Below are positions 1 through 35,359 of a DNA stretch of 35,359 nt, piece by piece. A model generated the notes under the pieces. It saw nothing but the letters and a program-made list of their open reading frames with translations, made no database searches and was not told the origin of the DNA. The stretch's first letter is position 1. Every line of letters begins with the position of its first letter. The position numbers and the translations under genes were made by a program. The stretch spans positions 1 through 35,359 of IMG/VR virus record IMGVR_UViG_3300013233_000302, one strand, 5' to 3'. This DNA comes from a virus.

Positions 1-2
1 TT

Positions 3-200
3 ATCGATGTTGGAAAATCGTTTGTTCGTGTGATTCAAACGATTGGCAGAGGTCTACGTAAAGCGCCAGATAAGGACTATGTTAACGTAACAGATATATG
101 CTCAGATCTAAAATACGGGAGAAAGCATTTAACCGAACGGATTGCTTTTTATAAAGAATCAAAATATCCACACAAAAAACATAAAGTTGATTATGAGTAA
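3..200 (+). CDS. uvsW: UvsW-type DNA helicase, C-terminal end (partial)
   Basis: The window opens inside this gene; the last 65 codons are read in frame from base 3 to a TAA at 198-200. The residues VRVIQTIGRGLRK (about 8-20) are helicase motif VI of superfamily 2, whose arginines contact ATP, followed by a short basic tail. In T4-type phages the helicase ending this way is UvsW, which unwinds branched DNA and R-loops during recombination-dependent replication. Only the end of RecA-like domain 2 is visible, so another SF2 phage helicase cannot be excluded. The stop overlaps the start of the downstream homing endonuclease by 8 bases, so the two are probably translationally coupled. Confidence 0.7.
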   Translation: MDVGKSFVRVIQTIGRGLRKAPDKDYVNVTDICSDLKYGRKHLTERIAFYKESKYPHKKHKVDYE

Positions 201-1908
201 GAAACTCAGTACCGCCGAACGAATACAACAAAGCCACAAAATTCACAACAGTAAGTATGACTATTCGTTATGGCCATCCGATGTAAAACTAGCAACACTT
301 GTTGACATTATATGTCCGGAACATGGAAAATTCGAACAAACAATCAAAAACCACATAACAGCAGGACATGGCTGTCGCTTGTGTCATAATGATAGATTGG
401 GGAAACAACGAAAACTACCAACTGCTCATTTCATAACCAAGTCAAATGAAATGCACAACAACAAGTACGATTATTCAATGTGGGATAGTAATATATCATC
501 TGCTGATATTGTGGATATTGTGTGTTTGGTTCATGGGACATTTGCTCAACGTGTAAACAAACACATGAGTGGAGATGGTTGTCCTGTGTGCAAACAGGAC
601 ACACTATCAAAAGCAATGAAGAAGGATGTGTCTCATTTTTTGAACCAAATGAAAATAACACATGGCAGTCTATATGATTATTCTCTATTGCCACCCGTTG
701 TGTATTCTGATCAAAAGGTTGACATCATTTGTAATGCACATGGTCAATTCTCACAACAGGCTAATGCTCATATTCTCGGACAAGGATGTCCTGCATGTAA
801 GAAAATACGAACAAAAACAACAAATTTAAACAAATACGGGACGACTCATTGGGTGAATAAGCACATACCACCTGATGTAGTAACAAAATTAGAAAGTATT
901 GATTGGTTGGTAGAACAACATCACACAAATAAATTATCACAGTTGGAAATAGCTGAAGGTTTGGGAGTAAGTGCAACTACTGTAGCAAGGAGCATGAAAA
1001 CCTTTGATATTGAGATAAGAAATTACTTTACGTCAATTGGCCAAAAAGAAATTGAACAATTTTTGGTGGATGCTGGAGTTGATATAGTTACAAACACTAG
1101 AAGTATAATTCCTCCATATGAACTTGACATATACCTGCCAGAATACAACCTAGCAATAGAATATAATGGGTTATATTGGCACAGTGATGCAGCTGGAAAG
1201 GATTCAACGTACCATTTGAATAAAACTCAGCAATGCGAAAATAATAATATTCGTCTGATTCATATATTTGAAGATGAATGGAAGAATATGAAACAACAAT
1301 GCAAAGACACGATATTGCATTTTGTTGGCAAAAGCAAGAAAGGTGATTACGCACGAAAATGCACTACCAAAGAAATTTCATGGAAACAAGCAAAGGAATT
1401 TCTAACCAAATATCATTTATTGGGTGCTGGCACATGTGGGAATTACAGAATCGGGTCTTTTAATACTAATGATGAATTAATCGGGGTTATGGTATTCGGC
1501 CAACAGAATAACGAACGCAGCACACCAGGAGTGATAGAACTCAAACGATTTGTAACAAACAAGAAGAACAACCCAGGATTGGGAAGCAAAATGTTTAAAT
1601 ATGCACTGGACGATAAACAATATGAGCAAGTAATAGCATTTGTTGATCGTAGATGGTTTACTGGATTGGTAAAGGATTATATTGGATTTACCCTGTTATA
1701 TACTACACAGCCTACTATATGGTGGACTGATGGAAAATCTAGATTTCATCGTCGTTATATCACAAAACAACAACTCGTGGATCGTGGATATGATGCCAAC
1801 AAATCAAAAAAGACTATATTGGCAGAGCAACACATTTACCGAATATGGGATTGTGGCAAAATTAAATTATGCTATAACCGAACGAAAGATGTTGCAATTG
1901 GGCAATGA
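193..1908 (+). CDS. Vsr-like (EDxHD-type) homing endonuclease with three zinc modules
   Basis: A 571-residue free-standing endonuclease. The N-terminus holds three copies of a treble-clef-like module (about residues 10-66, 80-135, 150-205), each with KYDYS or YDYS, then C-x2-HG-x-F and a GCP/RxC pair. A helix-turn-helix follows (about 249-271). The nuclease domain (about 284-365) has ELDIYLPEY, AIEYNGLYWHSD and IFEDEW, the acidic and histidine signatures of the Vsr-like fold seen in I-Bth0305I-type enzymes. The C-terminal 200 residues match the tail of the second endonuclease at 23237. I chose ATG 193 rather than an upstream ATG at 142 because 142 would overlap most of the helicase end. No promoter or good ribosome site is visible, so expression probably depends on coupling to the helicase. 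Such enzymes cut and spread their own gene; the target site cannot be read here. Confidence 0.85.
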   Translation: MSKKLSTAERIQQSHKIHNSKYDYSLWPSDVKLATLVDIICPEHGKFEQTIKNHITAGHGCRLCHNDRLGKQRKLPTAHFITKSNEMHNNKYDYSMWDSNISSADIVDIVCLVHGTFAQRVNKHMSGDGCPVCKQDTLSKAMKKDVSHFLNQMKITHGSLYDYSLLPPVVYSDQKVDIICNAHGQFSQQANAHILGQGCPACKKIRTKTTNLNKYGTTHWVNKHIPPDVVTKLESIDWLVEQHHTNKLSQLEIAEGLGVSATTVARSMKTFDIEIRNYFTSIGQKEIEQFLVDAGVDIVTNTRSIIPPYELDIYLPEYNLAIEYNGLYWHSDAAGKDSTYHLNKTQQCENNNIRLIHIFEDEWKNMKQQCKDTILHFVGKSKKGDYARKCTTKEISWKQAKEFLTKYHLLGAGTCGNYRIGSFNTNDELIGVMVFGQQNNERSTPGVIELKRFVTNKKNNPGLGSKMFKYALDDKQYEQVIAFVDRRWFTGLVKDYIGFTLLYTTQPTIWWTDGKSRFHRRYITKQQLVDRGYDANKSKKTILAEQHIYRIWDCGKIKLCYNRTKDVAIGQ

Positions 1909-1995
1909 GTTGGTGTATACTACATCATATAAAAATAAAAACAGGAATATGCCAACATTGGGACACATTCCAACAACCCCAGGAAATCACAAAGC

Positions 1996-2481
1996 ATGCT
2001 AGTATTTAATGATAGTTCAAAACCTGTAATTTTGGACAGCATTCATACGCCTACAGTGGCGGATTCAATTTGGGTATTAGACCTAAACCTAATGGATTAC
2101 ACAATATCACCACTGTTGGTGCTTGAAGAAATTGTAACACCAACAATAGAACTATCAATTCTGGGATTCAACTTTCTGGTCCCAGCGAACTGGAATATTT
2201 TGGTTGTTGATGGTGAAACATCCCAATTAGATGTTGTGGAAGTAGCTGAAGTAGCTGGAAGAGAATTCAGTGCATTTATATATGGCCCTGATTGTCCGAG
2301 ATATGAATATGCTACAATATCAGTAACTGATTACCATCCCAATTATATCAATGTCAGTCCATCATTGTTTAAATATCAAATGTTATGTCACCCTATTTCT
2401 CCAACAACGTGGATTAATATTGCACCAGCAGATACATACAATAAATATTTAAAAGAAAAATTAGCAGGAGATATCATCTAA
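1996..2481 (+). CDS. Hypothetical protein, 161 aa
   Basis: Not recognised. It has a hydrophobic N-terminal half rich in beta-type residues (ILVVD near residue 77) and ends in YNKYLKEKLAGDII. There are no cysteine motifs, signal peptide or clear membrane segment. The start is preceded by AGGA about 12 bases upstream. Its stop overlaps the next start (TAATG at 2479-2483), placing it at the head of a short run of coupled small genes ending in the DnaE-like fragment. The ordinary amino acid composition and tight coupling support a real gene, but the function is unknown. Confidence 0.65.
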   Translation: MLVFNDSSKPVILDSIHTPTVADSIWVLDLNLMDYTISPLLVLEEIVTPTIELSILGFNFLVPANWNILVVDGETSQLDVVEVAEVAGREFSAFIYGPDCPRYEYATISVTDYHPNYINVSPSLFKYQMLCHPISPTTWINIAPADTYNKYLKEKLAGDII

Positions 2482-2795
2482 TGATGGACGAAAAAGAAAT
2501 TACATTCACACAATTTAAAGCATGGATGCTTGGGTTTACGGTTGGAAAAGGTGATGAATTGCCGAATAAAGGCGAATGGGAGTTAATACTTAAAATGTTG
2601 GAACGAACAGAAGATACTATCAGCCTGTCATTTCCACAGCCCACACCTACTCCCAGAACTCCCATCCTATACGACAATACAAATTTCCCGATCGCACCGT
2701 ATTGTTCGGGGGCATCAGTTACAGGTTCACCGGTAACTTGGGGTGATACTAACCTATCAACAATTAATAATACACCAACTACAGAAAAATCATAA
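2481..2795 (+). CDS. Small protein with EFxAW-type N-terminal motif, paralogue of the next gene
   Basis: 104 residues. The N-terminus EITFTQFKAWMLG is followed about 15 residues later by a short helix (GEWELILKML); the rest is a proline- and threonine-rich disordered tail. The same arrangement (ITLSEFRAWLEG, then DQWALIRNKI, then a proline-rich tail) occurs in the next gene, so the two are paralogues. A good ribosome site AGGAG at 2466-2470 supports the start, which overlaps the previous stop. I recall similar small proteins in large T4-like phages, but no function is known to me. A weak late-promoter-like octamer (AATAAATA, 2440-2447) lies 34 bases before the start, inside the upstream coding sequence. 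Confidence 0.65.
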   Translation: MMDEKEITFTQFKAWMLGFTVGKGDELPNKGEWELILKMLERTEDTISLSFPQPTPTPRTPILYDNTNFPIAPYCSGASVTGSPVTWGDTNLSTINNTPTTEKS

Positions 2796-3196
2796 TGGCT
2801 ATCACACGTAAAACAAAAACAAAAAAGAAAAATAAAAAGATTACATTATCCGAATTCAGAGCCTGGCTAGAAGGGGTGGAAGAATTGCAGTTGGATGATT
2901 GGTCTCCAACTAATGACCAATGGGCACTCATCCGCAACAAGATAAATAATATTATCGAAGAAGTAATTGAGGTTGAAACTATGGTAGAATTGCCCACGCC
3001 GCCAGTAATTCCCCTAATGCCATCTCGGCTAGTGCCATCCCATGTACCACCAGCAACTGTGCAGGCACCACAATACGTTCCCATGCCTAGCTCGATATCA
3101 GCTCCTGCGCCAATGTTAACACCAGGTGCCGATGGAAAACTACCAACACCCAATATTGATTCATCTGATGGACAATATGACAGTGGTTTCGAATAG
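2795..3196 (+). CDS. Small protein with EFxAW-type motif and proline-rich tail
   Basis: 133 residues and the second member of the pair. A lysine-rich start (KTKTKKKNKK) precedes ITLSEFRAWLEG and the helix DQWALIRNKI; from about residue 65 the chain is proline- and alanine-rich and probably disordered. It starts in a TAATG overlap with the previous gene and its 3' end overlaps the start of the DnaE-like fragment by 20 bases, so all are probably one transcript. The conserved short domain with a variable tail suggests a peptide- or nucleic-acid-binding adaptor, but this is only a guess from shape. Confidence 0.65.
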   Translation: MAITRKTKTKKKNKKITLSEFRAWLEGVEELQLDDWSPTNDQWALIRNKINNIIEEVIEVETMVELPTPPVIPLMPSRLVPSHVPPATVQAPQYVPMPSSISAPAPMLTPGADGKLPTPNIDSSDGQYDSGFE

Positions 3197-3731
3197 TACT
3201 CAATTAAAGAATAGGATACTGTGGTATGATGGTGATTCCACAGTATCAGAATCAACCCTCAATACTTTAATATCTAACGGCACTTCATCCACCCAATTGT
3301 TTGTTGATTCAATATCAAACGACATATTGCAGTATAATCGGTTTGTTAGCAAGGGCGAACAAGTTAATATAAAACAATCACTATCCGAACTGAGCATGAA
3401 ATGGATAATGCCTGATCAGTATACCAAACTAGATATGAATCAGTACGTTATATCCAAGTTCGAACAGCACATTGATTCTTTTAATCTATCAGATATAGAG
3501 ATTGAAGTACGTGCTCGTCGAATTGCACGTGAGCTAACCATGTTTACCCATCACAAAATGTTTGATGTTTTACGCGTGCTTATTTTTGTTATAAATAAGT
3601 TAACAGATAACAATATAGTATGGGGCACTGGAAGGGGAAGTAGTGTAGCATCATATGTATTGTACTTAATCGGAGTGCATGATGTTGATAGTGTGCTATA
3701 TGAATTAGATATTAATGAATTTTTAAGATAA
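3177..3731 (+). CDS. DnaE-like polymerase, N-terminal fragment (GRGS palm segment)
   Basis: 184 residues from ATG 3177 (an in-frame ATG at 3126 would lie deep inside the previous gene). Residues about 145-184, with WGTGRGSSVASYVLYLIGV, then D-x-D-S-V-L-Y-E-L and EFLR, match the family C (Pol III alpha) palm segment, where GRGSGAGS is followed by LGI, DPLxY and ERFL. The N-terminal PHP domain of bacterial DnaE is absent. The protein stops exactly where DnaE would run into the PDxDxDF catalytic aspartate motif; that motif begins the separate gene at 16711. By itself this piece lacks the catalytic carboxylates. It could pair with the second fragment or be half of a broken gene. No intein sequence is fused to its end. 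Confidence 0.75.
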   Translation: MTVVSNSTQLKNRILWYDGDSTVSESTLNTLISNGTSSTQLFVDSISNDILQYNRFVSKGEQVNIKQSLSELSMKWIMPDQYTKLDMNQYVISKFEQHIDSFNLSDIEIEVRARRIARELTMFTHHKMFDVLRVLIFVINKLTDNNIVWGTGRGSSVASYVLYLIGVHDVDSVLYELDINEFLR

Positions 3732-3749
3732 CAATAATGGAGATCACAA

Positions 3750-4052
3750 ATGGGTAACACAGTTAGAAGCGCCAAAGGAGAGCTTGTTGATTTTGATTTG
3801 CTTAAAATCAAACAACAAATTGCATCATCCCCACCAACAACAGATGTACGAGCACGTCAAGATTTTATCGATAAGCGCTTGCGCCACCGAGTTAAAAAAG
3901 TACCAACCCCAGCTCCAAAAATCAATGCAGAACTTGATGTTGATGTTGATAAAAAACTACCTTCTCCTGTTGATATTGGGACTGATGGTAAATTTATTGA
4001 TGAAGTTAAACCAAAGAAAAGTTCACAAAAAGCTAGACCAAAATTAAAATAG
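3750..4052 (+). CDS. Conserved phage protein with SAKGE-VDFD N-terminus
   Basis: 100 residues. The N-terminus NTVRSAKGELVDFDLLKIKQ, followed by PPTTDVRARQDFID and a basic segment RLRHRVKK, resembles small conserved proteins I recall from large T4-like phages. The second half is lysine-, proline- and aspartate-rich and looks disordered. A GGAG ribosome site lies about 8 bases before the start. It follows the DnaE-like fragment by 18 bases and precedes the GroES-like gene by 8 bases, so they are probably co-transcribed. The function is unknown. Confidence 0.65.
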   Translation: MGNTVRSAKGELVDFDLLKIKQQIASSPPTTDVRARQDFIDKRLRHRVKKVPTPAPKINAELDVDVDKKLPSPVDIGTDGKFIDEVKPKKSSQKARPKLK

Positions 4053-4060
4053 GCACTCAA

Positions 4061-4360
4061 ATGACTGAATTAGTTGCACTACGTAATCACATCATCTTTC
4101 AATTTGAAAGCGAACAAACACGACACATGGGGTCGAAACAATTCGAAGAGAAGACAGATTGGGGATTGACATTTGTACGTGTGGATAGCAGCACAAAGTC
4201 TGCAAGATGGGGCACAGCAAAGATATTAGGCCCTGAATGCTCTGATGAAATCTCAGTGGGTTCGCGGATATTAATTGATGCTCTCCGGTGGTCTGAAGGT
4301 TTTGATTATGAAGGTGAACGTTATTGGCGCACAGACTCTAATCAAATTTTATTAGCATGA
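4061..4360 (+). CDS. Possible GroES-like co-chaperonin fold protein
   Basis: 99 residues, the length of a GroES subunit. It opens with LRNHIIFQFE, which resembles the first strand of GroES (PLxDRVLVR). A middle segment (residues about 34-46) with threonine and serine could be the mobile loop. ARWGTAKILGPE then resembles GxVxAVG, followed by ISVGSRILI (like VGDxVLF) and a C-terminal TDSNQILLA (like ESDILAI). T4 uses a phage GroES analogue (gp31) to fold its capsid protein; a similar role is possible here. The match is by pattern only and residue identity is low, so this is a suggestion rather than an assignment. Confidence 0.45.
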   Translation: MTELVALRNHIIFQFESEQTRHMGSKQFEEKTDWGLTFVRVDSSTKSARWGTAKILGPECSDEISVGSRILIDALRWSEGFDYEGERYWRTDSNQILLA

Positions 4361-4382
4361 CAGGATCACCCACATAACCAAC

Positions 4383-4390
4383 CATAAATA
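4383..4390 (+). promoter_or_regulatory. T4-type late promoter octamer (CATAAATA)
   Basis: CATAAATA ends 29 bases before the ATG of the membrane protein gene at 4420. The octamer NATAAATA with no -35 element is the late promoter of T4-like phages; the same octamer precedes several tail fibre genes here. Confidence 0.6.
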
Positions 4391-4419
4391 CCCTAAAGTT
4401 TAACAAAACGGAGAGTTTC

Positions 4420-5364
4420 ATGGGATTTATTGTAATTTTATTATTGACTACTTTATCGATTGCTGGTTCGGCTGCATTCTTTAGTGTGTATGGATTGGCA
4501 CAAATATTCACAGGATCGTTCATTCCCATAGTTATAATGGCTAGTTCACTGGAAGCTGGAAAGTTAGTTACGGCCTCTTATTTATCCCGATTTTGGGATA
4601 AAATGGGGTTCTTTGTAAAAACTTATCTTATATTGGCAGTAGTTGTATTGATGGTTATAACATCAGCCGGCATATTTGGATTTCTATCCTCCGCATATCA
4701 ACAAGATATAATGGGCACAAAAATAAATGAGCAACAGTCACAATTATTAGAAGATGATAATAGAAACCTGGCTGTACTCAAAACAGAACGCTTGTCCCGC
4801 AAAAAACAAATAGATGCTGATATATCAGCGTTACCCAATAATTATGTGACTGGTCGCGAACGATTAATGAAATCATATGGTGAAGAACTCAACCAGTTGA
4901 AGTTAGACATCCGAGAATACACACAAGAAATAAGAGACAACACAAAGAAAATTGCAGAACTCAAAGCAATCAATCTAGAACAGGAAGCACATATTGGTCC
5001 TATTATCTTCATCGCAAAAGTGTTTGATCAGGATATTGATAACACAACCAAGTGGCTAATTCTTATTATTATCATTGTGTTTGATCCACTTGCAGTAATG
5101 CTAACAGTCGCCACAAACAACGCAATAATGGAATATAAACGGGAGAAGAGAGGGCTTGCTATTGCACATGAATCTGCTGATATTCCTCCACCAATATCCA
5201 ATATAGCCACACCAGTGGAACAAACAGAAGAATTATTATCCACCCTTGATACCCAAAGTGATAAATCTCCCGAAGATGTAGCACAAGCGTCTATGTTAAC
5301 CGAAATGATTAACCGCAAAGCCGTAACTGAACAATTACGTACTGGTGTTATTGATCAGAAATAG
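4420..5364 (+). CDS. Membrane protein with large coiled-coil loop
   Basis: 314 residues. Three hydrophobic segments lie near residues 2-28, 32-54 and 68-97. A charged, heptad-like region (about 100-195, rich in K, E, Q and L) follows, then a fourth strong hydrophobic segment (about 212-235, with LILIIIIVFDPLAVM). The C-terminal tail is acidic and soluble. This makes a four-pass inner-membrane protein with a coiled-coil between the third and fourth segments. I recall similar proteins in marine T4-like phages without a known function. It has a late promoter octamer and a GGAG site before ATG 4420, so it is probably made late. Roles in lysis, exclusion or membrane attachment of virus factories are possible; the sequence does not choose among them. 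Confidence 0.75.
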   Translation: MGFIVILLLTTLSIAGSAAFFSVYGLAQIFTGSFIPIVIMASSLEAGKLVTASYLSRFWDKMGFFVKTYLILAVVVLMVITSAGIFGFLSSAYQQDIMGTKINEQQSQLLEDDNRNLAVLKTERLSRKKQIDADISALPNNYVTGRERLMKSYGEELNQLKLDIREYTQEIRDNTKKIAELKAINLEQEAHIGPIIFIAKVFDQDIDNTTKWLILIIIIVFDPLAVMLTVATNNAIMEYKREKRGLAIAHESADIPPPISNIATPVEQTEELLSTLDTQSDKSPEDVAQASMLTEMINRKAVTEQLRTGVIDQK

Positions 5365-5425
5365 TTGACATTACAATCTCTTCACTCTATAATATGTAAA
5401 AATAATAATTATAACGAAGAGATTG
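5365..5425 (+). promoter_or_regulatory. Consensus sigma70 promoter of the clamp loader operon with straddling inverted repeat
   Basis: TTGACA (5365-5370), 17-base spacer, TATAAT (5388-5393): a perfect consensus promoter starting right after the previous stop codon. The predicted start is near 5400. A perfect 10-base inverted repeat, CAATCTCTTC (5374-5383) and GAAGAGATTG (5416-5425), has its left arm in the promoter spacer and its right arm just upstream of the gp44 start, over the likely ribosome site. Only RNA reading through from upstream contains both arms. Confidence 0.85.
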
Positions 5426-5435
5426 CATCAACAAC

Positions 5436-6368
5436 ATGAACGCAGACAAACACGCACTATGGGTCGAGAAATATCGTCCCAAAACTTTAGATACATACAT
5501 ATTTCACGATTCCAACCAGAAAGCCGCTATAACGCGCATGATACAGGACCGAACGATTCCTCATCTACTTTTTTCTGGGGTACAGGGATCCGGCAAAACA
5601 ACAATTTCTCTAATCCTCATTAATGAGTTGGATATGGACCCAACAGATGTGCTAACATTGAATGCATCCGACGAGAACAGTGTGGATGTAATGAGAGACA
5701 AAATCAAAAATTTCATTACTACCTTCGCTATGGGTGATTTTAAAATCATTCACTTGGAAGAGGCCGATTATGTTACACTGTCTGGACAAGCAATCCTCCG
5801 TAAAATGATGGAAGACTATGCTGACACTGCCCGTTTCATACTCACATGCAATTACGAAAACAAAATTATACCAGCCGTCAAATCAAGAACTCAGCAATTT
5901 CGTTTTGTAAAACATGATGTAGATGAAGTCACTGCAGCTGTAGCAACCATATTATTAGCAGAACATGTTGCTTTTGATCTGGCTTTATTGGATAGTTACG
6001 TAAGAGTTGGTTTCCCTGATATACGCAAGATTATCAATATGGTTCAACAGAATTCAGTAGATGGTACGTTAATGCCTCTGGCTGCTACTGGTGATGCCGG
6101 TGATTACAAATTCAAACTACTTGATTTGTTATCAGCTGATGATTGGAGTGGAGCACGAACACTCACATGTGGGCAGGTAACACCAGAAGAATGGGAAGAT
6201 GTCTATCGATTTCTATATGAAAATTTGGACAAATCATCTAAGTTTTCAATCACATCAAAATGGGAAGAGGGTATTGTCGTGATAGCGGAGCACTTGTACA
6301 AACATTCTATATGTGCAGATGCGGAGATTAATGCCGCCGCTATGTATATCAGATTGGGACAAATATAA
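5436..6368 (+). CDS. 44: Sliding clamp loader large subunit (gp44-like AAA+ ATPase)
   Basis: 310 residues, close to T4 gp44 (319). It opens with WVEKYRPKTLD, typical of clamp loader ATPases. Walker A GVQGSGKT lies at 48-55, the Walker B equivalent HLEEAD at 106-111, sensor 1 TCNYENK at 137-143, and SRTQ at 150-153 stands for the SRC arginine finger motif. In T4, four gp44 subunits and one gp62 load the gp45 clamp on primed DNA using ATP. A consensus sigma70 promoter directly precedes the gene, and a gp62-like gene lies two genes downstream, so this is the replication operon. Walker B has EE instead of DE, as far as alignment by eye allows. Confidence 0.93.
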   Translation: MNADKHALWVEKYRPKTLDTYIFHDSNQKAAITRMIQDRTIPHLLFSGVQGSGKTTISLILINELDMDPTDVLTLNASDENSVDVMRDKIKNFITTFAMGDFKIIHLEEADYVTLSGQAILRKMMEDYADTARFILTCNYENKIIPAVKSRTQQFRFVKHDVDEVTAAVATILLAEHVAFDLALLDSYVRVGFPDIRKIINMVQQNSVDGTLMPLAATGDAGDYKFKLLDLLSADDWSGARTLTCGQVTPEEWEDVYRFLYENLDKSSKFSITSKWEEGIVVIAEHLYKHSICADAEINAAAMYIRLGQI

Positions 6369-6398
6369 CACACATAATAAATCGCCGGAGACTATGAA

Positions 6399-6740
6399 AT
6401 GGCTAGAAGGAAAGTACCAGAGTTCGAAACAACAGAAGAACACACACAACGAAAGACCCGAGAAATTATATCAAATACTGCCGATCGTTCCGAAAAAACT
6501 TCATGGAACAGGAAGATGGACAATATGGTAAAGTTAATGGCTCTCATCCGTCCAATTGAAGATTCAATATTGGATTTACAGGCACAGAAACAACCAGTGT
6601 TTGATGATATTCAAAAATTACGCAGCACTATGGTAAAGGAATGTGTTCACCCTTATGAATATATTGTAGCACTAAAAGATCATGCCCTTTGTAAATTTTG
6701 CAATAAGCGATTGACTATCCCAAATGCCGAAATCTCCTAA
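6399..6740 (+). CDS. Small zinc-binding protein in the clamp loader operon
   Basis: 113 residues: a basic N-terminal part with RKTREIISNTADRSEKTSW, a central helical stretch, and a C-terminal putative zinc site, ECVHPYEYI then LCKFCNKRL. This gives Cys, His and a C-x2-C pair. It sits between gp44 and the gp62-like gene and overlaps the latter by 17 bases, so the three are probably co-translated. Conserved small proteins of this type are known to me from T4-like marine phages, without an assigned function. A role with the clamp loader or with late transcription is a guess from position. Confidence 0.7.
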   Translation: MARRKVPEFETTEEHTQRKTREIISNTADRSEKTSWNRKMDNMVKLMALIRPIEDSILDLQAQKQPVFDDIQKLRSTMVKECVHPYEYIVALKDHALCKFCNKRLTIPNAEIS

Positions 6741-7203
6741 AACATATGCCCTTGATATATTTGACGTTCTCGGAAAAATAAGCAATAAAGATCATTCTTT
6801 TTATGGTAAGTTATCAACTGATGAGAAGAAAGCTCTACAACCTTTAGTTGTTATGCGGTGGTTAACTGGATCGTCTGATGCTGGTCAGCTTTATTTTCTT
6901 AATGAGTTTGTCAATCCATATGTATTTGGTTTCTCTAACCACAAAGAGTTGTTGGTACACTTGCTTACTGTATGCACTGGTGGACAACATCAACGATACA
7001 AATGGACAAAAAAACTGAGTAAAAAATCTCATGCCACTCCAATTACAATAAAAGTAATTGGGGAGTATTTTGGTTATAATTCAACACATGCATCAGAAGT
7101 GTTGTCTTTATTATCTGATGATGTTATTATAGATTATGCTGAACAATTAGGCAAACAACCAGATGAAATCAAATTAATTAAAAAAGAATTAAAGAAGAGA
7201 TAA
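6724..7203 (+). CDS. 62: Clamp loader small subunit, gp62-like
   Basis: 159 residues (T4 gp62 has 187). The pattern LQPLVVMRWLTGSSDAGQL, then FLNEF, LLVHLLTVC and a basic RYKWTKK matches the layout of gp62-family proteins in divergent T4-like phages (xVxRxLS, then NE, then LLNxIRxxKRxxxWxK). The C-terminus IKLIKKELKKR is basic. Position just after gp44 supports the call. The T4 protein is too divergent for the eye to align with certainty, so function rests on pattern plus context. Its role would be to form the fifth, non-ATPase subunit of the loader. The stop overlaps the next start (TAATG). Confidence 0.6.
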   Translation: MPKSPKTYALDIFDVLGKISNKDHSFYGKLSTDEKKALQPLVVMRWLTGSSDAGQLYFLNEFVNPYVFGFSNHKELLVHLLTVCTGGQHQRYKWTKKLSKKSHATPITIKVIGEYFGYNSTHASEVLSLLSDDVIIDYAEQLGKQPDEIKLIKKELKKR

Positions 7204-7883
7204 TGACAAAATACAAATATGAATGCAATTTTTGCTTGCGCAAGTTTGTAAGAGAAGGCGCATTCATAAAGCACCATTGCAAACAAATGATTAGAGATGA
7301 AGAATTCAGAACTAATATAGGGCAATCAGCTTGGGTTCATTATCAATCGTGGATGAGGGCTCACCATCGGATTGTTCCAGCACCATCTGCTTTCTTACAT
7401 TCCAAGTATTTTTTAGCATTTATTCGATTTGCGAAGTTGGTAAAGCGAACAGGTTTGCCTGAACCACAGAGATTTATTTGGTTAATGAAAGAAAACCAAA
7501 TCCCACCCACCATGTGGGCTGATGATGCTGTGTATAGCATGTATTTGGAATTTATAGATAGACGTGGTGATCCACTACAACAAGCAAATATAACAATCAA
7601 CACATTATTTGATGTTGCTGATGCGGCTGAGTGTGACGTTAGTGCAGTATTTGATATATTGACTCCAAATGATGTAATACAACTTCTACGCACTAGACGC
7701 ATGTCTCCGTGGTTTTTGCTTTTGAGCTCTAAATTTATGAAATTCTATGTTGATGGAGTAAAATCAGAAGAAAAGATTATAATGGAAACAATTATAAGAC
7801 CCACGTATTGGATTGAAAAATTTAAGAAAAATACAAACAAAGTTGCCAAAATTAAAGAATTTGTACAAGAACTAAATCTGTAG
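7203..7883 (+). CDS. Zinc-finger protein of the replication operon
   Basis: 226 residues. The N-terminus has a C2HC-type finger: C8 and C11 in ECNFCLRKF, then H24 and C26 or nearby in KHHCKQM. The remainder is helical and rich in aromatic residues (SAWVHYQSWM, SKYFLAFIRFAKLVKR, WADDAVYSMYLEFIDRR). It starts in a TAATG overlap with the gp62-like gene, so it is the last gene of the clamp loader operon. I recall this family as a conserved hypothetical of large T4-like phages. A DNA- or RNA-binding role in replication or translation control is likely from the finger and the context, but not shown. In T4 this position holds regA, which this protein does not resemble. Confidence 0.75.
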   Translation: MTKYKYECNFCLRKFVREGAFIKHHCKQMIRDEEFRTNIGQSAWVHYQSWMRAHHRIVPAPSAFLHSKYFLAFIRFAKLVKRTGLPEPQRFIWLMKENQIPPTMWADDAVYSMYLEFIDRRGDPLQQANITINTLFDVADAAECDVSAVFDILTPNDVIQLLRTRRMSPWFLLLSSKFMKFYVDGVKSEEKIIMETIIRPTYWIEKFKKNTNKVAKIKEFVQELNL

Positions 7884-7893
7884 TAACCAAACC

Positions 7894-7901
7894 CATAAAT
7901 A
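7894..7901 (+). promoter_or_regulatory. Late promoter octamer (CATAAATA) before fibre 1
   Basis: CATAAATA ends 33 bases before ATG 7935 and opens the adhesion cassette. Identical octamers at similar spacing precede fibres 2 and 3. Confidence 0.75.
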
Positions 7902-7934
7902 GCATATTACGGCTTACATTATAGGGATTTCCAG

Positions 7935-9770
7935 ATGGCACAAACACAGAATTACTTAATTACAAGTACAGATTCATCCACAACGTTTACGATACCACCA
8001 AAAACTTTCAGTGGGCCAACTGGTGTCCAGAAAAATACTGACTTGACGTTGTACGGAAATGCATCTATTGGGTGGGGTGAATCATTTAATAGCAATTTTT
8101 TCCGCCTACTTGAAAACTTTTCTTGCCAAGAAAAACCAACATCCCCTGGAATCCCACTTGATTTTTCTGATCTTGGTGGTGGGTTGGGTATCAACAATCC
8201 AGTCACAGGACAATTGTGGTTTAACAAAACTGACGGAAAAATGTATATCTATCGTACTACTGGATGGACTACACTAACAACAGGAACAGCCATTGGTGAT
8301 ATAGAAGGATTGGAATTTGCATTGTCTAATGTTGTGGCTAATGATGGTTCAGGTACCATAACCGGCACATTGGACATGAACAATAACAACATCACCAATG
8401 TAAAAGATCCAGTTACTGGTACTGATGCAATGTCACGTGATTTTACTGATGGTAGATACATACAGAGTGATGGCAGTACGACTGGATTGCCTGTTATTGA
8501 ATTTGCAGGTGGTATCACCATCCCACCATCTGGAAAAATATACCTTTCTTCCGATCAGACAGACGCTGGAGCTATATACAAATTCGAACCAGCCACTGAT
8601 GCATCTCATACCCGTATTCAGTTGTCTGACAATTTTAACTCTACTCTTGACATGTTATCTATTGGAACTGATGGTGTATCTGGATGGAACACCACAACTC
8701 TCATAGATGCAGCTGGAAATATAATAACAGCTGGTGATATTGACGGTAAAAACATTGTGGGGTCTAGCTTAACACTAACTTCCGGCACGAAGGGAATAAG
8801 TGCTAATACTATATCAGTGCATACTGTAACAGGTATAATAGACCCCAACGCAGTTATCAATCAAAATTCAGAACAGTTAATGTTAAACGCCGGTGAAACT
8901 GGTGGGGTAATACAGGAACAATCTGGCGAGATTGTTGCAGTAAACGCAGAAGGTGGACTTGTGATTAACTCATCTCCGGACAACTGGACAACTGGGTGGG
9001 CAGGCAGAATAACAACAAAAATAGACTCAACTGGGATAACCACTAGTGATATTGAGGCATCTGGAACATCAACCCTGGGTGAAGTTCTACTAAAAAGCTC
9101 TAACATTACAGGTGCAAAATTATACACAGATGTCAACAATAATTTTAATATTTCGCCATATTCAGGAGCAACTGAATTAACAATAAATCAATTTGGATAC
9201 AACGCCGCAACAAGCTCCTGGTATTTTGATTCCCCATTGTATGTCCCAACACCAACTAATGATTTCCATGCAGCCAACAAAGGATATGTGGATAGTTTAA
9301 CTACTGGTACCATTGTATTTGGAACAAATCTGTTTTTTCCTGGGACGTTTGGGCGTGTAAGTGCTGTATCTACTGCTGGTGATGGGAATTACCAGCAATT
9401 CACTGGACTGTTGGATTATGTAACTCCAATAATCATACCTATTCCTGGCGTTGGGGATGTTGCACTATACGATAGCATTCCAGCAAATGCAGACATGGCG
9501 TTGATACGTACTGTTATTGTGGTAGATGCCCCAAATACAACCATACGCCAATGTGTGGTCAACGTGCACTTCGATGCCAACGATATCACAAATTCAAACA
9601 CAATTGCAGGGACAGCAGGGCCATCAAACTCAACAGATCCAAATACTCCAGTATACGGCATAACCGAAACATGGATGCCAGTCATCAACCAATTAATAAC
9701 CACTCGTCAACTACTAAACTCTGGGGATGTGCAAATTGAAGTCTTTGTTGTCGCATATCACACTCCATAA
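7935..9770 (+). CDS. Tail fibre protein 1
   Basis: 611 residues. The N-terminal adaptor (about residues 15-95) has LTLYGNASIGWGE, NSNFFRLLENF and GQLWFNK, a signature shared with the fibres at 10413 and 13403 and common in T4-like marine phages. The middle is rich in G, T, N and S with repeated beta-strand-like segments, including LDMNNNNITNV-DP and AANKGYVD, typical of trimeric fibre shafts. The C-terminus is a separate beta-rich domain (from about 470) that probably binds receptor. No S74 chaperone is present. It leads an operon with a late promoter and is followed by a fibre-associated protein, which suggests the pair act together in host recognition. Confidence 0.85.
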   Translation: MAQTQNYLITSTDSSTTFTIPPKTFSGPTGVQKNTDLTLYGNASIGWGESFNSNFFRLLENFSCQEKPTSPGIPLDFSDLGGGLGINNPVTGQLWFNKTDGKMYIYRTTGWTTLTTGTAIGDIEGLEFALSNVVANDGSGTITGTLDMNNNNITNVKDPVTGTDAMSRDFTDGRYIQSDGSTTGLPVIEFAGGITIPPSGKIYLSSDQTDAGAIYKFEPATDASHTRIQLSDNFNSTLDMLSIGTDGVSGWNTTTLIDAAGNIITAGDIDGKNIVGSSLTLTSGTKGISANTISVHTVTGIIDPNAVINQNSEQLMLNAGETGGVIQEQSGEIVAVNAEGGLVINSSPDNWTTGWAGRITTKIDSTGITTSDIEASGTSTLGEVLLKSSNITGAKLYTDVNNNFNISPYSGATELTINQFGYNAATSSWYFDSPLYVPTPTNDFHAANKGYVDSLTTGTIVFGTNLFFPGTFGRVSAVSTAGDGNYQQFTGLLDYVTPIIIPIPGVGDVALYDSIPANADMALIRTVIVVDAPNTTIRQCVVNVHFDANDITNSNTIAGTAGPSNSTDPNTPVYGITETWMPVINQLITTRQLLNSGDVQIEVFVVAYHTP

Positions 9771-9791
9771 CCAGTACAGGAAAAATAAACA

Positions 9792-10370
9792 ATGTATACA
9801 TACTTTTATGATAGAATAACATTTAGATTGGTAGCTTCCATTATGGGCAGTGGAACTGCAACGGATGGAACAAATCAATACGATGCAACAAACACCCCAC
9901 TACCTAGTGATGATATATTCAACCCTGATACTCAATATGTGACATATGATGCATCAACTGAAAATTGGATTATAAATGAACGAACTGATTTATTATCCAA
10001 TGCACGTTCTGCAGCAAATTCCGAAATTGATAACGCGTCTGAACTTAAAAGACTTTCGTTTTTGACTCCAGGAGTTGGACAATCACTAATATACCAGAAG
10101 AAGGAGAAGGAGGCAGCTGATTATGTAGCAGCTGGATATCCAATCGATTTATCTAGTTACCCATTTATACAAGCAGAATCAAATGCCACTGGCAATTCAC
10201 CAACCGTATGTGCTGATAATATAGTAGCAATGTCAGCACAATGGATATTAGCAGGAGCATCAATTGAAGAAATTAGATTAACAGGGAAGAAGGCTGTTTC
10301 TGATGCTTCGGATGTTAGTGCAATTGAAGCAGCTGTACAGGTAGCAACATCAACACTTAAATTAGTGTAG
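9792..10370 (+). CDS. Fibre-associated protein (tail fibre assembly/DUF4376-like), copy A
   Basis: 192 residues. The C-terminal half has GVGQSLIYQKKEKEAADYV, then AGYPIDLSSYPFIQAE and IEEIRLTGKKAV. This arrangement (xGxxMIYxxKxxEAxxY, YPxIQAEA, IRLxGKKA) is nearly repeated in the gene at 16081, so they are paralogues. The pattern is typical of the small proteins following fibre genes in many phages, often annotated as DUF4376 or tail fibre assembly proteins. The N-terminus (YFYDRITFRLVASIMG) differs from copy B. It lies 21 bases after fibre 1 and probably helps fold or cap it, though it might be a structural tip. Confidence 0.6.
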   Translation: MYTYFYDRITFRLVASIMGSGTATDGTNQYDATNTPLPSDDIFNPDTQYVTYDASTENWIINERTDLLSNARSAANSEIDNASELKRLSFLTPGVGQSLIYQKKEKEAADYVAAGYPIDLSSYPFIQAESNATGNSPTVCADNIVAMSAQWILAGASIEEIRLTGKKAVSDASDVSAIEAAVQVATSTLKLV

Positions 10371-10378
10371 CATAAATA
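10371..10378 (+). promoter_or_regulatory. Late promoter octamer (CATAAATA) before fibre 2
   Basis: CATAAATA begins directly after the stop of the preceding gene and ends 34 bases before ATG 10413. A ribosome site AAGGAG lies between them. Confidence 0.75.
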
Positions 10379-10412
10379 ACACAAAGAATTAGCAATAAGG
10401 AGATATTACCAC

Positions 10413-12797
10413 ATGAGTGGCGCATACCTAATCGAAAATACATCTGGTGGATTAAGTTTCACTATAAATCCAGGAAGAATTGATGGCCCACGTAGCACAA
10501 CCTCAAGAAATTCAGATCTTAGTTTGTATGGTGATGGCACTACTCAGTGGGGAGCAGGGATACAAACAAACATCTTCCGACTAGCAGAAAACTTTGCATG
10601 TTTTTCAAAAGTGGATGGTGACCATCTTCCTGTTTATTTGGGTGGAACAACAGGCACAGTTCCGAATACTGATTATTTGGTGTCTGTTAATGGATCTGCT
10701 CCAAAAGATGAAGTAGATCTTGGAGTTGGTAGAGGCATCTCATTGCCATTAGTGGGACAATCTTGGTACAACACTGATAGTAATATCTTTCTCATATGGA
10801 CAGGATCACAGTGGAAGATTGTAGGTGGAGCAACATTTGATGGAACAATCACTGTTTCCACCACCGAACCCAGAATCGAACTTGTCGATCCATCTGAAGC
10901 TGTAAATGAAAAATGGTGGGATGTTGTAGCTTCTGGTAGCAATTTCAACATTCAATCATATGATGATGCCCATGTTGCGTTTGATGTCGCAATATCAATA
11001 CCAAGAACTGGTATTGTAGCGGGGGTTCCACGAATAACAGATGGTTCTGGAAATTTAAATGATATATTGCATATTGGTGGCGGACAGACAATAAACGATC
11101 TCACTGTCAGTCCCAACAGCTTAACAGTTATTCGTGATATCATAAAAAATCCAGAAGATTTTAGAGTGGCTGTCGTCAATTGGGATAACATGACATCTCC
11201 TGGTTATTATATGATGGATGGGGGAAATGACATAAACCAACCTGTTGGTGGAGTTTGGAGTTGGCACCTGCAAGTATTTTCAGCGAACAACCAAGTTAAC
11301 CACGTTGTGCAAATTGCATATAAACATGAAAATACATTCCATCGTCAACACATGAGGCACTATGCTGTCGCTACTGGATGGACAGCTTGGGCAGAAACCA
11401 TGCACACTGAAGGTGGACAAATAATATCCGGCAACTTCCAAGCAGATGATGTTATTATCACTAACGGTGGTACAGTATCAACAACTGGAATTACATTAAA
11501 TGAGGGCAATGGCAATGCAGGAGTAGGTCCAGATATTTCAATGACAGCTTCTGGTTTGATTACTGCCGGTGATAATATGTATATGTTGATAGACAGTACA
11601 AACATATCAACAGTTAGACAATTCATATGGGGCCACAACAACAACAAAGTAGATGGGAATACTAACTATTTGATGCAACTAGGACAAGATGCCAGACTGG
11701 ATATATATGGTTCGGCTCGTATTGGCTCAGACACAATAGGAAGCGCATCCTCCCTTCTTGAGTTTAGAGATCGTTCTGGTGGAGCCTGGCGCTCGATCAC
11801 ATGGGATGATGCTGATAGTGACTTCAAAATAGAAGACAATACTGGTGCATTATACAGTATCATACATTCAGGTGGCAACCAAATAATAGATGGGTTATTA
11901 ACATTATCTGATAATACCGCAACTAACGGCTGTACTATGATACAATCCAAATACACTGCCGGCAATAATGACTTTTTGAACATTATTGGGTCTCAATACT
12001 CAACTGCATCCACTGTAATTAGTTATGCTGTCCGTCCAAAACAAAATTCCGCTGGATATATATCATCTGCAGATAATGTTCCATTATCCAGAGCAGTGAT
12101 TGAAATTGGAGGCGGAACTGGCACTACTGCAATGAAAGTATTGGCAGCCAACTCAAGTACAGTTACTGTAGGTTCTGATGTCAACATGACTACAGTATTG
12201 ACGGTTGATGCTGATGGAAGTGTGAACACCATTAAAGGTGATTTATTACACACTAACGGAAACCAAACAATAACAAACAACTTGAATATTAACGGCACAT
12301 TAGGGGTTGGATCTGTTGAATTGAACCGTGGAAATGGGTCTGTTAGCAATGCTTCAGACATATACATGAACAGTCAAGGACTGATAGCAACTGACAATGG
12401 AATGCATTTTAATATAATAACATCTGGATCGTTTGATTGGCGAGTTGGCAATGAGACATCATCAGCACCTGTAGTTATGACGTTGACAGACACAGGCGCA
12501 TTAACAACAGTTGGTGATATCACTGCATTCTCTGACATAACATTAAAAACAAATATCAATCCAATCGAAAATGCACTAAGCAAATTATCACAGATACGTG
12601 GTGTTACTTTTGATAGAACTGACATAGATATGGATAGACAAGCCGGTGTAATTGCACAGGAAGTTGAGAAAGTATTACCAGAAGTAGTCCGCACTAATGG
12701 TGATGGTATAAAGTCAGTTGCGTATGGCAATCTTGTTAGCCTACTAATAGAAGCTGTTAAAGAATTGAAAGCTGAAGTGGATGAGTTGAAAAAATAA
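10413..12797 (+). CDS. Tail fibre protein 2 with C-terminal S74 intramolecular chaperone
   Basis: 794 residues. The N-terminal adaptor (LSLYGDGTTQWGAG, NIFRLAENFACF, GQSWYNT) matches fibres 1 and 3. A shaft of repeated short beta segments follows (several copies of the type HSGGNQIIDGLLTL). From about residue 707, SDITLKTNI, DRQAGVIAQEVEKVLPE, VAYGNLVSLLIEAVKELK is the peptidase S74 domain, which trimerises the fibre and then cuts itself off; the serine at about 707 is the expected cleavage residue. This family includes the endosialidase and T5 L-shaped fibre chaperones. Its stop overlaps the next ATG. The mature product is probably a trimeric late fibre or spike. Confidence 0.92.
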   Translation: MSGAYLIENTSGGLSFTINPGRIDGPRSTTSRNSDLSLYGDGTTQWGAGIQTNIFRLAENFACFSKVDGDHLPVYLGGTTGTVPNTDYLVSVNGSAPKDEVDLGVGRGISLPLVGQSWYNTDSNIFLIWTGSQWKIVGGATFDGTITVSTTEPRIELVDPSEAVNEKWWDVVASGSNFNIQSYDDAHVAFDVAISIPRTGIVAGVPRITDGSGNLNDILHIGGGQTINDLTVSPNSLTVIRDIIKNPEDFRVAVVNWDNMTSPGYYMMDGGNDINQPVGGVWSWHLQVFSANNQVNHVVQIAYKHENTFHRQHMRHYAVATGWTAWAETMHTEGGQIISGNFQADDVIITNGGTVSTTGITLNEGNGNAGVGPDISMTASGLITAGDNMYMLIDSTNISTVRQFIWGHNNNKVDGNTNYLMQLGQDARLDIYGSARIGSDTIGSASSLLEFRDRSGGAWRSITWDDADSDFKIEDNTGALYSIIHSGGNQIIDGLLTLSDNTATNGCTMIQSKYTAGNNDFLNIIGSQYSTASTVISYAVRPKQNSAGYISSADNVPLSRAVIEIGGGTGTTAMKVLAANSSTVTVGSDVNMTTVLTVDADGSVNTIKGDLLHTNGNQTITNNLNINGTLGVGSVELNRGNGSVSNASDIYMNSQGLIATDNGMHFNIITSGSFDWRVGNETSSAPVVMTLTDTGALTTVGDITAFSDITLKTNINPIENALSKLSQIRGVTFDRTDIDMDRQAGVIAQEVEKVLPEVVRTNGDGIKSVAYGNLVSLLIEAVKELKAEVDELKK

Positions 12798-13321
12798 TGG
12801 CACTGCAAAACACAGGTCCTATTAGTTGTAGTGATATTCAAGCTGAATATGGTGGAACTTCCCCAATATCATTAAGTGAATATTACAATAGAGCAAACGC
12901 TCCAGTATCATCTGGTCCGATATCAATGGGTCTTCATTTTTACGGAACAGGTATCACATTCGACCTAGCATTAACTGTATATACCCCATGGGTGAATGAT
13001 AATACATATTTTGAGGTAACAGCCCACCTCACTCTAGATCCAACAAGCATACAACCAAACACTATAAATGGTTTTCAGTTTAATTTTATACAATATCGTG
13101 ATTTTAACCAAGGAAGTGGCATTCTAATCACGATTGAGATTATTGGGGTGGCACCACAAAATTTATTTGAGTATGCATACCACTCATCTCTGGGATATCT
13201 ATATACTAACAATTTATATAGTTACAGCACCTCAACGGGCAACACCATATATCAGTGGCGTCAAGCCGCCAGTGTTGCAGATTGGAGAACAGGAACTCCA
13301 ACAACAATCACCATAGAATAG
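12797..13321 (+). CDS. Small tail/virion protein with GPIS-type repeat
   Basis: 174 residues. It begins MALQNTGPISCSDIQAEYGG then SPISLSEYYNRAN and SSGPISMGLHFYGTG, a repeated short motif (GPIS-x-[SG] then an aromatic) found at the start of many small proteins in marine phage tail regions. The rest is beta-rich and threonine/asparagine-rich without cysteines. It starts in a TAATG overlap with fibre 2, so it is probably a partner or tip protein of that fibre. The exact place in the virion is unknown. Confidence 0.65.
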   Translation: MALQNTGPISCSDIQAEYGGTSPISLSEYYNRANAPVSSGPISMGLHFYGTGITFDLALTVYTPWVNDNTYFEVTAHLTLDPTSIQPNTINGFQFNFIQYRDFNQGSGILITIEIIGVAPQNLFEYAYHSSLGYLYTNNLYSYSTSTGNTIYQWRQAASVADWRTGTPTTITIE

Positions 13322-13360
13322 TGCAATCTATCATCATTAATATTATTCTGTATACGTTTG

Positions 13361-13368
13361 CATAAATA
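13361..13368 (+). promoter_or_regulatory. Late promoter octamer (CATAAATA) before fibre 3
   Basis: CATAAATA ends 34 bases before ATG 13403, in an 81-base non-coding gap. Confidence 0.75.
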
Positions 13369-13402
13369 TTAGTAAAATAGTTATAATGCACGCGAGAATA
13401 AT

Positions 13403-15451
13403 ATGACCCAAAAATATATCATTAACTTCACTGATCCTTTTAAACCTGCATTTAGTGTACGAGAGTACACAACTGACGGCCCATTGTTTCCTATATCCAC
13501 CACTTTGACTGATACTGCAGTATCTGCATTCACTTCATTTATTACATACGGAAAAGGACATCCAGAGTATGGGGAACGACTACAAGAAAACACAATACAT
13601 TTACTGGAAAATTTCTCAGGTGATATTGAACCACAATATCCAATTGTTGGCCAAGTGTGGCATTCGTATTTCTCTCATATAAAAACCGATGATAATAATT
13701 GGTATAAGTGGGATATTAGCACCAATACGTGGAATATTATTACTATTAATACATCTCAACCAGCAACAACTCACGGGGTGTATTGGCTAGATTCTGCGGT
13801 TCCAGGTAATGCTATACTGAAACAAGGGGTAGATACTTCCGATCATCCGTTATCTCCCACATTCATCACTCATGAATATATTGACTTAACTGCATCTAGT
13901 GGTAGAACCCAAGTAATAACAAACCCAAACACTGAAGGTTTTGAGCCGATACACACAATGAGAGTGTGGAATGGAAATAATTGGGAAAGTTCAAATGCGG
14001 TTCACGTATCACCATCAGAACCATTACTGGAAACAGGAACGCTGTGGTATGATAGTGCAAATAGCAAATTATATATTCGCGACAGTAATACCACATGGGC
14101 AGATGTTACTGGAGGGTTGTTAGGGCAATCTGGTGGACAACTGTCTGGTGATCTGGATATGAATGGATACAAAATCATAAATGTCCCAGATCCAATAAAC
14201 AACCAAGACGCAGCCACACTAAAGTGGACCACTGATTGGACCACTGCACAATTCAGCACCCAATCACACACCCATTCCCTGCTTAATTTGAGTGATGTTA
14301 ATACCACACCACCAACAAACCAACAGTTTCTACAGTATAACACATCAATCAATCAGTGGGTTTCATCAGGGTTGACAGTTGTTGATTTGGGTGATATTTC
14401 AGTTTCTGCCAGTGAAATCAACTTCTTGGCTGGCACTACTGCTGTTATACAAACACAGATAGATTCAAAGCTAAATCTGTCTGGTGGAGTATTATCCGGA
14501 ACACTAGATATGAATATGAACCGAATAGCTAGTGTTTTATCCCCTGTGTTTCCAGATGATGCTGCAACACTACAGTACGTTCAAGATCAAATAACTGCAG
14601 CCTCAGGTGATAATTTCGTTAATGGAGCATCATTGGACACTAATATTGGAACTGCTACTGAGGGCGATCTTACAATATCATTCAACAATGCAGCTGATAT
14701 TATTGTCCCAGGGTTTGCTGTTCTTGGGTCATCAACTGGAAATGGAGATCCGAATGATTTTACTCCAGATTCATCATCTATATTAGAAGAATGGCAGGTA
14801 GTTGATTTATCGGAATCAGTACGTGCACTAGAGGGTATAATAAAACTCCGCACATCAAACAACAGATCTGTAGTTGTATTAGGATCAAATGCCACAGTAG
14901 TTGCATGTCCAAATTACATTGTTGGGTCAGAAGGTCTATGTGTTCACGTGAACGGCATTAAATACTTAGCAAATACAAGAGGTAGATCAGCTGTTGTTCG
15001 TAGTGTGGCACCCCCACTCAATTTGGATACACCAACGTTACTGACCCCTGGTGTTGCTTACACATTTGACATAAATGTCAACGGAATTGGAAATACCATA
15101 GTATCTGTCAACGGAACAAATGCAACAACGTATGGGGATTTGATAACAGACATAAATTTTCAATTGGCAACGAATAATACTAATGCGACCGCCATATTCA
15201 TTCCTGGTGGCGATCTTATATTCTTTTCTGATTCTGATGGAGTGGGGTCTTCAGTTGTTATTACAAATACAGGCACAAACCAACTATTTGTTGCATTAAG
15301 TTCGACGATATTGGCTGGTGACGCTAGCCTTGACTTAGGATACTCCGAAGTTGATGGATATGGTAGTATCCAGAACTCCATAACATTTAACACTGCTCAA
15401 CCAACTGGCACTACAATTGAATTTGTAGTGTTTGGTGGACTGAAACTTTAA
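13403..15451 (+). CDS. Tail fibre protein 3
   Basis: 682 residues. A variant of the shared adaptor lies at about 45-90 (TYGKGHPEYGERLQE, NTIHLLENFSG, VGQVWHS). Two further segments resemble phage baseplate or fibre modules: LWYDSANSKLYIRD, and twice LSGDLDMNGYKI or LSGTLDMNMNRI followed by DDAATLQYVQ, which are shaft repeats that also occur in fibre 1. The C-terminal domain (from about residue 470) is beta-rich and lacks an S74 chaperone. It is followed by a C1q-like protein and by fibre-associated copy B, making a second fibre module parallel to that of fibre 1. Confidence 0.85.
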   Translation: MTQKYIINFTDPFKPAFSVREYTTDGPLFPISTTLTDTAVSAFTSFITYGKGHPEYGERLQENTIHLLENFSGDIEPQYPIVGQVWHSYFSHIKTDDNNWYKWDISTNTWNIITINTSQPATTHGVYWLDSAVPGNAILKQGVDTSDHPLSPTFITHEYIDLTASSGRTQVITNPNTEGFEPIHTMRVWNGNNWESSNAVHVSPSEPLLETGTLWYDSANSKLYIRDSNTTWADVTGGLLGQSGGQLSGDLDMNGYKIINVPDPINNQDAATLKWTTDWTTAQFSTQSHTHSLLNLSDVNTTPPTNQQFLQYNTSINQWVSSGLTVVDLGDISVSASEINFLAGTTAVIQTQIDSKLNLSGGVLSGTLDMNMNRIASVLSPVFPDDAATLQYVQDQITAASGDNFVNGASLDTNIGTATEGDLTISFNNAADIIVPGFAVLGSSTGNGDPNDFTPDSSSILEEWQVVDLSESVRALEGIIKLRTSNNRSVVVLGSNATVVACPNYIVGSEGLCVHVNGIKYLANTRGRSAVVRSVAPPLNLDTPTLLTPGVAYTFDINVNGIGNTIVSVNGTNATTYGDLITDINFQLATNNTNATAIFIPGGDLIFFSDSDGVGSSVVITNTGTNQLFVALSSTILAGDASLDLGYSEVDGYGSIQNSITFNTAQPTGTTIEFVVFGGLKL

Positions 15452-15463
15452 AGGAACATTCAA

Positions 15464-16078
15464 ATGGCTCAACCAACAGTAGAACAATTTCAAATAGGAA
15501 CGATTGATGCGGATAGTGTCAATGGTGCTACAGTAGGGAGTGGTGCGAATCAGATAGTGCAACTTGACGGTTCTGGTAATTTGCCTGCTCTTGATGCTTC
15601 ACAGCTTGTCAATCTACCAACATCCGCGTATGGTGTTACCGTATCAAATGACGTAGATCCCACTGTAGTTCCTGCTAACACTACCACCATCATTAATTTA
15701 AGCACAATCCGTGATGATATGGGTGGTGCAGGAGCAGATTATGATAGTGTGACCAATCTATTCACACCAACGAAAGCTGGGTGGTATGCAGTCGGGGTGT
15801 CCGTCTTGTTTTCCCCGGATGCGGTTCTTTCTGGTGTATTTTCCGTAAGCATGGGGACTATTGGAGGAATGCCAACTGCAAAGGATTGGATAGTTCCTGT
15901 TACTTCTGGGGGACTTGGTTCTGTCCTGGTTCAGGCAAATGGAGTGAAATATTGTGACGGAGCAACAACAACGATAGGTGGGTATGCTTATAGTACCAAT
16001 TCATCCACAATTCCTGTTCCTATATTAGCAGGTCTTAATACGAATACATACATATACGCATATTTCATTGGAGAATAA
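15464..16078 (+). CDS. C1q/TNF-like jelly-roll tail protein
   Basis: 204 residues. The N-terminal third has NQIVQLDGSGNLPALDASQL, a motif common in fibre shafts. From about residue 70 the chain reads like a C1q-type jelly roll: VVPANTTTIINL, then NLFTPTKAGWYAVGVSVLF (the usual FT-x-P-x-x-G-x-Y core strand), and a closing NTYIYAYFIGE. Such domains form trimers and often bind receptors at fibre tips. The gene has an AAGGA ribosome site and follows fibre 3 by 12 bases. It is probably an additional receptor-binding or capping protein of that fibre. Confidence 0.7.
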   Translation: MAQPTVEQFQIGTIDADSVNGATVGSGANQIVQLDGSGNLPALDASQLVNLPTSAYGVTVSNDVDPTVVPANTTTIINLSTIRDDMGGAGADYDSVTNLFTPTKAGWYAVGVSVLFSPDAVLSGVFSVSMGTIGGMPTAKDWIVPVTSGGLGSVLVQANGVKYCDGATTTIGGYAYSTNSSTIPVPILAGLNTNTYIYAYFIGE

Positions 16079-16080
16079 CA

Positions 16081-16635
16081 ATGCCGTCAATTAACATCAT
16101 CGCCCAAAATTATGATATTCCTGCATTGCTTGCTTCTGCTGGACAACCAGATAACACACAAGCAGTATATAACAGCAAACTCAACATATTAGCAGTACAG
16201 GGAGTAACACAATCTGCATTAGATGCTGCGTTTGTCGCTGCGACTCCGTTGGATATGTTATCAATATCAAAAACCAACAACAAAACTAAAATTGATTCAA
16301 CTGCAGAACAGGCTAGACGTAGATACATTACTGTTGGTGATGGACAATCAATGATATATCAAGAAAAAAGCGAAGAAGCAACAGATTATATCGCAGCAGG
16401 ATATCCTGTTGATCTGACTCCATATCCACTAATACAAGCCGAAGCCACCGCAATGGGGATTAGTTCTACAATAGCGGCCGACACTATCATATCACAGAAA
16501 TCAATGTGGGTTGGTATAGGATCAACAATCGAATTAATCCGACTTACTGGGAAAAAAGCGATAACAGACGCTACAACTCAATTAGAGATTGATTCTGCAG
16601 TGACAACAGCTATTGATTCGTTATTGTTGGTATAA
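16081..16635 (+). CDS. Fibre-associated protein (tail fibre assembly/DUF4376-like), copy B
   Basis: 184 residues, paralogue of the protein at 9792. Shared segments are RRYITVGDGQSMIYQEK, EEATDYIAAGYPVDLTPYPL, IQAEATAMG, and IELIRLTGKKAI in the same order and spacing. The N-terminus (IIAQNYDIPALLASAGQP) is different, so a common C-terminal core has been joined to different N-termini, one per fibre module. It starts 2 bases after the C1q-like gene and ends the adhesion cassette. Confidence 0.6.
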   Translation: MPSINIIAQNYDIPALLASAGQPDNTQAVYNSKLNILAVQGVTQSALDAAFVAATPLDMLSISKTNNKTKIDSTAEQARRRYITVGDGQSMIYQEKSEEATDYIAAGYPVDLTPYPLIQAEATAMGISSTIAADTIISQKSMWVGIGSTIELIRLTGKKAITDATTQLEIDSAVTTAIDSLLLV

Positions 16636-16649
16636 TAGCAATAGAGTAG

Positions 16650-16678
16650 TTGATTCTGTCTCCAATATGTGGTATATT
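16650..16678 (+). promoter_or_regulatory. Sigma70 promoter before the DnaE-like C-terminal fragment
   Basis: TTGATT (16650-16655), 17-base spacer, TATATT (16673-16678). The predicted start is near 16685, giving a leader of about 26 bases without a Shine-Dalgarno sequence. It gives the second polymerase fragment its own early expression, separate from the late adhesion genes. Confidence 0.6.
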
Positions 16679-16710
16679 ATTATCAATAATTACCTTATGT
16701 TTCAAAAATA

Positions 16711-17301
16711 ATGGATGTAGATATAGATTTCCCAACAACGTTTTCACCTCTTGATATATTTGACACTGCGGTACGCGCGTCTCGAGTTCAAGATGGGGTA
16801 TTAAAAAAACACAATGCTGGAATATATTTCCAAGAAATACCAACGGACGTATTAACTGGATTGGCAGCAATACCGTACAAAGATGCAGAAGAATTAGGAT
16901 ATTTTAAAATAGATTTTTTGCATCTGTCAATATTGGATAATTTCAAATCAAAAGATGAAATTCGAATATTGCTCCGCAAGGAACCTGATTGGAATTTGTT
17001 GCAAAGCCCTGAAGTGGTAATAAAGTTATTTCAACTTCATAATCATTTTGATTTGGTATCCAGAGTTCGCCCAGTGTGTGTTAATGATTTGGCAGATTGT
17101 ATTGCATTAATTAGACCTTCCAAGCGTGCGTTAATCCCCAAGTATTTAGAGGAAAGAACCAGAAATAACTTAACACAAATTAGAAAGATATTATACGCAA
17201 AACCAGTAAATGGAGGACCGTATTACAAAAAGCCACATTCAATAGGATATGCTCTGACTATAGTTTTGCAATTGCATTTGATAAAGGCTGGCATTTTATA
17301 A
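16711..17301 (+). CDS. DnaE-like polymerase, C-terminal fragment (catalytic aspartates and fingers)
   Basis: 196 residues, starting at the catalytic motif: MDVDIDFP aligns with the PDFDVDF motif of Pol III alpha. KKHNAGIYFQEIP (32-44) matches KHAGGVVIAP; YFKIDFLHLSILD (64-76) matches VKFDFLGLRTL with the third catalytic aspartate at D68. VIKLFQLHNHFDLVSRVRP (103-121) and IALIRPSKR (131-139) match the fingers (VFQLES, LxP, IALxRPG), and KKPHSIGYALT (173-183) matches NKSHSAAYAL. The thumb is almost absent: about 60 residues separate the aspartate motifs instead of about 150 in E. coli. The GRGS segment is in the gene at 3177. Seven in-frame codons before the ATG (after a TAA at 16687) read LPYVSKI, which could be a remnant of a longer ancestor. 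It has no Shine-Dalgarno. Confidence 0.75.
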   Translation: MDVDIDFPTTFSPLDIFDTAVRASRVQDGVLKKHNAGIYFQEIPTDVLTGLAAIPYKDAEELGYFKIDFLHLSILDNFKSKDEIRILLRKEPDWNLLQSPEVVIKLFQLHNHFDLVSRVRPVCVNDLADCIALIRPSKRALIPKYLEERTRNNLTQIRKILYAKPVNGGPYYKKPHSIGYALTIVLQLHLIKAGIL

Positions 17302-17307
17302 CAGGCA

Positions 17308-17315
17308 CATAAATA
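17308..17315 (+). promoter_or_regulatory. Late promoter octamer placed for a leaderless start
   Basis: CATAAATA ends 5 bases before ATG 17321. In T4 the octamer covers about -13 to -6, so the predicted +1 is exactly the A of this ATG. The same exact spacing recurs at 26045. Confidence 0.55.
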
Positions 17316-17320
17316 AGATT

Positions 17321-17764
17321 ATGAGAATATTAACTACTGTACATTTATCCGACATACAAAAAGAAGTTTTGGCTAAGGTCAAGGCTGCTCCAAATAGTCA
17401 CATGGCATACGGCACTCTACAACAAACTGAAGATAATATGGATAGCAATTTTGCAAGTGCACGAGATGTATTAGCTAAATTAGGGGTATTATTAGTTGGT
17501 GACGGAACAATAGAAGTCACAGAAAAAGGTGATCAACTAGCAACAAAAGAAAACATTACTGACGAAATGGGTGAATTGACTGAGTTGGGTGATCAACTAG
17601 CAAACACCAATAGACAAAATGTACAACCATCCCCCACCCAATCAACCAATGTTGGTGATGGAATGGGAGATGAGTCTGGATTCCCAACAGAATCATTCAA
17701 TTTAATAAAATCACTTAATGTTAGTGCTGGCATCTTAAGTGATCAGGATAAGCTTAAAAACTAA
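17321..17764 (+). CDS. Protein with winged-helix-like N-terminus
   Basis: 147 residues. The first 75 residues (LSDIQKEVLAKVKAA, ASARDVLAKLGVLLVGDG, IEVTEKGDQLA) have the order of a MarR-like winged helix: helix, recognition-type helix, then a beta wing ending in TxKGxxL. A partial internal repeat follows (TEKGDQLA, then TELGDQLA), and the tail is polar and likely disordered. I recall similar small proteins in large T4-like phages. DNA binding is plausible but not shown. The stop overlaps that of the minus-strand gene (CTAA at 17761-17764), with no terminator between them. Confidence 0.65.
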   Translation: MRILTTVHLSDIQKEVLAKVKAAPNSHMAYGTLQQTEDNMDSNFASARDVLAKLGVLLVGDGTIEVTEKGDQLATKENITDEMGELTELGDQLANTNRQNVQPSPTQSTNVGDGMGDESGFPTESFNLIKSLNVSAGILSDQDKLKN

Positions 17765-18195
17765 ACCCTATTGATTATGACCCCTTTAGGCATCGGTTTA
17801 CGTTTCCTGCGTTTGATACTGTGAGTCTCTTGCATTTCGAATTTGGGAAGAGGTCCTATGACTCTAGTGACATACTCGATGTTAAACGAGCGGTAGATTC
17901 CACTAACTTTTCCTGTTGCTCCTAACTTTGAGAATTCGAAAGATAATGGATATTGCTCTCTATTGTTGTCCCACCAATATGCAGCAACTTCTATGATTGT
18001 GTCCTCTTCTACATTAGAAGGCCCACAATAATCAAGGACATACGACTTTATTGTCTTTGGTGTGGTATTGTCAACAATAGTCAGATAATGTTCTTTTCGG
18101 TATTGTATTAATGTTATAAATGGATATCCTTCATATTCAACCGGATGCTCTTCTACAATTAATGGAATTGGATTCCCTCTAGTTCGTTTCTTCAT
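17761..18195 (-). CDS. Conserved-looking phage protein, the only minus-strand gene
   Basis: 144 residues. It is basic at both ends (MKKRTRGNPIP and IKRRKRKPMPKGV), with a beta-rich middle including GYPFITLIQYRKEHYLTIVD, DYCGPSNVEED and EVAAYWWDNNREQYPLSFEF. Coding on this strand is supported by the unusual composition (many W, Y, P), a late promoter octamer at 18227-18234 with the usual spacing, and the lack of any long + strand frame here. Similar proteins occur, as I recall, in T4-like phages without known function. Nucleic-acid binding is possible from the basic termini. It converges with the gene at 17321, sharing four bases at the stops. Confidence 0.75.
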   Translation of the reverse strand: MKKRTRGNPIPLIVEEHPVEYEGYPFITLIQYRKEHYLTIVDNTTPKTIKSYVLDYCGPSNVEEDTIIEVAAYWWDNNREQYPLSFEFSKLGATGKVSGIYRSFNIEYVTRVIGPLPKFEMQETHSIKRRKRKPMPKGVIINRV

Positions 18196-18226
18196 ATAAT
18201 ATCACATATCCTGTATTAGTTTATAC

Positions 18227-18234
18227 TATTTATA
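18227..18234 (-). promoter_or_regulatory. Late promoter octamer on the minus strand (TATAAATA)
   Basis: Read on the minus strand, TATAAATA lies 31 bases before the start of the gene at 18195. It is divergent from the + strand octamer at 18266, with 31 bases between the two. Confidence 0.7.
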
Positions 18235-18265
18235 GTCACATAAAAGGCAGAATAAAAACTTTGCA

Positions 18266-18273
18266 CATAAATA
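18266..18273 (+). promoter_or_regulatory. Late promoter octamer (CATAAATA)
   Basis: CATAAATA ends 26 bases before ATG 18300; an AAAGGA ribosome site lies between them. Confidence 0.7.
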
Positions 18274-18299
18274 CATAAAAAGAATTAAAGGATTGTATT

Positions 18300-19898
18300 A
18301 TGCGAAAGACTTCAACAAACTTATTAGATTTTCTAAAGACTGACAAATCTACATTATTGGGCGAAATGAACGGTGGTGGTATTCCTAGTAGCGATACACT
18401 GAATAGTGTTAGCTTGGTAGCTAACCCAAAGTCAGATTTCAAACGAGAAAACAACCGAAATGCTCCTAAGTTTAGTACTCTCCGTAATTACATGCAGATC
18501 AACAAACAATCATCAGAGGAAGAAGAGAATTCTGATCTTGAAGATGAAGATCTTGAAGATGATGATCTTGATGATGAATTTGAAGATGATGAATTTGAAG
18601 ATCTTGAAGATGCAGATCTTGAATTTGAAGATGATGAATTTGAAGATGATGAATTTGATGAATTTGAAGATCTTGAAGATGCAGATCTTGAATTTGAAGA
18701 TCTTGAAGATGATGAATTTGAAGATGATGAATTTGAAGATGATGAATTTGAAGATGATGAATTTGATGAATTTGAATTTGATGAATTTGAAGATGATGAA
18801 TTTGAAGATGATGACATCCTTAATTTCAACAATAACGATGATGAATTTGAAGATGATGAATTTGATGATGAGGAGGAGGAAGAATTCTCTAACAGTTTGT
18901 TACGGACGGCCATTGCAGACATAAACACAAACACTTTCACTCCTGATACATCATGGAAAGATGATGAGGAATATCAATTTGATGGTGATGATCATCGATT
19001 AGGTAACTACACATATCCGGAAGAAGAGGAAGATGATTTGGGTATGTCTGATGAAATTGAAGATAGTGAAATTGAAGATAGTGAAATTGAAGATAGTGAA
19101 AATTACTCATTCGACCAATCATCAAGGGATGCTGCAAATACTATTTCTGATGATGAAATCGACCAAATAGATGATGCAACTGGAACTATATCCAAATGGT
19201 GGAGAGAGAAACTTGTGACTCCTGATCGTTCTCCTGATGGGTGGAGAGAAGATGATTTCACATCTGATGGTGAATTTGAAGAGGAAGAAGAAGGAAACAA
19301 TGCTGTATCTTCGCAATCTGCAGTTAGCCGCCAATCAAACATGGGCGCTACCAAAATCGATCAGGCACGTCAAGCATTCCAACAATTAATAAACCAACCT
19401 GATATGGAACGTGGTGATATTATTGCAAAGTTTGTGAATGAAATTAATGTTACACACTCAACTGCAGTATCATATTACGAACGACTAGCAAAAGAGGCTG
19501 GAATAACAAACAACAAAACTGAAGATAATGTAGGACAAAACCAAGAAACTGAAGATGATGCATTTGGGAATACCCAAGCATCACAATCTACGTTACAAGG
19601 AGATATGGGAGCTGAAAGTGATGATGAACTTAATGATGAAGATCGCCGTGGTATTATCCGTTCAGTAGATGATGCTCATTTAGTATTCAAACGCCAAACA
19701 GAAGATGGAACGTTCGAAGAATTGTGGATATATAATGCTGGTAGTACATTGGATGATGATGTTGCAATACGCAGAGCAATATTAGCAGGAACGGATATTC
19801 CCAGAAACAAAACACAATCAGAAGATGGATCACAAACGTATACTCTTGAAACTATGGGCAACGCCCAAATGTTACACATACGAGGAATGCAAAACTAA
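18300..19898 (+). CDS. Large acidic-repeat protein with conserved C-terminal domains
   Basis: 532 residues. A short N-terminal domain (1-70) has TSTNLLDFLKTDKSTLLGEM. From about 73 to 198 the chain is almost only D, E, F and L in short repeats (DDEFED, DLED, DEFDEFE), and IEDSE is repeated three times near 255-270. A helical domain at about 353-403 (ARQAFQQLI, ERGDIIAKFV, STAVSYYERLAKEAGI) resembles two domains of the protein at 25291. The end (about 450-532) has AHLVFKRQTEDGTFEELWIY, AIRRAILAGTDIP and AQMLHIRGMQN, which I recall as a conserved domain in large T4-like phages. It has a late promoter. The acidic block could mimic DNA or serve as a scaffold; neither is shown. Confidence 0.75.
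   Translation: MRKTSTNLLDFLKTDKSTLLGEMNGGGIPSSDTLNSVSLVANPKSDFKRENNRNAPKFSTLRNYMQINKQSSEEEENSDLEDEDLEDDDLDDEFEDDEFEDLEDADLEFEDDEFEDDEFDEFEDLEDADLEFEDLEDDEFEDDEFEDDEFEDDEFDEFEFDEFEDDEFEDDDILNFNNNDDEFEDDEFDDEEEEEFSNSLLRTAIADINTNTFTPDTSWKDDEEYQFDGDDHRLGNYTYPEEEEDDLGMSDEIEDSEIEDSEIEDSENYSFDQSSRDAANTISDDEIDQIDDATGTISKWWREKLVTPDRSPDGWREDDFTSDGEFEEEEEGNNAVSSQSAVSRQSNMGATKIDQARQAFQQLINQPDMERGDIIAKFVNEINVTHSTAVSYYERLAKEAGITNNKTEDNVGQNQETEDDAFGNTQASQSTLQGDMGAESDDELNDEDRRGIIRSVDDAHLVFKRQTEDGTFEELWIYNAGSTLDDDVAIRRAILAGTDIPRNKTQSEDGSQTYTLETMGNAQMLHIRGMQN
18531..18887 (+). repeat. Low-complexity coding repeat (GAAGATGATGAATTT units)
   Basis: Tandem, imperfect units of 6-18 bases, built on GAAGATGATGAATTT and GAAGATCTTGAAGAT, encode the acidic block of the protein at 18300. 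Such DNA slips readily in replication, so the repeat number probably varies between isolates and may be misassembled. Confidence 0.85.
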
Positions 19899-19901
19899 TT
19901 G

Positions 19902-19952
19902 TTGATTGTGTAATTCCTTTGGTGTATGATTATGCACTATAGAGGAATTACA
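19902..19952 (+). promoter_or_regulatory. Sigma70 promoter with straddling inverted repeat
   Basis: TTGATT (19902-19907), 17-base spacer, TATGAT (19925-19930); predicted start near 19937. A perfect 10-base inverted repeat, TGTAATTCCT (19909-19918) and AGGAATTACA (19943-19952), has its left arm in the spacer and its right arm over the AGGA ribosome site of the gene at 19954. The arms could extend by three pairs in RNA with G-U pairing. Confidence 0.75.
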
Positions 19953-19953
19953 A

Positions 19954-20235
19954 ATGAGTGACAAATACAAAGAATATGAAGGTGCCGTTAACGTCAACAG
20001 TAACCTGACCCCAGTTTCCCGTACACCAATAGACCAAATAGATTCCAGCAGGTGGCATGAATTAAGTTCATGGCAGTTAGTGGACCAACGTGTGTTGATT
20101 TATGACCGTATCGAAATGGCATCAAGAACTGGACATGAAAATATGATTATCCAACTCAAACGTGGGTTAACACGGATAGATGACATACTAAATCAACGAA
20201 GAATCGAACACGGGGATGAAATCACACTAATATGA
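19954..20235 (+). CDS. Hypothetical protein, 93 aa
   Basis: Not recognised. The N-terminal 30 residues are polar (YKEYEGAVNVNSNLTP); the rest is helical with SRWHELSSWQLVDQRVLIYDRIEMA and ends in a likely coiled helix. It is the first gene of an early operon with its own promoter, and its stop overlaps the next start (ATGA at 20232). No motif suggests a function. Confidence 0.65.
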   Translation: MSDKYKEYEGAVNVNSNLTPVSRTPIDQIDSSRWHELSSWQLVDQRVLIYDRIEMASRTGHENMIIQLKRGLTRIDDILNQRRIEHGDEITLI

Positions 20236-20441
20236 GCATAATGAAACAAGCCATTGTTGCGGAATTGCAAGAACTGATAACCAAATCAGTTGTCATTTCC
20301 AACACCATCAAAACAGCTAAAACACAGCTGAAACGAACGATTTTTAAAGGCAAGCAATCAAAAATAAATAACAAAATTGCCGATCTATCAAATGCACTCG
20401 ATCGTATAGAATCAAAACAACAAGCAGGTGACGAATCATGA
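20232..20441 (+). CDS. Small basic helical protein, 69 aa
   Basis: A short lysine-rich helical protein (VVISNTIKTAKTQLKRTIF, KGKQSKINNKIADLSNALDR) with heptad-like spacing. It is coupled by ATGA overlaps to the genes on both sides. Composition and coupling support expression; the function is unknown. A small coiled-coil or nucleic-acid-binding role would fit the charge. Confidence 0.6.
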   Translation: MSIMKQAIVAELQELITKSVVISNTIKTAKTQLKRTIFKGKQSKINNKIADLSNALDRIESKQQAGDES

Positions 20442-20836
20442 TACAAATCATTTCTCCTCCTGGTGAGTTACGCAAACGTGCCAGACAAAAAAATATACTA
20501 AATGATGCTATGCAGTTGATGGATCATCAAGGACTGGCAGATATCGAAATCTTAACACTCACACAGTGGGTAAAAGAGAAAGCATACGATGCTGCTTGGG
20601 CTGTCGAATCTGATGTTTCAAAAATAGAACGAAAAGCAATATTATTACAACCTTCGATGACACTGGTCAGAGAATTCGTTCAAGTTGATAACGAACGAAT
20701 TAAAGTTGGGGTTAATTCTGAAGAAGTTGATGAGCGTGCGATATATAAAGCAATATGCATGATTACACAAGTTACAAACATCACAAACAAACAGTTTACT
20801 GAATTCGGAGAAGAGGTAAAAGTGTATGCAGTATAA
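20438..20836 (+). CDS. Hypothetical protein, 132 aa
   Basis: Not recognised. Mostly helical, with ILTLTQWVKEKAYDAAWAVESD and two charged amphipathic segments; no cysteine pairs or membrane segments. It begins in an ATGA overlap and its end overlaps the nucleotidyltransferase start by 11 bases, placing it in the same early operon. Confidence 0.65.
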   Translation: MIQIISPPGELRKRARQKNILNDAMQLMDHQGLADIEILTLTQWVKEKAYDAAWAVESDVSKIERKAILLQPSMTLVREFVQVDNERIKVGVNSEEVDERAIYKAICMITQVTNITNKQFTEFGEEVKVYAV

Positions 20837-21455
20837 TTCAGATATGGAACAGCAAGTGCTCCATGTTCTTGTGTTATTACACAAAGCAGGATACGAAAGC
20901 GCAATTATTGCTGGTGGAGCTATCCGCGATGCTCACGGGCATAAACCAATAAAAGATATCGATATTTTCATACATACACCTAGTATCAGCCGGGATAGTG
21001 CAATGTATGTTACTATTGGATCGTTATCTCGTATATTGGAATTAAAACCATCCGATGCAATCATTCAGAATCCAGCACCCGACAATTATGCGGATGATCC
21101 GGAACATATCATTGCAGAACTATTTGATGTTGGCAAAAATGATATCGATTTCCAACTTATTTTCCTTACAATCCCACCTATTGAATATGTAAATGATTGG
21201 TTTGATATAGGATTGTGCAAGGCGTATTACGATGGGACGCGTGTGCATTACACTTCTGATTATGTAACCGATGCCACGAACAAAACACTTACTATTGTCG
21301 GCAAACACCTGAACACTGGACCTGCAATCGACGAACGCATCAAACGGTTGCAACTGAAATATCCTGAATATGTTGTGAAGTTTGCTCCACATAATGATCA
21401 TATATGTAGGGACATGATTAGACTAGCTGTTGTTGACATTGAGCAGCGCTTCTAG
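20826..21455 (+). CDS. Pol-beta-superfamily nucleotidyltransferase
   Basis: 209 residues. SAIIAGGAIRDAHGHKPIKD followed by IDIFIHT (about 26-50) is the head motif of poly(A) polymerase and CCA-adding enzymes: GG-x2-RD, then D-x-D (D44, D46) that binds metal. A third acidic position is present in DIDFQLIF (about 115-122). The usual RNA-binding body of CCA enzymes is missing, so this is a stand-alone head domain, as in minimal nucleotidyltransferases of toxin systems and phages. I chose ATG 20826 because a GAGG site lies 9 bases upstream. Substrate is unknown; tRNA or protein modification are both possible. A sigma70 promoter for the next gene lies inside its last codons. Confidence 0.75.
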   Translation: MQYNSDMEQQVLHVLVLLHKAGYESAIIAGGAIRDAHGHKPIKDIDIFIHTPSISRDSAMYVTIGSLSRILELKPSDAIIQNPAPDNYADDPEHIIAELFDVGKNDIDFQLIFLTIPPIEYVNDWFDIGLCKAYYDGTRVHYTSDYVTDATNKTLTIVGKHLNTGPAIDERIKRLQLKYPEYVVKFAPHNDHICRDMIRLAVVDIEQRF

Positions 21456-21461
21456 TATAAT
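21433..21461 (+). promoter_or_regulatory. Consensus sigma70 promoter
   Basis: TTGACA (21433-21438), 17-base spacer, TATAAT (21456-21461), overlapping the end of the nucleotidyltransferase gene and reading into the P-loop kinase-like gene. TATAAT and a downstream ATTATA (21470-21475) form a weak AT-only inverted repeat. Confidence 0.85.
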
Positions 21462-21491
21462 GTCTATATATTATAAACGAGGAAAATCAAT

Positions 21492-22091
21492 ATGTTAGTA
21501 GCATGTGCTGGATCACAAGGATCAGGAAAATCAACAATCCTAAAACAAATCGCAGATAGAGGGTTTAATGTTATCACCAGAAAGACATCCAGATCCATAC
21601 TAACCGATTGGGATGTGACGTTATCTGAAGTTAACAACAATGTAGAATTGGCCAAAAAGTTTCAAGCCGAAATAACTCAACGTAAATTTGCAGATGAAGA
21701 AGCTGCAGTCAGATCTAATGATCTGTGGTTTACTGAACGCACACATGCCGACTTGTTCACATATGCATTAGTTGCAATGGGAAAAGATAATGAGCATAGT
21801 GCCTGGTTAAATGATTATTATCAAACATGCATGAAGCACAACCAACATTATGCTGCAGTGTTTTATCTAAAAGCTGGGCAGTTTAGTGTAGTATCTGATG
21901 GTACTCGTGGTTCAAATATACATTATTCTCGTATGATTGATATCACAATGCTTGACATTACACAACAAATGATACATACTAGCAAATTAACAGTAATTGA
22001 TACACCTGACTTAACTCAGCGTTCGGATATAATAATCCATCAATCAGCTGGTGGATTATCCGCACCCATGGAATTCACACAATACACATAA
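21492..22091 (+). CDS. P-loop ATPase/kinase-like protein (AAA_28 type)
   Basis: 199 residues. Walker A GSQGSGKST lies at 8-16, right at the N-terminus as in nucleoside and nucleotide kinases. DLWFTERTHADLFTYAL (about 77-93) fits the Walker B and substrate (DR-like) region of NadR or thymidylate-kinase-like enzymes. The C-terminal part lacks an obvious lid motif. The family (AAA_28) is widespread in phages and usually annotated only as an ATP-binding protein. Position between a nucleotidyltransferase and FolE2 suggests nucleotide or cofactor metabolism. GAGGA lies 8 bases before the ATG. Confidence 0.7.
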   Translation: MLVACAGSQGSGKSTILKQIADRGFNVITRKTSRSILTDWDVTLSEVNNNVELAKKFQAEITQRKFADEEAAVRSNDLWFTERTHADLFTYALVAMGKDNEHSAWLNDYYQTCMKHNQHYAAVFYLKAGQFSVVSDGTRGSNIHYSRMIDITMLDITQQMIHTSKLTVIDTPDLTQRSDIIIHQSAGGLSAPMEFTQYT

Positions 22092-22113
22092 CAATAATAT
22101 AAGAGGAACCAAA

Positions 22114-23178
22114 ATGTCAGGACACTGCAATGACAATTCAACAAACGAACATCAGGCACCAACCGGTGAATATAACCATACAGATTATGGTAGCAAAATG
22201 GAAGAACTTACCTTCCGATATGATCAAGATTTTTATCCAACTGATAGTTCATTGCCGGACCCGCAAGTTGATCCTATAATTCCTGGCGCTCATATTCCGT
22301 TACAAAAAGTCGGGATTGCTCCAGTTGATTTGCCTATCCGTGTCAAACGCCGAGATGGAACCGAACAAGTATTACAATCACAAGCATCTCTGTATTGTTC
22401 ATTGGACAACCCAGAAGCAAAAGGGTTAAATTTATCTCGATTGTATCTTCTTATGCATGATACGATTAAAGATCATTTAACTTTAGATGGTATGAAAGCA
22501 GCCTTGGAAGAAATGGCCAGCAAACAAGGAAGTAAGAAATCATATTGCAAATTACGCTTTAAATATCCATGGACACAGAAAGCCTTGCGTACTCGAATGC
22601 CTATTACTGAAGCAGAACTGGCAAGTGGTGATTTCACTGAATTATCAGATGGTGCAAAAATTAGTAATAGGAAGATGGAAGGCCATATCGCATATAATGT
22701 AACATTGGAAGGTAGGTACAGTGCGGAAGATGACAATCAATATAAATTCTTTTTGACAACTGAGTATGTCTACAGTTCAACATGTCCTTGTTCATTCGAG
22801 CTTGCATATGACGCTAGAACAAAGCGAAATGCTGCAGCGAACGCTCATAGCCAGCGCAGTATTATGAAAACTACTGTTGAATTTGACCCAGCCAATATAA
22901 TCTGGATTGAAGATTTGATTGAATTACATCGCCAACATATCCCAACTGAAGTTCAAGTTGTGGTCAAAAGACGTGATGAAGGTGCTTTTGCAGAATTGAA
23001 CGGATCGAATTTGCTATTTGGTGAAGATGCAGTTCGTTTAGTATATGGGGCATTGGACAAATGGTACGATAATGGAACTATCACTGATTTCACCATTAGC
23101 ACTTGCCACCAAGAATCACTACACAACTGGGATGCGATTGCAGTAGCATGGAAACACAAGGATTGTGCCCCAAAATAA
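22114..23178 (+). CDS. folE2: GTP cyclohydrolase IB (FolE2)
   Basis: 354 residues. DPQVDPIIPGAHIPLQKVGI and APVDLPIRVKRRDG (about 49-82) are the conserved N-terminal block. KGLNLSRLY (103-111) matches KGIHMSRL. TCPCSFEL (223-230) carries the metal-binding cysteine, AHSQRS (244-249) the histidine, and HQESLHNWDAIAVA (332-345) matches the family's ESIHPHDAVA end. FolE2 converts GTP to 7,8-dihydroneopterin triphosphate, the first step to folate and to queuosine and other 7-deazaguanines. In a phage it usually serves 7-deazaguanine DNA modification, consistent with QueD- and DpdA-like genes downstream. ATG 22114 was chosen for its AGAGGA site; an ATG at 22051 overlaps the previous gene. The gene may be transcribed from the promoter at 21433. 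Confidence 0.92.
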   Translation: MSGHCNDNSTNEHQAPTGEYNHTDYGSKMEELTFRYDQDFYPTDSSLPDPQVDPIIPGAHIPLQKVGIAPVDLPIRVKRRDGTEQVLQSQASLYCSLDNPEAKGLNLSRLYLLMHDTIKDHLTLDGMKAALEEMASKQGSKKSYCKLRFKYPWTQKALRTRMPITEAELASGDFTELSDGAKISNRKMEGHIAYNVTLEGRYSAEDDNQYKFFLTTEYVYSSTCPCSFELAYDARTKRNAAANAHSQRSIMKTTVEFDPANIIWIEDLIELHRQHIPTEVQVVVKRRDEGAFAELNGSNLLFGEDAVRLVYGALDKWYDNGTITDFTISTCHQESLHNWDAIAVAWKHKDCAPK

Positions 23179-23189
23179 GTAAGTAAATC

Positions 23190-23225
23190 CTCCTGTTGAT
23201 ATTCGTTTATAAATATCAACAGGAG
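23190..23225 (+). promoter_or_regulatory. Hairpin hiding the ribosome site, with late promoter inside (TATAAATA)
   Basis: A perfect 14-base inverted repeat (23190-23203 and 23212-23225) with an 8-base loop. The right arm ends in AGGAG (23221-23225), the ribosome site of the endonuclease at 23237. The late octamer TATAAATA (23208-23215) spans loop and right arm; its predicted start is near 23221. Early read-through RNA would fold and hide the ribosome site; late RNA starting here would lack the left arm. This is the control known for T4 I-TevI. Confidence 0.8.
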
Positions 23226-23236
23226 AGAATTATATA

Positions 23237-24790
23237 ATGTTATCCAACCTCAAACAGTTAAACGTGATTAAACGTGATGGGACATATAATTCCCGTGGTG
23301 GAATGTCACTATCAAAGAACCCCAAACACCAAGCTTTGTGGGAATCAATAATATCAATGACTAGTTTTTTGTCTAACAAATCAACTACCGCTCAACGCAT
23401 CCATGTAATAGTCAACAATATCACACATAAGATCACATGTGTAACATGTGAAGATAACGAAACAAAATTTATTAGTTTCAATCAAGGGTATCAACAATTC
23501 TGTTCAGCAAAATGTGCACAGAATAATAAAAACACTCGATACAAAAGAAAAACCACATTAGTTAGTCGATATGGTAGTGAGTATCCATGTGGAAATACAG
23601 AAATCAACAACAAACGAAAGGCTACATGTAATGAGAGATATGGAACAGATACTCCATTTGACAATATCGAAATACAAGCCAAAGTAAGAACTACCATTCT
23701 TGATAAGTATGGTGTTTCATCAACATCATTGATTCCTGCAGTACAACAAAAACAAAAAGAAACCAGAATGTGCAATTTGGGACATGAATATCCGTTTCAA
23801 AGTCCACACATCCAACAACTGGTGACTGATTCTCATTTAAAAAAATATGGCCATAGTAGGTATTCCAAATCCACTATACCCACTCAAACCATTGAAAACA
23901 TAGAAGATAAACAATGGATGAGAGAACAACACTTTATTACATCTGTGGGCGAAAAAGAAGTATTACACTTCATAAAGTCTTGCCTTCCGAATACGACGAT
24001 ACTCAGCAATGATAGGAATATTATCCATCCCAAAGAATTGGACATTTACCTACCAGAATATAAACTAGCAATAGAATATTGTGGATTGTATTGGCACAGC
24101 GATAAGTTCAAAAATAGAAACTACCATTCGGATAAATTAAAGGCATGCAATGCAAAAGGTATTCGATTGTTAACCATATTTGAGGATGAATGGAATGATG
24201 AAAATATCAAAGGAATTATCAAATCAAAAATATCGAATATAATACACATATCTTCTATCCCTAGTGTATATGCAAGAAAAACTAAAATCATTGAGTTATC
24301 AAATGTAGAGAAAGGTAAATTCTTTAATAAATACCACATCCAAGGTTCAGGTCCTGGTAGTGTTTCGTATGGATTGCAACATAATGGAGATATTGTAGCG
24401 GCAATCACATTCATCAAACAACAAGATAATGCTTATGTGTTGAATAGGTATGCAACTAGTTGTCCTGTTCCTGGAGGGTTTACTAAACTGTTAACACATT
24501 TCCAACGCATTCATGATTGGACTGATATTATATCGTTTGCTGACCTCCGTTACAGTAATGGACAATTATACGAGTCGACTGGGTGGACACTAGATAAAAT
24601 ACTACCACCTGATTATTACTGGTGCAAGAATTCGAAAAGATTTCATAAGTTTGGATTCAGGCGCAAGCATTTAGCGAATAAGCTTAGTGTGTATGATGAT
24701 ACCTTATCAGAAAATGAAAATTGTAAAATAGATGGATACCTGAAACTATTCAATTGTGGAATGAACCGTTATATTATACACAATTCCTAG
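23237..24790 (+). CDS. Vsr-like homing endonuclease with KYG-repeat DNA-binding region
   Basis: 517 residues. A putative zinc site near the N-terminus uses C68, C71, C89 and C93. From about 100 to 215 there are four repeats of the type K-x-x-x-x-[KR]YG (SRYGSEYP, ERYGTDTPF, DKYGVSS, KKYGHSRYS), typical of modular DNA-binding parts of homing endonucleases. The nuclease domain (about 238-320) has KELDIYLPEYKLAIEYCGLY, WHSD and IFEDEW, and closely matches the enzyme at 193-1908, as does the C-terminal domain (KYHIQGSGPGS, then ADLRYSNG). Only the N-terminal targeting parts differ. It is controlled by the hairpin/late promoter upstream and is followed by what looks like the tail of an interrupted gene. 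Confidence 0.88.
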   Translation: MLSNLKQLNVIKRDGTYNSRGGMSLSKNPKHQALWESIISMTSFLSNKSTTAQRIHVIVNNITHKITCVTCEDNETKFISFNQGYQQFCSAKCAQNNKNTRYKRKTTLVSRYGSEYPCGNTEINNKRKATCNERYGTDTPFDNIEIQAKVRTTILDKYGVSSTSLIPAVQQKQKETRMCNLGHEYPFQSPHIQQLVTDSHLKKYGHSRYSKSTIPTQTIENIEDKQWMREQHFITSVGEKEVLHFIKSCLPNTTILSNDRNIIHPKELDIYLPEYKLAIEYCGLYWHSDKFKNRNYHSDKLKACNAKGIRLLTIFEDEWNDENIKGIIKSKISNIIHISSIPSVYARKTKIIELSNVEKGKFFNKYHIQGSGPGSVSYGLQHNGDIVAAITFIKQQDNAYVLNRYATSCPVPGGFTKLLTHFQRIHDWTDIISFADLRYSNGQLYESTGWTLDKILPPDYYWCKNSKRFHKFGFRRKHLANKLSVYDDTLSENENCKIDGYLKLFNCGMNRYIIHNS

Positions 24791-24791
24791 A

Positions 24792-24953
24792 TATGCTTAC
24801 GTTCCTGTATTGATCACTCCACCTGTCATACCCCCACCATCTCCAGTGTGTGAAATCGTACCTGATAAAAATGAACAAAGACAACTCAATAACTATAACC
24901 CGAACGTTGATGATATATCAGACGTTCCATTCACTTTGGATATACACACATGA
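24792..24953 (+). pseudogene. Open frame without start, possible remnant of a gene interrupted by the endonuclease
   Basis: Directly after the endonuclease stop a frame stays open for 53 codons to a TGA overlapping the next ATG (ATGA at 24950). It reads YAYVPVLITPPVIPPPSPVC and ends DISDVPFTLDIHT, with no ATG and no ribosome site. The coupling of its stop to the next gene is the same as between real genes here, which suggests the 3' end of a former gene whose 5' part was lost when the endonuclease entered. It could also be chance. Confidence 0.4.
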
Positions 24954-25228
24954 CAGATTTAATTAAACCAAAATTTGGTGAGATTCACCTAAGCACTGGA
25001 GAGATGGAAATGTTCACTCACCTACGAAAAATGTTTGGCATTTCAGAACAGCAGGCGCTGGATGAAGTTATAGAGTATAAGCGTGACCAAGCCATACTAC
25101 ATGGGCGTAATGGGCATTTGGCTTTGGCCAAACAATTACTAAAGGAAATAGGGCAATGGAATGATGATTGGGAAGATGCGAAGTTGGAACAATTGTTATT
25201 ACCAGACCCATCGATTGTTGCCAAATAA
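24950..25228 (+). CDS. Hypothetical protein, 92 aa
   Basis: Not recognised. It has a helical central part (EMFTHLRKMFGISEQQALDE) and an acidic C-terminus (WNDDWEDAKLEQLLL). It starts in an ATGA overlap with the remnant frame upstream and lies just before a consensus sigma70 promoter. No ribosome site is evident, so its expression may depend on coupling. Confidence 0.55.
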   Translation: MTDLIKPKFGEIHLSTGEMEMFTHLRKMFGISEQQALDEVIEYKRDQAILHGRNGHLALAKQLLKEIGQWNDDWEDAKLEQLLLPDPSIVAK

Positions 25229-25231
25229 CAG

Positions 25232-25260
25232 TTGACAATTAGGGTAATGTATTATATAAT
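25232..25260 (+). promoter_or_regulatory. Consensus sigma70 promoter
   Basis: TTGACA (25232-25237), 17-base spacer, TATAAT (25255-25260). It reads into the gene at 25291, which has an AGGAG site. Confidence 0.88.
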
Positions 25261-25290
25261 AAGCATATACAACAAACAGGAGAAATACAC

Positions 25291-26049
25291 ATGCAGACAC
25301 CTATTCAAGCAATATCAAGTTTTGGCGCTCCCACTGACTCATTTGGGGCTGCAGTTACATATTTTAACCACAATCATGTAGGCTTGAATCGGTCTCAACA
25401 TGAGAAAGGTATCGCTGATATTATGGGGTTTGATACACAACAAATACCTGGTAATGATTTAACAGTTAAATTCTTATTCTTATATTGTGTACAAGAAACT
25501 ATACGGGCGTTTAATACAGGTAACATTCCAGATATGGATGTCGTGTGGAAAACCGCTCAAGTCAACCACAAAGCGTTCATTGATGAATCTCCTTGGGTGG
25601 TTAAAGATTTCAGAACAGAAGGCAACAACGATGTGGATGATAATGGCACACTCGCACACAAAGGGTCCAAAAAACAACAAGCTGAAGTATTATATCTTGA
25701 ACTGAACGATGGAAAAAACGATAGACATGTAATTGTTGATGCGTTAATGAATGATGTTGGATTATCAAAACCTGGGGCCACTACTTACTTTCACAATCTA
25801 AAGAAAACCTTGGGATTTGCAGGTCCAGATGTAATCATCAAACAAAAACAGAAGAAAGAACAACGTACTTCTTCTGTAACAACACACAAAGCAAAGAAAG
25901 AGTCTAAAGGTTCTATCGCGGAACGTGTATTCTTGGACATGCCAGGTGCTTCAAAATCTGAAATTGTCACTCGCATCGTAGCAGAGGCGAATACAACTCC
26001 AGCCGGAGCAAATACTTACTATTGTGCGGCTAAACGGAATATTGCATAA
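25291..26049 (+). CDS. Protein with two helical DNA-binding-like repeats
   Basis: 252 residues. The N-terminal 100 residues have no recognised motif. Two related helical segments follow: at about 127-175 (QQAEVLYLEL, RHVIVDALMNDVGLSKPGA, TTYFHNLKK) and at about 207-252 (SIAERVFLDM, SKSEIVTRIVAEA, GANTYYCAAKRN), linked by a basic stretch KQKQKKEQRTSS. Both resemble the segment at 353-403 of the acidic protein at 18300, with the pattern helix, R/S-x-x-I-V, then A-x-[TS]-Y-[YF]. This suggests a small winged-helix-like domain used three times in this phage. It has its own early promoter. A transcription or replication regulator is plausible, not shown. Confidence 0.7.
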   Translation: MQTPIQAISSFGAPTDSFGAAVTYFNHNHVGLNRSQHEKGIADIMGFDTQQIPGNDLTVKFLFLYCVQETIRAFNTGNIPDMDVVWKTAQVNHKAFIDESPWVVKDFRTEGNNDVDDNGTLAHKGSKKQQAEVLYLELNDGKNDRHVIVDALMNDVGLSKPGATTYFHNLKKTLGFAGPDVIIKQKQKKEQRTSSVTTHKAKKESKGSIAERVFLDMPGASKSEIVTRIVAEANTTPAGANTYYCAAKRNIA

Positions 26050-26052
26050 ATA
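26045..26052 (+). promoter_or_regulatory. Late promoter octamer placed for a leaderless start
   Basis: CATAAATA overlaps the previous stop codon and ends 5 bases before ATG 26058, so the predicted +1 is the A of the ATG, exactly as at 17308. Confidence 0.5.
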
Positions 26053-26057
26053 AGTGC

Positions 26058-26465
26058 ATGAAATTACAAGAGCTGTGTGAAACTGAAGAAACTCCCAACA
26101 TCTTTGCATTCTTCCGTCCATCAAAAGGACCTGCTGGTATCACGGGAGTAGAATTGCAATACATTCGCCCTGTTGAGATGCACTATGCAAACAAGACAAA
26201 GAATGCAGAAGATGAACAAAAACCAGTCAAAGCTCATAACTGCAAAAAAGAACTAGAACACTATCGCAACAAAAAACAATCTCACTTTATCCAACCAGTT
26301 GAATGGTGGCAGAATAAAGAGGATTTTGAATCTGGAAAAGAAGGAAATGGTGGAAGACATAAAGGTGAAATTCTCAATGACTTCAAAAACATTAAGATTT
26401 TTCCAGATTACAAAGAAGCTTTGGCGGCTGCAAAATCTGCTGGAGTATTAACACCAAAGAAGTAA
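26058..26465 (+). CDS. Hypothetical protein, 135 aa
   Basis: Not recognised. It is lysine-rich, with a repeated theme of aromatic and acidic residues: HFIQPVEWWQNKEDFESGKE in the middle and DFKNIKIFPDYKEALAAAK at the end, the latter like a short C-terminal helix. No ribosome site precedes the ATG, while a late octamer lies 5 bases before it. Transcription may therefore begin at the ATG. Confidence 0.6.
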   Translation: MKLQELCETEETPNIFAFFRPSKGPAGITGVELQYIRPVEMHYANKTKNAEDEQKPVKAHNCKKELEHYRNKKQSHFIQPVEWWQNKEDFESGKEGNGGRHKGEILNDFKNIKIFPDYKEALAAAKSAGVLTPKK

Positions 26466-26473
26466 AAATATTC

Positions 26474-26517
26474 TTGACATTCACGTGTTAGTTATGTATA
26501 ATATGGAAAAACATAAC
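26474..26517 (+). promoter_or_regulatory. Consensus sigma70 promoter with short straddling inverted repeat
   Basis: TTGACA (26474-26479), 17-base spacer, TATAAT (26497-26502); predicted start near 26509. GTTATGT (26491-26497) and ACATAAC (26511-26517) form a 7-base inverted repeat around the start; the right arm abuts the CGGAG ribosome site of the gene at 26528. Confidence 0.85.
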
Positions 26518-26527
26518 GGAGACATAC

Positions 26528-26878
26528 ATGAAGTTCACAGAAGAAGTATTTTGTACATTAGCAATCGAAGGCATCCACAACTGGCCTGAATGTCCATTCG
26601 AACGTGTTGCTTTCCTACGTGACCCACATCGCCACATGTTTCACATCAAAGCTTATATGCCTGTTACTCACAGTGACCGTGATGTTGAATTCATACTATT
26701 AAAACAAAAAGTCAAAACTTACATTTCAAACAAATACTTTGAATATACTGTTGGTTGTTGTCAATTTAACAGTATGTCATGTGAAATGATAGCAAAAGAA
26801 CTAATTGAAGAACTTGGGTTATCCGCAGCCGAAGTTAGTGAAGATGGTGAAAATGGAAGCGTTGTGAGAGTATCATAA
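26528..26878 (+). CDS. QueD/PTPS-like T-fold protein
   Basis: 116 residues, near the length of QueD (about 120). H17 (IEGIHNW), C22 (PECPF), and H34 and H36 (DPHRHMFHI) are placed like the zinc histidines and catalytic cysteine of 6-carboxytetrahydropterin synthase (AAH, C, HGH). SDRDVEFILLKQKVKTYI (about 49-66) matches the GMVxDFxxLK segment. SCEMIAKELIEEL then AAEVSEDGENGSVVRV matches the family's TxExxAxxI and VxExxxxxA end. QueD turns dihydroneopterin triphosphate, the FolE2 product, into 6-carboxytetrahydropterin on the way to preQ0. HRH replaces HGH and the cysteine spacing differs, so a divergent activity is possible. It has its own early promoter. Confidence 0.6.
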   Translation: MKFTEEVFCTLAIEGIHNWPECPFERVAFLRDPHRHMFHIKAYMPVTHSDRDVEFILLKQKVKTYISNKYFEYTVGCCQFNSMSCEMIAKELIEELGLSAAEVSEDGENGSVVRVS

Positions 26879-27129
26879 TGCCTGAATTTGATAGTGTTGA
26901 TTTGGATGTGCTCGACGAAACACAAATTGCTTTAATCGACATTTGGATTAAAGAACACTTATCGGATGCATCGATTAATCTGTTCGAAAAAGAAGCATCA
27001 GCTACTGATCTGGAACAGACATTTCGGGCAGCAGGTAGAGCAGTATTCAACGAATCAGTAATTGATGCTCTCAAACAACAAATCGAGAAAACTGAAGATG
27101 AAAAAAACAACACTAATGCAACAGCCTAA
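26878..27129 (+). CDS. Small acidic protein, 83 aa
   Basis: Not recognised. Acidic and helical, with DETQIALIDIWIKEHLSD and a C-terminal coiled stretch SVIDALKQQIEKTEDEK. It starts in a TAATG overlap with the QueD-like gene and overlaps the next small gene. Probably a co-translated small helper; no function can be read. Confidence 0.6.
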   Translation: MPEFDSVDLDVLDETQIALIDIWIKEHLSDASINLFEKEASATDLEQTFRAAGRAVFNESVIDALKQQIEKTEDEKNNTNATA

Positions 27130-27259
27130 ATGGAAACAATTTTTGTTAAGAATGTTGCCGGATAGTGTGTTGTTGTCAAAGGATGGAAAGATCATTGGCT
27201 ATGGTAAGTATTTTAATGGTACTTATTATGGTATTGGACCATCAATGGATTTTTATTAA
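27098..27259 (+). CDS. Small protein, 53 aa
   Basis: Reads KWKQFLLRMLPDSVLLSKDG followed by KIIGYGKYFNGTYYGIGP, a basic helix plus a glycine/tyrosine-rich strand pair. The start could be ATG 27098 or 27116; neither has a clear ribosome site, and both overlap the previous gene. It ends 14 bases before the DpdA-like gene and so belongs to the same transcript. Function unknown. Confidence 0.5.
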   Translation: MKKTTLMQQPKWKQFLLRMLPDSVLLSKDGKIIGYGKYFNGTYYGIGPSMDFY

Positions 27260-27273
27260 ATAAAGAGGAAAAA

Positions 27274-28116
27274 ATGTTAAATTGTAAACCAAGTTTTTGT
27301 TATATCGCACCAACGTCATTATTAGATGTTACTACTGTAAGTAAAACTCACCTCGTATTGGCTCATTTAGTAGATAGCGCGGATACAGCATACACTGAGT
27401 TCTACAAGCAACGGTCAAAAGATGGTGATTATCTCATTATTGATAATTCAGCATATGAGCTTAAAGAACCATACAGTCCAGATAAATTATTAGACTTAGC
27501 TGGATTGTGTGGAGCACATGCAATTGTATTACCTGATTATCCATTCAAGCCTGGACATGTAACAATTGACGCTGCAAGAGACTTTATTCCTCAATTTAAA
27601 GAAGCTGGGTTTGATACATTTTTTGTTCCACAGTCAGAGACAGACGATATTGAGGACTGGATACAAACTTACAAATGGGCAGCAAATAATCCCGATATTG
27701 ATATTATCGGGATGTCTATTTTGGGGATTCCAAATGCAGATACGTCAATTGACCCAACATTTGCTCGTGTGGTGATGACCAAAATTCTACAAGAACGTAA
27801 ATTATTTAATCCTGCCAAACACCATCACTATCTTGGGTTAAACGGCGGACCAGCAACAGAAATTCCATCATTGATTAGAATGAATGTGTTGAATACTATC
27901 GATTCGTCAGGGCCCATCTGGTCGGCAATTTTGGGCCATGAATATACAAACAACTCGGATAGTTTATTATCAACGAAGAAACCAAAGATGCCAGTTGATT
28001 TTTATATGTCAGCACCAAAAGATGTAGCAACATTAAAACGTATTCAGCATAATATACAATTAACTGAAAAGTTATTTGATAATACAGAACAGGAAAAATG
28101 GTATGCCGAAGACTAA
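27274..28116 (+). CDS. TGT/DpdA-like transglycosylase (7-deazaguanine insertion)
   Basis: 280 residues with the ordered landmarks of the tRNA-guanine transglycosylase barrel: YLIIDNSAYEL (53-63, D57, like VDSGGFQ), IVLPDYP (84-90), FFVPQ (116-120, like IVQGG), DIIGMSIL (143-150, like YAIGGLSV), HHYLGLNGGP (184-193, like RYLMGVGTP), and NTIDSSGPIW (207-216, D210 in the nucleophile position). The zinc-binding C-terminal part of tRNA enzymes is absent, as expected for the phage DpdA group, which swaps guanine in DNA for preQ0-type bases. FolE2 and a QueD-like gene nearby fit this. The ribosome site is AGAGGA. Assignment rests on motif order by eye; a tRNA enzyme or an inactive relative cannot be excluded. 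Confidence 0.7.
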   Translation: MLNCKPSFCYIAPTSLLDVTTVSKTHLVLAHLVDSADTAYTEFYKQRSKDGDYLIIDNSAYELKEPYSPDKLLDLAGLCGAHAIVLPDYPFKPGHVTIDAARDFIPQFKEAGFDTFFVPQSETDDIEDWIQTYKWAANNPDIDIIGMSILGIPNADTSIDPTFARVVMTKILQERKLFNPAKHHHYLGLNGGPATEIPSLIRMNVLNTIDSSGPIWSAILGHEYTNNSDSLLSTKKPKMPVDFYMSAPKDVATLKRIQHNIQLTEKLFDNTEQEKWYAED

Positions 28117-28423
28117 CTTCACTATTACATCATTGTCTGCAGAAGATTATAGCATGTCGGAAGCTGTCACTGTATTGGAATCTATTAGGCAGCTAACCCA
28201 TTCATGCCATACAGGTGATGATGTCAGAGACAATAAGAATGTTTTGACTGCAATAAATCAGATGTCTGTGTTGTATAATGATATGATAGAAGACCCTTCT
28301 GTTGAACTCCGGATATTCAAATCACCTGATTGGACATGGAATTCATTATGTGGTAGAGAATTCTGGGGAACAGTTGATGTTGATGGTAATTTATTACACA
28401 CAAAAATGATAGCGATGAACTAA
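28103..28423 (+). CDS. Hypothetical protein, 106 aa
   Basis: Not recognised. SMSEAVTVLESIRQLTHSCH and LTAINQMSVLYNDMIEDPS form a helical first half; WTWNSLCGREFWGTVDVDG looks like a beta hairpin. It overlaps the DpdA-like gene by 14 bases and is preceded by AGGA, so the two are coupled. Its stop and the next start are part of a tandem duplication. Confidence 0.6.
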   Translation: MPKTNFTITSLSAEDYSMSEAVTVLESIRQLTHSCHTGDDVRDNKNVLTAINQMSVLYNDMIEDPSVELRIFKSPDWTWNSLCGREFWGTVDVDGNLLHTKMIAMN

Positions 28424-28449
28424 AAATGAAAGATGAACTAAAAATGAAA
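28414..28449 (+). repeat. 18-base tandem duplication at a gene junction
   Basis: The unit GATGAACTAAAAATGAAA occurs twice (28414-28431, 28432-28449). It carries the stop of the gene at 28103 and the start codon of the small membrane protein, so the start is duplicated in frame. Confidence 0.9.
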
Positions 28450-28545
28450 GATGAAAAAATTAACACTTCCAGATTGATACGTGCAATATTGTATAGTTTG
28501 TTGATACTGGTTGGTGGGTATATGTATATGGCATTAGTGTATTAA
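28426..28545 (+). CDS. Small single-pass membrane protein, 39 aa
   Basis: A short frame MKDELKMKDEK, then LIRAILYSLLILVGGYMYMA and LVY: a charged N-terminus followed by one hydrophobic segment of about 20 residues. It starts 2 bases after one gene and ends in a TAATG overlap with the next, which supports translation. The size suits a small phage membrane peptide (holin-like, spanin-like or exclusion), but nothing specific is visible. An alternative start is ATG 28444. Confidence 0.6.
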   Translation: MKDELKMKDEKINTSRLIRAILYSLLILVGGYMYMALVY

Positions 28546-28925
28546 TGGCTGTAAGACCTCAACCACCTCAACCACAAACTTTACAAAACGATCCAACAAT
28601 AATGTCGACTACACAAATCCAACGGAAGTTGGAAGATATCGCCGGCCAATTGCGTGGTAGGATCATGCCATCTACTGCCAGAAATGATGTAAGGGACAAG
28701 CTTAATATATTATTAACAACAGTACACGCAACTCATTCGACAGAGGATAACACTGAACAATATGAAATTAGTGATTACCAAGAACACATACCGATTGAGC
28801 ATACTAAAGATTTTTTAGAAAAAGAGAAAATATATTGCATGAATGAAAATATCAAATTCGAAGAAGCAAGGAAACAAGTACTTGACAAACGCGAAGAGTT
28901 TCTAGTACAATATAAAAACAAATAA
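28545..28925 (+). CDS. Hypothetical protein, 126 aa
   Basis: Not recognised. It has a proline/glutamine-rich N-terminus (RPQPPQPQ) and helical segments rich in charged residues (TQIQRKLEDIAGQLRGRI, LEKEKIYCMNENIKFEEARK). Likely a soluble helical protein. It is coupled to the small membrane protein by TAATG, and its last codons hold the promoter of the dUTPase-fold gene. Confidence 0.6.
   Translation: MAVRPQPPQPQTLQNDPTIMSTTQIQRKLEDIAGQLRGRIMPSTARNDVRDKLNILLTTVHATHSTEDNTEQYEISDYQEHIPIEHTKDFLEKEKIYCMNENIKFEEARKQVLDKREEFLVQYKNK
28883..28912 (+). promoter_or_regulatory. Sigma70 promoter
   Basis: TTGACA (28883-28888), 18-base spacer, TACAAT (28907-28912), inside the end of the preceding gene, reading into the dUTPase-fold gene at 28948. 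Confidence 0.65.
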
Positions 28926-28947
28926 CATAACACATAACGAGACCATA

Positions 28948-29490
28948 ATGTACATATCACCAAAAACAGCAATAAACGAAGGTTGGATTACTCATCCAAA
29001 TTGTAATACATACGAAGATTGGATAGACCACAAATTTGTCAGCCCAAATGCCATTGATTTCACAATAGATAAATTATTTAATATTGATGAGAAAAAAACA
29101 TTCATTATTAGCGAACATGGAAAAACAATGCGTGGTGGCAAAGAAATGCAACCGGTGAAAATTGATAACATGACAGGTGATGTTGATTGGTGGACTTTGA
29201 ACGAACATCAAGTATATGACATGACCTCTGATTTTTACGTTGATATCCCAGAGGGTGTTTGCTGTGAACTTATTATTAGAAGCACCTTCAGTAGAAATGG
29301 AATATACTTAACATCTGGAATTTTTGACAGCCACTTCAGTGGACATATTGGATGTGCACTGCATAACAGATCAGGTGTGTCCATCATCGGAAAAGGAACC
29401 AGAATTGGCCAGATTAAATTTGTCAAATCTGATAATGCTCTTAAATATGCTGGTGGGTATAGTCATGATAAAGGAACGGATTGGAAATAA
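28948..29490 (+). CDS. dUTPase/dCTP deaminase-fold enzyme
   Basis: 180 residues. RSTFSRNG (111-118) is the dNTP-binding serine motif. GIFDSHFSGHIGCALHN (124-140) is motif III, with D127 in the place of the dUTPase catalytic aspartate; KGTRIGQIKF (149-158) and GGYSHDKGTDWK (169-180) are motifs IV and V. The overall length and N-terminus (IDFTIDKLF) are those of the dCTP deaminase branch. However, the glutamate that dCTP deaminases use (in VLEF) is replaced by A137. A plain dUTPase role is therefore more likely than deamination. Phages use it to keep uracil out of DNA and make dUMP for dTMP. Confidence 0.8.
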   Translation: MYISPKTAINEGWITHPNCNTYEDWIDHKFVSPNAIDFTIDKLFNIDEKKTFIISEHGKTMRGGKEMQPVKIDNMTGDVDWWTLNEHQVYDMTSDFYVDIPEGVCCELIIRSTFSRNGIYLTSGIFDSHFSGHIGCALHNRSGVSIIGKGTRIGQIKFVKSDNALKYAGGYSHDKGTDWK

Positions 29491-29503
29491 TCGGGAATAT
29501 ACA

Positions 29504-29929
29504 ATGACTGTTACCACGCAAGATGATATTAATAATAATCTAGTTAAGCACATCATAGAATTAAAAGATACTGTGTTCAGGATGCAACAATATCTAGTTA
29601 ACGAAAAAATACACGAAGAAGCATATCACAACCAACGTAATATCATACACAGAACTAATTTTTGCAACACCAACACTATCACTTGTTGTGTAGAAGGTAG
29701 AGCTGATGAGGTTGTTATGCAATTGTTCATTCAAAACCCTGATGGGAGTGTGTTTGCCAATGCACCACACACTGTAACGTGTTCCGGTAATATAGTGACT
29801 ATCACATTAAATAGTGAATACACAGGATATGTGAACATTATTGATATCAACAATATTGTTTTTCGTGGGAATGTTGATATTAATTACAGCTTTCCGTCAA
29901 TGTCTTCGGTTGAAATCCCTCATGGATAA
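29504..29929 (+). CDS. Hypothetical beta-rich protein, 141 aa
   Basis: Not recognised. A helical N-terminus (HIIELKDTVFRMQQYLVNEK) is followed by a beta-rich part with IQNPDGSVFANAPHTVTCSG then NIVTITLNSEYTGYVNIIDI, which reads like an immunoglobulin-like or fibre-type domain. I chose ATG 29504, after the dUTPase stop. Its end overlaps the exonuclease start by 8 bases. The helix plus beta-sandwich shape would fit a small virion or adsorption protein, but the location among metabolism genes does not support this strongly. Confidence 0.6.
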   Translation: MTVTTQDDINNNLVKHIIELKDTVFRMQQYLVNEKIHEEAYHNQRNIIHRTNFCNTNTITCCVEGRADEVVMQLFIQNPDGSVFANAPHTVTCSGNIVTITLNSEYTGYVNIIDINNIVFRGNVDINYSFPSMSSVEIPHG

Positions 29930-30560
29930 AGTCATAGGTAGTTTTACTAACTTATTGGCTATTGATTGTGAATCGACTGGGCTTTGTTTTAAAAATGATA
30001 ATCCCATCCACAATGAAAGGACAGGAGAACGTCATCAAACTGTATCTTGGGGGTTGATAGTAGCAGATGCAACAACATTCAAACCTATTGATGAACTATA
30101 TGTGGAAATCAAATGGAATGAAGAAAGCAAAAGACAACGACAGGAGACACCACACTTTGGTATAAAAGCAGAGGAAGTTCACGGGCTTACTTTTGCTCAC
30201 CTAGAAGCTAATGGGCTGGATGAAGAAGATGCTGTAGTCAAAATTGCTGAATTCATTCTAAAATATTGGGGTCCAACTTCCACAATTAGAACGCTAGGGC
30301 ATAATGTACATATGTTTGATCTTCCATTTTTGGCTGACTTATTCAAACGACAAGATGTTCCTCTATCATTTGGTAACCGCCACTATGATACAAATTCTAT
30401 GGGGTTTGCCACATTCGGAACATGGACATCAGATGAATTATTCACTATGGTGGGGTTCGATCCCAGAAACTCACACAACGCATTGGAAGATGCCCATATG
30501 GCACTAGAATCAGCACGAGTAATCAAATTATTATTTCAACAACTATTAAACAACAGGTAA
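29922..30560 (+). CDS. DnaQ-like 3'-5' exonuclease (DEDDh)
   Basis: 212 residues. Exo I is LLAIDCESTG with D15 and E17; Exo II is LGHNVHMFDLPFL with D133; Exo III is SHNALEDAHMALE with H185 and D190, so all DEDDh catalytic residues are present. The length is that of a stand-alone DnaQ domain. It removes nucleotides from 3' ends of DNA or RNA. Because the DnaE-like fragments in this window have no visible proofreading domain, this protein could act as their proofreader, as DnaQ does for DnaE, but this is only inference. Start ATG 29922 follows the usual small overlap. Confidence 0.85.
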   Translation: MDKVIGSFTNLLAIDCESTGLCFKNDNPIHNERTGERHQTVSWGLIVADATTFKPIDELYVEIKWNEESKRQRQETPHFGIKAEEVHGLTFAHLEANGLDEEDAVVKIAEFILKYWGPTSTIRTLGHNVHMFDLPFLADLFKRQDVPLSFGNRHYDTNSMGFATFGTWTSDELFTMVGFDPRNSHNALEDAHMALESARVIKLLFQQLLNNR

Positions 30561-30564
30561 AAAT

Positions 30565-30843
30565 ATGAATATGAAGTTACAATGGACAGCAAGACTGGAA
30601 GAAGTATGTGCCCAATTATCCAGAGAACATTGGAAAGAGCTCAATACATGGAGACGTACCTTCCTAGTTGATGTTCCAGCATATGGCCGAACTAACGGAT
30701 ATATTACGGCATCACAGGCGGAAACGTTAGGTGGATTCTATGAAGAATATATTATTGGAAACAAATACATGAACCACAAATGGTGGGAAGTAAGATTTGT
30801 TGCCCCACCATCCCCATGTAGCCAGTGTAGTTGCCACCACTAA
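30565..30843 (+). CDS. Hypothetical protein with C-terminal CxxCxCHH
   Basis: 92 residues. The first part is helical with several tryptophans (LQWTARLEEVCAQLSREHWK). The end, PSPCSQCSCHH, carries three cysteines and two histidines, a likely metal-binding tail. It lies between the exonuclease and the phosphoribosyltransferase, with TAATG overlap to the latter. Function unknown. Confidence 0.6.
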   Translation: MNMKLQWTARLEEVCAQLSREHWKELNTWRRTFLVDVPAYGRTNGYITASQAETLGGFYEEYIIGNKYMNHKWWEVRFVAPPSPCSQCSCHH

Positions 30844-31334
30844 TGAAAGCCGTATTATCACACCCATCATATGATGATATTGAAAAAGGATGTGTTAGTA
30901 TATCATTAAGTGATAAAATATCCCAGTTCAACCCAGATGTTATTGTTGGGTTGACTAGAGGTGGATTATTGCCTGGTGTTATATTGTCACACATATTAAA
31001 CATCCCAATGAATGCAGTATCATACTCATCTCGTGAAGGAGCTGGGGATGACAAGAATCATATTAACATGATTCCTGAAATTCCCAGTGATGTTAATAAT
31101 ATTGATGATACTCCTCCGTCAATATTGGTAGTTGATGATATTATAGATTCAGGTAGAACAATGTCAGAAGTTAGGAACCAGTATGAACTTATGGGACACA
31201 AAGTAATGACAGCAGCTCTGTATTGGAAAGAAGATGCAGTATCAACTCCTGATATTTTTTGGCAACGTATTCCAACAGATAGTCCGTGGATCATTTTCCC
31301 TTATGAAAATGTGAAAGTTGAACACCCTAGTTGA
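30843..31334 (+). CDS. Type I phosphoribosyltransferase
   Basis: 163 residues. ILVVDDIIDSGRT (94-106) is the PRPP-binding motif with paired aspartates; DVIVGLTRGGLLPGVILSHI (32-51) is the first core strand and loop. The hood is short, as in xanthine-guanine (Gpt) type enzymes, and the length matches this group (about 150). The reaction would join a purine base to PRPP. In this phage it could salvage guanine or a deazaguanine, but the base specificity cannot be read. Start ATG 30843 overlaps the previous stop (TAATG). Confidence 0.85.
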   Translation: MKAVLSHPSYDDIEKGCVSISLSDKISQFNPDVIVGLTRGGLLPGVILSHILNIPMNAVSYSSREGAGDDKNHINMIPEIPSDVNNIDDTPPSILVVDDIIDSGRTMSEVRNQYELMGHKVMTAALYWKEDAVSTPDIFWQRIPTDSPWIIFPYENVKVEHPS

Positions 31335-31359
31335 CTTTTTACCCAATTGAATATACAAT
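31331..31359 (+). promoter_or_regulatory. Sigma70 promoter
   Basis: TTGACT (31331-31336), 17-base spacer, TACAAT (31354-31359), overlapping the phosphoribosyltransferase stop and reading into the small gene at 31384. Confidence 0.65.
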
Positions 31360-31383
31360 TATCCAATAAACAGGAAGTATCAA

Positions 31384-31590
31384 ATGGAAAAATATGAAAT
31401 TGATGCATATGGCCACCGTTCATATGCAAAACGATATCTGCAGTTATTGCGTGGTGGGCCAAAATCTAAAAAGATTGGCATATTATTCGAAGGTAGATTT
31501 TATAGTGGAATTGCATCTGAACATTTGACCAAACAAGGACTTGCACTATCTCGGTTGCGTAGACTGAGATATGGCCGGTCATTACCATAA
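31384..31590 (+). CDS. Small basic protein, 68 aa
   Basis: Highly basic: HRSYAKRYLQLLRGGPKSKK and a C-terminal LRRLRYGRSLP. It is the first gene after a sigma70 promoter with an AGGA site, so probably well expressed early. Basic, compact early phage proteins often bind nucleic acids or host factors, but no motif is recognised. Confidence 0.65.
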   Translation: MEKYEIDAYGHRSYAKRYLQLLRGGPKSKKIGILFEGRFYSGIASEHLTKQGLALSRLRRLRYGRSLP

Positions 31591-31610
31591 CATAATATAG
31601 AGGCAACACA

Positions 31611-32153
31611 ATGAGCAACAGCAAAACATTAAATTGGAACGACAGATTCGCACTTTTGGACCATTTCGCCCCATCAGATACCAAAGCATGTAGCATTTTT
31701 GGTGTTAGCCAAACAGAATTGGAAACTGCAAGATCGATGAAACAAGCCGGTGCGTTTAGAAGCTCATCAGATATGGATGTTGAGTCATATTCAAAGATGT
31801 TCAGTGCAAGCAAGAAAACAGACGCAAAAGCAAAGACGGGATCAACATCAACAACAAAATCTAGAAAGCCTGGGTATGTTGCAATTTCTATTTCTGATAC
31901 CAAACCTGAATCTGCGACCAAGAGTCAAAAAGTTCTTAAAAAACGTGGCCGTAAAGGAGACAAAATATCAAAGGCGTTTTCTAATATCCCACAAACTCCA
32001 ACACCAGTAAGTAAATTTGTGAATGATAATGAAATTAGTCTTGCAGTACTAAGACAAAGCAAACGATTTGATACTAATCCAGAATTGGGTGCAGTTCATG
32101 TGAAAAAAGATAAAACATTGGACACATTGATGATATGGCGTGACGCTACATAG
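31611..32153 (+). CDS. Conserved-looking phage protein with basic KRGRKGDKI segment
   Basis: 180 residues. The N-terminus LNWNDRFALLDHFAPSDTKA followed by CSIFGVSQTELETAR looks like a small helix-turn-helix domain. The middle (about 75-105) is serine/threonine/lysine-rich and likely disordered. A basic KKRGRKGDKISKAFSNIP segment follows, then a C-terminal domain LAVLRQSKRFD-T and VHVKKDKTLDTLMIWRD. I recall this arrangement as a conserved protein of T4-like marine phages. GRKG resembles an AT-hook core, so DNA binding is plausible. The ribosome site is GAGG. Confidence 0.7.
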   Translation: MSNSKTLNWNDRFALLDHFAPSDTKACSIFGVSQTELETARSMKQAGAFRSSSDMDVESYSKMFSASKKTDAKAKTGSTSTTKSRKPGYVAISISDTKPESATKSQKVLKKRGRKGDKISKAFSNIPQTPTPVSKFVNDNEISLAVLRQSKRFDTNPELGAVHVKKDKTLDTLMIWRDAT

Positions 32154-32160
32154 AGCATCA

Positions 32161-32601
32161 ATGGGCAACATAAAGTATATCTTGTTATTGTTGTCTACTG
32201 TTGTTGGTTGTGCAAACTATACACTATATGACTCAGTAGAACACAAAAGTACTGTTCTTACACCAACAATTAGTTATGACACATTGCATGTGAATATGCG
32301 TAGGTGGATTAACAACCACCCAAACATGCAAGCTACTATTAAGAATTACACACTAACAGTGACCGGTTGTTACGTGATTAGAGATCCAAAACATATATTA
32401 AGTCACTCTCTCGTAGCGTATTACAATATTCAATTTGCTGTCAACCACATAACCACTATAACAAGCACCACCATTAAATATGGCATTGGGTGTTATGATG
32501 ATAAACGAATATATTGGGTTACTGAGGGAGATGTTGTGAGAGCCACCAATTATGTCAATAGTATTGTTGTCAATTTGGAAGAATATGTAATATCTCCATA
32601 A
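32161..32601 (+). CDS. Predicted lipoprotein, 146 aa
   Basis: Starting at ATG 32161, the N-terminus reads GNIKYILLLLSTVVGC: a short charged start, a hydrophobic run and a lipobox VVGC with C17, so a type II signal peptide is likely. The mature part (ANYTLYDSVEHKS and onward) is beta-rich with two more cysteines. An in-frame ATG at 32140 lies inside the previous gene and would spoil the signal. Phage lipoproteins often block superinfection at the outer membrane (T5 Llp) or act in lysis (Rz1); this one is too long for Rz1, and the first role is only a guess. Confidence 0.7.
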   Translation: MGNIKYILLLLSTVVGCANYTLYDSVEHKSTVLTPTISYDTLHVNMRRWINNHPNMQATIKNYTLTVTGCYVIRDPKHILSHSLVAYYNIQFAVNHITTITSTTIKYGIGCYDDKRIYWVTEGDVVRATNYVNSIVVNLEEYVISP

Positions 32602-32616
32602 TCATTAAATTTCTTG

Positions 32617-32645
32617 TTGACTTTATAGGTCACCTACGGTATACT
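32617..32645 (+). promoter_or_regulatory. Sigma70 promoter of the RCC1-like gene
   Basis: TTGACT (32617-32622), 17-base spacer, TATACT (32640-32645); predicted start near 32652. The spacer holds an interrupted palindrome TAGGT-C-ACCTA (32626-32636) that could be an operator. Confidence 0.75.
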
Positions 32646-32651
32646 CTATTC

Positions 32652-32769
32652 ATGAGTTAGGGAAATAGTTACTAACTCATACGGGTCTTCCCAAGACCAA
32701 ATTTTAATCGACTACAACTCATTGGGAATGAATACAGAGTTGGTGTGTCGCGGAGGCAAGGTGGATATT
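32652..32769 (+). promoter_or_regulatory. Structured 5' leader of the RCC1-like gene
   Basis: The predicted RNA begins with a perfect 9-base stem (ATGAGTTAG 32652-32660 and CTAACTCAT 32672-32680). A 6-base stem follows (GGTCTT 32684-32689 and AAGACC 32693-32698), then about 70 bases ending in GGAGG (32752-32756). A stem at the very 5' end typically protects mRNA from decay. A riboswitch is not recognised. Confidence 0.65.
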
Positions 32770-34434
32770 ATGAAAAAATCAGTAAAATTAGCAGCAGCAA
32801 TTACATTAGCGTTATCAGGTTCAGCATTTGGTTTGCAAACCGAGTTGGCAACAGGCAAAACACACACACTTATTGTTCAAAATGGATCATTATATTGTTC
32901 AGGTAACCTCACGATGGGTAACTGTGCAACTGGCGGTGAATTTGTAGATGCAGCCCGAATGGCATCACTACAAAGTACATATGCAACAAAAAACGGTGGA
33001 ATTTACAACTTTTACTCTCCCAAATACATTGGTATTGATAATGTAAAAACTGTTGATGCAATTTATGGAAAAAGTGCAGTATTATCAAATAACGGCAACG
33101 TAACATGGTTTGGTTTGCAGAATGGCCAACGCAATTATGATCCGGTTGATATTCCTTCTTTATCAGGTGCAACTGACATTACAATGCTTGGGGGATTGCA
33201 AAACTACCTAGACAGTGTATACGCTGTAATTGGTGGTGATGTATTTGTATATAACTTTGGAACTGGTATTACAGAACAGGTTTATGGTATTCCATCTAAC
33301 ATTGTTTCGGTTGATGCTGACCAAACTCACGTATTAATGTTATCAGCGGATGGTACGTTGTTCGCGGCGGGACAAAACATTGATGGCCAACTGGGTGATG
33401 GATCGAACATTGATACTACATACACACAAGCAGTTCAGGTAATTGATGAGAATGGATTGCCCTTAGAATTTGTAACAGCATTTTCGGCTGGCGAAGGGTT
33501 ATCAATGGCGGTAAGTGATGGCATTGCAATGTCTTGGGGAGTCAACAGAAACGGTGCATTGGGTATTGGTTCTTTTGATGATACAATTACACGTAACTTT
33601 GCAGGAGCAATTGCAGACTATACAGGTCAAGCAGCAAATGTATCAACAGATGGTGCAACTATAATTTTGGGAACAGATGGTAGTGTTTGGGGGATGGGGT
33701 GGACTAACTCCACAATGCTCAGCAGCCAAACACGAACATCAGCACCAACTTTATTAATTGAATCTGGTGTTACAGATCTCTATGTTAACAATGGCGACAC
33801 TTGGTTCGTAAAACAAGATGGTATAATTAAAGGTTGGGGTGGTGGTCTATATGGACAACACGCTAGAGGAACAGCAGCTGAAAATGGAGTGTATTCATTA
33901 GAAACACACACATTAACTGCAACTACTCCACTAGAAGGCGGCCCGATTAATGCATGTCCAGTACAGGAAGTTGTAACAACAATTGAATACGTTGATGTTG
34001 TAGGACCAACCAATTATGTTGATGTTCCTGGACCAATCGAATACGTTGATGTTGTAGGACCAACCAATTATGTTGATGTTCCTGGACCAATTGAATACGT
34101 TGATGTTGTTGTGGAAAAGATTGTTGAGATAATCGTAACAGAAACAGTTGAAGTTGAAGTTGAAAAGATTGTTGAAGTGTCGGTTATTAGAGACTTATCA
34201 CAAATGACTTATACGGAACTGAAGACGTTAATCAGAGCAGCAAAGAAAGCAGCTCACACAGCAAAGAAGAAAGCAAAGAAAGAAAGCAAGCATTCTAAGC
34301 ATTCTAAGAAAGCAAACAAGCATTCTAAGCATTCTAAGAAAGCAAACAAGCATTCCAAGAAAGAAAGCAAGCATTCTAAGCATTCTAAGAAAGCAAACAA
34401 GCATTCTAAGAAGCAGTACAACAGAAAGCACTAA
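32770..34434 (+). CDS. Secreted RCC1-like beta-propeller protein with repeat linker and Lys/His tail
   Basis: 554 residues from ATG 32770, chosen because it gives a clean signal peptide (KKSVKLAAAITLALSGSAFG, cleavage likely after AFG). About 380 residues follow with RCC1-type blades: HTLIVQNGSLYCSG, HVLMLSADGTLFAAGQN then GQLGDGS, LSMAVSDGIAMSWGVNRNG then ALGIG, TIILGTDGSVWGMG, TWFVKQDGIIKGWGGG. Next come two exact 18-residue repeats of EYVDVVGPTNYVDVPGP type, a V/E-rich stretch, and a tail of KHSKHSKKANKHSKK repeats. It has its own promoter, 5' stem, strong ribosome site and terminator. Such propellers bind proteins (BLIP-II binds beta-lactamases). Export by the host Sec system is likely; target and role are unknown. 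An infection effector, cell-surface factor or host-derived gene are all possible. Confidence 0.85.
   Translation: MKKSVKLAAAITLALSGSAFGLQTELATGKTHTLIVQNGSLYCSGNLTMGNCATGGEFVDAARMASLQSTYATKNGGIYNFYSPKYIGIDNVKTVDAIYGKSAVLSNNGNVTWFGLQNGQRNYDPVDIPSLSGATDITMLGGLQNYLDSVYAVIGGDVFVYNFGTGITEQVYGIPSNIVSVDADQTHVLMLSADGTLFAAGQNIDGQLGDGSNIDTTYTQAVQVIDENGLPLEFVTAFSAGEGLSMAVSDGIAMSWGVNRNGALGIGSFDDTITRNFAGAIADYTGQAANVSTDGATIILGTDGSVWGMGWTNSTMLSSQTRTSAPTLLIESGVTDLYVNNGDTWFVKQDGIIKGWGGGLYGQHARGTAAENGVYSLETHTLTATTPLEGGPINACPVQEVVTTIEYVDVVGPTNYVDVPGPIEYVDVVGPTNYVDVPGPIEYVDVVVEKIVEIIVTETVEVEVEKIVEVSVIRDLSQMTYTELKTLIRAAKKAAHTAKKKAKKESKHSKHSKKANKHSKHSKKANKHSKKESKHSKHSKKANKHSKKQYNRKH
33982..34109 (+). repeat. 54-base tandem repeat in the linker
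   Basis: Two nearly identical 54-base units (33982-34035, 34036-34089) and a partial third encode the repeats of the RCC1-like protein; each unit holds two related 27-base halves with the cores GTTGATGTTGTAGGACCA and GTTGATGTTCCTGGACCA. Confidence 0.9.
34264..34425 (+). repeat. Lys/His-coding tandem repeats
   Basis: Repeated AAGCATTCTAAG and AAGAAAGCAAACAAG units encode the KHSKHSKKAN tail of the RCC1-like protein. Adenine on the coding strand is strongly over-represented here compared with neighbouring genes. Confidence 0.85.
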
Positions 34435-34453
34435 CATCCACAATAGTGTTATT

Positions 34454-34482
34454 AAAAAAAGCCCTCACCCGAGGGCTTTTTT
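34454..34482 (+). terminator. Strong intrinsic terminator
   Basis: AAAAAAA, stem GCCCTC (34461-34466), loop ACCC, stem GAGGGC (34471-34476), then TTTTTT. The A and T runs make it work in either direction. It is the only classic terminator I found in the window. Confidence 0.95.
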
Positions 34483-34484
34483 GC

Positions 34485-34524
34485 TTGACAGGTGTGCAAC
34501 TTTCATGTAATATATACCACATGA
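34485..34524 (+). promoter_or_regulatory. Sigma70 promoter for a leaderless GIY-YIG gene
   Basis: TTGACA (34485-34490), 17-base spacer, TAATAT (34508-34513). The predicted start is 34520-34521, at the ATG of the next gene, so the RNA would be leaderless. TCATGT (34503-34508) and ACATGA (34519-34524) form a 6-base inverted repeat with the right arm over the start codon. Confidence 0.65.
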
Positions 34525-35078
34525 CAAGCCCCCAACTATACCAACTAACAGATCCAACAAAGTATCACATATATGTAGCCGAATATGAAGGCAGACCAAT
34601 ATATGTCGGATTTGGAACAGGTACATTTACCGGACATAGAATCCACATGAATGACAAAAGTAAATTTTCAGGGGTCGATTATACCAAAATTGAATGGTCC
34701 ATATTAAAAGAATTTGTAGATAAATTCACAGCTCTTGAATATGAAAAAGAACTGATATTGTTATATGGTAGACTAGATCAAGGTACCGGTAATTTATTTA
34801 ATACATCAAAAGGTGGCGAAGGTGGCGAGGGTGGAACTTGTACGGGGTATGCTGTTCACGTCCACCCCACTAAAGTGTTCATGGGAGGCTTTTTACAACT
34901 ATCACCACCCAAACCCATTGTATTTAAAAATGCAAAATCAGCCGCTTATTGGTTTCATTATGGATCGCTTAGTAACGATATACAAATAGATTCAATCAAA
35001 CGACAATTAAATAAAGTATTAGAATCAGGTCGTGGGGAATATAGAGGTTATATAATATCAAGAGAACAATACACATGA
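34521..35078 (+). CDS. GIY-YIG endonuclease
   Basis: 185 residues. HIYVAEY (16-22) and IYVGFG (27-32) form the GIY...YIG core. R40 follows at the usual distance, with E77 in YEKELI as the metal-binding glutamate and N94 in LFNTSKGGEGGEGG closing the domain. The C-terminal part (KPIVFKNAKSAAYWFHYG, then GEYRGYII) resembles a NUMOD1-type DNA-binding tail. It is a likely free-standing homing endonuclease, similar to the T4 Seg enzymes. An ATG at 34446 lies before the terminator and the promoter, so ATG 34521 is the realistic start. The first part of this gene is repeated in the next open frame. Confidence 0.82.
   Translation: MTSPQLYQLTDPTKYHIYVAEYEGRPIYVGFGTGTFTGHRIHMNDKSKFSGVDYTKIEWSILKEFVDKFTALEYEKELILLYGRLDQGTGNLFNTSKGGEGGEGGTCTGYAVHVHPTKVFMGGFLQLSPPKPIVFKNAKSAAYWFHYGSLSNDIQIDSIKRQLNKVLESGRGEYRGYIISREQYT
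34531..34605 (+). repeat. 75-base direct repeat, copy 1 (copy 2 at 35285-35359)
   Basis: Bases 34531-34605 are identical to 35285-35359, 754 bases apart, and the match continues to the window end, so the true repeat is longer. Both copies encode the start of the GIY-YIG domain in the same frame. Confidence 0.95.
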
Positions 35079-35088
35079 AAGGTAATAT

Positions 35089-35359
35089 GTGAAAATTAAG
35101 AGTAAGGAATTACAAAAAAGAGTCACTAATTTAATGACGCAGGGTAAATTTGGTAAATTGCAAGAAGGTAAAGGAACGTATTGTGAATATCCAGGTGGAT
35201 TTTGCAAAATGGTAGGTGACTATACGTTAATTAAATACGGTAATCGTATCGGGCAAGGTTCTATTTACAAATGCAAGACAAACGCCCAACTATACCAACT
35301 AACAGATCCAACAAAGTATCACATATATGTAGCCGAATATGAAGGCAGACCAATATATG
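35089..35359 (+). CDS. Second GIY-YIG protein with a different N-terminal domain (partial)
   Basis: From GTG 35089 (AAAGG 6 bases upstream) a frame runs off the window end. The first 63 residues (KIKSKELQKRVTNLMTQG, then GKLQEGKGTYCEYPGGFCKM and YTLIKYGNRIGQGSIYKC) are not related to the first copy. From residue 66 on, the frame reads QLYQLTDPTKYHIYVAEYEG, identical to the protein at 34521. It is therefore a fusion of another DNA-binding-like domain to a fresh copy of the GIY-YIG domain. The catalytic glutamate would lie beyond the window. The start could also be ATG 35134. Confidence 0.65.
   Translation, partial: MKIKSKELQKRVTNLMTQGKFGKLQEGKGTYCEYPGGFCKMVGDYTLIKYGNRIGQGSIYKCKTNAQLYQLTDPTKYHIYVAEYEGRPIY
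35285..35359 (+). repeat. 75-base direct repeat, copy 2 (runs off the window)
   Basis: Identical to 34531-34605. The identity starts abruptly after KCKTNA in the fusion frame, which marks the breakpoint of the duplication. Confidence 0.95.

What the first reader, a model, noticed from the sequence alone, without database searches (positions are those of the whole stretch)
3177..17301. Very small DnaE-like polymerase split into two genes 13 kb apart
The gene at 3177-3731 ends with the GRGS...EFLR palm segment of Pol III alpha and stops just before the catalytic motif. The gene at 16711-17301 begins with that motif (MDVDIDF), has the third catalytic aspartate (KIDF, D68) and ends with finger motifs including KKPHSIGYAL. 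Joined they give about 380 residues, without PHP domain and with almost no thumb, far below the roughly 1,100 of bacterial DnaE. All catalytic residues are kept, both pieces have open frames, and the second has its own sigma70 promoter, so a working two-chain polymerase is possible. No intein is fused to either piece. Seven in-frame codons before ATG 16711 (LPYVSKI) may be leftovers of an unsplit ancestor. That the adhesion cassette came between the halves is inference.
Basis: partly seen in the sequence, partly recalled or inferred. Interest (0 to 1): 0.85.

Follow-up and report, generated by a model that had tools for sequence, protein, structure and literature searches.

The report
Two-gene minimal DnaE polymerase, jumbo phage
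This phage encodes a very small relative of the bacterial replication enzyme DnaE as two separate proteins, an arrangement already described in many giant phages; new here is that each half's gene is kept close to a gene of the machinery that loads the replication clamp.

Summary
The gene at 3177-3731 encodes the first half of a family C (DnaE) palm and stops just before the catalytic DxD motif. The gene at 16711-17301 starts at that motif and carries the third aspartate and the fingers. Predicted structures place the halves on E. coli DnaE residues 281-393 and 401-782. The split is not recent and not caused by the tail-fibre genes between the halves. All 15 jumbo phages tested (XacN1, RaK2, 121Q, PA5oct, Atu_ph07 and others) carry exactly one N gene and one C gene, always apart. 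Iyer et al. 2021 (PMC7824862) already described this minimal, split Pol III alpha, so this is a new member of a known kind. Catalytic residues are invariant in about 100 homologues of each half, which argues for a working two-chain enzyme beside the phages' family B polymerase. One pattern I did not find in that paper: the N gene lies 0.7-4.0 kb upstream of the clamp-loader large-subunit gene in 16 of 16 records, and the C gene follows a gp62-like small-subunit gene and a phrog_11058 gene in most. In the window's clade these form one cluster, into which tail-fibre genes were inserted. Assembly and activity are untested.

The parts
3177..3731 (+). N half of the split minimal DnaE: first part of the palm with GRGS, plus about 75 extra N-terminal residues; stops right after EFLR
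   Evidence: PF07733 40.8 bits, phrog_11127 2e-41; model residues 82-184 on E. coli DnaE 281-393, Z 13.1; 40% identical to XacN1 N protein
16711..17301 (+). C half of the split minimal DnaE: catalytic DVD (D2, D4), third Asp D68, fingers to the KKPHSIGYA helix
   Evidence: phrog_11778 8e-65, PF17657 about 22 bits; model 1-196 on E. coli DnaE 401-782, Z 11.0; 55% identical to XacN1 C protein
5436..6368 (+). Clamp-loader large subunit (T4 gp44 / RFC type); its gene lies just downstream of the N-half gene in 16 of 16 records
   Evidence: phrog_168 2.5e-67, PF00004; distances
6724..7203 (+). Probable clamp-loader small subunit (T4 gp62 type); in most relatives about 1 kb upstream of the C-half gene
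   Evidence: phrog_225 'clamp loader' 1.9e-7; synteny
7203..7883 (+). phrog_11058 protein of unknown function with a CxxC...HHC motif at its N-terminus; in most relatives the gene next to the C half
   Evidence: phrog_11058 1.4e-45; 73 of 80 C loci carry it
7935..16635 (+). Tail-fibre / adhesin cassette lying between phrog_11058 and the C half in this lineage (also XacN1, RAS14, L130), absent in L057, L063, L142 and others
   Evidence: tail-fibre PHROGs and Peptidase_S74; synteny
29841..30560 (+). Stand-alone DnaQ-like 3'-5' exonuclease, candidate proofreader; link to the split polymerase is inference only
   Evidence: phrog_192 'DNA polymerase exonuclease subunit' 1.1e-19; PF00929 21.3 bits, below cut-off 24

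Best explanation
The two proteins are complementary halves of one minimal family C (DnaE-type) polymerase catalytic core that most likely come together without covalent joining. The N half supplies the first palm elements and the GRGS loop that holds the nucleotide triphosphate; the C half supplies the three metal-binding aspartates, the catalytic lysine and the fingers helix with the conserved histidine. The chain break is fixed at the loop equal to E. coli DnaE residues 393-401. The enzyme has no PHP domain, no clamp-binding or OB domains and little thumb, so it probably depends on partners for processivity; the conserved gene clusters point to the clamp loader and clamp. It acts beside the phage's family B polymerase as a second polymerase (lagging strand, gap filling or repair). 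Shown here: homology, residue conservation, fold, separateness, co-occurrence with PolB in relatives, clamp-loader synteny. Inferred: physical assembly, polymerase activity, the clamp-loader link at protein level, and the role.
For: Family hits for both halves. Structures consecutive on DnaE: 281-393 and 401-782. Invariant G150, G152, R153, G154, S155 in 94 N and D2, D4, D6, K66, D68, R135, H176, Y180 in about 101 C homologues. At least 592 N and 582 C relatives in IMG/VR. Exactly one N and one C in 15 of 15 jumbo phages, and both in 12 of 15 large viral contigs tested, many of them incomplete (the G004 match is the separate mini-DnaE). PolB in 15 of 15 relatives, PolA and PHP in none. N 0.7-4.0 kb upstream of the clamp-loader large-subunit gene on the same strand in 16 of 16. 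gp62-like - phrog_11058 - C order in 11 jumbo phages and most contigs; in the window, XacN1 and RAS14 the same genes are joined to N's cluster. Independent published description of the split (PMC7824862).
Against: No experiment and no prediction of the two-chain complex. The two genes may be expressed at different times. The window is a 35 kb fragment, so its own PolB is not seen. Conserved gene neighbourhoods in phages can reflect shared ancestry rather than physical interaction.
Confidence: 0.75

Rival explanations
1. The halves assemble, but into a non-polymerising nucleotidyltransferase or a regulatory/structural element of the clamp loader, not a DNA polymerase.
For: Thumb and processivity domains are missing, D2 to D68 is only 66 residues, and PolB is present in all relatives as the likely main replicase. 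Tight synteny with clamp-loader genes.
Against: Not only the metal-binding aspartates but also fingers residues (R135, K138, K174, H176, Y180) are kept.
Confidence: 0.17
2. Recently broken gene: an insertion (tail fibres, intron, intein or homing endonuclease) fractured a single polymerase gene in this phage, and the pieces are remnants or are rejoined by trans-splicing.
For: Two homing endonuclease genes lie in the window (142-1908, 23237-24790), and tail-fibre genes lie between the halves.
Against: The same break point occurs in all 15 jumbo phages and over 90 homologues of each half; gene order even differs (C 29-44 kb upstream of N in RaK2- and PA5oct-type phages); no single ORF bears both halves; no Rfam intron in the window; no intein domain on either piece; both genes have own starts and stops.
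Confidence: 0.03
3. Decaying remnant without function, kept by chance.
For: About 380 residues against about 1,160 in E. coli DnaE.
Against: Invariant catalytic residues over very divergent homologues and consistent presence of both halves.
Confidence: 0.03

Closest known systems
Split minimal DNA polymerase III alpha of 'group 2.2' jumbo phages (Iyer et al. 2021, Viruses 13:63, PMC7824862); phrog_11127 + phrog_11778
   Same: Same break between the NTP-binding part and the metal/template-binding part, separate genes, no other Pol III domains; phages the paper names in this group, such as Atu_ph07, are hit directly.
   Different: The paper speaks only of distantly located genes; here, and in relatives, each half is found beside a clamp-loader subunit gene, and in this clade both halves are in one cluster about 5-15 kb across.
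Bacterial DnaE (E. coli Pol III alpha, PDB 2hnh, 4jom)
   Same: Palm and fingers fold, GRGS, DxD, third Asp, KSH-type fingers helix.
   Different: Two chains; no PHP, little thumb, shortened fingers, no clamp-binding and OB domains; about 380 aa against about 1,160.
Single-chain mini-DnaE (about 562 aa) in contigs L072, L074, L095, L098, L107, L113
   Same: Phage family C polymerase without PHP; encoded downstream of the split C gene in the same contigs.
   Different: One chain, longer, clear PF07733 (149.6 bits) and PF17657 (54 bits) hits; a distinct second enzyme, not a fused form of the split one.
T4 replication cluster 45-44-62-regA-43 (from general knowledge)
   Same: Large clamp-loader gene, small clamp-loader gene, one further gene, then a polymerase gene.
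   Different: The polymerase piece is family C, not family B gp43, and the first half sits upstream of the gp44-like gene.

Membership tests
Split minimal Pol III alpha of jumbo phages (phrog_11127 + phrog_11778) | N protein of phrog_11127 and C protein of phrog_11778 in separate genes | tested here: met
   2e-41 and 8e-65
Split minimal Pol III alpha of jumbo phages (phrog_11127 + phrog_11778) | Break just before the catalytic DxD, no PHP in either chain | tested here: met
Split minimal Pol III alpha of jumbo phages (phrog_11127 + phrog_11778) | Co-occurs with a family B polymerase | tested here: inconclusive
   Met in all 15 relatives; the window is a 35 kb fragment without PolB
Family C DNA polymerase (DnaE/PolC) | GRGS motif and three catalytic aspartates | tested here: met
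   present in the window and invariant across 94 N and about 101 C homologues
Family C DNA polymerase (DnaE/PolC) | Pol beta-like palm and family C fingers fold | tested here: met
   Z 13.1 and 11.0 to E. coli DnaE, far above unrelated rows
Family C DNA polymerase (DnaE/PolC) | PHP domain at the N-terminus (typical of cellular members) | tested here: not met
   no PF02811 in the window or in 15 relatives; so it is a reduced relative, not a standard DnaE
Family C DNA polymerase (DnaE/PolC) | Template-directed DNA synthesis | not testable with these tools
   needs purified proteins
Split-intein DnaE (cyanobacterial type) | Intein halves fused to the two extein pieces | tested here: not met
   no intein/Hint domain in either protein; N stops right after EFLR, C starts at the DxD motif
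Gene fractured by a group I/II intron | Intron halves flanking the exons | tested here: not met
   no Rfam match at gathering threshold in the window

The most novel reading that the evidence does not exclude
The halves form an obligate two-chain polymerase delivered to DNA by the clamp loader itself: the N half works with the large loader subunit and the C half with the small one (perhaps through the phrog_11058 protein), so that polymerase assembly is coupled to clamp loading. This would be among the smallest natural family C polymerases, and one whose active site is made only when its loader brings the chains together.
Probability: 0.2. Interest if true: 0.85.

Novelty: new member of a known kind. 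Interest (0 to 1): 0.48.

Why it matters
If active, it would be a family C polymerase of about 380 residues whose active site is shared between two chains, far smaller than cellular DnaE, and a second replicative-type enzyme beside a T4-like PolB in a large group of giant phages. The clamp-loader synteny gives a concrete partner to test. It also bears on the proposal of Iyer et al. that such minimal versions resemble an ancestral Pol III.

Tried and rejected
Search for N-half relatives with the single protein in IMG/VR gave none; an alignment was needed. A fused N+C ORF was sought in about 200 loci and not found. The long ORFs hit by the N profile (566-568 aa) are a separate single-chain mini-DnaE, and the 1109-aa ORF in L003 is an ordinary DnaE. 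The extra N-terminal 75 residues were searched as a profile in 10 relatives and the window: no second copy. The promoter before the C gene is not above chance. T4-late TATAAATA sites are at chance level. Weak PF07733 hits at profile positions 132-226 in several relatives lie in frames with several stops and were left aside. The two-chain complex could not be predicted with the tools given. A recent review of jumbo phages (PMC13282480) does not use the term DNA polymerase in the text held.

Full report
What was checked. The window is a 35,359-base virus record, a linear fragment. The N protein (184 aa) is recognised by PF07733 over its last 73 residues (40.8 bits, cut-off 23.9) and by phrog_11127 over its whole length. 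The C protein is recognised by phrog_11778 over its whole length and marginally by PF17657. Against solved structures by sequence alone the best, weak, hits of both are E. coli DnaE, at 342-392 and 591-642.

Structure. With alignments of 71 and 67 viral sequences, AlphaFold2 gave models of mean pLDDT 93.6 (N) and 96.2 (C). N residues 82-184 superpose on E. coli DnaE 281-393 (Z 13.1, rmsd 2.0, 103 aligned). C residues 1-196 superpose on 401-782 (Z 11.0, rmsd 3.5, 190 aligned). The next unrelated rows are at Z 4.4 and 3.7. The halves are therefore consecutive pieces of one catalytic core, cut in the short loop before the catalytic DxD. The first 75 or so residues of N do not align with DnaE, and a profile of them finds no other copy in ten relatives. 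The spacing from D2 to D68 is 66 residues, against about 154 in E. coli (D401 to D555, general knowledge), so the thumb region is largely missing. There is no PHP in the window or in 15 relatives.

Relatives. tblastn in the phage collection finds both halves as separate genes in many cultured jumbo phages. Fifteen were examined whole: each has exactly one N gene and one C gene, a family B polymerase and no family A polymerase. Of 15 large viral contigs, 12 show both. In no fetched locus do the two lie in one ORF. Across 94 N and about 101 C homologues the residues expected to bind nucleotide and metal are invariant. In the 16 N and 17 C proteins aligned by eye, N ends one to four residues after the conserved E-F, and C begins within about 20 residues of D-x-D-x-D.

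Origin of the gap. The signed distance from N to C is +13 to +15 kb in the window, XacN1 and RAS14, -29 to -44 kb in RaK2-, 121Q-, GAP32- and PA5oct-type phages, and over 100 kb in Atu_ph07, Phosso and SCTP-2. A recent insertion in the window's lineage therefore cannot have caused the split. In 14 IMG/VR contigs the order is N - 3750 - 4061 - 4420 - clamp loader - (6399) - 6724 - 7203 - C. In L057, L063 and L142 the 7203 homologue directly abuts C. In the window, XacN1, RAS14 and L130 tail-fibre genes stand between 7203 and C. So the tail-fibre genes probably widened an existing gap; the direction of that change is inference.

Clamp-loader synteny. The N gene lies 702-4,036 bases upstream of the gene for the clamp-loader large subunit (phrog_168), same strand, in all 16 records, although they are very divergent. 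The C gene is preceded by a gp62-like small-subunit gene (6724-7203; phrog_225 at 1.9e-7) and then a phrog_11058 gene in most of the records. By simple tblastn 73 of 80 IMG/VR C loci carry the phrog_11058 gene and 55 the gp62-like gene, mostly within 0.5 kb and 1.3 kb of C. With profiles all of PA5oct, Atu_ph07, Phosso, SCTP-2, RaK2, Vibrio 2.275.O, CBB, XaC1, 121Q, Hallingskeid and Munch show the order. In SCTP-2 the pair is about 3.5 kb away; in XacN1 and RAS14 the tail-fibre genes intervene. Each half thus travels with one of the two clamp-loader genes. I did not find this in Iyer et al.. It recalls the T4 order 45-44-62-regA-43 (general knowledge). It is consistent with a replication role, but it is not evidence of contact.

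Prior knowledge. Iyer et al. [quoted passage not shown] The finding is therefore a new member of a known kind.

Mechanism proposed. N and C associate non-covalently and rebuild the active site; the GRGS loop of N faces D2, D4 and D68 of C. Without clamp-binding and thumb regions the enzyme should need help, and the clamp loader, the clamp, and the DnaQ-like exonuclease (29841-30560) are candidate partners. Homology, fold and conservation are shown; assembly, activity, partners and role are inferred.

Details not upheld. The promoter claimed before the C gene is not above chance. LPYVSKI is preceded by TAA, and XacN1 and RAS14 start at the same methionine, so it is not a remnant of an unsplit gene.

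Noticed in passing
L113:15115-16815, L072:8872-10572, L074:15998-17701, L098:8745-10442, L107:16145-17830, L095:6203-7879: A second, single-chain family C polymerase of about 562 aa without PHP, encoded about 5-6 kb downstream of the split C gene; closest record an unannotated 484 kb uncultured phage (LR756508.1, 38%). Two different minimal DnaE enzymes in one genome.
   Followed up: partly
window 7203-7883: phrog_11058, unknown function with a possible zinc-binding N-terminus, kept next to the split C gene and the gp62-like gene in most jumbo phages; a candidate third subunit.
   Followed up: partly
window 142-1908 and 23237-24790: Two homing-endonuclease-like genes (phrog_559/phrog_3339) with a similar core (DIYLPEY..AIEYNGLYWHSD...FEDEW).
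   Followed up: no
window 29841-30560: Stand-alone DnaQ-like exonuclease (phrog_192), possible proofreader.
   Followed up: no
window 22051-23178: By eye resembles a GTP cyclohydrolase of the FolE2 type (STCPCS motif); not tested.
   Followed up: no
window 18300-19898: Protein with a long Asp/Glu-rich repeat stretch (EFEDDEFED...); function unknown.
   Followed up: no
window 32722-34434: Protein with RCC1-like repeats by eye and a C-terminal tail of KHSKKANKHSK repeats.
   Followed up: no
Atu_ph07 NC_042013.1 58304-58798 (L007:482-976): The annotated start of the C gene is too far downstream and leaves out the catalytic DxD motif; the open frame includes MKNIPDIDIDF upstream.
   Followed up: yes
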